DNA of 45,543 nt, taken from Myxococcaceae bacterium. GTDB taxonomy: Bacteria > Myxococcota > Myxococcia > Myxococcales > Myxococcaceae. Positions 1 through 45,543 of this stretch are shown piece by piece (within the stretch, counting starts at the first letter, position 1; every line of letters begins with the position of its first letter). The translations under genes were made by a program, and so were the position numbers. Where the stretch lies: positions 1-45,543 of the forward strand of contig RPRB01000019.1 of the NCBI GenBank assembly GCA_003818285.1. Direction: 5' to 3'. The notes under the pieces were generated by a model. It did not search any database and was not told the DNA's origin. It saw only the letters and a list, made by a program, of their open reading frames with translations.

Positions 1-2
1 TC

Positions 3-284
3 CGTCTGAGCGAGCTCGCCGGCCTGGAAGTGGAGGTTCGGGCAACACGCCCCGGCGCAATCGCAATCTCCGCGGTCTCACCCGAGCGGGTGAACCAGGA
101 GCGAACGGCAGCGATCGAGAGCAGGGGCGTGGCGGCCAGGGTGCCACGAACCGAGGGAGCCCGGGTCCGCATCCCGGCCGACAATTGCCCTTCCTGGCGT
201 GGCAGTCGTGGATCCACGCTTTTCATCCGCAGCGACGAGGGTGTCGAGGTCCGCGCTGTCCGAGGGCTCCGGCGCGCGGACTGA
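3..284 (+). CDS. C-terminal end of an unidentified protein (5' end outside window)
   Basis: An open frame enters from the left edge and stops with TGA at 282-284, giving 93 residues without a required internal start. I do not recognise the protein. The visible part alternates beta-strand-like stretches (LEVEVRA, ARVRIP, STLFIRSDEGVEVRAV), as in a terminal beta-sandwich or the soluble tail of a membrane protein. It ends 8 bases before the 3' end of the methyltransferase gene on the other strand, so the two genes converge. It is the only long open frame in the first 290 bases, but coding is inferred from that and from residue pattern only. Confidence 0.4.
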   Translation, partial: RLSELAGLEVEVRATRPGAIAISAVSPERVNQERTAAIESRGVAARVPRTEGARVRIPADNCPSWRGSRGSTLFIRSDEGVEVRAVRGLRRAD

Positions 285-291
285 CCGCGTG

Positions 292-1134
292 CTACCGCGA
301 AGCGCGGATCACGATCGGCAGCATGTTGCCGTACGTGAGGTCCGGATGGTTGTCGGAGACGAATCCGCAGAAGACGTCGTACCAGAGCCCCACCTCCGCC
401 TTCCGGAATCCCGCGTTGCGGATCTCGTCCAGCAGCTGCCATCCGAAGTGGTGATAGGCGAGCACTCCCTGGGGGTTGAGGGGATCTCCATGCATCTCGG
501 GCTCCACGAGGTGCTGCACCGTTCCGTCCTCGCGGCGAATGGCTCGACGGAAGTTCTCGTCTCGAGAGGCGAAGAACGGAACGGTCATCAGCATCGTTCC
601 ACCCGGAGCGAGGACCCGGAAGGCCTCGGCGAGAGCGAGGGCGGGCTCGGGGACGTGCTCCAGCACGTCCGAGTGGACCAGGAGGTCGAAGCAGCCGTCA
701 GGGTAGCCGAGCCGTTCGAGTGACTCGTGCCGCACCTGGATCCCGTGGACCTCGCGCATCTCCCCTGGCGGGACGTCGGGTCCGAGGAACTCTGAACCCT
801 GCAGCTCGGGGAAGCGCTCCCGGAGAACGGTGTACAGCGGGCCGAAGCGCTCCAGGATCGCGGGCCGCTTCGGGGTCAGCTGGAGGCACGCGCCCGCGAG
901 CAGACGGTTGCGGTTCGATAGACCTCGCGGGCACACCAAACCCTCCCGGAGGTTCGGGTGGGAGCCGTAGGTCGGTCCCGCCGCGACCTTGAAGTGCTGG
1001 ATGGCGCGGCAGGGAATGCACAGCCCCTCGACCGTCTCCTTGCTCGCGAGATGACGTTCTGAAAGGACCTGAAACGGCTGGAGCACTCGCGCGTAGGCAC
1101 GGTAGGGTGCAGGCTCCTCGAACCAGAGAAACAC
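292..1134 (-). CDS. SAM-dependent methyltransferase (class I)
   Basis: A 280-residue soluble protein. The N-terminal third carries a Cys pair (CIPC, about residue 39) and a REGLVCP segment, resembling the degenerate zinc-ribbon preface of some sugar and O-antigen methyltransferases. The catalytic fold occupies about residues 110-210: an acidic motif at the end of strand 2 region, then FDLLVHSDVLEHVPEP (motif II region, about 147-162) and LAPGGTMLMTVPFF (post-motif), typical of Methyltransf_11/25 families. The glycine-rich SAM motif I is poorly conserved. It diverges from the large MT-GT fusion gene with only 17 bases between starts, so it probably belongs to the polysaccharide locus and may methylate a sugar or the chain end. 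The acceptor cannot be told from sequence. Confidence 0.8.
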   Translation of the reverse strand: MFLWFEEPAPYRAYARVLQPFQVLSERHLASKETVEGLCIPCRAIQHFKVAAGPTYGSHPNLREGLVCPRGLSNRNRLLAGACLQLTPKRPAILERFGPLYTVLRERFPELQGSEFLGPDVPPGEMREVHGIQVRHESLERLGYPDGCFDLLVHSDVLEHVPEPALALAEAFRVLAPGGTMLMTVPFFASRDENFRRAIRREDGTVQHLVEPEMHGDPLNPQGVLAYHHFGWQLLDEIRNAGFRKAEVGLWYDVFCGFVSDNHPDLTYGNMLPIVIRASR

Positions 1135-1151
1135 GGTTCGGTTTTCTCAAC

Positions 1152-4100
1152 ATGCCGTCCCCCGGGCAACAAGACGCACATGCGGACGAGAGTCTTCCGT
1201 CGTCCATGCAGGAGAGGCCTGCCGCCTTGACGCGAGACGACGGGTCGTCGGCAGCGGAGGCGTCTCCCCTCGAGGAGTCCGGGGAGCGGTTCCACCCCGG
1301 GACGGGAACGCCGGAGAACGCCTACGAGCACTGGCACCGGTACCTCTGGGCACGCGAGCTCTGCCGGGGCAAGCGCGTGCTCGACGTCGCGTCGGGCGAG
1401 GGATACGGAAGCTTCCTCCTCGCCGGAGTTGCACGCTCGGTCGTGGGGGTTGACCTCAGCGCACCGGCGGTGGAGCACGCCCGCCAGCGCTATCCGGCCG
1501 AGAACCTCGAGTTCCTCGTCGGTCGGGCAGAGGCCCTGCCCGACCAGCCCCCGGCCTCGTTCGACGTGGTCGTCTCCTTCGAGACCATCGAGCACCTCGG
1601 AGAGGCAGCGCAGGGGCCCTTCCTCGACGAGGTCCGGAGGGTCCTCGCCCCGGGCGGTCTCTTCGTCGTCTCCACGCCGGACAAGGAGACCTACTCCGGT
1701 GAGCTGCACGAGGAGAACGAGTTCCACGAGCGGGAGTTCACCGCTGACGAGTTCCGGGCGTTCCTCTCCGACCGGTTCGCACACCTTCGCTTCTTCGGCC
1801 AGCGGATCTTTCCGATCTCCTACCTCTGGCCTCTGGACCCCGGAGCTCGGCAGGACGGACTCGACGAGCACCAGCTCGAGGAGGGCGCGTCGAGGCGGCT
1901 CCAGCCCGCGGAGGATGACCGCAAGCGGGCCATGTACCTCGTGGCCCTCTGCTCCGAAAGTCCGCTGGAGCTGTCCCGCGCGTCGCTGCTGATCGACACC
2001 GCGCAGCTCGCCATCCGCGAGCGCATCGAGGAAGCCGTTGCGAACAAGTGGCACCTGGAGCAGTCTCGCGGCGAGCTGCAGGAGAGCAGACGGAAGAACG
2101 AAGAGCTGACGGGGGGACTGCAGATGGCCACGCAGAGGGCCGAGCGCGCGGAGCGCGGGCTCGCCGATGCCACCGAGCAGATCAACCAGATCGAGCTGGT
2201 GCGGAGCGCCGAGCAGAGGCGCTCGGCAGTGCGGAACGCGGAGCTCGCCCGGGCCAGGGAGCGACTCCTGGAGCTCGAGGAGGAGCGCCGCCGCGCCGAG
2301 GAACGCTGGGAGGAGTTCCAGCGCTCGCGTTCGGCAGCCGTCGTCCGACGGCTCCAGGCCGCCCGGGCGCGGATCTCCCCCCCCGGCAGCGTCCCGGGCC
2401 GTCTGCTCGAGCTCGGCTTCCGCGGCGCCGCGCTCGTTGCTCGCCAGGGCGTGCGTGGCACGCTGGCCCGCGTATCGGGCCTCGGCGGCTCCGAGGAAGG
2501 TCTCGTCTACTCGCTGGATCGGCTGCTGCCGGAGCGGCTGGAGATCGGGCTGGGGACCGAGCTTCGGGTCTCCGGGTGGATCTACCACCGGCAGGATGAG
2601 ATCACCGCGCTGGACTTCGTGGTGGATGGCCGCCGCGTGCCGGTCACCGTCTTCCGGATCAAGCGTCCCGACGTCTTCGAGGACCGCGCAGCCGAGGACC
2701 CCCGGGCCCGGAGCCTGTTCAGCGGTTTCGAAGGGCTCTTGCCCCTGAGAGGGCCGGTGCCGAGGCCCGTCGAGGTCGAGCTACGCGTCCAGCTCCGGCG
2801 CGGCACCCGCTTCTGGCGCAAGGTTGGGCAGATCCGCCTGGAGGCCTCCGGGCCCTCGCCTGTCCGGAGCGAGGCGGAGATCGCCATCTGCATGGCGACC
2901 TACGAGCCGTCGCCCGACCTCTTCCTGAAGCAGGTCCGTTCCCTCCAGGCCCAGACGGTCCAGGACTGGGTGTGCATCATCTGCGACGATCGCTCCAGCC
3001 GACGGTCGCGGAATCTCATCCGGAGCGTCACCTCCGCGGACCCGCGATTCGTGCTGGTCGAGAACGACGAGAACGTCGGCTTCTACCGGAACTTCGAGCG
3101 AGCCTTGTCACACGTCCCGTCGAGCGCACGCTACGTGCTCTTCTCCGACCAGGACGACGTCTGGTACCCGGAGAAGATCGCCTTGCTCGTCCAGGAGCTC
3201 GGGTCGGGGGCGAGCCTCGCCTACGGCGACATGCGGATCGTCACCACCGACGGACGCGAGCTGGCTCCCAGCTACTGGGTCGGGCGGGACAACAACTTCA
3301 CCAGCTTCACCTCGATGCTCCTCGCCAACACCGTGACCGGCGCGGCCGCGATGTTCCGCCGCGAGCTGCTCGATGCGCTGCTTCCCTTCCCGCAGCGGAT
3401 CGGTGACTCGTACCACGATCACTGGCTGGCGCTGACCGCCATGTCCACCGGAGCGATCGGGCACGTCGGCCGGCCGCTCCAGGACTACGTTCAGCATCAC
3501 GGGAACGTGCTGGGCCACTTCGTCGGCACCGGAGCCAGGACCCGTGCTAGCGAGCTCCTCCGGGAAACGCTCGCCGTCGTGCGCGGTGGGCCGGCCAGGG
3601 GGCCGGTGCTCGCCGCATGGGAGGGAATCTTCCGGGCGGACGTGATGCGGCTGGCCCAGTTCGCGAGGGTTCTCGAGACCCGGAACCAGGGGCGGCTGGG
3701 AAGGAAGCAGCGGCAAGTCCTCCGACGGTTCGCCCGGCTCGATCGACCGCTCCGGTCGTTGCCGTGGCTCCTGGCCCGCGGTACCTACCGGGGGCTCCTG
3801 GGACACAACGAGACGGTGGGAGCGGAGTTCTACGTGGCCAAGGGCTTGTTCTGGAAGACGCTCACCTCCGTGCGCGCGCGGCGGGCGAGTCGACACGCCC
3901 CCCGGCTTCCGCCGAGGGAGAAGGTCGCTGAGAAGCCCGCGGCGGCGCGGATCATCGACGACATCGAACGGAAGATCGCCCCGCTGAACCTGGAGGTCAG
4001 GAGCGGCGAGCCGGAGCGCATCAACCTCCTCGTCCCGTCGGTCGACCTCGTCCACTTCTTCGGCGGATACATCACCAAGTTCAACCTGGCGCTGAAGCTC

Positions 4101-5162
4101 GCGAAGGAAGGGTGGGCGGTACGGATGGTCACCGTCGACCCCAGCCCCACGCTGCCCGCGGACTGGCGGACCCAGCTCGCCAGGTTCCAGGGCCTCCACG
4201 AATTCTTCGATGAAGTGGAGCTGGTGCACGCGGCGGATCGCGACCGGCCCCTCCCGGTCAGCCCGACCGACGCGTTCGTCGCCACCACATTCTGGACGGC
4301 GCTGATCGCCGCGGCGGCGGTTCGCGAGCTCGGCGCCCCGGCCTTCACCTACCTCATCCAGGAATACGAGCCCTTCACGTTCCCCATGGGGTCCTGGTCG
4401 GCCCTGGCCGAGCAGAGCTACCAGCCCCCTCACTACGCGGTCTTCTCCTCCGAGCTCCTCCGGCAGTACTTCCGGCAGAACCGCCTCGGCGTCTTCTCCG
4501 GGCCGGAGGGAGAGGCGCGCTCCATCTCCTTCCAGAACGCGATCACCGACGTGGGCCCCGTTCAACGCGACGAGCTCGCCGGCCGTGCCTCGCGCCGGCT
4601 CCTGTTCTACGCCCGTCCGGAGGCGCACGCGGCGCGCAACATGTTCGAGCTCGGAGTGGTGGCACTGAGCGAGGCGATCCGCCGCGGGGTCTTCTCCGAC
4701 GAGTGGGAGTTCTTCGGTATCGGGACGGTTGCCACCGGAACCGAGCTCCCGCTCGCCGGCGGCAAGGTGCTGCGCTTGCTCCCGAGACAGAGTCAGGACC
4801 GCTACGCCGAGATGCTGGCGTCCCACGACGTAGGTCTCAGCCTGATGTACACCCCTCATCCCAGCCTGGTGCCGATCGAGATGGCCGCTGCCGGGATGAC
4901 CGTGGTGACCAACGCCTTCGCCAACAAGACCGAGGACGCTCTCCGCGAGGTCTCCCCGAACCTCCTAGCGGTCCGGCCGACCATCCTCGGCATCGTCGAG
5001 GGGCTCGAGCGGGCAGTCCGCCGGACACCCGACGTCGACGCGCGCGCCGCAGGATCCCACGTCCGGTGGAGCAAGGACTGGAACCAGAGCTTCGGACCCG
5101 ACCAGATCCGGACCATCGCCCGGTTCGTGGCCGACTCGCGCGCCGGCGGGTCCAGCCGATGA
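1152..5162 (+). CDS. Multidomain methyltransferase-coiled coil-GT2-WsaF-like rhamnosyltransferase fusion
   Basis: A 1336-residue cytoplasmic polymerase-type protein. Residues about 55-200 are a class I methyltransferase (VLDVASGEGYG motif I near 73; DVVVSFETIEHL near 138; LAPGGLFVVSTP near 166). Residues about 297-391 are a charged heptad-rich coiled coil. Residues about 400-570 are a beta-rich module (LRVSGWIYH...VDGRRVP). Residues about 575-800 are a GT2 domain (ICMATYEPSPDLF, DDRSS, then SDQDDVWYPEKIALL holding the DxD-like acidic site). Residues about 954-1330 resemble the GT-B rhamnosyltransferase WsaF (FTYLIQEYEPF, then SLMYTPHPSLVPIEMAAAGM). The order recalls WsaE, a trifunctional methyl/rhamnosyl-transferase. 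It overlaps rfbB by ATGA, tying it to dTDP-rhamnose. I chose ATG 1152: the in-frame start at 1107 would run into the divergent gene. No clear Shine-Dalgarno is visible. Confidence 0.85.
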   Translation: MPSPGQQDAHADESLPSSMQERPAALTRDDGSSAAEASPLEESGERFHPGTGTPENAYEHWHRYLWARELCRGKRVLDVASGEGYGSFLLAGVARSVVGVDLSAPAVEHARQRYPAENLEFLVGRAEALPDQPPASFDVVVSFETIEHLGEAAQGPFLDEVRRVLAPGGLFVVSTPDKETYSGELHEENEFHEREFTADEFRAFLSDRFAHLRFFGQRIFPISYLWPLDPGARQDGLDEHQLEEGASRRLQPAEDDRKRAMYLVALCSESPLELSRASLLIDTAQLAIRERIEEAVANKWHLEQSRGELQESRRKNEELTGGLQMATQRAERAERGLADATEQINQIELVRSAEQRRSAVRNAELARARERLLELEEERRRAEERWEEFQRSRSAAVVRRLQAARARISPPGSVPGRLLELGFRGAALVARQGVRGTLARVSGLGGSEEGLVYSLDRLLPERLEIGLGTELRVSGWIYHRQDEITALDFVVDGRRVPVTVFRIKRPDVFEDRAAEDPRARSLFSGFEGLLPLRGPVPRPVEVELRVQLRRGTRFWRKVGQIRLEASGPSPVRSEAEIAICMATYEPSPDLFLKQVRSLQAQTVQDWVCIICDDRSSRRSRNLIRSVTSADPRFVLVENDENVGFYRNFERALSHVPSSARYVLFSDQDDVWYPEKIALLVQELGSGASLAYGDMRIVTTDGRELAPSYWVGRDNNFTSFTSMLLANTVTGAAAMFRRELLDALLPFPQRIGDSYHDHWLALTAMSTGAIGHVGRPLQDYVQHHGNVLGHFVGTGARTRASELLRETLAVVRGGPARGPVLAAWEGIFRADVMRLAQFARVLETRNQGRLGRKQRQVLRRFARLDRPLRSLPWLLARGTYRGLLGHNETVGAEFYVAKGLFWKTLTSVRARRASRHAPRLPPREKVAEKPAAARIIDDIERKIAPLNLEVRSGEPERINLLVPSVDLVHFFGGYITKFNLALKLAKEGWAVRMVTVDPSPTLPADWRTQLARFQGLHEFFDEVELVHAADRDRPLPVSPTDAFVATTFWTALIAAAAVRELGAPAFTYLIQEYEPFTFPMGSWSALAEQSYQPPHYAVFSSELLRQYFRQNRLGVFSGPEGEARSISFQNAITDVGPVQRDELAGRASRRLLFYARPEAHAARNMFELGVVALSEAIRRGVFSDEWEFFGIGTVATGTELPLAGGKVLRLLPRQSQDRYAEMLASHDVGLSLMYTPHPSLVPIEMAAAGMTVVTNAFANKTEDALREVSPNLLAVRPTILGIVEGLERAVRRTPDVDARAAGSHVRWSKDWNQSFGPDQIRTIARFVADSRAGGSSR

Positions 5163-6178
5163 ACGTCCTCGTCACGGGCGGCTGCGGCTTCATCGGTTCG
5201 AACCTCGTCCGGCATCTCCGGGCGGAGCGGCCGGACTTGACGGTGGTCAACCTCGACCTGCTCACCTACGCCGGAAATCTGGAGAACCTCCGCGAGTTGG
5301 AGGGGGACCCCGGTCACGTGTTCGTCCGGGGTGACATCGGTGACCGGGAGCTGGTCGAGTCACTGCTCGAGCGGCACCGGATCGACAGCGTCCTCCACCT
5401 CGCCGCCGAGAGCCACGTGGACCGCTCCATCCTCGGTCCGGAGCTCTTCGTGCGCACCAACGTGCTCGGCACGCAGATCCTCCTCGAGGCCTGCTACCGG
5501 AAGAAGGTGCGCCGCTTCGTCATGGTGTCCACCGACGAGGTCTACGGCTCGCTCGGACCGACCGGGGCCTTCACCGAAACCTCGCCCATCCAGCCCTCCA
5601 GCCCGTACTCCGCCTCCAAGGCCTCGTCGGACCTGCTCGCGCTGGCCTTCCACCACACCTTCGGCCTCGACGTGGTCGTCACCCGGTGCTCGAACAACTA
5701 CGGCCCGTACCAGTTCCCGGAGAAGCTCATCCCTCTCATGGTGGTGAACGCGCTCCACGACGAGGCGCTCCCCGTCTACGGAGACGGGGGCAACGTGCGC
5801 GACTGGCTGCACGTCGAGGATCACTGCCGCGCCCTGGTCACGGTGCTGGAGCAGGGGAGGGCGGGCGAGGTCTACAACATCGGCGGGGGGGCCGAGCAGC
5901 GCAACCTGGATCTGGTAAGGATGCTGCTCGCCACCCTGAGGAAGCCGGAGAGCCTCATCCGGTTCGTCCAGGACCGTCCGGGACACGACCGGCGCTACGC
6001 CATCGACCCCGCGAAGATTCGCACCGAGCTGGGCTGGAGGCCGCGCCGCACGTTCCAGCAGGGGCTGGAGGCGACGGTGCGCTGGTATGTAGACAATCCC
6101 GACTGGTGGAAGCATGTGAAGAGCGGGGCCTACCGGCAGTACTACGAGACGCAGTACCGCGGGCGCCTCGGCGGATAG
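5159..6178 (+). CDS. rfbB: dTDP-glucose 4,6-dehydratase
   Basis: 339 residues, the normal length for RmlB/RfbB. It converts dTDP-glucose to dTDP-4-keto-6-deoxyglucose, the second step of dTDP-L-rhamnose synthesis, in the cytoplasm with bound NAD. Visible hallmarks are the Rossmann motif TGGCGFIG (residues 6-13), STDEVYGS near residue 124 with the Asp-Glu pair used in dehydration, and the YSASK catalytic Tyr-Lys near residue 150. NNYGPYQFPEKLIP and RDWLHVEDH are also family signatures. The start ATG overlaps the stop of the upstream fusion gene (ATGA), implying translational coupling. rfbD follows 7 bases downstream. Confidence 0.95.
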   Translation: MNVLVTGGCGFIGSNLVRHLRAERPDLTVVNLDLLTYAGNLENLRELEGDPGHVFVRGDIGDRELVESLLERHRIDSVLHLAAESHVDRSILGPELFVRTNVLGTQILLEACYRKKVRRFVMVSTDEVYGSLGPTGAFTETSPIQPSSPYSASKASSDLLALAFHHTFGLDVVVTRCSNNYGPYQFPEKLIPLMVVNALHDEALPVYGDGGNVRDWLHVEDHCRALVTVLEQGRAGEVYNIGGGAEQRNLDLVRMLLATLRKPESLIRFVQDRPGHDRRYAIDPAKIRTELGWRPRRTFQQGLEATVRWYVDNPDWWKHVKSGAYRQYYETQYRGRLGG

Positions 6179-6185
6179 CTCCTCG

Positions 6186-7079
6186 ATGCGCATCACCGTC
6201 ACCGGAGCCAACGGTCTCGTCGGTAGCCGCCTCTGCCGGTGGCTGGTGGTGCAGGGGCACACGGTCACGGCGGTGGCCCGGGGTGAGCGCCGCACCGTCG
6301 GGGACTTCGACTACCTCAGCTGCGACCTGGCAGACCCCGAGGGCGTCGCCCGCGCGATGTCCACCGGGCGGCCTGAGGTCGTCGTCCACACTGCGTCGAT
6401 GACCGAGGTCGACGCCTGCGAGCGGAATCCCGACGCAGCCTGGGCCGCCAACACACTCGCCGCCGCGCACGTCGCGCGGCATGCGCGGGCCGGCGGCGCC
6501 CACCTGGTCCACGTCTCGACCGACTACGTTTTCGACGGTCACGACGGCCCGTACGACGAGGAGGCCCGTCCGAACCCCTCCGGCGTCTACGCCCGGACCA
6601 AGTGGCTCGGGGAGGAGGCCGTCCGGCTGCTCGCGGGCAGCTGGGCCATCGCCCGCACCGCGGTGGTGTACGGCTACCCGCCCTCGCAGCGGCCCAACTT
6701 CGGCTCGTGGCTCCTCGGCACCCTCCGGGAGGGCAAGACGGCACGCCTCTTCGTCGACCAGTACGTCTCTCCCAGCCTCGCGCTCAACGTCGCGGAGCAG
6801 CTGGCCGAGCTCGCCGAGCGCCGCCTCCCGGGAATCTGGAACGTGGCGGGCGCCGAGGTGGTCAACCGGATGGAGTTCGGGGAAGCTTTGGCGGACGTGT
6901 TCGGTCTCGATCGCCGGCTGCTCACCCCCAGCAAGCTCGCCGACGCGGGCATGGCCAGCCCGCGCCCGCCGAGGAGCGGTCTGCGGGTAGACAAGGCGCT
7001 GGGTGCGCTGAGAGCCCGGCCGCTCGGCCTGAGCGCCTCGCTCGAGCAGTTCCGCGCCGAGGCGGAGGGACGGGTGTGA
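6186..7079 (+). CDS. rfbD: dTDP-4-dehydrorhamnose reductase
   Basis: 297 residues. It performs the last step of dTDP-L-rhamnose synthesis, NAD(P)H reduction of dTDP-4-keto-L-rhamnose. It is an extended [12 protein letters not shown] (residues 6-14) binds the dinucleotide, STDYVFDG near residue 111 and the YARTK catalytic pair near residue 134 match RmlD. The [15 protein letters not shown] segment near residue 218 matches the C-terminal substrate domain. It lies between rfbB and rfbA; its TGA stop overlaps the GTG start of rfbA. The order B-D-A-C is common in rhamnose clusters. Confidence 0.92.
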
Positions 7080-7957
7080 AGGGAATCATCCTGGCTGGCG
7101 GCTCCGGAACGCGGCTCTATCCACTGACCCGCGTGGTCAGCAAGCAGCTGCTCCCGATCTACGACAAGCCGATGGTCTACTACCCGCTGAGCACCCTGAT
7201 GCTCGCGGGCATCCGGGACATCCTCGTCATCTCCACCCCACAGGACCTGCCGCGCTTTCGCGAGCTGCTCGGAGACGGCCAGCAGTGGGGGCTCTGGTTC
7301 ACCTATGCGGAGCAGCCGCGGCCCGATGGCCTGGCGCAGGCCTTCATCATAGGCCGCAACTTCGTGGGCACGGACCGCGTCGCGCTGGTCCTCGGCGACA
7401 ACATCTTCCACGGGCACGGGCTCCCGGAGAAACTCAAGGCTGCCGCCGCGCGCTCCACGGGTGCCACCGTGTTCGCCTATTACGTGCGCGATCCGGAGCG
7501 GTACGGCGTGGTGGAGCTGGGCCCCGACGGACGCGCGCTCTCCATCGAGGAGAAGCCCAAGGCTCCCCGCTCGAGCTACGCCGTGACCGGGCTCTACTTC
7601 TACGACAACCGGGTGCTCGACATCGCCTCGCGCCTGAAGCCCTCGGCCCGCGGCGAGCTCGAGATCACCGACGTGAACCAGGCGTACCTCGAGGGTGGTG
7701 ACCTCCACGTGCAGGTGCTGGGCCGCGGCTTCGCCTGGCTGGACACCGGCACCCACGAGTCGCTCCAGAACGCCTCCACCTTCATCGAGATCGTCGAGCG
7801 CAGGCAGGGGCTCAAGGTCTCCTGCATCGAGGAGATCGCCTTTCGTATGGGGTACATCGGGCCGGACCAGCTACGCGCGCTGGCCGACCCGATGCGGAAG
7901 AACGAGTACGGGCAGTACCTGCTCGACCTGCTCGAAAACCGGGGAGCCATCGGATGA
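7076..7957 (+). CDS. rfbA: Glucose-1-phosphate thymidylyltransferase
   Basis: 293 residues, the usual RmlA length. It makes dTDP-glucose from glucose-1-phosphate and dTTP, opening the dTDP-rhamnose route. The nucleotidyltransferase signature [11 protein letters not shown] sits at residues 8-18, [16 protein letters not shown] follows directly, LGDNIFHG near 105 holds the metal-binding Asp, and the IEEKPKAP segment near 158 is family-typical. I start it at GTG 7076, which overlaps the rfbD stop as GTGA and gives an N-terminus VKGIILAGG that matches family members. Its own stop overlaps the rfbC start by ATGA. Confidence 0.95.
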
Positions 7958-8505
7958 ATGTCGTGCCCACCGAGCTTCCGGAGGTGCTGATCCTCGAGCC
8001 GAAGGTGCACGGGGACTCCCGCGGCTTCTTCTACGAGACATTCCAGTCGAACCGCTACGCCGAGGCCGGGATCTCCGGTCGCTTCGTCCAGGACAACCTC
8101 TCGCGCTCCGTGCGCGGCACCCTGCGCGGACTGCACTTCCAGGAGCCGAGGGCCCAGGGGAAGCTGGTGCAGGTGCTCCGGGGTACGGTGTGGGACGTGG
8201 CGGTGGACGTCCGGCGTGGCTCGCCGCGGTTCGGCCGCTGGGTCGCGCTGGAGCTCTCCGAGACCACGCCGCGCCAGCTGTGGATCCCGCCGGGCTTCGC
8301 CCACGGGTTCTGCGTGCTCAGCGAGTCGGCGGACTTCTTCTACAAGTGCACCGAGCTCTACGCGCCGGAATGCGACCGGAGCGTCGCCTGGAACGATCCG
8401 GCCATCGGCATTCCCTGGCCTGTGAATGAGCCGCTCCTCTCGGCGAAGGACCGCGCCGCTCCACGGCTCGCGGACGCTCCCGTGCTGCCCGCCTTTGCCG
8501 GTTGA
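7954..8505 (+). CDS. rfbC: dTDP-4-dehydrorhamnose 3,5-epimerase
   Basis: 183 residues, a standard RmlC cupin. It epimerises C3 and C5 of dTDP-4-keto-6-deoxyglucose. Visible hallmarks are [10 protein letters not shown] near residue 22, the LRGLHFQ segment with the catalytic His near residue 61, [15 protein letters not shown] near 80, and [15 protein letters not shown] near 110. [13 protein letters not shown] contains the aromatic and Tyr positions of the active site. It overlaps rfbA by four bases. With rfbA, rfbB and rfbD it completes the pathway, so this locus can supply its own activated rhamnose. Confidence 0.95.
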
Positions 8506-8506
8506 C

Positions 8507-10555
8507 GTGCGCGAGCTGCTCCCGGACTGGCTGCTCTCGCCCGCCTACGCGTTCCGGCGCGCGTTCCTGCCCCGGCACGGCTCTTTCCGGCTGACCCGCG
8601 ACGGCGAGGGCCCCTTCCGGCTCTCCCCGGCCACGGGGCGGTTGCCGCACGGCCGGGTCCTGCTCCGGCCCTCCGCCTGGCCGACCTGGGATGCGCTCGA
8701 GCTCGAGGGCTCGGTGTGGGTCTCCGGATCCTCCGTCCGCTGGTCGCGTTGGCTCGACCCGCCGGCCACGGGGGAGTCGATGGAGCTCGAGCTCCCCTAC
8801 GGCCTGCGGGACCTCGCGGCGCGGCTGCTGCCCGATCCCCTGGGGATACGCGGACTCGCGCTCGAGCTCGACGAGCTGGGGGCCGTGTGGGCCACCCGCG
8901 CCGCGCTCGCCGACGGACGCGGTGCGGTGCTTCGCGAGCTCCTCCACGCCGCCGACGGCCAGCGCCTGGCCCCCTCGCGGCTCGCGGCGGTGGCCTGGAC
9001 GGTCCGGGAGGGAATCGACGCCGCGGGCTACGCCCGCTGGCTCCGTACCTTCGAGACGCCCTCCGCTCCCGCGCTCGAACGGCTCCGCGCCCGCGCGTTG
9101 AGCTCCGGGCTCCGGGTCAGCATCGTCACTGCCCGGAGGACGGACGGGCCCGAGCTCGCGTCCCAGCTGCCGGGGAAGGTGGAGCTCGTGGGGTCCTTCG
9201 CGGACGCCCGCGGTGACATCCTCGTTCCGCTGGGCACCGGGGTGCGCCTCGCGCCACATGCGCTCCCGACGCTTCTCTGCGTCTTCCAGGAGCGGCCGGC
9301 GGTCACGCTCCTCCACGCCGACCACGATCGCGCGGAGGCAGGCAGCCGGGGCCACCCCGAGCTCAAGCCGGTGCTCGGCCCCGAGCTGTTTCGCAGCCGG
9401 AACGTGCTCCGGGGACTGGTCGCCGTCCGGCGCTCCGGGATGCCGGAGCCGAGCGACCCGAGACTCGACGACGCGGGCCTCTACGCCTGGGGGCTCGCCT
9501 GCACCGCCGGGCTCCTCCCGGAGAGCATCGTGCGTGTGCCGGTCGTTCTCGCGACGCTCGAGGCGCGTCTGGAGATCGACGAGGACGGTGAGCGCACCGC
9601 GCTCGCGCAGCATCTCGGCCGCACGGGAGTCCAGGCCGAGGTGGCCCCGGGCCTCGCCCCCGGCCTGCATCACGTGCGCTACCGCCTGCCTGCGCCCGCT
9701 CCCCGGGTCACCCTCGTCGTGCCGACCCGCAACGCCCGGGCGCTGGTCGAGACCTGCGTGCGGAGCGTCCGGCGACTCACCCGGTACCCGAGCTACGAGA
9801 TCCACCTCGTGGACAACGGCAGCGACGCGCCCGACGCGCTGGCCGCGTTCGACGCCCTGGCGCAGGCCGGGGACGTGGTGCTCCACCGGGACCCGCGGCC
9901 GTTCAACTTCTCGGCGCTGAACAACGCCGCGGTCGGGAGGACCGAGGCCGACGTGGTGTGCCTCATCAACAACGACGTCGAGGCGCTCCACCCCGAGTGG
10001 CTCGAGGAGATGGTCTCGGTGGCGCTGCAGCCGGGCGTGGGTGCCGTCGGCGCGAAGCTCTTCTACCCGGATGGTCGCGTCCAGCACGGCGGCGTCCTGG
10101 TCGGACTGCACGGCGCCGCCGACCACGCCTACGCCGGCGCACCCGGAAATTCTCCGGGCTACGCCCAGCAGCTCCTCGTCCGCCGCGAGGTCTCGGCGGT
10201 CACCGCGGCCTGCCTGGTGGTGCGGCGCGCGCTCTACCTCGAGGTGGGCGGGCTCGACGAGGAGGCGTTCCCGGTCTCCTTCAACGACGTCGACTTCTGC
10301 CTCAAGCTCCGCGAGCGTGGCTACCGCAACGTCTGGACCCCCCACGCCCGTCTCATGCATCACGAGTCCGCCAGCCGGGGCAAGGCGCTCCGGCTCGAGC
10401 AGAAGGCCCGCGCCGACCGCGAGCTGGCCGCGCTCCGCACCCGCTGGGCGGACGCGCTGCTCGACGACCCGTACCACAGCCCCAACCTCTCGCTGAGCTC
10501 GAACGTTCCTCGACTTGCATGGCCTCCGCGAGAGCGGCGGCCCTGGTCCTTCTGA
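8507..10555 (+). CDS. Tandem-module GT2 glycosyltransferase
   Basis: 682 residues from GTG 8507. The C-terminal module (about residues 398-640) is a clear GT2 enzyme: VTLVVPTRNARALVETC, HLVDNGSD, NFSALNNAA, CLINNDVEAL (acidic metal site) and SFNDVDFCLKLRERGYRNVW. The middle part (about residues 190-390) reads like a second, degenerate GT2 copy: TLLHADHDRAEAG sits where related proteins have a YSDED-type site, followed by KPVLGPELFRSRNVL. Residues 1-180 are unassigned. The start is one base after the rfbC stop (TGA C GTG). An in-frame ATG at 8426 would overlap rfbC by 80 bases and is less likely. Probable role: adding a sugar to the surface glycan; the donor is unknown. Confidence 0.85.
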   Translation: MRELLPDWLLSPAYAFRRAFLPRHGSFRLTRDGEGPFRLSPATGRLPHGRVLLRPSAWPTWDALELEGSVWVSGSSVRWSRWLDPPATGESMELELPYGLRDLAARLLPDPLGIRGLALELDELGAVWATRAALADGRGAVLRELLHAADGQRLAPSRLAAVAWTVREGIDAAGYARWLRTFETPSAPALERLRARALSSGLRVSIVTARRTDGPELASQLPGKVELVGSFADARGDILVPLGTGVRLAPHALPTLLCVFQERPAVTLLHADHDRAEAGSRGHPELKPVLGPELFRSRNVLRGLVAVRRSGMPEPSDPRLDDAGLYAWGLACTAGLLPESIVRVPVVLATLEARLEIDEDGERTALAQHLGRTGVQAEVAPGLAPGLHHVRYRLPAPAPRVTLVVPTRNARALVETCVRSVRRLTRYPSYEIHLVDNGSDAPDALAAFDALAQAGDVVLHRDPRPFNFSALNNAAVGRTEADVVCLINNDVEALHPEWLEEMVSVALQPGVGAVGAKLFYPDGRVQHGGVLVGLHGAADHAYAGAPGNSPGYAQQLLVRREVSAVTAACLVVRRALYLEVGGLDEEAFPVSFNDVDFCLKLRERGYRNVWTPHARLMHHESASRGKALRLEQKARADRELAALRTRWADALLDDPYHSPNLSLSSNVPRLAWPPRERRPWSF

Positions 10556-10556
10556 C

Positions 10557-11369
10557 GTGGCCCGCCTCCGGATCGGCATCGTGCTGTTCGAGAGCTCGCG
10601 CGCCGAGCTCGAGCGGCTCGCGCGCTCGCTGAAGGCCGCCGAGTTCCCGCCGGACCTCCGGGTCGAGGTCCGCGCGCTGGACAACTCGCCGGACCGGTCG
10701 CTCGAGCCGGTGGTGCTCGCCCTCCTGGGGCAGGGCACCTACGTCTGGACCGGCGCAAACCGCGGCTTCGGCGCCACGCACAACCTCGGGATGCACGATG
10801 CCTTCTCGGCCGGCGCCGACGGCTACCTCTGCCTCAATCCCGACGCCGTGCTCCACCCCCGCTGCCTCCGGGAGCTGTGGACCACGGCGACCCTGCCCGA
10901 CACCGGGCTGGTCGACGCCCGCACCTTCCCCGAGGAGCACGCGAAGCCGTACGACCCGGAGACCGGCGACACCCCCTGGTGCACCGGCACCGCGCTGCTC
11001 GTCCGTCCCGCGGCCTTCGCCGCCACCGGTGGCTTCGATGAGGGCCTTTTCATGTACGGGGAGGACGTGGATCTCTCCTGGCGCGTCCGCGCGGCCGGCC
11101 TCGGCGTCCGGACCGCGCCCGGCGCCCTGGTCCACCACTGGGTCGAGCACCGCCCGCTCACCCGGGAGCGAGAGCTGCGCGTGCTCCGGAGCGCCGCCTA
11201 CCTCGGGCGGAAGTGGGGCGACGATCGCTTCGCCGAGCAGTACGAGCGACTCTACCGGGTGCGCGCCGGGCGGGAGCCGGTGCTCGAGCCGCCGCCGCCC
11301 GTGCCCCCTGCCACCCGCCGCTTCGCGGACCTCGCGCACGGCGTGCGCTTCGCGAGGTCGCGCTGGTGA
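10557..11369 (+). CDS. GT2 family glycosyltransferase (rhamnosyltransferase-like)
   Basis: 270 residues from GTG 10557, again one base after the preceding stop (TGA C GTG). It is a compact GT-A enzyme: RIGIVLFESS strand 1, ALDNSPD, GANRGFGATHNLG, CLNPDAVLHP (the DxD-equivalent position is NPDA) and LFMYGEDVDLSWRVRAAG. This pattern is shared with WbbL/RfbF-type rhamnosyltransferases and COG1216. The nearby dTDP-rhamnose genes make L-rhamnose a reasonable donor, but that is inference. An alternative ATG at 10515 lies inside the previous gene. The stop overlaps the next gene's GTG. Confidence 0.85.
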   Translation: MARLRIGIVLFESSRAELERLARSLKAAEFPPDLRVEVRALDNSPDRSLEPVVLALLGQGTYVWTGANRGFGATHNLGMHDAFSAGADGYLCLNPDAVLHPRCLRELWTTATLPDTGLVDARTFPEEHAKPYDPETGDTPWCTGTALLVRPAAFAATGGFDEGLFMYGEDVDLSWRVRAAGLGVRTAPGALVHHWVEHRPLTRERELRVLRSAAYLGRKWGDDRFAEQYERLYRVRAGREPVLEPPPPVPPATRRFADLAHGVRFARSRW

Positions 11370-12118
11370 GCCCGGCTCCCCGAGTCCACGTCCACCTCAT
11401 CTCCTGGACCGACGAGCCGTGGGATCTCGAGGAAAGCCTCTTCTCGCTGGTCACCCAGGAAGGCGTGACGGGCACGGTCTCCGTGTCCGTCCCTCCGTCG
11501 CTCGAAGCGCACGCTCGCGATGCCTGTGCCAGGCTCGCTCGCCTCGGGGGTGCGGTCGAGCTCCGGCCGGGCACGCCCCCGCGCTGGGCCCCCGAGGCCG
11601 AGGCGGTCACGGTCTGGGTCGCGGGCACGGTCGCCACTCCGGACCATCTCGCTCGCGCGCTCTCCTCGAGCGGAGCGGCGGGCGCCCTCGTCGTCGCTCC
11701 CGCTCGCCGCGTCCTCCGCCGACCCGTCCCCGGGCGCCCGCCGTACGTGGTGAGCAAGACCCGGCGCTTCACCTCGTCGATGCCCTTCCTGGCCGAGCTC
11801 GAGCGCGATCCAGCCTTCCTGGGCCGATGCCTCGTCCCCGCCGCCCATGCTCCGGGCTGGCTGCCCGGCCCCCCCGAGGAGCACCGCCGCTGGGCCGCGG
11901 AGGCCTGGGCCGCCGGATCCGTCACCCGCGTCCCGGGTCCCCCGGCGGTGGATCTCCCGGATCTGCGCCCGGACCGAAGACTCCGCTCGGCCGACGACCT
12001 GCGCGATACCCTGGCCGACCTGCGCTACCAGGGACCCCGCTGGCTCGAGCGCCGCGCGCTACTCGTCTTCGACCGCCTCCGCGGGCTCTACCACCGCCTC
12101 CGTAACGGGGATCACTGA
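11366..12118 (+). CDS. Unidentified GT-locus protein with a GT-A-like N-terminus
   Basis: 250 residues from GTG 11366, overlapping the preceding GT2 gene by GTGA. I do not recognise a named family. The first 90 residues (VHVHLISWTDEPWDLEESL, then SVSVPPSLEAHARDACARL) look like the opening strand-helix units of a GT-A glycosyltransferase, but no DxD-type acidic site is evident. YVVSKTRRF near residue 128 is a possible phosphate-binding basic patch. It closes the plus-strand operon and its last 7 bases overlap the 3' end of the convergent membrane-protein gene. It may be an inactive or accessory glycosyltransferase partner; function not assigned. Confidence 0.65.
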   Translation: MSPAPRVHVHLISWTDEPWDLEESLFSLVTQEGVTGTVSVSVPPSLEAHARDACARLARLGGAVELRPGTPPRWAPEAEAVTVWVAGTVATPDHLARALSSSGAAGALVVAPARRVLRRPVPGRPPYVVSKTRRFTSSMPFLAELERDPAFLGRCLVPAAHAPGWLPGPPEEHRRWAAEAWAAGSVTRVPGPPAVDLPDLRPDRRLRSADDLRDTLADLRYQGPRWLERRALLVFDRLRGLYHRLRNGDH

Positions 12119-13461
12119 GGCTGGAAGAGGTTCAGGCGCCGGGCCTCGAGGAAGTCGAGCTTCTCCTGCATCCGCGTCGCGGGAGGATCCGGGTACACCG
12201 GAAAGGCGGTGTCGCCGTCACAGAGGTGGATGTCGTGCCGCTGCCGGTAGCACGCCGCCCAGCGCCGCTTCCCATCGGCATACCGCTGCCCCATCACCTC
12301 CTCGCCGCGGACGTTGAACGTGCGCAGCGTGATCAGCACCAGCACCGGGGAGAGGACGGCCCACCGCGCCGACGCCCGCGCCCGGGTCCGCGCCGCGATG
12401 ACCACCGCCACCCAGCCGGGAACCACGTAGGGGACGTAGCGTGCCGACCCGGCGCTTCCGGGCCCCAGGCACACCCGGCCCACGGCCGTGTTCAGAGCGA
12501 AGAGGCAGCTGAACCCCAGCAGCAGGGCCAGCACCCGACCTGCCGGCTCGTCCCGCCGGAACAGCCGCAGGAGGGCCCAGGCACAGAGAGCCAGGACGCC
12601 CAGGGCCACGCCACGCGCGAGCCACGTCCGCACACCGCCGAGTCGGTGCATCCCCAGGGGGCGCGCGAGCACGAAGCCGAGATAGTCGAGGTACTCCAGC
12701 GGGCGTGGGTGAGGAAACCGGAAGCACTCCACCGCGGGGACGAAGCGCCAGTTCAAGAAGAAGGCCGCCAGGGCTGCGGCGGACAGGACGAGGCCGAGCA
12801 CGGCCGCCCACCGGCGGCGCACGTCTCTGCCGGCGTGAACCCACTCGGAGAGGAACAGCAACGGGTTCACCAGTCCGGCGAAGAAGCCGAAGCCGGTGAA
12901 GGTGGCCAGCCCACCGACGACCCCGCAGGCAACCGCCCGCTGCACGGGCTCCCGTCGTGTCCACGCGAGCGCCAGCACGAAGATCAACGCCATCGGGATG
13001 GGCCCGTGCGCGGGATTGGAGGTGCCGACGAAGAGCTCCTCCAGCCCGCCACCGAGGCAGAGCAGGGGAGCTGCGACGTCGGTCCATGAGGGTGAGCCCG
13101 TCGTCCGGCGGACCGTGGCCCAGGCGAGGGCCGCGGCCGCGATGACGATCGACGCCGAGACCAGCGCCTCCGCCCGGGTGCTCCACCCGGTCGCCGGAAG
13201 CACCCACGCGAGCAGGAGGCCCCCCAGGCCCTGACGATGCGGCCCGTGCTGCAGATCGAACTGCGCCCAGACTCCCGCTCCCCGGAACAGCGGATCGAGG
13301 AAGTCCCACTGGTCCCAGTAGAGGACGTCCACCGCGTGGCGCTGCACGTACAGCAGGAGCCGGACCGCCAGCGCGGCGAGGACCACCAGCGGCAGGGCCC
13401 AGGCGAGGACCTCTCCCGCTCCCCGGCGGCGACTCAGCCCGCCGTCGGCTCGATCGACCAT
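12112..13461 (-). CDS. Polytopic membrane protein of the polysaccharide export operon
   Basis: 449 residues with about nine or ten hydrophobic segments, the first near residue 18 (LAWALPLVVLAALAVRLLL). A conserved-looking first loop contains YWDQWDFLDP and LQHGPHRQG, acidic and His residues placed as in the first periplasmic loop of GT-C type glycosyltransferases. The C-terminal 60 residues are soluble and contain two Cys. It is last in the minus-strand operon; ATG 13461 lies 28 bases inside wzt. It could be a lipid-linked glycosyltransferase that decorates the exported chain, or a polymer-modifying membrane enzyme. The family was not identified, and the GT-C idea is inference. Confidence 0.7.
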   Translation of the reverse strand: MVDRADGGLSRRRGAGEVLAWALPLVVLAALAVRLLLYVQRHAVDVLYWDQWDFLDPLFRGAGVWAQFDLQHGPHRQGLGGLLLAWVLPATGWSTRAEALVSASIVIAAAALAWATVRRTTGSPSWTDVAAPLLCLGGGLEELFVGTSNPAHGPIPMALIFVLALAWTRREPVQRAVACGVVGGLATFTGFGFFAGLVNPLLFLSEWVHAGRDVRRRWAAVLGLVLSAAALAAFFLNWRFVPAVECFRFPHPRPLEYLDYLGFVLARPLGMHRLGGVRTWLARGVALGVLALCAWALLRLFRRDEPAGRVLALLLGFSCLFALNTAVGRVCLGPGSAGSARYVPYVVPGWVAVVIAARTRARASARWAVLSPVLVLITLRTFNVRGEEVMGQRYADGKRRWAACYRQRHDIHLCDGDTAFPVYPDPPATRMQEKLDFLEARRLNLFQPQ

Positions 13462-14687
13462 CGATGCACCGGCGCCAGCAGCCCCGACGAGTCCTGCGCC
13501 CGCACCGCGAACCCGTGCAGCCCCCGGTGCACGTCGTACACCGCGCCGCCGGCGTTCCCGAGCGACAGGTCCACCAGGTAGTTGCCGTCCCCAAGGCCGA
13601 GCCGCGGCATCTCCAGCGTGAGCGTCGCCGCCTCCGAGTCCGGCAGCTTCTCGGTCGTGCTCCACACCAGCGTTCCGCCGTCGGTGCGGAGGCTCAGCTC
13701 GAGCTGCGGGGCCTCCACCGCCCCGTACCGCCGGTAGCGAGCCAGCAGCCGAAACGGTGCATCCGCCGAGAAGACGTGCTGGGGCCCGTCCCGGCCACGG
13801 ATCTCCACCCCGCTCAGCTCCGCCGCGAAGCTTCCCCACCGTCGCCCGGGCTCCGCCGGGGGGCCGGAGCGCGGCTGCACCGGAACCGCCGCGCGGGGCA
13901 CGTGCTGCTCCAGTCCCGCGACCTCGGCCTCGGCCACCGCCGCCCGGTACGCCGCCACCACGTCCACCGGGTTTCCCGAGACCTTGAGCTCTCCCGCATC
14001 GAGCCAGGCCGCCTGGTCGCACCGGCGCTGCAGCGTCCCCAGGTCGTGGGTGACGAGGAGGATGGTCTTCCCCGCCTTCCGGAACTCCTCCATCTTCGCC
14101 GCGCTCTTCCGGCCGAAGTGCTCGTCCCCCACGCTGAGGATCTCGTCGATGAGGAGGATCTCCGGATCCACGTGGGTCGCCACGGCGAAGGCCAGCCGGG
14201 CGTACATCCCGCTGGAGTAGGTGCGCACCGGCTCGTCGATGAAGTCTCCGAGCTCGGAGAACTCGATGATCTCCTCCATCCGACCGCGGATCTCCCGCCG
14301 AGACATCCCGAGGATGATCCCGTTCACGAAGATGTTCTCCCGCCCCGAGAAGTCGGGGTGGAAGCCGGCCCCCAGCTCGAGCAGCGCCGAGATCCGGCCG
14401 TGGACCTCCACCGTCCCGCTGGTGGGGGTGTAGATGCCGGTCACCAGCTTGAGCAAGGTGGACTTCCCCGAACCGTTCCGCCCCACCAGCCCGAACGTCC
14501 TTCCCCGCGGCACCGACAGGGAGACGTTGCGCAGCGCCGGGATGATCGACGACGGGGCCTCGGGCCGCTTCTGTCGCTTCAGCCAGCGGACCAGCTCGCT
14601 CTTCAGCGTGGTGTGCTCCCGCCGGATGGTGCTCTTCCGGAAGCTCTTGCTCACCCCGGTGAGCACGATGGCGTTGGTGGTGGACAT
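13434..14687 (-). CDS. wzt: Polysaccharide ABC exporter ATPase with C-terminal glycan-binding extension
   Basis: 417 residues. Residues about 1-250 form the nucleotide-binding domain: Walker A GRNGSGKST near 68, signature YSSGMYARLAFA near 156, Walker B ILLIDEI near 176 and the switch His in LVTHDLG near 211. Residues about 280-417 are a beta-rich extension (FRLLARYRRYG, LVWSTTEKLPD, GLGDGNYLVDLSL) matching the Wzt C-terminal domain. In E. coli O9a that domain recognises the modified non-reducing end of the glycan. Its start shares one base with the wzm stop (TGATG), so both subunits are coupled. It energises export of lipid-linked polymer across the inner membrane. An in-frame extension upstream would only translate wzm out of frame. 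Confidence 0.93.
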   Translation of the reverse strand: MSTTNAIVLTGVSKSFRKSTIRREHTTLKSELVRWLKRQKRPEAPSSIIPALRNVSLSVPRGRTFGLVGRNGSGKSTLLKLVTGIYTPTSGTVEVHGRISALLELGAGFHPDFSGRENIFVNGIILGMSRREIRGRMEEIIEFSELGDFIDEPVRTYSSGMYARLAFAVATHVDPEILLIDEILSVGDEHFGRKSAAKMEEFRKAGKTILLVTHDLGTLQRRCDQAAWLDAGELKVSGNPVDVVAAYRAAVAEAEVAGLEQHVPRAAVPVQPRSGPPAEPGRRWGSFAAELSGVEIRGRDGPQHVFSADAPFRLLARYRRYGAVEAPQLELSLRTDGGTLVWSTTEKLPDSEAATLTLEMPRLGLGDGNYLVDLSLGNAGGAVYDVHRGLHGFAVRAQDSSGLLAPVHRWSIEPTAG

Positions 14688-15466
14688 CAGACGAGCTCCG
14701 CGAACTCCTCGCGCCGCCGCTCGAACACCCGCGCCGCGATGGCCAGCAGCACCACCGAGCCCAGCGCCACGACTGCCAGCCCCCGCGGGTGCGGCCAGCG
14801 GTGCTCGTAGAAGATGCCCTGGTACGAGGTGGTGATCACCGCCATCGGATTCGCGATCAGGTAGAGTCGCCGGTACGGCTCGGGCACGGCGTTGGGGACG
14901 TAGAGCACCGGGGTCACGAAGAACCAGAGGGTCAGCACGTTGGCCACGATGTGCTGCAGGTCCCGGAAGCGCACGTTGAGCGCCGAGATCACGAACGTCA
15001 CCCCCAGCGTGAACACCAGCTGGACCAGCAGCACCACCGGGAACGCCAGGGCGTGGACGTCCGGCCAGATCCCCACCAGCCCTCCCAGCCCCACCATCAG
15101 CGGGAGGGAGAGCAGGTAGTTGACCAGGTTCGTCGCCACCACCGTCGTCGGAAGCACCTGGGCGGGGAAGCGCACCTTGGTCAGCAGATCCCGCCGGTCG
15201 CTGATGGTGCTCGCGCCGCTCCCGACCGATGTGGAGAACCACAGCCACGGCAGGAGCCCCACGAAGATGAAGTAGGTGTAGTGGGGGATGTTGCTCCGCT
15301 GGATGATGCCGAAGACCAGCCCATACACCGCCATCAGCAGCAGCGGGTTGACGAACGTCCAGAGGAAGCCCAGCGCCGAGCCCCGGTAGCGCGCCTTCAG
15401 CTCGCGCTGGGTGAGGTTCCAGAGCAGCGCCCGGTACTGCCAGAGCTCCCGCAGGTTGCGGATCAT
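14687..15466 (-). CDS. wzm: Polysaccharide ABC exporter permease
   Basis: 259 residues, normal for the ABC-2 type permease family. After an amphipathic N-terminus (LWNLTQRELKARYRGSALG, a signature of Wzm/TagG proteins) six hydrophobic segments are visible, beginning FLWTFVNPLLLMAVYGLVF and ending VALGSVVLLAIAARVF. Together with Wzt it forms the channel for an undecaprenyl-linked O-antigen or teichoic-acid-like polymer. Its start overlaps the stop of the small coiled-coil gene (ATGA) and its stop overlaps wzt, so the whole operon is tightly coupled. Confidence 0.93.
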   Translation of the reverse strand: MIRNLRELWQYRALLWNLTQRELKARYRGSALGFLWTFVNPLLLMAVYGLVFGIIQRSNIPHYTYFIFVGLLPWLWFSTSVGSGASTISDRRDLLTKVRFPAQVLPTTVVATNLVNYLLSLPLMVGLGGLVGIWPDVHALAFPVVLLVQLVFTLGVTFVISALNVRFRDLQHIVANVLTLWFFVTPVLYVPNAVPEPYRRLYLIANPMAVITTSYQGIFYEHRWPHPRGLAVVALGSVVLLAIAARVFERRREEFAELV

Positions 15467-15897
15467 CCGCGGCGCTTCCTCCGGGGCTTCCGCGGAGCCA
15501 AAAGGGCGGCCCGGTCGCCGTTTCGCTGCGCCGCCTCCAGCGCCTCCAGCCGGGCCCGGAGCTGGATCACCTCCGCGGACAGCTGAGCGTCCGCCTCCCG
15601 GACCCGGGCGTTGAAGCGTCGCTGGCGCTCCAGCACCTCGTCGATGAGCGACTGGCAGGCGAGACGGAACACCCGGCGGACGAGGGAGGCCGGCGCTCCG
15701 CGCTCCGTGGCCGGGATGGGCACCGTCGGGTCCTCGTCCTCCTCCAGCGCGCGGACCAGAAAGGAGAGCGGCTCCAGCACCGGCTCGGGCTCGGCCTCCA
15801 CCGGGAGCGCCTCGTCGCGGATGCCGCGGGCCTCGAGCCGTTCGCGCGCCGCCCGGAGCAGGGCGCCGGCGTCGATGTCGCGTCCGAGCAGCTTCAT
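15463..15897 (-). CDS. Small coiled-coil protein between a GT4 gene and wzm
   Basis: 144 residues, soluble, with four-base ATGA overlaps at both ends (GT4 gene upstream, wzm downstream). The N-terminal half is acidic (ALEEDEDPTVPIP); the C-terminal half has a heptad pattern, SLIDEVLERQRRFNARV followed by LRARLEALEAAQRN, and ends in a basic tail (RKPRRKRRG). The RQRRFN segment resembles short helical regions found at the N-termini of some O-antigen methyltransferases and glycosyltransferases. I do not recognise an enzyme domain. Its position suggests an adaptor or scaffold linking glycan synthesis to the exporter. Start ATG 15897 gives the overlap; longer forms would run into the upstream gene. 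Confidence 0.7.
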   Translation of the reverse strand: MKLLGRDIDAGALLRAARERLEARGIRDEALPVEAEPEPVLEPLSFLVRALEEDEDPTVPIPATERGAPASLVRRVFRLACQSLIDEVLERQRRFNARVREADAQLSAEVIQLRARLEALEAAQRNGDRAALLAPRKPRRKRRG

Positions 15898-18119
15898 CGC
15901 CTCACCATCGCATCCATCTCCTCGCGGTAGGCGTCTACCACCCGTTCCCATCGGTAGCGGGACGCGTACCGCCGGGCCGCCCGCGCCATCGCCGCGCGCT
16001 CCCGCCGTACCCGGGCCACTGCCTCGACGAACGACGCCGCGTCCTGGAACGTACCGCCGGCCCGGCTCCGCTCCACGTGTCCCCGCAGCACGTCACTCAC
16101 CGCGTTGCCCAGCATCGGCGTGCCCACCGCGAAGGCCTCCAGCGCGAGGAGGGACAGGCTCTCTCTCGGCGACGGGACGACCGCTGCCAACGCCCCGGCC
16201 AGCCCGTCCCACTTGTCCTGCTCGCTCACCCTGCCCAGCATCCGCACTCCTTCCGCCCGCACGTCCATGCTCGCGTCGCCTGCCAGCACCAGGGTCGGCG
16301 CATCCGGCAGCGCCGCCCGGAGGCGTCGGTACCCCTCGAGGAGCCCCGGAATTCCCTTTCCGCGCTCCACCCGACCCACGTAAAGCAGGTAGTCGCCGGG
16401 AAGCTCGAAGCGCGTCCGGAAGCGCCCGGGCTCGACCGCCGGCGGCTCCACCCCCACCCCTACCACGCGTGCCCGGGCGTGCCGCGGGAATCGTCGGTCG
16501 ATGAGCTCCAGCTCCTCGGGCGTGAGCAACAGGAGCGCCCGGGGCCGCTCGAACACCTCCGCGTAGGCGTCGAATCTCAGCGGCTCCTCGTCATGCGCCG
16601 TCGGAACCAGGAGCGTGCGGTCGCCCACCAGGGGCACCGACCACGCCGTGGAGACGAACAGGTAAGTGAAGGCGACGAAGCCGTCGTACTCCCCGCCGCG
16701 CTCGGACAGATGGCGCCAGAGGCCGGGGAGGATCGGTCCCTGGAGCGCCATCCAGGCCTCCTCCTCGCCCAGATCGAGCGACTGGCCGAAGACCCGCCGC
16801 GAGCGCGCGTTCAGTTCCCGCATCGGCCGCGGGCGAAGGTTGGTGAAGCGCAGGACGGACACCCCGTCGACCCGCGACTCCCCGGCGGGCAGCGCGTTGG
16901 CCCAGGTCAGGTGGTCGGTGGCGCAGCTGGTCAGCACCTGGATGTCCCAGTGAGGCCGCAGTCGCGCCACCACCTGCCCCGCGAGCGCCTCGGCACCTCC
17001 GGTGATGCCCGGCCCGTAGCGCTGCACCACGATGCCCACCCGGGGCTTGCGGCGTGCCGGACGCCGCGGGCGGGGTGGCCTCCCGAGACCGGCGCTCTCC
17101 AGCGCCGCCGAGAGCCGTTCCTCGGAGCGCCCGGGGCCCAGGACCTGGAGCCTCCGCCGCTGTCCGCTGAGCACCCGCCCCCGGAGCCGCGGGTCCGTTC
17201 CGAGCCGCATCGCCACCTCCGCGAGGAGCGCGAACCGCTTCTCGTCGAAGGCGACTCCGGCGCCGCCCAGCGTCGCGGTCACCGCGCCGGCGGCGTAGGC
17301 CAGGACGGGAACCTCGGACGCCATCGCCTCGAGCAGCCCCACGCCCGAGCCGTCCTGCTCGCGCATGGACACGAGGACGGAGCCGCTCCGGTACACCGCG
17401 ACTCGCTCGCCGTGGCTGACCTCGCCGAGCATCGTCACGCCCGGCGTTCGCGCCGCCTCGGACTCGAGCGCGCCGAGGGTGGGGTCGACCGCGCCGGCAA
17501 TCACCAGCCGGGCGTCGGGGCGGATGCGGAGCACCTCCCGGTGGAGCGCGAGCAGGTCCTCGAGATGGGCCTCGCGCGTCATCGGGCCCACGCTCACCAG
17601 GGTCAGCGCCCCCGAGTCGAGGCGAGCCCGGAGCGCGGGGTCCGCCCGCTCCTCCGCGAACCGCTCGGCCTCGACGAAGAGCGGGACGGTGTGCACCTCG
17701 CCGTACCCGGAGCGGGACAGCTCGGACGACGCGAATTCGGAGAGGCCGATGGCAACCGACACGTGCGCCGCCATTCCCGAAAGCTGGGCCCTCCCTGCGA
17801 GCACGGACCGCTCCGCCGGCGTGCCGCGGTGCAGCCGCAGCGAGGGGAGGCCGTGGAACACCACCCCGCGCCGGCCTTGCGTGTGAAGCAGCCGGGACGG
17901 AAGGCTGCTTCCGATCGCGTGGTGAAGGAGCACCCAGTCCCCGGGCTGCACCCGCAGGGCCTGCAGCGGCTGCACCAGCGCCTCCGTTCCCGGCACCCGG
18001 CTCGCTCCGTACAGGCCACCCCAGTGGCCCAGGCGCCGGAGCAGCGCCCGGAACTGCACCGCCGCCTGCGCGGTCGCGTCGCCGAGGCGAAAGTGGGGGA
18101 CCAGCTGGTGGACGGCCAT
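15894..18119 (-). CDS. Tandem GT4 glycosyltransferase (two GT-B modules)
   Basis: 741 residues, about twice the usual GT4 length. The first module (about 1-345) begins MAVHQLVPHFRLGDAT and carries VVFHGLPSLR, SVGPMTREAHLEDLL and DGSGVGLLEAMASEVPVLAY, a GT4 E-x7-E-like region. The second (about 360-741) begins VGIVVQRYGPGITGGAEALA, a classic GT4 N-terminus with the GG acceptor loop, then LLYVGRVERGKGIPGLLEGY and SPRESLSLLALEAFAVGTPML. Both halves keep the C-terminal nucleotide-sugar site, so two linkages may be made by one chain. It is the first gene of the minus-strand exporter operon, 23 bases from a divergent GT4 gene. Sugar specificity is unknown. Confidence 0.88.
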   Translation of the reverse strand: MAVHQLVPHFRLGDATAQAAVQFRALLRRLGHWGGLYGASRVPGTEALVQPLQALRVQPGDWVLLHHAIGSSLPSRLLHTQGRRGVVFHGLPSLRLHRGTPAERSVLAGRAQLSGMAAHVSVAIGLSEFASSELSRSGYGEVHTVPLFVEAERFAEERADPALRARLDSGALTLVSVGPMTREAHLEDLLALHREVLRIRPDARLVIAGAVDPTLGALESEAARTPGVTMLGEVSHGERVAVYRSGSVLVSMREQDGSGVGLLEAMASEVPVLAYAAGAVTATLGGAGVAFDEKRFALLAEVAMRLGTDPRLRGRVLSGQRRRLQVLGPGRSEERLSAALESAGLGRPPRPRRPARRKPRVGIVVQRYGPGITGGAEALAGQVVARLRPHWDIQVLTSCATDHLTWANALPAGESRVDGVSVLRFTNLRPRPMRELNARSRRVFGQSLDLGEEEAWMALQGPILPGLWRHLSERGGEYDGFVAFTYLFVSTAWSVPLVGDRTLLVPTAHDEEPLRFDAYAEVFERPRALLLLTPEELELIDRRFPRHARARVVGVGVEPPAVEPGRFRTRFELPGDYLLYVGRVERGKGIPGLLEGYRRLRAALPDAPTLVLAGDASMDVRAEGVRMLGRVSEQDKWDGLAGALAAVVPSPRESLSLLALEAFAVGTPMLGNAVSDVLRGHVERSRAGGTFQDAASFVEAVARVRRERAAMARAARRYASRYRWERVVDAYREEMDAMVRR

Positions 18120-18142
18120 GAAGCTCGCGGGGGCTCTAGCAC

Positions 18143-19246
18143 ATGTGTCAGGGTGCGCCGCCCGTGGAGCTCACCGTGGCCCTCGACGCGACTCTGTGGG
18201 ACGAGCCGATGACCGGCATCGCCCGCTACGGCCACGCAGTGTCCGGCGCGCTCGAGGCCCGCGGTGTCCGCGTGCTCCGGGTCGGCGCCCGCCGCTCCGG
18301 CGAGCTGCCCCGCCGCGTCCGCAGTCGCACGCTCCACACGCTCGCCGAGCTCCCGCGGATGCTCCCGCGCAGTGGTGCGTCCGTGTTCCAGGCGGTGGGC
18401 AACGTCGACCTTCCGCTGCTCCGGGTGCCGGGCGTGGCGTTCGTGCTCACCGTGCACGATCTCATTCCTCTCACCTCGCCCCGGACCGTCTCCTGGGCCT
18501 TCCACTGGCAGTTCCGGCTGTGGCTCCAGCGGAGCCTCCAGGTCGCCGACCACGTGGTCTGCGTGAGCGCGTGGACCCGCGACCAGCTGCTCCGCCGCCA
18601 CCCCGAGCTGGACCCCGCCCGCGTGTCCATGGTGCACAACGGGGTGGATCACGTGCAGCCACGACCGCTCGATGCGGTGTCGCAGGCGTGGCTGCGCAGC
18701 CTGGGGCTCCCGGAGCGCTGGGTCCTCTTCGCCGGCGCGCTCGACGCCCGGAAGAATCTGGAGCTGGTGCTCGATGCGCTGGAGCGGCTCGGTCCGCGCG
18801 CGCCCGCGCTGGTCCTGGCCGGGCAGCGCTGGTACGGCTCGGGTCCGATCGAGAAACGCATCGGGGGACTCCGGGCGACCGGCCTGGACATCCGCCCGCT
18901 CGGGTACCTCGCCGAGCCGCTCCTCTGGGGTCTCATGGCCGCCGCCCCGGTCTTCGTCTTTCCCTCGCGCGACGAGGGATTCGGCCTGCCGCCGCTCGAG
19001 GCCATGGCGCTCGGGACCCCCGTCGTGGTCAGCACTGCTGCGGCGCTTCCCGAGGTGTGCGGGGAGGCGGCGGTCCAGGTCGGGCCCGACGACGCCGCCG
19101 GTCTCGCCTCCGCGCTGCAGCGGCTCCTGGAGGATCCCGCGGAGCGCACGCGCCGCGGAGAGGCCGGCCGCGAGCGGGCACGCGCGTTCCGGTGGGACGC
19201 TGTGGCCGAGCACCTGGTGAAAATCTACCGCGCCCTCGCCACCTGA
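18143..19246 (+). CDS. GT4 family glycosyltransferase
   Basis: 367 residues, a single GT-B enzyme. Visible are TGIARYGHAVSGAL (acceptor loop, residues about 24-37), TVHDLIPLTSPRTV near 111, VSAWTRDQL, LFAGALDARKNLELVLDAL near 195 and FPSRDEGFGLPPLEAMALG near 273, the E-x7-E sugar-nucleotide site. It resembles mannosyltransferase-type GT4 proteins of O-antigen loci. It diverges from the tandem GT4 gene with a 23-base gap, so the two promoters must overlap or lie within coding sequence. ATG 18143 is used; GTG 18164 is an alternative that removes seven residues. Confidence 0.88.
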   Translation: MCQGAPPVELTVALDATLWDEPMTGIARYGHAVSGALEARGVRVLRVGARRSGELPRRVRSRTLHTLAELPRMLPRSGASVFQAVGNVDLPLLRVPGVAFVLTVHDLIPLTSPRTVSWAFHWQFRLWLQRSLQVADHVVCVSAWTRDQLLRRHPELDPARVSMVHNGVDHVQPRPLDAVSQAWLRSLGLPERWVLFAGALDARKNLELVLDALERLGPRAPALVLAGQRWYGSGPIEKRIGGLRATGLDIRPLGYLAEPLLWGLMAAAPVFVFPSRDEGFGLPPLEAMALGTPVVVSTAAALPEVCGEAAVQVGPDDAAGLASALQRLLEDPAERTRRGEAGRERARAFRWDAVAEHLVKIYRALAT

Positions 19247-19276
19247 GGGCGCTCGGCGGTCTGCCCCCCTTGCCGG

Positions 19277-20566
19277 GTGGTAGGCTTTCTCGCCGTGCAC
19301 GTCACTCGGATCGCGCTCGCGACTATCTTGCTCCTCGGGTCCGTCTCCGCCGCCCAGGGGCCCGATACCTACTTCGCTCCCATCGTGGACCGGACCGGGG
19401 ACAACACGGTTGGGGCCAACGCCCTTCAGACCTCGATCTGGCTCTCCGACCCGGGCACGGACGCGGGCCTGTCGCTGCTCTTCGGAACGGGAGGCGGCTC
19501 CTCGGCATCCTTCGGACTGGACGGCCTCGCTCCGGTCGCGGTGAGCGGCTTTCCTCCCCAGGCCGACGCGGTGGCGACCGCGGCGGGCGTGCTCGTGGGA
19601 GGAAGCTACCGGACGCTGCTGGCCGTGAGCTCGAACGGCAGCATCCTCTTCGGAACGATCGAATCCGGGGCTTTCCGGTCGGCCGGAGTCCCGGTCACTC
19701 CCATTCCCTCCGGGACCCTGGTGGCGCTCTCCGCCGTGCCGGACGGCGGGGCGGCGCTCCTGGTCTCGGACGGCACGCTGATCACCCGCTGGGACCTGGA
19801 CCTCTCGACAGGAGCCGTCAATGCATCGAGGGGATTCAGCGTCTCGGCGACTCCCACGAGCGGCGGCACGTTCGATCAGCCCAATACTCTGTTCTTCGAC
19901 GGCCTCCGGAACCTCGGCTTCGTCGGTGGACGGATCCTGGGGGACGTGTACCAGTTCGATCCGAATCTCGACGCCGGGGCTCCCACCGTGTTCGATCCCG
20001 GGCAGGTCAGCCAGGGTCGCCTCGCAGCGCCGGTGACCGGGATCACCCTCTACCCAGCCATCGGCGCAGGCTACCTCCTCGTCGCCAGCGCAAAGGGCAT
20101 CACGTTCTACAATCGCAATCTCGCCAATCCGCTGCCCTCCGCATTCCGGGTCATTCCCATCGACTCCGAAGGGCCCATCACCACGCCCGCCGGGGTGGCG
20201 CTCACGAACCTCCCCGCCGGACCCTTGCTCCCCCTGGGGGCGATTGCCGTCGGCGACCTCACGCATCGGAACCTGGCGCTCCTGAGCTGGGGTGCCCTGA
20301 GCGTGCAGATCGATGCGGGCCTCCCTGTCGACACCACGGACCCCCGCGGGACCCCCGGCGACGGCGGCGCGCCTGATGGCGGGGGCTCCGATGCCGGGGG
20401 CGGCGGCGGGGGTGGCCCCAGCGGACCTCCCGGAGGCGGCCCCGGCCCCGGGATCCCGGTGGACCACCCCTCGAGCTGTGCCTCGGCCGCCGGACCACCG
20501 ACGCTGGTGGCCTTGGTCGCCGGGCTGGGGGCGCTGGCCTCGCGCCGGCGCCGCCAACGCCGCTGA
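19277..20566 (+). CDS. Secreted phytase-like beta-propeller protein with MYXO-CTERM-like tail
   Basis: 429 residues from GTG 19277; GTG 19295 would give a tidier signal peptide (RIALATILLLGSVSAAQG). The body resembles beta-propeller 3-phytases: LQTSIWLSDPGTDAGLSLLFGT parallels the N-terminal phytase blade, FDQPNTLFFDG and AGVALTNLPAGPLLPLGAIAV parallel the later blades. Several acidic Ca-binding positions of true phytases seem missing, so activity is doubtful. A Gly/Pro/Asp-rich linker (about residues 350-395) leads to a Cys, a hydrophobic helix (LVALVAGLGALA) and an Arg-rich end, the arrangement of MYXO-CTERM sorting signals. This predicts surface sorting with anchoring or release. The link to the neighbouring glycan locus is unclear. 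Confidence 0.75.
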   Translation: MVGFLAVHVTRIALATILLLGSVSAAQGPDTYFAPIVDRTGDNTVGANALQTSIWLSDPGTDAGLSLLFGTGGGSSASFGLDGLAPVAVSGFPPQADAVATAAGVLVGGSYRTLLAVSSNGSILFGTIESGAFRSAGVPVTPIPSGTLVALSAVPDGGAALLVSDGTLITRWDLDLSTGAVNASRGFSVSATPTSGGTFDQPNTLFFDGLRNLGFVGGRILGDVYQFDPNLDAGAPTVFDPGQVSQGRLAAPVTGITLYPAIGAGYLLVASAKGITFYNRNLANPLPSAFRVIPIDSEGPITTPAGVALTNLPAGPLLPLGAIAVGDLTHRNLALLSWGALSVQIDAGLPVDTTDPRGTPGDGGAPDGGGSDAGGGGGGGPSGPPGGGPGPGIPVDHPSSCASAAGPPTLVALVAGLGALASRRRRQRR

Positions 20567-20619
20567 TCCACTGGCCTCCCCGGAGGGTGTCAGGGGCTCC
20601 TGATTGATCCAGGGGCACC

Positions 20620-20988
20620 ATGCTCTACAAGGTGACGCCCGCCCTCGTGCCGCCGGCGCACCGGCCCCGCGCCGCGGAGGGCACGCGCCCGAAGAAGCGC
20701 CGGGCGAGCGCGGTCTTCGACGCCGACGGGCTCGAGGTCCTCATCACGCTGATGTGCCTCAAGTGTCGCCAGATCCGTCCCCTGGCGCAGTTCGGGCTGC
20801 GCAAGATGCCGGACGGCGCCATCCGCAATCAGCCGTGGTGCCGTGGCTGCCGTGGCGCCGCGACGCCGAAGAAGCGCCAAGAGGCCACCGAACCGACCGA
20901 GGCCGAGACCCCGAGCGAGGTGAGCGCCTCGGCGCCCGCCGTTGCGGAGCCCCAGCTCGTCTCGCTTCCCGGCACCAGCGAGAGCTGA
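20620..20988 (+). CDS. Small two-CxxC (zinc-ribbon-like) protein
   Basis: 122 residues. The centre (about residues 46-82) carries CLKC, then LAQFGLRK, then CRGC, about 31 residues apart. This spacing resembles the C..C-x-K-P-L-x-x-F...C..C zinc-binding fold seen next to HNH or endonuclease VII domains, but no nuclease motif follows. The N-terminus is basic (RPKKRRAS) and the last 40 residues are a disordered-looking Glu/Ser/Ala tail. It stands alone between the phytase-like gene and the aceA leader. A weak AGGGG precedes the ATG. It may bind nucleic acid; that is inference. Confidence 0.6.
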   Translation: MLYKVTPALVPPAHRPRAAEGTRPKKRRASAVFDADGLEVLITLMCLKCRQIRPLAQFGLRKMPDGAIRNQPWCRGCRGAATPKKRQEATEPTEAETPSEVSASAPAVAEPQLVSLPGTSES

Positions 20989-21173
20989 CCGGGCGACGAC
21001 CGTCGCTGCTCCCTCGCTCCCCGCTCGAATCCCGAGGAGTGGCGCACCTTTCCGCCCATCGCCTTGACTAGTTTACACGGCGATGTCGCATGGGCGTGCT
21101 CTTGCGGGTGGGCGACCGGAAAAAATCACTGAAACACCAAGGGCACTTGCCGACTCTCTGGAGCGGATTCACC

Positions 21174-21201
21174 TTTACAGCGCGGTACGTCATTCGATAC
21201 A
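21174..21201 (+). promoter_or_regulatory. Candidate sigma-70 promoter in the aceA leader
   Basis: TTTACA (21174-21179), a 16-base spacer and GATACA (21196-21201) form a weak -35/-10 pair in the least GC-rich part of the window. A perfect TTGACA at 21206-21211 lacks a good -10. A small hairpin (ACAGC 21209-21213, GCTGT 21220-21224) follows and could be an operator or leader structure. The rest of the 280-base gap between 20989 and 21268 shows no gene. Confidence 0.3.
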
Positions 21202-21268
21202 CAGATTGACAGCTGAAGCGCTGTTACTCGGCGCAAACGGTCCGACCCGCCCCAAGGAGGGGAGAAAG

Positions 21269-22609
<1,341 letters not shown>

Positions 22610-22626
22610 ACGCTGGACCGTCGACG

Positions 22627-22660
22627 CGCCCGTGACCGAGACTCTCCTCGGTCATGGGCG
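22627..22660 (+). terminator. Hairpin after aceA, covering the next gene's start codon
   Basis: A 14-base arm CGCCCGTGACCGAG (22627-22640), a six-base loop and a right arm (22647-22660) that pairs throughout, with one G-U pair in RNA. It begins 17 bases after the aceA stop. There is no U-run, so it may act as a Rho-assisted or RNA-stabilising 3' structure. The ATG of the next gene (22654) lies in the right arm. Confidence 0.55.
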
Positions 22661-22938
22661 TGAGGTTCGTCCGAGCTTACTTTCGCTTTTTCACCGCGCT
22701 GGCGCGCCTGACCGGTGTGCTGTTTGTGCTCGGCGGGGCCTGGGGGCTCGCGACCGCCGGGCGACAGGCTCCCGACGACCGTGGCCTGGTCATCATCGTG
22801 AGCCTTTTCGGCCTGCTCGCGGGCGTGGGCCTGCTCGTCGCCAGCCCAGCCACGCCGGAGGCCTCCACTCGAATCTTCGGCCAGGGTCTGCGCAAGGACT
22901 CCACCGATCAGCGCGGCCCGGACGACTGGCAGGCCTGA
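22654..22938 (+). CDS. Small two-helix membrane protein
   Basis: 94 residues with two predicted membrane segments: about residues 11-31 (FRFFTALARLTGVLFVLGGA) and about 44-62 (GLVIIVSLFGLLAGVGLLVA), separated by a short polar loop, and a polar C-terminal tail. No family recognised. It follows aceA on the same strand after a hairpin whose right arm contains its ATG; GTG 22660 is an alternative start. It ends 4 bases before the convergent hypothetical gene. The coding call rests on the clean hydrophobic pattern. Confidence 0.55.
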   Translation: MGVRFVRAYFRFFTALARLTGVLFVLGGAWGLATAGRQAPDDRGLVIIVSLFGLLAGVGLLVASPATPEASTRIFGQGLRKDSTDQRGPDDWQA

Positions 22939-22941
22939 CGC

Positions 22942-24030
22942 TCAGCCGCGAACCAGCCGGACCCGCGGCCGTGCACCGTCGCTGGCCGGCTGTGCCGGAG
23001 GCCGCGCGACGACGTACTTGTACCCGGTCCGGGCGCTGGCGCTCGCCCCGCGCGGTCCGATGCGCACGTCCTTCGGAACGTAGAAGACCTCGCCGTCCTC
23101 CAGGAGCCGCGCGCCGCGGACCTGGAGGTGGCAGCCGAAGAGCAGCGCGGACTCGGCGCTGTCCAGCTCCACCTCGCTGCCGGGGTGGACGATGTCGATC
23201 TCCAGATCGTCCCCGCCCGCCACCGCCATCCCCAGCGTCCGGTAACGGGTCCGATCGGGGGTGAGCGCCCAGTCGATGAAGGCCCCGAACGGGCGTGAGT
23301 CGACGTCGTCCGGCTCGCCCAGCCGGCTCCTCGCCTCCTCGGCCTCGAGCAGGAGCCGCCCCGCGTGCTCGAGCAGGAGGTACGTTCCGCCCGCGTCCAG
23401 CGCTGCGCGCAGCACTCGCACCAGGAGGCGCGTCGACCCCGCCGGGGACCAGGGATCTCCCGCCTCGGGCCCCAGCAGCCGGCGCTCCTCGACGGGGAGC
23501 ACGCCCGCGGGGAGCACTTCCCACAGGGTTGGCGGCAGCGGCCCGGCGGCGGGCACGAGGCGCCGCTCCAGCCCGGCGGGGTCCTCGGCCCGCCGCTCGC
23601 GGATCAACAGATGCGCTCCCGGCCAGCGTGCCTCGACCAGCGTGCCTCCCTCGGGCAGCGCCCTCGCCGTGAGCCGCGCACCCTGGGGAAGCCCTCGCCC
23701 CAGCGCCGCCTGCCAGCGGGGCCCGCTCGCTCCGAGCTCGACCGGGACGAGCACGCTCGCCCATCCGAAGGGGCGCGCCGGCGGCGCTTCCGCGCGCACC
23801 GGGTGCCCGGGCAGCGTGAGCCGCACGAGGCTTCCGTCCGCCCCGAGCTCCGCCACCGCGGAGAGCCCGGCCGCGGGATGGAAGCCCACCGCTTCGGAGC
23901 GGGTGAAGGGAAAGGTCCGACCCCCGCCGTCGATGACCCCGCGCGCTCCGTCCCAGTGGACGATCTGGACAGGCAGCAGGGTGGGGGAGGAGCCGGTCGC
24001 GGGGCCCGGGGGGTTCCCGGGCCCCGTCAC
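22942..24030 (-). CDS. Hypothetical protein with an N-terminal OB/cold-shock-like segment
   Basis: 362 residues from GTG 24030. The first 60 residues (VQIVHWDGARGVIDGGGRTF, then FTRSEAVGFHPAAGLSAV) have the Gly-rich strand pattern of an OB-fold, cold-shock-like domain. The rest is a mixed alpha/beta domain with DSRPFGAFIDWALTP, RYRTLGMAVAGGDDLEID and a C-terminal strand region; this weakly recalls DUF4261-type proteins, but I cannot assign it. The frame stays open further upstream, but that part is the tRNA-Ala gene read as protein, so the start must be downstream of it. Convergent with the small membrane-protein gene. Confidence 0.7.
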   Translation of the reverse strand: MTGPGNPPGPATGSSPTLLPVQIVHWDGARGVIDGGGRTFPFTRSEAVGFHPAAGLSAVAELGADGSLVRLTLPGHPVRAEAPPARPFGWASVLVPVELGASGPRWQAALGRGLPQGARLTARALPEGGTLVEARWPGAHLLIRERRAEDPAGLERRLVPAAGPLPPTLWEVLPAGVLPVEERRLLGPEAGDPWSPAGSTRLLVRVLRAALDAGGTYLLLEHAGRLLLEAEEARSRLGEPDDVDSRPFGAFIDWALTPDRTRYRTLGMAVAGGDDLEIDIVHPGSEVELDSAESALLFGCHLQVRGARLLEDGEVFYVPKDVRIGPRGASASARTGYKYVVARPPAQPASDGARPRVRLVRG

Positions 24031-24049
24031 GGCATCACGACGAGGTGAG

Positions 24050-24122
<73 letters not shown>

Positions 24123-24223
24123 GGATGGCAGGGACGTGCGGCTCTATACGCCCCACCGGGGGCGTGTCAACGGACGCCCGGCTTTCGAGGACCGGTGCTT
24201 TCCTTTAGATTCCGCCACATTCG

Positions 24224-26497
24224 ATGAGCACCACGCCTGCGAAGACGCTGAGCCCCCAGGAGCTCGCGAAGCTGGAGAGTGCGTTCAATTCAGACCCGGG
24301 ATCGGACGCCTACCGACCGCTCGCGGAGGCGTACCTCGCCGCGGGCCGCTTCATGGAAGCGATGGTGGTCTGCAAGAAGGGCGTGAAGGCGCATCCCAAC
24401 CGGCCCGATCCCCGCCTGCTCCTCGCCCGCGTCTACGCCGAGCAGGGCAAGGACAAGAAGGCGCTCGACGAGCTGCAGGGCGCGCTCGGCGTCGCCCCCA
24501 CCGATCGCACCGTTCTCCGTGCGCTCGCCGACGTGCAGATGCGCTCCGGGGACGCCGCGGCGGGAAAGGCCACGCTGCAGAAGGTCTGGGACCTCGACCC
24601 GAAGGACCCCGAGACCGGCGCCGCGTTCGCCCGCTGGAAGGTCGAACCGCCGAAGCCTCCGCCGCCGCCCGAGCCGCCCCCGGCACCGCTCGGCACCGCG
24701 GTCCGGGCCGCTCCGCCACGTCTCTCCGAGATGCCTCCCGGCACGGTTCCTCCCGCGGGCGCCCGCGCGCGTTCGGTGAACGGGATGCCCGTGCAGCGCG
24801 CGCCCGCCCCTCGCGCCACCGAGATGGAGGACGACGACCATCTCCCACCACCCGCGGCGAAGAAGGGCCACGCCACCCGGTTCGTCATCATGGCGGTGGC
24901 CGGGGTGGCGATCCTCGGCGGCTGGTACGGCTGGGGCCAGTGGAAGGCCGCCCGCGACATCAAGCTGAAGAAGAGCCTCAAGGAGGCCAGCGAGCAGCTG
25001 CGGCACGACAGCTTCGCCTCGTACAAGAAGGCCACCGACGCGGCCACCGCGGCGCTGGACGTCGATGCGAACAGCTCGCTCGCCCACGGCTATCTCGCCT
25101 ACGCCTACGCCATCCGCTGGGGCGAGCACGGCGACGGTGACGACGCGCGGCGCTTCGCCGAGGAGCACCTGGCGGCGGTGCGCCGCAGTGGCGATCAGGA
25201 CAGCCGCTTCGCCGACGCGGCGGAAGCATTGCTCGCCAGCTACTCGGGGAAGGGCACCCAGGCCCTCGGTACCCTCGAGTCCAAGGTGAAGGCCCTCGAC
25301 GAGAAGGGGCAGACCAGCGCCTTCCTCTACCTCACCCAGGGCATCATCCAGATGCAGCTCGGCGATCTGGAGCGGGCCCGTGACAGCCTGGAGAGGGCGC
25401 AGCAGGCCGCGCCCAGCGATCCCCGGGTCTACTCGGCCCTGGGGACCCTCCACCGGCGGCGGGGCGATCCGCGCGCCGCAGATCAGAACTACGGCTTCGC
25501 CCTCCGCTACGAGAGGGACCACCCGGAATCGCTGCTCGGGAGGGCGCTCCTGGCGCTCGACTCGGAGAACGCCCTCGGCTTCCCCGCGGCCGCGGTGAGC
25601 CTCAAGAAGCTGCTCGACGCGGACCCGCCCCCCTCGCCGCGACAGCTCGCGGTGGCCCATCTCGCCCGCGCGCTGCTGGTCAGCCGGGTCCAGGCCGCGG
25701 TGGCGGGCGTGCAGCCCGACATGGCCCGCAGGCTGGCCGACGCCACGGGCGTCCCGCTCGACCGCGCCGCCGGGTCCGCGCTGGCCGCGAAGGAAGACGA
25801 GGAAGGCTTCGCGCTCGACCGGGCCAACCCCGAGCTCCACCTGCTCCGGGGCAAGCGGCTGCTGGTCGAGGGGCAGACGGACTCCGCGGTCCGCGAGATG
25901 CGCGAGGCGGTGAAGGCCGACCCGAGCCGGGCTCAGGCCTACGTCGATCTCGCCCGGGCGCTGATGCAGAAGCCGGAAGGCGCCACCGCGGCGCAGGAGG
26001 CGCTGGTCACCGCCATCCGCACGATGGGGGAGAGCCCCCGGCTGATGGTGATGCTGGGCCAGGTCTACTTCCGCCAGGGCCGGCTCGACGACGCCGCCGC
26101 CCAGTATGGCAAGGCGCTGGCCGACCCGAAGTCGAAGAATCCCGAAGCCCGCCTGCAGCTCGGCATCGTTTACCGCGAGAAGAAGGACTACCCGAAGAGC
26201 GTCGAGCAGCTCACCCGGGCCAGCCAGGAGTTCATCGGCCAGGGCTCGCGCATCGCCGATGCCCTGACCGAGCTGGGCCGCACCTACGAGGCGCAGGGGG
26301 ACCGCACCCGGGCCGACGAGGCCTTCCGCCGTGCGCTGGACACCGATCCCCAGGCGGCGGACGCGTACTTCTTCTACGCCCGCTTCCTCGCCTCCGACCG
26401 CCGGAGCCGGGAGAAGGGGCGAATCGCCGCGGCGAAGTACCTCGAGCTCGAGCCCCGGGGCGAGCACGCCGCCGAGGCCCAGTCGCTCGCTCGCTGA
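24224..26497 (+). CDS. Membrane-anchored tetratricopeptide-repeat protein
   Basis: 757 residues. Residues 10-135 contain about three TPR units (DAYRPLAEAYLAAGRFMEA; PRLLLARVYAEQGKDKKAL). A Pro-rich linker (about 144-160) and a disordered stretch lead to one membrane helix (about 217-236, FVIMAVAGVAILGGWYGWG). Residues 240-757 are many further TPRs (YSALGTLHRRRGDPRAADQ; LMVMLGQVYFRQGRLDDAA; ALTELGRTYEAQGDRTRAD). With a single helix, one TPR set lies in the cytoplasm and the larger set probably in the periplasm. Such proteins scaffold complexes; partners are unknown. No Shine-Dalgarno is obvious before ATG 24224. It stands alone, followed by ctaB after 138 bases. Confidence 0.85.
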   Translation: MSTTPAKTLSPQELAKLESAFNSDPGSDAYRPLAEAYLAAGRFMEAMVVCKKGVKAHPNRPDPRLLLARVYAEQGKDKKALDELQGALGVAPTDRTVLRALADVQMRSGDAAAGKATLQKVWDLDPKDPETGAAFARWKVEPPKPPPPPEPPPAPLGTAVRAAPPRLSEMPPGTVPPAGARARSVNGMPVQRAPAPRATEMEDDDHLPPPAAKKGHATRFVIMAVAGVAILGGWYGWGQWKAARDIKLKKSLKEASEQLRHDSFASYKKATDAATAALDVDANSSLAHGYLAYAYAIRWGEHGDGDDARRFAEEHLAAVRRSGDQDSRFADAAEALLASYSGKGTQALGTLESKVKALDEKGQTSAFLYLTQGIIQMQLGDLERARDSLERAQQAAPSDPRVYSALGTLHRRRGDPRAADQNYGFALRYERDHPESLLGRALLALDSENALGFPAAAVSLKKLLDADPPPSPRQLAVAHLARALLVSRVQAAVAGVQPDMARRLADATGVPLDRAAGSALAAKEDEEGFALDRANPELHLLRGKRLLVEGQTDSAVREMREAVKADPSRAQAYVDLARALMQKPEGATAAQEALVTAIRTMGESPRLMVMLGQVYFRQGRLDDAAAQYGKALADPKSKNPEARLQLGIVYREKKDYPKSVEQLTRASQEFIGQGSRIADALTELGRTYEAQGDRTRADEAFRRALDTDPQAADAYFFYARFLASDRRSREKGRIAAAKYLELEPRGEHAAEAQSLAR

Positions 26498-26635
26498 GCC
26501 GGGGTGCCGGCCGCCCGGGGGATTCCACGGGCGTGCCCCGGTGCGGGGGACCTCTTCGCCGTCGCCACCCGGCGCCCCGCGTGCGCTCGGGCCCTTGAAG
26601 CGCGCCGCCGGGACGGGTAATCGGGAGGGCCTTCC

Positions 26636-27520
26636 ATGACCGCCCGTGCCCTGCCCAGACCGGTGTCGCCCGTCGCCGACCTGGTCTCGCTCGTCAAGCC
26701 CCGCCTCTCCAGCCTCGTGCTCTGCACGCTCGCCGGGGGGATGTGGCTTGCGCCCGGCGAGCTGTCGGTGGCGCGGTGGGTGGCGACCTTGCTGGGAACC
26801 GCGGGCACCGTGGGCGCGGCCAACGCGCTGAACTGCTGGCTCGAGCGGGACCGCGATCGCTTCATGGCCCGCACCCGGGCTCGGCCGCTTCCGTCCGGGC
26901 GGATGGAGTCCGGTGTCGCGCTGGGGTTCGGGCTCCTGCTGGCCGTCTTCTCCCTCCCCCTGCTTGCGCTGGCGAGCAACGGTCTGACGGGCTCGCTGGG
27001 GTTCCTGGCCCTGGTGAGCTACGTCTGGGCATACACCCCGCTCAAGCCGCGGAGCCCGATGGCGATGCTGGTCGGCGGCATCCCCGGCTCGCTCCCGCCG
27101 CTGATGGGCTGGACCGCGGTCACCGGGCGGATCGGCACCGGCGGGCTGCTGCTCTTCGGAATCCTCTTCGCCTGGCAGATGCCTCACTTCCTCGCCATCG
27201 CGCTCTTCCGGAAGGACGAATACCGGAACGCCGGCTACATGGCGTTTCCGCTGGTGCTCGGCGACGACGCGACCCGCATCTGGATGCTGCTCTGGACGGT
27301 GCTGCTCGTCGTCCTGAGCGTGCTGCTGGTGCCGTTCGGCGTCGCCGGCCCTCTCTACCTCGCCGTCGCGCTCGTGCTCGGAGGCGTCTTCCTCGCGCTG
27401 GTCACTCGCGGCGTGCTGCGCCGCGAGCAGAAGGCGTGGGCGCGGAAGACGTTCCTCTTCAGCCTCGTGTACCTCGCCGGGCTCTTCGCCGCGCTGCTGC
27501 TCTCCGCCCGCGCACACTGA
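26636..27520 (+). CDS. ctaB: Heme O synthase (protoheme IX farnesyltransferase)
   Basis: 294 residues with about nine membrane segments, a UbiA-family prenyltransferase. It adds a farnesyl group to protoheme IX to make heme O for terminal oxidases. The first Asp-rich motif lies in NCWLERDRDRFMARTRARPLPSG (described by its key residues N, D, D, M, R-T, R-P-L-P; about residues 65-87). The second region AWQMPHFLAIALF is also typical of CtaB/CyoE, as is YTPLKPRSP. ATG 26636 has a good Shine-Dalgarno GGGAGGG (26623-26629). No cytochrome oxidase genes are in the window, so the gene is apart from its usual partners. Confidence 0.93.
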   Translation: MTARALPRPVSPVADLVSLVKPRLSSLVLCTLAGGMWLAPGELSVARWVATLLGTAGTVGAANALNCWLERDRDRFMARTRARPLPSGRMESGVALGFGLLLAVFSLPLLALASNGLTGSLGFLALVSYVWAYTPLKPRSPMAMLVGGIPGSLPPLMGWTAVTGRIGTGGLLLFGILFAWQMPHFLAIALFRKDEYRNAGYMAFPLVLGDDATRIWMLLWTVLLVVLSVLLVPFGVAGPLYLAVALVLGGVFLALVTRGVLRREQKAWARKTFLFSLVYLAGLFAALLLSARAH

Positions 27521-27632
27521 GCGAGCCTCGACGCTGGCGCGCGACTGCGACGTCCCGGTTTGCGGGGCTGAGATGTGACTGAAGTTTTCCGGCGTCCCGG
27601 ACACGCCGGGACACCGGACCGGGTGAGACGTG

Positions 27633-27705
27633 TGGGCCCTCCAGGATTCGAACCTGGGACCAATCGGTTATGAGCCGACAGCTCTGACCGCTGAGCTAAG
27701 GGCCC
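27633..27705 (-). tRNA. tRNA with CAU anticodon, best read as tRNA-Ile2
   Basis: Minus-strand 73-base cloverleaf: acceptor GGGCCCT/AGGGCCC with A73, anticodon stem GTCGG/CCGAT, loop CTCATAA (anticodon CAU), T-arm CCAGG TTCGAAT CCTGG. The first base pair G1-C72 and the absence of three G-C pairs in the anticodon stem exclude initiator tRNA. The acceptor and D-arm resemble E. coli tRNA-Ile2, which TilS converts to read AUA; elongator tRNA-Met is the alternative. CCA is not encoded. A conceptual protein across this region is an artefact. Confidence 0.88.
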
Positions 27706-27859
27706 GGACGGTGACCACATCCTGGTACACCGGAGCCGTCCGGTCCACAGCGGACGAAACCTTGCCGCGTGACGACGGAGAGGGGAGCATCGTCCTGCTG
27801 GGCGCCGATGAGCGGGCTCTTGCACCGTCCTCGTCGCCCGCACCCCCGGAGGACACCGG

Positions 27860-29266
27860 ATGTCATTTCACGGAAGACTCGCCGCGCTGGGCCTCCTGGT
27901 CTGTGCGCTGTCGGCCGAAGCGGCGCCGAAGATCACCATCGCTCCGATCACCGGCGACAAGAAGTCGCAGGTGGGGAGCCAGATCTCGGGCGCGCTCTGC
28001 CGGACGTACACCTGCGTCCCGTCGAGCCGGGTCTTCACGAAGAAGAAGCCCGACTGGAACAAGATGAAGAGCGCTCAGGTGTCGGGCCTCCTGGTGGGCG
28101 GCGTCGCGAAGGCGAAGACCGGCAAGGGCAAGGAGGTGCAGCTCTCTTGGCTCAGCCAGCCCGGCAAGGCCGCCCAGAGCTGGTCCTTCCCGCTCACCTC
28201 GGCCGGAAAGCTCACCAGCTCCAGCCTCCAGACGCTCAGCACGGACGTCGGCAATCTCGCCTCCTCCGGGCCTCTTCTCGAGGCCGGCGTCGGCGCGGTG
28301 GGGGCGGTCGCCGCGGGCACTGCCCCCGCGACGGACACCCTGAGCACCACCCCTCTCACGTCCCCGCCCGCTGCCGGAGCGATGGCCGCGGGCGCGGCGG
28401 CGGCGGAGCCGCTTCCCCTCCCGGTGACGCCCACCCCGGCGGCTCCGGGCGAGAAGTCGCTGGCCGACACGCCGGTGGCCGTCGACGCGGGCGCCAACCA
28501 GGGATACGAGGCGCCGCGGCACCAGTGGCGGTTCGCGGTGGAGCTGGGCACCGACCTCCTGAACCGGAACTTGTCGTACAGCAACGTCGGCGCGGGATCG
28601 ATCCTCCGCCCGTACAGCGTGAGCCTCTTCTTCGCCCCGCACGCCCGGCTCGAGCTATTCCCGATCGCCTTCTTCTCCGACGGGTTCTTCGCCGGCATCG
28701 GCATCTTCGGTGACTACGCCATGTCGGTGGGGCTGAAGAGCAAGTTCCAGGACACCACCGACACCTTCGAGAAGGGCAGCACCTACAACCGCTGGCAGGC
28801 GGGCATCGAATGGCGGATGCGCTTCTGGAGCGAGTCCGACTTCGCCATCGTTCCCTTCTTCGGCTACGGCAAGGAGAAGTTCGTGACCGACGGAGACCCG
28901 AGCGGCAGCGGCTTCAACGGGCTCCCCCAGTTCGACCTCTCGGGCATCAAGTTCGGCCTGCGGCTCGACATCCCCATCTCGAGCGGCTTCTGGATCATCG
29001 TCGGCGGCGACTACGTGATCTGGAACACCAAGAACCTTCCGGTCCAGGACCAGACCGGGGTGAACTCCGTCACCTTCACCGGCAGCGCGAAGGCCATCGA
29101 GGCCGAGCTCGGTTTCCACATCCACCTGTTCGGGCCGGTCGCGCTGCGCGTCTTCGGCATCTACCAGTCGACCTCCTTCACCTTCGACGAGGGGCAGGCC
29201 GAGGCGGCCGGGAGCGCGACCGATCGCTACCTGGGCGGCCGAGTGATGCTGCGTCTGCAGCTCTAG
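27860..29266 (+). CDS. Exported outer-membrane beta-barrel-like protein
   Basis: 468 residues. A signal peptide (residues 1-22, LAALGLLVCALSAEAAP) is followed by a small alpha/beta domain (about 23-130, KITIAPITGDKKSQVGSQIS). Then comes an Ala/Pro-rich linker (about 140-215) and a C-terminal region of alternating amphipathic strands (about 225-468: WRFAVELGTDLL, SVSLFFAPHARLELFP, FAIVPFFGYGKEKF, FWIIVGGDYVIW) ending VMLRLQL. This looks like an 8- to 12-strand outer-membrane barrel carrying a periplasmic N-terminal domain. Start ATG 27860 has a Shine-Dalgarno GGAGGA at 27848-27853. Family not named; ligand unknown. Confidence 0.8.
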   Translation: MSFHGRLAALGLLVCALSAEAAPKITIAPITGDKKSQVGSQISGALCRTYTCVPSSRVFTKKKPDWNKMKSAQVSGLLVGGVAKAKTGKGKEVQLSWLSQPGKAAQSWSFPLTSAGKLTSSSLQTLSTDVGNLASSGPLLEAGVGAVGAVAAGTAPATDTLSTTPLTSPPAAGAMAAGAAAAEPLPLPVTPTPAAPGEKSLADTPVAVDAGANQGYEAPRHQWRFAVELGTDLLNRNLSYSNVGAGSILRPYSVSLFFAPHARLELFPIAFFSDGFFAGIGIFGDYAMSVGLKSKFQDTTDTFEKGSTYNRWQAGIEWRMRFWSESDFAIVPFFGYGKEKFVTDGDPSGSGFNGLPQFDLSGIKFGLRLDIPISSGFWIIVGGDYVIWNTKNLPVQDQTGVNSVTFTGSAKAIEAELGFHIHLFGPVALRVFGIYQSTSFTFDEGQAEAAGSATDRYLGGRVMLRLQL

Positions 29267-29279
29267 GGCGTCTTGAATG

Positions 29280-29332
29280 GGCGCGGCGCCGCGCCGTTCC
29301 AAGGGTGCACCGAGGGCGAATGGTTCGCCCTC
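29280..29332. promoter_or_regulatory. Palindrome and hairpin between two exported-protein genes
   Basis: A perfect 16-base palindrome GGCGCGGCGCCGCGCC (29280-29295) is followed by a perfect 9-base-pair hairpin, arms GAGGGCGAA (29312-29320) and TTCGCCCTC (29324-29332) with loop TGG. They lie in the 91-base gap after the barrel gene. They may end the upstream transcript or regulate the Lys-rich gene; there is no U-run. Confidence 0.45.
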
Positions 29333-29357
29333 CTTCCACAAAGGACGAAGCACCCTC

Positions 29358-29636
29358 ATGAAGCGCAATCTCCTCTCCGCCGTCGCCCTCGCAGTCGCTC
29401 TGCCGTTCGCCGCGTTCGCTCAGGCTCCCGCCCCGGCCGGCAGCGACACCAGCACCACCACGGCTCCGGCGACCAAGTCGGAGACCAAGACCGAGGCGAA
29501 GACCAGCACCGAGGCCGACGGCTCGATGAAGACCGAGAAGAAGCACTCGGAGAAGAAGGCCAAGAAGACCGCTCCCCGGCACAAGGCCGCGAAGCGGAGC
29601 GCGGAGCAGGCCTCCCCGGCTCCCGCCGCGAAGTAA
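29358..29636 (+). CDS. Small Lys/Ala/Thr-rich exported protein
   Basis: 92 residues. Residues 1-22 are a clear signal peptide (MKRNLLSAVALAVALPFAAF, cleaved after AQA or nearby). The mature part is low-complexity, rich in Lys, Thr, Glu and Ala (TKSETKTEAKTSTEAD; EKKHSEKKAKK) and predicted to be disordered and strongly charged. No family recognised; composition recalls periplasmic acid-shock-type or histone-like small proteins, without evidence of either. ATG 29358 is used because it opens the signal peptide; the frame stays open upstream to 29277. It is flanked by hairpins on both sides, suggesting its own transcript. Confidence 0.7.
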   Translation: MKRNLLSAVALAVALPFAAFAQAPAPAGSDTSTTTAPATKSETKTEAKTSTEADGSMKTEKKHSEKKAKKTAPRHKAAKRSAEQASPAPAAK

Positions 29637-29658
29637 CCAACCTCCCAGGCAATCGTCC

Positions 29659-29708
29659 GGCGGGCGCGGCGTTCCTCTGTCGGGACCGCCGTCGCCCGCC
29701 GTCGTTTC
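29659..29708 (+). terminator. Probable terminator after the Lys-rich gene
   Basis: Left arm GGCGGGCGCGGCG (29659-29671) pairs with the right arm (29687-29700) over 13 base pairs with one bulged T, followed by GTCGTTTC, a short T-rich stretch. It lies 22 bases past the stop codon of the Lys-rich gene. Confidence 0.55.
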
Positions 29709-29733
29709 ATCCGGGCGCCGGCCGGACCGTCCG

Positions 29734-30375
29734 ATGCCTGCGCAACGAGCCCAGAAGCGATTTGCAGGCTGGCTCCTCCTGGTGCTGCTCTGTCTCGCGG
29801 TCTCGGTCTACGCCCTCGCGTACCTGGTGCTGGGCGAGGCGATGTACCCTCCGAACCTCGCGGCCAGCTTCCTCCAGCACCAGGGCCAGCTGAAGCTCCA
29901 CGTCGCCGGAGGCAGTCTCGCCCTCGCGCTCGGACCCTTTCTCATCGCCGGGCCGCGAGCGCGGCGCGCACGCCATCGCGCGCTCGGGAAGCTCTATGTC
30001 GGCGCCGTGCTGCTGGGAGGCATCGGCGGACTCTCGCTGGCGCCCTTCTCCTTCGGGGGCTGGGCGACGCACCTGGGCTTCGCCGCGCTGGGGGTCGCCT
30101 GGATCGGCGTGACCTGCGCCGCCTGGGTCCGGATCCGGAAGGGGGACGTGGCCGGGCATCGTGCCTGGATGACCCGGAGCTTCCTGCTCACGCTCGCGGC
30201 GGTGACCCTGCGCATCGAGCTGCCGCTCGCGGGCCTGCTCGGGCTCCCCTTCGAGACGAGCTACCCCGTCATCTCCTGGATGTGCTGGGTCCCGAACCTG
30301 CTCGTGGCCGAGGTCCTCGTCCGGAGCACCGGCTGGAGCCGCTCCCCCTCCCTCGGCACCGCCTCCACGGCCTGA
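29734..30375 (+). CDS. DUF2306 membrane protein
   Basis: 213 residues with about six membrane segments, the first at residues 12-31. The pattern H-x-x-G-G-S-L-A-L-A-L-G-P-F, then RHRALGKLYVGAVLLGGIGG, then GDVAGHRAWMTRSF and AAVTLRIELPL is characteristic of DUF2306 (predicted membrane protein, unknown function). Conserved His residues face the membrane in this family, hinting at metal or heme binding, but this is not shown. It follows a terminator and converges with the alkyltransferase-like gene 28 bases on, so it is probably a single-gene unit. Confidence 0.85.
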   Translation: MPAQRAQKRFAGWLLLVLLCLAVSVYALAYLVLGEAMYPPNLAASFLQHQGQLKLHVAGGSLALALGPFLIAGPRARRARHRALGKLYVGAVLLGGIGGLSLAPFSFGGWATHLGFAALGVAWIGVTCAAWVRIRKGDVAGHRAWMTRSFLLTLAAVTLRIELPLAGLLGLPFETSYPVISWMCWVPNLLVAEVLVRSTGWSRSPSLGTASTA

Positions 30376-30403
30376 GCGCGAGCAAGCCCCGGGCCGTCTC
30401 CGG

Positions 30404-30742
30404 TCATCGCCCCCTGCGGATGCGACGGTGCAGCGCCTCGTCGCCGATGGGCACGAATGCCGACCGTGGCACGCGCCCGCCGTCCTGGACCCGGACTCCC
30501 TCGGCCCGGAGCCGCCGGGCCTGCTCCCCCCGGACCTCCTCGGCCATCGTCCGGTCCGCCCGCAGCACGCGCCACCAGGGCAGCTGCGCGCCGATGCGGC
30601 CCATCACCTTGCCGATCAGCCGCGCCCGCCCCGGGAGGCCCGCCAGCACCGCCACCCGCGAATAGCTCAGCACCCGGCCGCGCGGGATGGCCCGCACGAC
30701 CCGGGCCACGGTGCGTTCGAGCTCCTCCCGAGGCAGCGGCAC
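30404..30742 (-). CDS. atl: Alkyltransferase-like protein (ATL, MGMT family)
   Basis: 112 residues, the size of the MGMT DNA-binding domain alone. ARVVRAIPRGRVLSYSRVAVLAG is the helix-turn-helix entry of the family (key residues IPRG, SY, VA), about residues 13-35. Where active O6-alkylguanine methyltransferases have PCHRV, this protein has PWWRV (about residue 55): the acceptor Cys is replaced by Trp, the defining feature of ATL proteins. These bind O6-alkylguanine, flip it out and hand it to nucleotide excision repair. It lies downstream of rpoD on the same strand, separated by 166 bases and a hairpin. Confidence 0.88.
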   Translation of the reverse strand: MPLPREELERTVARVVRAIPRGRVLSYSRVAVLAGLPGRARLIGKVMGRIGAQLPWWRVLRADRTMAEEVRGEQARRLRAEGVRVQDGGRVPRSAFVPIGDEALHRRIRRGR

Positions 30743-30850
30743 GGTGACGCCTCATACACGAGGCGGCGCACGGATGGGCTCCGGACGCGAGGCGAGCCGA
30801 GGAAGCCGGACGAGCCGCCACGCAGCGCGGCGCCCTGGCGGGATGCAGAA

Positions 30851-30881
30851 CGGGCCGGCCGGAGATTCTCCGGACGGCCCG
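30851..30881 (-). terminator. Terminator hairpin downstream of rpoD
   Basis: A 31-base near-perfect inverted repeat: CGGGCCGGCCGGAGA (30851-30865) against 30867-30881, with one mismatch. Read on the minus strand it follows the rpoD stop by 27 bases and is followed by TTCTG. It separates the rpoD transcript from the ATL gene. Confidence 0.6.
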
Positions 30882-30908
30882 AGCACCAGGGTCAGCGAGG
30901 GGAGCGGC

Positions 30909-32987
<2,079 letters not shown>

Positions 32988-33048
32988 CGTGGGACGACTC
33001 CAGAAATTGATGTGCGAACGCGCGGCTTTATCACCGGAGCGCGCACGG

Positions 33049-34833
33049 TCACAAACTACCAGTGGGGGGTGGGGAAGGGGCGGCCTCGAGCAGGCGCTTC
33101 AGCCTGAGTAATTCTCCCCGTTCCTCCTGCAACCTTTTCGTCTCCTCGTCCAGCTCGTGCGCTCCCACGAGAAGGGCCGTGCTGCGGGCAATGTGGTCCA
33201 GCCGCTCCTTCACCCGGGTCAGCTTCAGCCGCCTGGCGAGGGTCTCCAGCGCCTCGGGGAACTGTCTGGCATCGCGTGGAAGAAGGCCCTGGGCAGCCTC
33301 GAGGACCGTCCGGAGGCGGGGGGTCGCCCCGTCCAGCGCGTCGGCCGGGCTGGCCCCGGCCTGGAGCTGGGCCAGCACCGCCCGGAGGCCCGGATGGATC
33401 ACCTCGTCCAGGACCTCCGACGCGCCCGCCCCCCGGATCAGCTCCGGGCGGGTCAGGAACAGCGCTCCCAGGGCGGCCTCCGCCCGGTCCAGAGGCCGCT
33501 CCACCCGGACCGGCGCCGCCGGGCCGGGCTTCGGCACCGGGCGGAGGAGGGGGCCCTTGCTCCGAAGCCCGGTCTCCAGCTCCGCCGCGGGGAGACCGGA
33601 ATGCGCCGCCAGCCCGGAGAAGAACGCCGACCGCAGCAGCCCCACCGGCAGCTCCGCCACCACGGGTCGGAGCCGCCCCAGGGCCTCCATCTTCCGTTCG
33701 AAGGTGGCTGCCCGCCCCTCCGGCAGCAGCGTCCGGAAGAGGTGCTCGGAGAGCGGCACCGCCGAGCCGAGCAGCGTTCGCACGGCCTCACCACCCCGGC
33801 TCCTGGCGAAGGTGTCCGGATCCTCTCCCTCGGGAAGGAGCGCCACCCGCGTCGACGCCCCCGCGGCCAGCAGCGCCGGCGCCAGGCGCTCCACCGCCTT
33901 CCGTCCCGCCTCGTCCCCGTCGAGAAGGAGCACCAGCTCCCGCGCCTCCACCCGCTGCAGCTGCTGGAGGTGCCCCGGCGTCAGCGCCGTGGAGCACAGC
34001 GCCACCGCGTGTGTCACGCCGGCCTGGTGCAGGCCGATGACGTCGAAGTACCCCTCGACCAGCACCGCGCTCCGCCGCCGGCGCACCTCGTCCCGGGCCC
34101 GGTCCAGCCCGTACAGCGTCTCGCTCTTGGCGTAGAGCCGCGACTCCTTCGAGTTGAGGTACTTGGGCCCCTGGTCCCCCACCAGCAGCCGCCCGCCGAA
34201 GGCCACGACCCGCCCGTCCGGCGCGCGGATGGGAACCATCAACCGGCCGCGGAACACGTCGTACGCCCCGTCTCCCCGCGTGCGCCGCTGCACGAGCCCC
34301 GCCTGGATGCCGAACTCCAGCAGACCCCGGGCCAGGAGGACATCCGCCAGCCGGCTCCACGCCTCCGGCGCCCAGCCCAGGCCGAAGCTCCGCGCCGTCT
34401 CCTCGCTCACGCCCCGCGCCGCCAGGGCTGCGCGCGCCGTCTCCCCCTCGGTGGGGTGCCACAGCTGGGTCTTGAAGTGCTCGAGCGCGAGGTCCGTCAC
34501 CTCACGCAGGTGCTGCCGTTCGCGGGCCGACGGGTCCTCCGCCGCGGAAAGGTCCACCCCGACCTCGCGGGCGAGGTCTCGCACCGCATCCACGAACGTC
34601 TTGCCCAGGTACCGCTGCACGAAGGCGATCGCATCGCCCCCCGCCTGGCACCCGAAGCACTTGAAGCGCCGCAGCTCCGGGGTCACGTAGAACGACGCGC
34701 TCTTCTCCTGGTGGAACGGGCAACGGCCCTTGAAGCTCTTGCCCGACCTCTTCAGCTCGACGTGGCGCCCCACCAGCGCGACCAGGTCGACGCGCTCCAG
34801 GATCTCATCGATGGTGTGCTCGGGGATGGGCAC
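33049..34833 (-). CDS. dnaG: DNA primase
   Basis: 594 residues, normal for DnaG. It makes RNA primers at the replication fork. The N-terminal zinc finger has CPFH (about residue 38) and CFGC (about residue 59). The TOPRIM core has the catalytic Glu in [13 protein letters not shown] (about residue 262) and the Asp pair in [12 protein letters not shown] (about residue 305). The C-terminal 200 residues are the helicase-binding region, poorly conserved as usual. The N-terminus [20 protein letters not shown] matches family starts. The gene lies 78 bases after yqeY and before rpoD, the classic macromolecular-synthesis order. Confidence 0.97.
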
Positions 34834-34911
34834 GGGGGTCGATCGAGTCTAGTCCTCCCAGGTGACTCCGGATCGGTCTCGTGGGCGCCAGCGAAGGCGC
34901 CCGAGCGGACC

Positions 34912-35367
34912 TCACTTCGGCTGGAGCTCCGACTTCACCGCGTCGGAGACCGCCTTCCCCTCCGCCCGGCCCGAGACTTTTGGAAGAACGACCTTCATCA
35001 CCGCCCCCATGTCCTTCGGCCCCTTCGCCCCGACCTGCGCGATGGCCGCACGCACCTCGGCGCGGAGCTCGTCCGGAGACATCTGCGCCGGCAGGTAGGA
35101 CTGGAGCTTGGTGATCTCCTTCTCCTCCTTGTCCGCCAGCTCCGGGCGGCCGCCTGCGCGGAACTGCTCCACCGAGTCGCGGCGCTGCTTGATCAACGAC
35201 TGGATCACCGCGAGCACGCCCGCGTCCTCGAGCGCGTGACCGCCCGGCTCGACCTCCTTGTACTTCACCGCGCTCTTCAGCATCCGCAGCACGCTCGTGC
35301 CGAGCTCGTCCTTGCTGCGCATCGCCTCCTTCAGGTCAGCGTCGATGCGTTCCTTCAGGCTGGGCAT
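34912..35367 (-). CDS. yqeY: GatB/YqeY domain protein
   Basis: 151 residues, matching YqeY (about 148). Family features are LKERIDADLKEAMRSKDELG, LRMLKSAVKYKEVE, VIQSLIKQRRDSVEQF, ELADKEEKEITKLQSYLP and GPKDMGAVMKVV. The domain is related to the tail of amidotransferase subunit GatB, which contacts tRNA; the role of free YqeY is not settled. ATG 35367 is preferred: an AGAGG lies about 9 bases upstream, while ATG 35376 would sit directly on it. It sits between rpsU and dnaG. Confidence 0.92.
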   Translation of the reverse strand: MPSLKERIDADLKEAMRSKDELGTSVLRMLKSAVKYKEVEPGGHALEDAGVLAVIQSLIKQRRDSVEQFRAGGRPELADKEEKEITKLQSYLPAQMSPDELRAEVRAAIAQVGAKGPKDMGAVMKVVLPKVSGRAEGKAVSDAVKSELQPK

Positions 35368-35437
35368 GGGAGACATCCTCTTCGGGGAACCCGCCGGCTT
35401 CCGAGGCCAGCGGGCTCGAGGGACCGCCACGTCGGCG

Positions 35438-35632
35438 CTAGAACGACTTGCGCTGCTTCTTCACCGCGCGCTTCTTCGCCGCCAGCGCTTTCTTCTTCCG
35501 CTTCACGGAGGGCTTCTCGTAGTGCTCCCGCTTGCGGATCTCGGACAGGATGCCGGCCTTCTCGGTCGCCTTCTTGAAGCGCTTCAGCGCGCTCTCGATC
35601 GACTCGCCTTCCTTCACTCGGATTCCAGGCAT
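35438..35632 (-). CDS. rpsU: 30S ribosomal protein S21
   Basis: 64 residues, Arg/Lys-rich. [20 protein letters not shown] and [18 protein letters not shown] are diagnostic of bS21. It binds near the anti-Shine-Dalgarno end of 16S rRNA and helps initiation. ATG 35632 is set by an excellent Shine-Dalgarno GGGAGGTGA (plus-strand 35641-35649) eight bases upstream; a GTG at 35644 falls inside that site and is not used. It leads the rpsU-yqeY-dnaG-rpoD block, 70 bases before yqeY. Confidence 0.96.
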
Positions 35633-35722
35633 GCTCGGGGTCACCTCCCTCCGTCAGGATTGGACAGCGGGCCTCTCCATGGCCGATGCCGCCGCCGGAT
35701 GCAAGGGTCCCGGAGGGCCCAT

Positions 35723-36484
35723 TCACGCCGCGCGGGAGGAACCCAGCGCCGCCGCCCGCAGCGTGAGCACCGTCACCTCCGGCGGCGCGTTGAAGCGCAC
35801 CGGCAGCGCCGCCCCCAGGCCCCGGCTGACGTAGAGGTGTGCTCCTTCCACCTCGAAGAGCCCGGCCAGGAACGGAAGGCCCACCCGTGCTGCCAGGAAC
35901 GGCGTGACCCGCCGGAAGTAGACCTGGCCTCCGTGGGTGTGCCCGGAGAGGACCAGCGCCGGCCGGTGGGCACCGAGAAGGCGCGCGCTCTTCGGGTCGT
36001 GGGAGAGCACGATGGCTCCCGGCCCCACGCCCCGGAACGCACGATCCGGGTCATGGTGCCCCGTCACCGCGTCATCCAGGCCCACGACCGAGAGGGGCGC
36101 TCCCCGGACACGCAGCTCCACCGAGGCATTCACCAGCACCCGCATCGATGCCGCCTCCAGCGCCCGCACCACCGCCCGGGCGCCGCCCCAGTGGTCGTGG
36201 TTCCCCAGCGTGGCGAACGCCGGCACCTCCAGCGCCCGGAGCGCACGGGTGAGCCTGGGCAGTGGCCGGGTGGAGAGACACAGGTAGTCGCCGGTCAGCG
36301 CGACCAGGTCCGGCCGGAGCGCGTTCAGCGTGGCCACCGCCGCCTCGAGACGCCGCGGGCGAACCCCCGTGCGGACGTGGAGATCCGACAGGTGCCCGAT
36401 GCGCACGCCGTCGAGCGCGGGCGGAACCCGCTTGGAGAGGACCTCCACCTCGACCAGACGGGCCGCAGCCCGCTCCCGCTTCAC
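35723..36484 (-). CDS. Calcineurin-like metallophosphoesterase
   Basis: 253 residues from GTG 36484. All metal-binding motifs are visible: IGHLSDLHV (Asp and His), ALTGDYL (Asp), LGNHDHWGG (Asn-His), LSHDP (His) and SGHTHGGQV (two His). This is the YkuE/YaeI-type subfamily of dinuclear metallophosphoesterases, some of which act on lipid A precursors or phosphodiesters at the membrane. No membrane helix is evident here. ATG 36610 is an in-frame alternative, but the extra 42 residues are Arg/Pro-rich and look like translated spacer. It is followed by rpsU 90 bases on; the asparaginase gene lies upstream. Confidence 0.85.
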   Translation of the reverse strand: MKRERAAARLVEVEVLSKRVPPALDGVRIGHLSDLHVRTGVRPRRLEAAVATLNALRPDLVALTGDYLCLSTRPLPRLTRALRALEVPAFATLGNHDHWGGARAVVRALEAASMRVLVNASVELRVRGAPLSVVGLDDAVTGHHDPDRAFRGVGPGAIVLSHDPKSARLLGAHRPALVLSGHTHGGQVYFRRVTPFLAARVGLPFLAGLFEVEGAHLYVSRGLGAALPVRFNAPPEVTVLTLRAAALGSSRAA

Positions 36485-36717
36485 CCGTCGCCGACGCACG
36501 CGCGGGCGCAGTCTATCCGGGGAGCGCCGCGGATCCGGCCGGGTCCCCGGTCGGCTCGCCAGCCTGCCCGCTGGACGGAGCTGGTCGCGCAGCTCACCGA
36601 ACACCGTCATCCGCGTCGGCGCCACGAGCTCGAGCCCGGCCAGAAGGGAGGCATGGCGAGCACGCCTGCCCCGCCCCCGCGTCGCCCTCGGGGCCTTTCG
36701 GTGTCCCGGGAGCGCCC

Positions 36718-37713
36718 TCAGCTTCGCTCGCCCGCCACCACCCGCTCCATTGCCCGGCGGACCGCCGGCATCGAGCGGTGCACACCGAGCACGTGCATCA
36801 GCTTCGTCAGCGCAGCCACCGAGGTCATGTCGCCCCCCCCGATGGCACCCTCCGACAGGGCCGCCGAGCCGCCCTCGTACAGCGACAGATCCACCGCGTT
36901 CCGCGGGGCCTGGCTCACCACCACCACCGCCACGCCCCGCCGGCGTGCCTCCCGGAAGACCGGCCGCAGGGACCTCCCCCCCGTCTCGTCCACCGGGACG
37001 TTCCCCGCCCCGTACGCCTCGACGACCAGCCCTCGCATCTGCCCGAGCAGCGCCAGCGGAAGTGCCGGGTCGAGCCCCGGAAACACCTTCAAGAGGAAGA
37101 CCCGCGGGTCCAGCCGGTCCACCAGCCGCAACCGGCGCGGCGGCAAACCCTTCGCGAACGACGTCGTCACCCCGAGCGTTCCCAGCAAGGGGAAGTTCGG
37201 GCTCTCGAACGCGTCGTAGTCCGCGATCGCCGCCTTCAGCGTCCGGTTTCCCCGGTAGAGCTTGCTGTCGAAGCACACCGTCGCCTCCGGCGGCCCCCGC
37301 AGAGCGGAGGTCACCGCGTCGATCAGGTTCAGCCGGGCGTCGGTCCGCACCTCCTTGAGCGGACGCTGGCTCCCGGTCAGCACCACCGGCCGATCCAGGC
37401 CCGGAAGCAGGAATGACAGCGCGCTCGCGGTGTAGGGCAGCGTGTCCGTCCCGTGCGTCACCACCGCCCCGTCGACCGCGGGCAGCCGCCGGGCCAGAAC
37501 CTGCGCCAGCCGCACCCAGGACTCGGGCTGAATCTCGCTCGAGTCCACGTTGCTGAAGACCTCCAGCCGGATGTCGGCCAGCTCGGCCAGCTCCGGCACC
37601 CGCTCGCGCAGCGTCCGGGCGAACGGCGCCGGCCTCAGCGCCGAGGGACGGCCCCCCGCCATCCCCAGGGTGCCGCCGGTGTGCAGCATCAGGACTCGGG
37701 GACGGGTGGGCAC
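36718..37713 (-). CDS. ansA: L-asparaginase, type I
   Basis: 331 residues, the length of cytoplasmic type I asparaginases. It hydrolyses L-asparagine to aspartate and ammonia. The two nucleophile/Thr regions are present: LHTGGTLGMAGG (residues 10-21) and VVTHGTDTLPYTASAL (about 85-100), plus VLTGSQRPL near 112 and a Lys in the ESPNF-containing region. No signal peptide, so cytoplasmic. It diverges from the secreted DsbA-like gene with 77 bases between starts. The following 107-233 bases before the metallophosphoesterase show no gene. Confidence 0.92.
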   Translation of the reverse strand: MPTRPRVLMLHTGGTLGMAGGRPSALRPAPFARTLRERVPELAELADIRLEVFSNVDSSEIQPESWVRLAQVLARRLPAVDGAVVTHGTDTLPYTASALSFLLPGLDRPVVLTGSQRPLKEVRTDARLNLIDAVTSALRGPPEATVCFDSKLYRGNRTLKAAIADYDAFESPNFPLLGTLGVTTSFAKGLPPRRLRLVDRLDPRVFLLKVFPGLDPALPLALLGQMRGLVVEAYGAGNVPVDETGGRSLRPVFREARRRGVAVVVVSQAPRNAVDLSLYEGGSAALSEGAIGGGDMTSVAALTKLMHVLGVHRSMPAVRRAMERVVAGERS

Positions 37714-37790
37714 GGGGCGGGTCCCCCAGTTTCAGCAGCCTCACCGGGCGCCTTGCAACTGCTCCGGGCGGACGTGTAGCAAGGACCGCC

Positions 37791-38657
37791 GTGGGCAACT
37801 CCCCCGTCTCCCCCTGGCTCGCCGCGGCGGCGCTCCTGGCCTGCACGGCCATCGCGCCCGCCGCCGCGCAGGATGCTCCCGACCCCGGTGCCCTCCCGGC
37901 CGGCGCGCGCGCCGAGTACGACCGCGTGCTCCAGGACGAGTTCTGCGGCTGCGGCTCTCCGCACTCGCTCGGCCAGTGCCTGAAGAGCCACTCCGAGTGC
38001 CGGCACAGCCGGCGGCTCGCGCAGATCGCCGCCCTCGAGGCCGCCCGCGGCGTCACCTCCAGCGAGATCGGCGTCGAGCTCGCCCGCTACGACCAGGGCT
38101 TCCGCGACGCCCGCACCGCCTTCAAGGTCGACGAGCGGCAGTGCCGTGGAAAGGGCCCCGTCACCCTCGTCGAGTTCTCCGACTTCGAGTGCCCCCACTG
38201 CGCCGTGCTCCGGCCGGTGCTGGAGAAGTTCGCCACCGACAACGCCTCGAAGGTCAAGCTCTGCTGGATGAGCTTCCCCCTCACCCAGCACCCCAACTCC
38301 ATGCCCGCCGCCCAGGCCACCCTCCTCGCCCGCGACAAGGGGAAGCTCTGGGCCGTCCACGACGCGCTCTTCGAGAACCAGCGCCGCCTCTCTCCCGAGG
38401 TCATCCAGGAGATCCTCGGCAAGGCCGGCATCTCCGCCGCGGAGTGGAAGAAGGCCCTCGCCGACAAGACCTACAAGGAGCAGGCCGAGGCCCAGCGCGC
38501 GGCCGGCGTCGCCGCCGGCGTCAACGCGACCCCCACCGTCTTCGTCAACGGCCGAAAGCTTGACCTCGCTCCCGCCCCCGAGATCCTCGCCATCACCGTG
38601 GACGACGAGCTCGACTGGCAGAAGACACGCGGCACCTGGACCACGGCCAACCGGTGA
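37791..38657 (+). CDS. Exported DsbA-like thioredoxin-fold protein with N-terminal Cys cluster
   Basis: 288 residues from GTG 37791 with AAGGA five bases before. Residues 1-27 are a signal peptide. Residues about 48-70 hold a Cys-rich segment (FCGCGSPHSLGQCLKSHSEC). Residues about 120-280 are a thioredoxin-fold DSBA domain: VEFSDFECPHCAVLRPVLEK gives the CPHC active site (about 135), and NATPTVFVNG holds the cis-Pro (about 250). It resembles DsbG/Com1-type periplasmic oxidoreductases, active on cysteine pairs of exported proteins. The N-terminal Cys cluster may bind metal or act as a resolving pair; that part is inference. Confidence 0.88.
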   Translation: MGNSPVSPWLAAAALLACTAIAPAAAQDAPDPGALPAGARAEYDRVLQDEFCGCGSPHSLGQCLKSHSECRHSRRLAQIAALEAARGVTSSEIGVELARYDQGFRDARTAFKVDERQCRGKGPVTLVEFSDFECPHCAVLRPVLEKFATDNASKVKLCWMSFPLTQHPNSMPAAQATLLARDKGKLWAVHDALFENQRRLSPEVIQEILGKAGISAAEWKKALADKTYKEQAEAQRAAGVAAGVNATPTVFVNGRKLDLAPAPEILAITVDDELDWQKTRGTWTTANR

Positions 38658-38673
38658 GGCCCGCCACGCGCCC

Positions 38674-39960
38674 ATGACCGCCCGCATCCGCGTGGAGTCC
38701 GGAGGGCGTGTCGCTCCCGATGCCGAGGCCTCGGGCGAGCTCGACGCCCGTCACGGCAGCTTCGTCCTCCTGCCCACCGCGCCGGACCTCGTCGCCGCCC
38801 TCCGCCAGCCCCCGGAGGGCGGACGGAGCAGGGGACCGCGGGTCGTCCTGATCGGCGACGCCTCGGGCTTCCCCATCTCGGACCTCATCGCCTTCCTCAG
38901 CCAGTCCCGGTGGAGCGGCACCATGCGCCTCCACGCCCCCGGCGGAGAGCGCACCGTCGTCCTCAAGGACGGCGAGGTCCACGGCGCCAGCAGCGAGGAT
39001 CCCGCGGACCGTCTCACCGAGTTCCTCGTCCGCCTCGGCCACGCCCCGCGTCACGACGTCGAGGAGGCGCTGCGCGACAACCCGCCGAGCCGCGTGGGAC
39101 GCGCGCTCGTCGACCGCGGGCTCCTCCAGCCCCACGACCTCTGGGCCTGCGTCACCCAGCAGGTCTCGGACATCTTCCACGCCATCGTCCTCGCTCGCGA
39201 GGGCACCTTCACCCTCGTCGACCAGGAGCCCGAGGAGAAGACCGGGCCCACCGTCCAGCTCTCCACCCAGAGCCTGCTCATGGACGCCATCCGGAAGATC
39301 GACGAGCTCCAGCACTTCCGGCAGCGCATCCCTCACGGCCGGATCTACGTGACCAAGAAGCGCCCCAGCGACGGGAAGCTCCACCCCGACGAGGATCGAC
39401 TCCTCGGCCTGGCCAACGGCCAGCGCACCGTGCTCGAGCTCGCCCAGGCCGCCAAGCTCAGCGAGTTCGACGCCACCAAGATCCTCTTCCGCCTCCTCGA
39501 GGGGGGCTACGCCTCGGTGTCGGAGCTGAAGCACGGCGAGGTCGCCGCGCCCACCCGTGGCCGCGCCAGCGGTCGCGGCGCCGAGTCCGAGCCCGCCGTC
39601 CGCGTGGTCGCCACCTTCGAGGAGATCTTCGCCGAGATCGCCCGCGAGGTCGTCTCCAAGGGGATGGCCCGCGAGTTCCTCGAGGCCGCGAACGCCGCGC
39701 TCGCGAGCCGCACCCTCTCCGAGTCCCCGGTTCTGGTGGGGCTCAAGCTCGGCCCCGACGGCCGCTTCGATGCCCGCAAGGTCCTCGAGGCCTACGCCCG
39801 TGCCCGGCCAACGCTCGGCAGCGAGCCCGTCGCCTCGCTGCGGCAGGCGCTCTCCGACGTGATGTTCTTCCTGCTCTTCCAGGCCGGCGAGCTGCTGGAG
39901 TCGCGCGCGGACGAGGACCTCGCGCGGCGGGTCAAGGACCTCCTCGCCACCCTCGATTGA
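38674..39960 (+). CDS. DUF4388 (PATAN) domain protein
   Basis: 428 residues from ATG 38674. After a short N-terminus, residues about 50-200 match DUF4388: VVLIGDASGFPISDLIAFLS, RWSGTMRLHAPGGERTVVLK, then LVDRGLLQPHDLWACVTQQV and HAIVLAREGTFTLVD. A winged-helix-like part (NGQRTVLELAQAAKLSEFDA, about 245-280) and a helical C-terminus follow. DUF4388 is common in myxobacterial signalling, often with receiver or kinase domains that are absent here. It probably mediates protein interactions in a regulatory pathway. Its stop overlaps the TTG start of truD, which implies coupling. Confidence 0.85.
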   Translation: MTARIRVESGGRVAPDAEASGELDARHGSFVLLPTAPDLVAALRQPPEGGRSRGPRVVLIGDASGFPISDLIAFLSQSRWSGTMRLHAPGGERTVVLKDGEVHGASSEDPADRLTEFLVRLGHAPRHDVEEALRDNPPSRVGRALVDRGLLQPHDLWACVTQQVSDIFHAIVLAREGTFTLVDQEPEEKTGPTVQLSTQSLLMDAIRKIDELQHFRQRIPHGRIYVTKKRPSDGKLHPDEDRLLGLANGQRTVLELAQAAKLSEFDATKILFRLLEGGYASVSELKHGEVAAPTRGRASGRGAESEPAVRVVATFEEIFAEIAREVVSKGMAREFLEAANAALASRTLSESPVLVGLKLGPDGRFDARKVLEAYARARPTLGSEPVASLRQALSDVMFFLLFQAGELLESRADEDLARRVKDLLATLD

Positions 39961-41000
39961 CGCCCGCAGCGCTCCGTCTGACCGCCGGACTGCCTGGCAC
40001 CGGCGGCAGGCTCCGGGCGAGCCCCGAGGACTTCGAGGTCGAGGAGATTCCCGCGTACCTGCCTTCCGGCCAGGGCGAGCACCTGTTCCTGTGGGTGGAG
40101 AAGGTGGGGCTCGACACGCCGGACGCTGCCCGGCGCATCGCCTCGGCGCTCGGGCTCCAGCTCTCCGAGGTCTCATGGGCCGGGCTGAAGGACCGGGTCG
40201 CCGTCACCCGCCAGTGGTTCTCGGTTCCCGCCTGGGCCGAGGCGTCGCTGGCGGCGTTCGAGGCCCGGGACGAGCTGCGCGTCCTCGCCCACGCCCGGCA
40301 CGGGAACAAGCTGCGCGTGGGACACCTCCGCGGCAACCGGTTCCGGATCCGTATCCGGGATGCCGAGCGCCCGGGCGCGGTGGGCCCGGTGATGGAGCGG
40401 CTCGTCGCCGAAGGACTGCCCAACGCCTTCGGCGAGCAGCGCTTCGGCCGCGGCGACACCGCGCTTCGGGGGCGTGCGCTGGTGCACGGCGAACGCCTCC
40501 CCGCGAGGCCCAGCGCCTTCGAGCGCAAGTTCTACGTCTCCGCCTACCAGGCGCAGCTGTTCAACGGGATGCTCGAAGCCCGGCTTCGCGAGGGCACCCT
40601 GCGCCGCGCGCTCCGGGGCGACCTGATGCGCAAGACGGACTCGGGCGGGCTCTTCCTCTGCCGCGAACCGGAGCTCGACCAACCCCGGGTCGAGCGCGGG
40701 GAGATCGCCGCCACCGGCCCCATCTTTGGCTGGAAGATGCAGCGGCCCGAGGGACAGGTCGACGACGCCGAGCAGGCCGTGCTCGCCGCCGAGGGCCTCA
40801 CCCTCGACAGCTTCCGGCGTCTCCGCAGCATCGCCGAGGGCACCCGACGTCCCTTCGCAGTCGCGGTCGGAGATGCGCGCTGGTCGGTCGAGTCCACCGT
40901 CGAGCTCGCCTTCACGCTTCCTGCCGGGTCCTACGCGACCGTGCTCCTCGACGAGGTGATGAAGGCCAACGCCAACGACGCTTCAGCGGCGTCCGGTTGA
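39957..41000 (+). CDS. truD: tRNA pseudouridine(13) synthase
   Basis: 347 residues, the size of E. coli TruD (349). It converts U13 of tRNA-Glu to pseudouridine. EDFEVEEIPAYLPSGQGEHL (about residue 22) and AGLKDRVAVTRQWFSVP with the catalytic Asp (about residues 75-91) are diagnostic, as are NAFGEQRFGRGDTALRG, SAYQAQLFNGML and the ending SYATVLLDEVMK. No ATG/GTG lies in range, so I use TTG 39957, which overlaps the DUF4388 stop (TTGA) and gives the family-length N-terminus. Confidence 0.92.
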   Translation: MTPAALRLTAGLPGTGGRLRASPEDFEVEEIPAYLPSGQGEHLFLWVEKVGLDTPDAARRIASALGLQLSEVSWAGLKDRVAVTRQWFSVPAWAEASLAAFEARDELRVLAHARHGNKLRVGHLRGNRFRIRIRDAERPGAVGPVMERLVAEGLPNAFGEQRFGRGDTALRGRALVHGERLPARPSAFERKFYVSAYQAQLFNGMLEARLREGTLRRALRGDLMRKTDSGGLFLCREPELDQPRVERGEIAATGPIFGWKMQRPEGQVDDAEQAVLAAEGLTLDSFRRLRSIAEGTRRPFAVAVGDARWSVESTVELAFTLPAGSYATVLLDEVMKANANDASAASG

Positions 41001-41096
41001 CGCGGGAGGGGGTCGCTCACGCCAGGGGATGGCCGAAGGTCCTACGGCGACACCCCCGCAGGGATGCCTAAGGTGGCTTCCGCAGGGGGTCTGCAC

Positions 41097-41747
41097 ATGA
41101 AGAGCATCGGAGCGTTCCTGTTGCAGAGGCTCGTCGCCGGGCTTCTGGTCATCGCACCCGTCTACCTCTCCGTCCTCCTGCTGCTGAAGGGGATGGGTTC
41201 GCTGGTGGGGCTGGTGCGTCCGGTCGCCGCGCTCCTCCCGGACTGGCTTCCGCGGGAGGAGCTGGCGGCCCTGGTGCTCGTGCTCGCGCTCTGCCTGTTG
41301 GTCGGGCTCCTCCTGACGACGCGGCCGGGACGGGCCATGCGGACCTGGGTCGAGCACGCGGTGTTCGATCGTCTCCCTGGGTACCGGCTCATCCGCAGCC
41401 TCGCCCAGCAGGTGGCGGGGAAGGGGGAGGAAACCGCGTGGACCCCCGCCCTGGTGGAGATCGAGGACGCTCTCGTCCCCGGCTTCATCATCGAGGAGCT
41501 CGCCGATGGCCGCTGCACCGTCGTCATCCCCTCGGTGCCCACCCCCTTCGCCGGTGCCGTCTACGTGCTCGATCGCGCGCGCGTCCACCCCACCGACGTC
41601 CCGTTCACCGAGGCGATCAAGGTGGTCACCCGCTGGGGCCACGGCGCGGGAGGACTGGTCCAGGCGATGGAGCGCACCCGGGACATGAGGATCTCGCCAG
41701 GCGCGCCGGCGACCCCTGCGAGGACGGTCCAACCCCGGGCACCCTGA
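41097..41747 (+). CDS. DUF502 membrane protein
   Basis: 216 residues. Two membrane helices (about residues 9-34, LVAGLLVIAPVYLSVLLLL; about 58-82, LAALVLVLALCLLVGLLL) are followed by a soluble domain with the DUF502 pattern: DRLPGYRLIRSLAQQV, FIIEELADGRCTVVIPSVPT and TPFAGAVYVLDRARVHPTDV. Function is unknown; plant members (LCV/COV) affect membrane trafficking. ATG 41097 has AGGGGGT upstream and opens with MKSIGAFLLQRL like relatives; ATG 41064 is an alternative. The C-terminal tail is Pro/Arg-rich and variable. Confidence 0.85.
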   Translation: MKSIGAFLLQRLVAGLLVIAPVYLSVLLLLKGMGSLVGLVRPVAALLPDWLPREELAALVLVLALCLLVGLLLTTRPGRAMRTWVEHAVFDRLPGYRLIRSLAQQVAGKGEETAWTPALVEIEDALVPGFIIEELADGRCTVVIPSVPTPFAGAVYVLDRARVHPTDVPFTEAIKVVTRWGHGAGGLVQAMERTRDMRISPGAPATPARTVQPRAP

Positions 41748-41796
41748 CAGGATGCTAGGGTCCGGGAGCCGGTGAAAGCTTGCCAGGGAGTGGAGA

Positions 41797-44700
41797 ATGG
41801 GCGCTTCTTCGCTGCTCGCTCTCATCGTCGCCGCAGGTAGCTCGCTCCCGGCCGGCCCGGAGAGCGCTCCGTTCTCCCTGACCCTCCAGGGCGCGGCGAG
41901 CCTCGGCACCTACGAGGCGGCCGTGAACTGGACGCTCATCCGTCTCATCCGCTCCGACCGCCTGGAGGAGAACGCGCAGCGTGGTCGGCTGCCCCGTCTC
42001 GAGGCGCTCTCCGGTTCCTCGGCGGGCAGTGTCAACGCCCTCCTCGCCGCCGCGCTGTGGTGTGAGGCCGACGACGAGGTGGACAACCTCTCCGTGGATC
42101 GGAACCTCCTTCGCGACGCCTGGCTTGCGATCGGGCTGGACGAGCTCCTTCCGGGCGACCCGGACCTCTACACGCCGGCGGACGGCCTGTTCGCCGCGTC
42201 CGCCTTCACCCCCGTGGTGGACAGCGTCCAGAGCCGGGTCTTCTCGGGGAAGGGGCTTCGCTTCAAGCCCGGATGCCGTGTTCCGGTGGGCTTCACCATG
42301 ACCCGCGTGGTGCCCCAGCTCCGCACGGTCTCCGGCCTGCGCGTGAAGTCCCAGCAAACCGTGGTGCCGCTGATCTTCGAGGTGGATCGGACCGGCGTTC
42401 CCAGGCTCCGCCGTGACACCGGGCTGCGGTCCACTGGGATGGCAGCCGACGCGGCCACCTTGGCCGACGCCATGGACGCGTCGGGTCCGTACATTCCCTC
42501 GGACCAGGCGATCCAAGCGCTGCTGGCCTCGGCAGCCTTCCCCGTCGCCTTCGGAGCCCGACCGGTGTGCGAATGCCGCCGGGCGTGCGGGGATGGGCAG
42601 CGCGAGGTGACCCCCGATCAGTGCCCGGGACCCCTGCCCGGGAAGGCGCTCGGCGGTCTGACCTGCTCCGCCTACAGCGCGGCCCGTGGTGGCCAGGAGT
42701 TCAAGCTCTGCCGGAGCAACTTCATCGACGGCGGGTTCCTGGACAACGCGCCAGTGGGGCTGGCCATCGAGCAGGCCGAGGCCTTCTCCTCACCCCGGAC
42801 GCTCCGTCCGCTCACGGTGCTGCTCATCGATCCCAACATCCGACGGCCGCGGGACGAGCCTCCACCTGCGCCGGAGAGAGCCGTCCAGGGGTTCACCGAC
42901 GCGGTGCAGATGGGCAACGACCTGGTGAACACCGCGCGCGAGCAGCGGCTCGCCGAGGCCATCGTCTCCCGGCACTGGAACCTCACCACCCGGGCCCTTC
43001 TCTTTCGAACGGCATCGGCGCTCGCCGCCTTTGCCTCCATCGTCTCCCAGCTGGAGGCCGGACAGGCGTCGGCGGACGCCGAAACGGCGTCCCTGGCCTG
43101 GAGGCCGGCGGGCCAGGAGCGCGGACCGGTGGGCCGCCTCATCGCCCGGTGTCTGCGGCGGCGCCCGCTCGGCGGCACGGAGCTGGAGGCCTGTGCGGCC
43201 ACCGTCCAGGGGAAGGGCGGGAACGTCCTGGCCACGCTCGACGCCGGAGCCCGTGCCCAGGGCGCCGCACCTCTCTCCCCGGACGAGGTGCTCCGCTTCG
43301 CCGAGGACCTCGTCTCCTTCATCGAGGGGCTGGGCTCGACGGTACGAGGGACCGGTCTGCACCTCCGATCGACGGTGGCAGCCGGCGCGCTGGCCTTCCT
43401 CGCCGACGAGCTGGTCTCCTATGCCCGCCAGGAGAGTGCGGAGAGTGCGCTCCACCGGATGCGCGCTGCGTGTCTGCGCTCCGCGTCCGCGGTGCAAGGG
43501 CTCGTCGGCCGTGCCATCGAAAACTCCCGTCCCTCCCTGGCCGAGGCGCTCCGGGAGCTGACTGCGTCGGGAGCGCCTTCGGATATTGCCGGGCCCGCGG
43601 CACAGGCGCTGGCCACCCTCGGGACCGGCTCGAGTACCCAGCTCTTTTCCAGCGGCCTCCTCTCCTCTGTCCGGGCGGCGCTCACCGGGGTGCCCGAGAC
43701 GAGCCTCCCGGAGGCGACGCGGGCTGCCGCGCGCCGCATTTCGCTGCTGGGCGAGCTGCGGCCTCGTCTCGCCCGCCTGAGCGATGCCGCGCTCCAGCTC
43801 TCCCAGGATGCGACCGAGATCCAGTCCGACGTGCGCGGCCAGCGGCGCCTGCTGCTCGCCACCCGGTTCACCCCTCTGGCGGGGGAAAAGCTGGAGCACT
43901 TCGCTGGTTTCATGGACCGTCCCCTGCGCGAGCTCGACTACTACAGCGGCATCTACGAAGGGTTGCACGGGATGGCCGTCCTGCTCTGCGCCGCGCAGGA
44001 CCCCTATCTCGCTTCGCGTCCGTTGCCGGTGCTGAAGGCGGACGCGAGCGGAGAGCCCGACCCATCGAGTGAGCAGACCCAGCGCTGCCTCGGTGCGGCG
44101 ATGGGGAAGTCCATCGAGTACCTCCAGATCCTCGCCTCCCCCAAGGCGGGACCGGTGGTGCGGGCGCTCGCCCGCCGCGAGCTGGCGGCGTCGCTGGGAA
44201 GCCGGGCCGAGGCGGAGCGACTGGCCGCAACCCCGGAGTGGAGCTGGCTCGGTGCGCCGCCCGACCTCCGGGCCGGTGGAGCGATGGGCATCGCGCTGGC
44301 CGTGCTCCTGGAGCCGGCCGTGCCCTGCACCGTGTCTGCCAAGGAAGCGCTCTGCCCGAAGGACATCACGTTCGAGGAATTCCTCGAGCGGCTGCGGGTC
44401 GCCGGCTACCGGCCCGAATCCAAGGCGATGCAGGCCGCGCTTGCCGACCAGGGGCGCTGGCTGTCGCAGACCGTTCGGCGTTCGCTCGACCGGGCGGCGA
44501 CGGTCGAGATCGCCCAGGCCTCCTCGGAATCGGCTTCCCCGGAGTCGGCCTCCACCCGCAAGGCGGTGAACGCGGTCATCGGTGGCGGGGAGACGTTCAG
44601 CCGCGCCGCGGAACGCTCGGGGGACGTCTCTTTTCAGATCGATCCCTCGACCATTCCTCTCCACCCGCTGGCCGACGGGTCGTACGTCCCCATCGTCCTC

Positions 44701-45117
44701 GCCCACGTGGTGCCCTACCGGGTGGCGCTGGACGTGGTGGGAGGAAGCATCGCCCTGAGCTGGCTCGAGCCGCGCCTCCAGCTTGGTCGGTGGTTCTCGG
44801 TGGAGTCGACCCTTCAGGTCATCGACATCCAGTTCAGCCCGAACGTCACCTCCAGCACGCTGGGGGTGCGGGGCGCGCTGCATCTCGGTTCGGTGGGGAT
44901 CGCCTCCGGGCCTCGGTGGTCGCTGGACTGGGGGGGCGGGTCGCGCTTCGGCGTGGAGTTCGACGTGACCCTGCTACAGGACAGGGTCGGGGTGTCGTTT
45001 GGGTTCCGGGACGTGAGCGGGGGGAACTGGAACACTCCCTTCGTCGCGCTCACCGTCGCCGACCTGAACGGCATGCTGTACTGGCTCGTCCCCCCGGCCT
45101 GGCGCTCGGGACGCTAA
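41797..45117 (+). CDS. Very large patatin-like phospholipase with Cys-rich insert and beta-rich C-terminus
   Basis: 1106 residues, several times a normal patatin domain. The N-terminus (MGASSLLALIVAAGSSLPAG) looks like a weak signal peptide. The patatin fold follows: LTLQGAASLGTYEAAVNWTL (oxyanion loop), ALSGSSAGSVNALL with the Ser nucleophile near residue 73, and FIDGGFLDNAPVGLA with the catalytic Asp near residue 311. Between them (about 257-305) six or more Cys (CECRRAC, QCPGP, LTC, LC) suggest a disulfide-bonded insert, which fits export. Residues about 340-930 are largely helical. Residues about 966-1101 are beta-rich (RVALDVVGGSIALSW, LQVIDIQFSP, VGVSFGFRDVSGG), perhaps an outer-membrane or surface domain. 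Role: lipid acyl hydrolase at the envelope; target unknown. Confidence 0.85.
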   Translation: MGASSLLALIVAAGSSLPAGPESAPFSLTLQGAASLGTYEAAVNWTLIRLIRSDRLEENAQRGRLPRLEALSGSSAGSVNALLAAALWCEADDEVDNLSVDRNLLRDAWLAIGLDELLPGDPDLYTPADGLFAASAFTPVVDSVQSRVFSGKGLRFKPGCRVPVGFTMTRVVPQLRTVSGLRVKSQQTVVPLIFEVDRTGVPRLRRDTGLRSTGMAADAATLADAMDASGPYIPSDQAIQALLASAAFPVAFGARPVCECRRACGDGQREVTPDQCPGPLPGKALGGLTCSAYSAARGGQEFKLCRSNFIDGGFLDNAPVGLAIEQAEAFSSPRTLRPLTVLLIDPNIRRPRDEPPPAPERAVQGFTDAVQMGNDLVNTAREQRLAEAIVSRHWNLTTRALLFRTASALAAFASIVSQLEAGQASADAETASLAWRPAGQERGPVGRLIARCLRRRPLGGTELEACAATVQGKGGNVLATLDAGARAQGAAPLSPDEVLRFAEDLVSFIEGLGSTVRGTGLHLRSTVAAGALAFLADELVSYARQESAESALHRMRAACLRSASAVQGLVGRAIENSRPSLAEALRELTASGAPSDIAGPAAQALATLGTGSSTQLFSSGLLSSVRAALTGVPETSLPEATRAAARRISLLGELRPRLARLSDAALQLSQDATEIQSDVRGQRRLLLATRFTPLAGEKLEHFAGFMDRPLRELDYYSGIYEGLHGMAVLLCAAQDPYLASRPLPVLKADASGEPDPSSEQTQRCLGAAMGKSIEYLQILASPKAGPVVRALARRELAASLGSRAEAERLAATPEWSWLGAPPDLRAGGAMGIALAVLLEPAVPCTVSAKEALCPKDITFEEFLERLRVAGYRPESKAMQAALADQGRWLSQTVRRSLDRAATVEIAQASSESASPESASTRKAVNAVIGGGETFSRAAERSGDVSFQIDPSTIPLHPLADGSYVPIVLAHVVPYRVALDVVGGSIALSWLEPRLQLGRWFSVESTLQVIDIQFSPNVTSSTLGVRGALHLGSVGIASGPRWSLDWGGGSRFGVEFDVTLLQDRVGVSFGFRDVSGGNWNTPFVALTVADLNGMLYWLVPPAWRSGR

Positions 45118-45135
45118 AGATCGCAGCTCCCAGCC

Positions 45136-45238
45136 GGCGCCTACGCGGAGAGCCCTCTGCGGCGCCTGCCCTGACGACGAGGTCCGAGGACCTCGCACGC
45201 GCTCTCCGGGCGAGACCCGTCGCACGGACGACGTGCGA
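45136..45238. terminator. Cluster of three hairpins between convergent genes
   Basis: Three inverted repeats lie between the patatin gene and the GAF gene. The first (45136-45166) has GGCGCC outer and imperfect inner arms. The second has arms CGAGGTCC (45178-45185) and GGACCTCG (45188-45195). The third has arms TCGCACG (45220-45226) and CGTGCGA (45232-45238). They probably end transcription from both sides; no clear U-runs. Confidence 0.5.
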
Positions 45239-45259
45239 GCGCGCCGCCTCGCGCTCCAC

Positions 45260-45543
45260 TCACCCGAGCGTGTCGAGGAACAGCGCGCCCTGGTGCGCGA
45301 CGTACGAGAGCATTCCCACCTCGTACTCGGTGAACACCGGCGACTCGCGGCGGTTCACCAGCTCCATGCAGCCGAAGGTCCGACCGTGGGCGATGATCGG
45401 CGAGCAGAGGATGCTCCGGGTCTCGTAGTGCACCCGGTCCGACACCCCGCGGTAGTAGCGCTGGTCCTTCTGCACGTCCGACAGCGCGAGCGAGACGCCC
45501 TCCACGGCGCAGAAGCCGACGATGCCCGTCCCCGCCGGGATCA
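45260..45543 (-). CDS. GAF-domain protein, C-terminal part (5' end outside window)
   Basis: The last 94 residues of a minus-strand gene that begins beyond the right edge. The visible part is the second half of a GAF domain: PAGTGIVGFCAVEGVSLALS, DVQKDQRYYRGVSDR, SILCSPIIAHGRTFGCMELV, and the closing helix YEVGMLSYVAHQGALFL, ending TLG. GAF domains bind small ligands (cyclic nucleotides, others) or chromophores in signalling proteins. This copy is C-terminal, so any output domain such as a kinase or sigma-54 activator would lie upstream, outside the window. It converges with the patatin gene. Confidence 0.85.
   Translation of the reverse strand, partial: IPAGTGIVGFCAVEGVSLALSDVQKDQRYYRGVSDRVHYETRSILCSPIIAHGRTFGCMELVNRRESPVFTEYEVGMLSYVAHQGALFLDTLG

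Follow-up and report, generated by a model that had tools for sequence, protein, structure and literature searches.

The open reading frame (ORF) at 19277-20566 of the window (the whole stretch of DNA analysed, 45,543 nt) encodes a divergent member of a family of phytase-like propellers that lacks the phytase residues and is usually paired with a nucleotidase gene. The reading that we favour, and consider rather probable, is that this gene is a syntenic, fast-evolving orthologue of a surface-sent pseudo-phytase family and that its product serves as a non-catalytic binding or docking propeller. The orthology by position and profile, the residue loss and the dN/dS below 1 were computed, and the common descent of the family from an active phytase is what we infer.

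The gene and its parts

The 429-aa ORF is located on the forward strand, with a GTG start codon at 19277 or 19295 and a stop codon ending at 20566. It was taken as coding because of its G+C by codon position (0.70/0.59/0.85), a syntenic orthologue in the genome of its congener G001 (hereafter the sister; 53-54% identical protein) and the pairwise dN/dS of 0.44. When its own genome (5.77 Mb, 502 contigs) was searched, the propeller gene was the single match. The following features were assigned:

15894-18119, reverse strand: double glycosyltransferase, divergent syntenic neighbour (locus comparison)
18143-19246, forward strand: GT4 glycosyltransferase, 30 bp upstream of the propeller, syntenic neighbour (locus comparison, Pfam)
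19277-20566, forward strand: coding sequence of the phytase-like propeller with a MYXO-CTERM-type tag, 429 aa (ORF call, NCBIfam match)
19277-19354, forward strand: predicted N-terminal signal peptide, ending ...VSAA|Q (read by eye from the sequence)
19358-20326, forward strand: beta-propeller body, residues about 28-350 (~320, beta-rich; NF045638 match to 16-426, hhalign, low-confidence model)
19898-19900, forward strand: Asp208, equivalent of TS-Phy D216, the sole acidic motif residue retained (alignment)
20327-20470, forward strand: Asp/Gly/Pro-rich linker (sequence; low pLDDT)
20474-20563, forward strand: putative MYXO-CTERM-type tail with Cys401 (20477-20479), hydrophobic helix and Arg cluster RRRRQRR (20543-20563) (TIGR03901 scores; C-terminal helix in the low-confidence model)
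20567-20619, no strand: 53-bp gap, the site of a 5'-nucleotidase-type gene in 18 of 22 loci; a remnant would not fit (locus comparison)
20620-20988, forward strand: small "MLYKVTP" ORF with CxxC...CxxC, conserved in position in 21 of 22 loci (locus comparison)

The A-Q at the predicted signal end was common to all 17 myxobacterial rows of alignment A2, and the low-confidence model of the window protein placed an N-terminal helix at the predicted signal position.

Family membership and fold

The initial annotation, made from the sequence alone, had described a phytase-like propeller, and the profile comparisons bore this out. The best NCBIfam model for the window protein was NF045638, "myxosortase-dependent phytase-like phosphatase", which matched residues 16-426 with 109 bits (E 2e-31), under its curated cut-off of 440 bits; the second match was TIGR03901 (MYXO-CTERM). 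A profile of the window and sister proteins was aligned by hhalign with three true phytases (probability 91.7%, E 8e-7, 229 columns) and with 11 canonical NF045638-type members (99.65%, E 4.5e-25, residues 17-426). When the window protein was scanned against Pfam, no family was found, PF02333 included; PF02333 was likewise absent from the whole window genome in a Pfam profile search, and phmmer against the PDB gave no match at E up to 1. An alignment with PF02333 and a check of the catalytic residues had been proposed beforehand: the window protein itself yielded no Pfam match to align, the catalytic residues were absent, and the canonical relatives pass the PF02333 model.

The fold was approached through a canonical member, which matched the Bacillus phytase 1poo by phmmer at E 8e-40. 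The canonical member of Archangium lansinium, with one phytase row among the four rows of its input alignment, was modelled at a mean pLDDT of 73.8, and a fold search with this model placed 3amr, 1poo and 1qlg first (E 5.5e-27 to 1.2e-25, target TM 0.86-0.87; next match 1e-9). The model of the window protein was poor (pLDDT 45) and its input alignment also included a phytase row; phytases were its top three fold matches (E 2e-10 to 5.5e-10; next 5e-6). The PDB profile match of alignment A2 to a phytase (E 5e-108) was discounted because that same phytase was contained in A2. Lack of any phytase-fold prediction had been named as an outcome against the propeller reading; what emerged was a fold assignment resting on homology and on the model of the canonical relative, with a poor model for the window protein.

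The window protein is a distant full-length relative of NF045638 and, by position, the orthologue of the family, since the neighbouring GT4 gene and small LYKVTP ORF are shared. It resembles NF045638 in its near full-length alignment, in the order of signal, propeller, Asp/Gly linker and MYXO-CTERM-type tail and in its gene neighbourhood, but differs in its score (109 against 440 bits), its one Cys in place of Cys-x-Cys, and the lack of D102, D308 and an adjoining nucleotidase. With the beta-propeller phytases (PF02333; TS-Phy, 1poo/3amr) it would share the six-bladed fold, as the models suggest for the canonical member and, weakly, for the window protein; it differs in lacking the YG, EGxxxD, DxEG and DG motifs and a Pfam match, and the aligned phytase rows carry no MYXO-CTERM tail.

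The NF045638 search covered 60 genomes, including that of the window. Among the matches listed (E to 1.9e-4), more than 200 of the 430 positions were covered in 24 genomes, all belonging to the window's own family, which supplied 36 of the 60; for the remaining 24 genomes, drawn from further families of the order, the matches listed reach the tail region only. The NF045638-type propeller is described here as a family found in one Myxococcota family.

The combination of a phytase-like propeller with a sorting tail is already known to NCBI as NF045638. This existing family, the residue loss in all sampled relatives and the absence from the window of the usual nucleotidase as next gene go beyond the initial annotation. 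Searches of open-licence PMC papers gave no report of such a pseudo-phytase family, of a loss of the catalytic residues in all its sampled members or of the usual 3' nucleotidase.

Loss of the phytase residues

The residue alignment comprised 25 myxobacterial propellers (14 canonical, nine diverged, the window and the sister) and three true phytases. Each of the 24 genomes in which NF045638 had a long match contributed one of the 25 propellers, and A. lansinium the last; three tandem propellers entered the tree, the conservation test and the residue counts without their C-terminal halves. In TS-Phy, K76, R122, K179, E227, D308 and others are positions that we take to contact Ca or phosphate. 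K76, R122, Y159, E211, E227, D258 and E260 were retained in 0/25 myxobacterial propellers versus 3/3 true phytases, with gaps scored as not retained (few such cells, including K76 in the window and the sister). The 12 sequences above the NF045638 cut-off, which are within the 25, also retained none of these seven residues. D314 was retained in one of 25 (half of a tandem protein, where the alignment is uncertain), and K179 in one of 25 propellers and two of three phytases.

The beta-propeller phytase motifs, as described in PMC12406696, are YG (159-160), EGxxxD (211-216), DxEG (258-261) and DG (314-315). EGxxxD and DxEG strings were found near the expected place in none of the 25 propellers, and YG and DG in one (L024); none of the four was near its expected place in the window protein. 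The window protein matched four of 24 TS-Phy positions (V101, D216, G261 and G315), and only one of the 13 acidic positions was still acidic, in agreement with the earlier proposal that the acidic Ca- and phosphate-binding residues had been replaced. In the 24-position comparison, where the C-terminal halves of tandem propellers were included, an Arg at position 122 was observed in one such half.

In the three phytases, the conservation of ten binding positions (nine scorable) was 0.96 versus a background of 0.63, and 0 of 10000 random draws reached 0.96. In the 25 myxobacterial rows, the ten positions scored 0.34 versus a background of 0.46; since they fall below background, no replacement site is under visible constraint there. 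The residue loss is not peculiar to the window gene and is common to all sampled relatives. That the window protein is not a phytase, as the initial annotation had suspected, is well supported. We envisage a beta-propeller phytase that lost its Ca- and phosphate-binding residues and kept its propeller, giving rise to a pseudo-phytase.

Sorting tail and proposed export

TIGR03901 (curated cut-off 20 bits) was the best model for the tail, which scored 17.1 bits when the whole protein was scanned and 22.1 bits in a six-frame search; in the latter, the window tail was third among ten tails with E up to 0.1. Cys401, the hydrophobic stretch and RRRRQRR were present and were conserved in the sister. 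The window tail has a single Cys; in alignment A1, the 11 canonical rows show Cys-x-Cys at this place. By hmmscan, other relatives scored 16.4 (L002), 19.8 (L080) and 12.7 (L076) bits and a canonical one 22.3 bits; the tandem protein of L083 had no TIGR03901 match. The tail thus resembles those of MYXO-CTERM surface proteins such as TraA in its Cys, hydrophobic helix and Arg cluster, together with the N-terminal signal, but differs in its single Cys and borderline score. The annotated Cys-helix-Arg tail was recovered in all its parts and in the six-frame score, but not in the whole-protein score, and a tail scoring outside MYXO-CTERM, which would have spoken against it, was not clearly seen. 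We read it as a borderline MYXO-CTERM-type sorting tail with a score at the threshold.

Three loci (L035, L036 and L037, of G026, G005 and G035) encode tandem propellers of 742-761 aa, in which two propeller halves share one CC-helix-Arg tail; a scan of one tandem propeller gave no TIGR03901 match at E up to 1.

By analogy with known families, the propeller would be exported by Sec through its N-terminal signal, its C-terminal helix would hold it in the membrane and a myxosortase would cleave at the Cys motif. The MYXO-CTERM model was tested for TraA in Myxococcus xanthus and, as described in PMC11980579, involves signal-peptide export, an inner-membrane hold, myxosortase cleavage and type II secretion as the transfer route; anchoring by a lipid is a step proposed in that paper. 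Display at the outer surface, as modelled there for MYXO-CTERM proteins (PMC11980579), would be the expected outcome, and the displayed propeller would most likely be a non-catalytic binding or docking module. In M. xanthus, MXAN_5326, a "putative phytase", is listed as enriched in outer membrane vesicles (OMV) in Table 1 of PMC4158809, and it may be an orthologue of the NF045638 propeller.

When the myxosortase core was searched for in the window genome, a fragmented assembly of 502 contigs, the best match had 37 bits against a cut-off of 100, and the sister had a match of 130 bits. The MrtX model scored 22 of 180 bits in the window genome. A CPBP intramembrane protease is encoded in the window genome at L093:740-1450 (G000:C297), with the Synerg-CTERM protease MrtS as its best match (59 of 130 bits); it is a possible stand-in for the missing myxosortase.

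The nucleotidase partner

The locus comparison covered 22 distinct loci (the window, 20 fetched stretches and A. lansinium). In 18 of these, the next gene 3' of the propeller was a 5'-nucleotidase-type homologue, with metallophosphatase and 5_nucleotid_C (5'-nucleotidase C-terminal) domains in the three copies scanned. A possible start codon of the nucleotidase lay -4 to +58 bp from the propeller stop in 17 of the 18 loci (110 bp in the other), and therefore the translation of the two genes is probably coupled. Five string patterns, among them the GNHE, G-x-x-H and GH[TS]H types, were used as marks of metallophosphatase motifs. The three named types occurred in every one of the 18 copies, and 10 copies had the full set of five; a valine disallowed by one pattern explains at least two of the misses. 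A lipobox-like string was found in nine of the 18 copies, whose starts are uncertain.

In most relatives, the propeller would probably be made together with the 5'-nucleotidase-type protein, so that the ancestral role was probably in extracellular phosphate or nucleotide scavenging. Conceivably, the propeller docks onto the adjoining 5'-nucleotidase or forms one of its subunits, and would retain the enzyme at the surface or supply it with substrate there. The adjacency in 18 of 22 loci, the closely spaced starts and the retained metallophosphatase strings are all in keeping with such a role, but either gene can occur where a close copy of the other is missing, as several genomes show. Four loci, those of the window, G001, G015 and G008, have no nucleotidase next to the propeller; G008 has a close nucleotidase on another contig. 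The propeller and nucleotidase often travel together but are separable, because in G028 and G010 a close nucleotidase has no adjoining propeller (the NF045638 matches listed for them are tails only) and because G000 (the window genome), G001, G015 and G029 have a propeller and distant nucleotidase homologues only. An obligate complex with the nucleotidase as a general rule was ruled out by these losses on either side. As the window lacks an orthologous nucleotidase, partnering that enzyme cannot be the present role of the window protein, and we regard the partner role as a real but minority prospect.

In the window genus, on the favoured reading of a binding or docking propeller, the nucleotidase would have gone from the locus and the propeller diverged on a long branch; with the nucleotidase gone, the propeller there must function on its own or through a different partner. 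The corresponding account for the whole family, namely a pseudo-phytase usually co-translated with a live nucleotidase, now a fast-evolving surface capture or recognition module whose partner was dropped in the window genus, falls a little short of an even chance in our estimation. The pairing offers a direct genetic test.

Gene neighbourhood and glycan genes

The MLYKVTP ORF was located 3' of the propeller in 21 of the 22 loci, the remaining contig being only 4.5 kb long; it had no significant Pfam or NCBIfam match. It also lies beside the nucleotidase in L098, a locus with no propeller. Upstream, 10 of 22 loci had the GT4 and double glycosyltransferase pair within the stretch that was fetched, at distances from the propeller that vary by several kb. 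PEGA and MopE-like genes were found instead in eight loci, all of the diverged group (domains checked in L083), and neither set was on the fetched stretch in four.

In the diverged loci L076-L080, L082, L083 and L085, a PEGA-domain gene is followed by a Cys-rich gene and then by the propeller; the Cys-rich gene of L083 has a MopE-like motif and an acidic double-disulfide repeat. In the window, a surface glycan island with RmlD, RmlC, WsaF-type and family 2 glycosyltransferases and an ABC-2 exporter extends over 1107-18119.

The propeller had been annotated as lying beside a glycan island, which is correct for the GT4 gene 30 bp upstream in the window, but the arrangement is not general. A propeller that acts as an adhesin or binds glycans, in connection with the adjacent O-antigen or exopolysaccharide genes, would fit the same-strand GT4 gene, the GT pair in 10 loci and the RmlC, RmlD, glycosyltransferase and ABC export genes of the window. 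The variable distance of the pair and its replacement or absence in the other 12 loci, however, weigh against it, and lectin propellers (4csd, 7e7u) appeared among the fold matches of the poor window model at E 2e-4 only. A tight link with glycan genes was not upheld; the link is weak, and we consider glycan binding unlikely.

The phosphatase name

NF045638 is named as a "phytase-like phosphatase", and the protein might still be a phosphatase, with an active site rebuilt on the propeller. Consistent with this, the PF02333 scores (cut-off 21) were 110-176 bits for canonical members and 47 bits for three of the diverged ones, and a nucleotidase-type gene is usually next. Among the retained positions, D216 was found in 22/25 propellers (14/14 canonical rows), D102 in 21/25 (canonical 12/14) and D308 in 12/25 (canonical 12/14), so that some old metal contacts (D102, D308) could survive in canonical members. 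In the window genus, however, D102 and D308 were each retained in 0/2, and the complete absence of the seven scored residues and an old site no more conserved than background make a rebuilt phosphatase decidedly unlikely. Because all relatives studied have lost the working residues, the "phosphatase" in the family's database name is probably wrong. NCBI names proteins by these models, and the curated name can spread "phosphatase" to myxobacterial proteins without a phytase active site. If this is right, phytase surveys relying on PF02333 matches alone would overcount the phosphate-releasing capacity of Myxococcota, and the family would be a set of surface proteins whose real ligand remains to be found.

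Evolution and selection

In a tree of 29 rows, the window pair (window and sister) formed the longest inner branch (1.89). The Nei-Gojobori dN/dS of the pair was 0.44 (53.9% identity; body alone 0.53), higher than the 0.13-0.34 of five neighbouring genes (71-88% identity; ICL row left out, as out of frame), and four canonical propeller pairs gave 0.24-0.52. Evolution of the propeller is fast yet constrained. A decaying relic in the window genus, with selection relaxed after loss of the nucleotidase, would account for the long branch and for an identity of 54% against 71-88% in the neighbours, but the open frame, signal and tail are kept in both species and both dN/dS values are below 1, making this the least probable of the readings considered.

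We also considered whether the family could stem from tandem phytases, by way of their inactive-looking N-terminal domain. In Marinomonas gallaica (L088:5242-7296), a tandem-domain phytase has all four motifs in its C-terminal propeller and none in its N-terminal one. The N-terminal domain resembles the window protein as a phytase-type propeller without the four motifs, but differs in that it shares a chain with a four-motif domain and groups with the three phytases (94/89, under the tree's own mark for firm support, on a long branch). Its scores against the family were also lower than those of TS-Phy, and this origin is unsupported, one such domain having been sampled.

Additional observations

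Two relatives (L060 and L061, of G007 and G027) also carry an ordinary beta-propeller phytase without a MYXO-CTERM tail; the one checked (L060) has all four motifs. Elsewhere in the window, the reverse-strand ORF at 22942-24156, as called, overlaps the tRNA-Ala gene at 24049-24122, and its true start is probably downstream of the tRNA. Short matches of DUF_win22942 outside L081 were rejected as protein and taken as tRNA, since they fall where the tRNA-Ala gene overlaps the ORF.

Follow-up and report, generated by a model that had tools for sequence, protein, structure and literature searches.

A Myxococcaceae patatin with a helical body and a predicted C-terminal outer-membrane-type beta barrel

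The window analysed here is a stretch of 45,543 nucleotides from a Myxococcaceae bacterium (contig RPRB01000019.1 of assembly GCA_003818285.1), and the open reading frame at positions 41797-45117 on its forward strand raises the question of where in the cell a patatin of 1106 amino acids works and what holds it there. A preliminary description had proposed an exported or surface phospholipase, perhaps a predation toxin or an envelope lipase. Based on profile matches, structure prediction and family comparison, the protein is probably a patatin phospholipase anchored in the outer membrane, with its body in the periplasm and envelope lipids as its substrate. The whole gene (41797..45117, +) would thus encode an exported patatin, a helical body and a predicted C-terminal outer-membrane-type beta barrel (Pfam, AlphaFold2, dN/dS). 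The coordinates given below for its parts are on the same strand.

The ATG is the first start codon downstream of an in-frame stop, and GC at the three codon positions is 0.72/0.55/0.87. Because of this codon-position GC, a full-length paralogue and the dN/dS against an orthologue, the reading frame is, on these sequence measures, a real high-GC gene under purifying selection. Against an 81%-identical orthologue from the same genus, dN/dS was about 0.25 overall, 0.17 in the patatin part and 0.26 in the barrel, and residues 1-21 were the least conserved (50%). The genome holds six patatins, two of which belong to the patatin-helical-barrel family; the second is the paralogue, which has 44% identity (G000:C158:5877-9200, locus L002). 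Since a sister genome (G001) has two family members, one near each copy, the duplication probably predates the genus. A gene for a DUF502 membrane protein (41064-41747, +) precedes the patatin gene on the same strand with a gap of 49 bp, and the two are possibly on one transcript; no DUF502 gene was found beside the relatives. Elsewhere in the window, glycosyltransferase, methyltransferase, RmlD and WsaF-like genes at 1107-19246 form a surface polysaccharide cluster.

The patatin domain covers residues 22-350 (41860..42846) and was identified by a PF01734 match at residues 28-324 (E 2.2e-12, 48 bits against a curated cut-off of 27.7) and by Foldseek, in which the N-terminus of the full model matched the lipase 9kh6 and patatin-17 (4pkb). 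Besides the profile match over its cut-off, the domain has the GxSxG nucleophile, the DG[GA] dyad and the Gly-rich oxyanion loop of patatin-like phospholipases. Conservation was scored in an alignment of 36 members spanning several phyla. The oxyanion-hole loop GAASLG (residues 32-37, 41890..41907) has G32, S35, L36 and G37 invariant, and the Ser of GSSAG and the Asp of DGGFLDN, both already pointed out in the preliminary description, are likewise invariant as Ser75 (predicted nucleophile, 42019..42021) and Asp311 (predicted catalytic partner, 42727..42729). Ser75 and Asp311 are therefore predicted from conservation to be the candidate catalytic dyad of a lipid-cutting enzyme.

Several features point to export. 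Residues 1-21 (41797..41859) form a Sec signal-peptide-like start with the h-region SSLLALIVAAG, supported by AlphaFold2 and by the starts of relatives; it is short, and its n-region is without Lys or Arg. In the AlphaFold2 model a detached helix (3-13) is followed by residues 14-19, the sole segment with pLDDT below 50, which fits a signal peptide. A recognisable signal peptide opens most relatives. No lipobox was seen in the window protein, whose first Cys is residue 89. The Cys-rich insert noted earlier between Ser and Asp was found again, with six Cys (258, 260, 264, 276, 290 and 305) in residues 258-305 (42568..42711); it is missing or reduced in distant relatives. Cys 89 and 160 go together, 34 members having both and 1 having neither, and in Sulfurovum-type relatives with two Cys in total the two are 89 and 160. 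Cys 731 and 764 occur together in 21 members, neither occurs in 14 and one alone in 0 (p 4e-10 for the pairing, a statistic that ignores kinship). The body has up to seven Cys pairs, several of them clearly co-varying, and because these Cys are gained and lost in pairs, the co-variation points to disulfide bonds and to an oxidising compartment. A gene for a DsbA-like thioredoxin (37791-38657, +) lies 3 kb upstream of the patatin gene; a functional link is not claimed.

The helical body comprises residues 351-939 (42847..44613; AlphaFold2 secondary structure, Pfam), and residues 366-939 (about 570) are modelled as nearly all helix, close to the 600 helical residues first estimated. As had been remarked, this middle is unlike a POTRA: no POTRA matched in Pfam at E 1 in any of the 36 members, and none is present in the AlphaFold2 model. 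An inner-membrane helix in the body was considered and rejected; the top 19-residue hydropathy, 1.68 at position 828, falls inside predicted helices of the folded body. The body includes the conserved module RF.PLAG..L.HFAGF.DRPLRE.DYY.G.Y (residues 690-720, 43864..43956), in which R690, F702, F705, D714, G718 and Y720 are invariant in the 36 aligned members and which is common to the C-terminal part of TIGR03607/DUF3376.

The beta-rich end, seen earlier from the sequence, was modelled as eight strands at residues 975-1087 (44719..45057), a predicted transmembrane-type barrel according to AlphaFold2, Foldseek and strand alternation. AlphaFold2, run with the window protein and 35 relatives as input, gave eight C-terminal strands in the full model (pLDDT 87.1, pTM 0.86), and the C-terminal 171 residues folded alone gave the same eight strands (pLDDT 92.9, pTM 0.84). 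The domain is thus predicted as a separate barrel instead of part of a soluble globule. With the full model as query, Foldseek aligned the C-terminus to a designed transmembrane barrel at prob 1.00 and to PagP at prob 0.98. The isolated domain had transmembrane barrels as its top PDB matches, namely the designed TMB10 (E 0.0078) and TMB2.3 (prob 1.00) together with 6x9z (prob 1.00), followed by PagP (0.97), OmpG (0.93), OprF-N (0.91) and OmpW (0.84); soluble barrels scored lower (range 0.09-0.51, with retinol-binding protein at 0.30 and VioE at 0.09). Individual matches were weak, with none at E <0.001 and main barrel TM-scores of about 0.35-0.58. Averaged over the family, strand hydropathy alternation was 2.78 versus 1.21 in shuffles and above all 2000 shuffles, and the hydrophobic face of the strands is nearly without charged residues throughout the family (0-12%). 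The chain does not stop at the last strand with the customary aromatic residue but continues into a short helix (residues 1090-1097, 45064..45087; motif ADLNGMLYWL, kept across phyla). No Omp85 Pfam match and no match to PF03797 (the 12-strand autotransporter barrel) was obtained in the family. Taken together, the model and the strand pattern make it likely that the C-terminal domain is an outer-membrane-type barrel.

The same layout of patatin, helical middle and beta C-terminus recurs in relatives of roughly 700-1170 amino acids. These are carried by Myxococcaceae and related families, Gammaproteobacteria, Sulfurovum and other Campylobacterota, Desulfosarcina, Mariprofundus, Magnetococcales, Nitrospirae, Nitrospinota and Gemmatimonadetes, and among the 80 top hits listed from an 84,980-species collection, which also includes monoderms, every named phylum is diderm. 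Named sequenced strains with a member include Citreicoccus inhibens M34 and Pyxidicoccus fallax DSM 14698. Nearly every complete member is matched by all three part-profiles. Among 174 Myxococcota genomes, 26 had a match to the barrel profile; in a search there for a barrel without a patatin, the matches fell in reading frames of 784-2206 amino acids with the same middle, bar one fragment at a contig edge. Loci L100 and L142 each have, adjoining the patatin gene, another reading frame that matches the patatin and middle profiles, which suggests tandem copies. Comparison of gene neighbourhoods gave no gene conserved between the window locus and the loci of its relatives; the genomes in which neighbours recur are essentially all of the Sulfurovum type, and the sharing reflects their synteny.

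The proposed course of events is as follows. The protein would be exported by Sec, as its N-terminus indicates, and the patatin and helical body would fold in the oxidising periplasm, where the conserved Cys pairs may form disulfides. The last ~130 residues are predicted to insert in the outer membrane as an eight-strand beta barrel, so that the body would be kept on the periplasmic face, near the inner leaflet of the outer membrane; this placement follows from a C-terminal barrel with an even number of strands. There Ser75 and Asp311 would, by analogy with PlpD, hydrolyse envelope phospholipids or lysophospholipids and so serve lipid turnover or repair. More speculatively, the barrel and the C-terminal helix (ADLNGxxYWL) might, beyond anchoring, also feed membrane lipids to the enzyme.

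Three other readings were weighed against the periplasmic, outer-membrane-anchored one. Retinol-binding protein, avidin and AbyU are among the weak Foldseek matches and the TM-scores to true outer membrane proteins are modest, as would be expected if the protein were a soluble periplasmic patatin whose C-terminal lipocalin- or avidin-like barrel binds or carries lipids and is not an anchor. We consider this unlikely: for the isolated domain the leading transmembrane barrels (prob 0.84-1.00) rank above the soluble ones (0.09-0.51), the nearly charge-free strand face is kept in the whole family, and the extreme C-terminal position and the diderm-only occurrence among the 80 best hits listed fit an outer membrane protein. 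A cytoplasmic or inner-membrane TIGR03607-type patatin, acting as a defence or housekeeping lipase with a hydrophobic start that is no signal peptide, is very improbable. TIGR03607 is indeed the closest named family, with weak matches in 35 of the 36 members, and the signal peptide of the window member is without a charged n-region. However, the window protein is far off the TIGR03607 cut-off (29.1 against 262.45 bits, about a tenth), and the co-varying Cys pairs, the canonical signal peptides of relatives and the barrel-like C-terminus are uncharacteristic of the cytoplasm. PHROGs and PADLOC gave no match, so there is no support for a phage or defence role.

The remaining reading, a surface-displayed or secreted lipase of a new autotransporter-like type V class, for instance a predation or competition effector, is quite unlikely. 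Type V systems are in general built from an N-terminal passenger and a C-terminal barrel, and predatory Myxococcaceae are among the carriers, but eight strands are too narrow for a large chain to pass in any way known so far. The barrel has 12 strands in classical autotransporters and 16 in Omp85 proteins, and no mechanism is known that passes a folded body of 950 residues through an eight-strand barrel. The up to seven Cys pairs in the body also count against autotransport, because disulfides interfere with it (PMC1533851), and PlpD, a precedent, turned out to be periplasmic (PMC11116518). As to predation, the homologue survey did not bear out a link: the family is abundant in the non-predatory lithoautotroph Sulfurovum and also found in Mariprofundus, likewise a lithoautotroph, and no conserved neighbour points to a toxin or immunity unit. 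Of the initial proposals, export thus stands as a prediction (signal-peptide-like start, relatives, Cys pairs) and the envelope lipase is retained by inference, whereas surface location is disfavoured by the eight strands and the Cys pairs and the predation toxin by the lithoautotroph carriers and the neighbourhoods.

The anchored patatin favoured here is best compared with PlpD and FplA (type Vd, patatin-Omp85), with which it shares the N-terminal patatin and, as predicted, a signal peptide and a C-terminal outer-membrane barrel. PlpD was long regarded as a secreted protein, but its patatin domain has been shown to lie in the periplasm, and loss of plpD raises many phospholipids (PMC11116518); in both proteins the patatin most likely acts from the periplasm on envelope lipids, which for the window protein is inferred. 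The two differ in that PlpD/FplA combine a POTRA with an Omp85 barrel of 16 strands, whereas the window protein has no POTRA, ~570 helical residues, a predicted eight-strand barrel and disulfide-type Cys pairs. The 16-strand barrel of PlpD is unrelated to the predicted eight-strand one. Since neither a POTRA nor an Omp85 barrel was found, we conclude from this comparison that the window protein falls outside type Vd and would resemble PlpD in function but differ from it in the barrel and in the lack of a POTRA.

With TIGR03607/DUF3376 the family shares a patatin followed by a helical region and the FAGF.DRPLRE.DYY.G module, and has in addition a signal peptide, Cys pairs of the disulfide type and the predicted C-terminal barrel. 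No protein of the window's own genome matched TIGR03607 over the cut-off. DUF3376 (PF11856, cut-off 25 bits) gave no match for the window protein; 11 of the 36 members matched with a best E of 0.011, and relatives examined singly scored 11.6-14.5 bits. These weak matches of relatives to either profile are located at the 690-720 module, through which the family is, as judged from sequence, a distant relative of TIGR03607/DUF3376. PagP, PagL and other eight-strand outer-membrane barrels are alike in the predicted C-terminal fold and as lipid-modifying enzymes of the outer membrane; no sequence similarity to them was found, and in the window protein the barrel appears to be an anchor, with the predicted activity in the separate patatin domain. 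PDB sequences gave no match when searched with the protein or with the profile of 36 sequences.

In a second exported patatin architecture of Myxococcaceae (L106, L102) the middle is weakly related and the C-terminus is likewise beta-rich, but this C-terminal domain has no match to the barrel profile of the window family. The second architecture was observed in Myxococcaceae and Anaeromyxobacter (L106:5947-8226, L102, L104, L108, L109, L098 and L099; also L015 and L017-L022), where this different beta-rich C-terminus ends like an outer-membrane protein.

The open-licence literature searched contained no paper on a patatin with an eight-strand barrel, on TIGR03607 or on a patatin with DUF3376; the arrangement appears to be widespread, to differ from the PlpD type and to be without a description in that literature. 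More tentatively, it may form a separate class of outer-membrane phospholipases, which arose apart from PlpD when a TIGR03607-like patatin was fused to an eight-strand barrel and then reached many diderm phyla; we regard this as possible, at somewhat less than even chance. Little is understood of how diderms remove or recycle outer-membrane phospholipids, and among patatins tethered there PlpD is the one mainly studied. The family would offer a second, structurally unrelated outer-membrane tether for a patatin in several phyla, with Ser75, Asp311, the Cys pairs and the barrel as testable elements.
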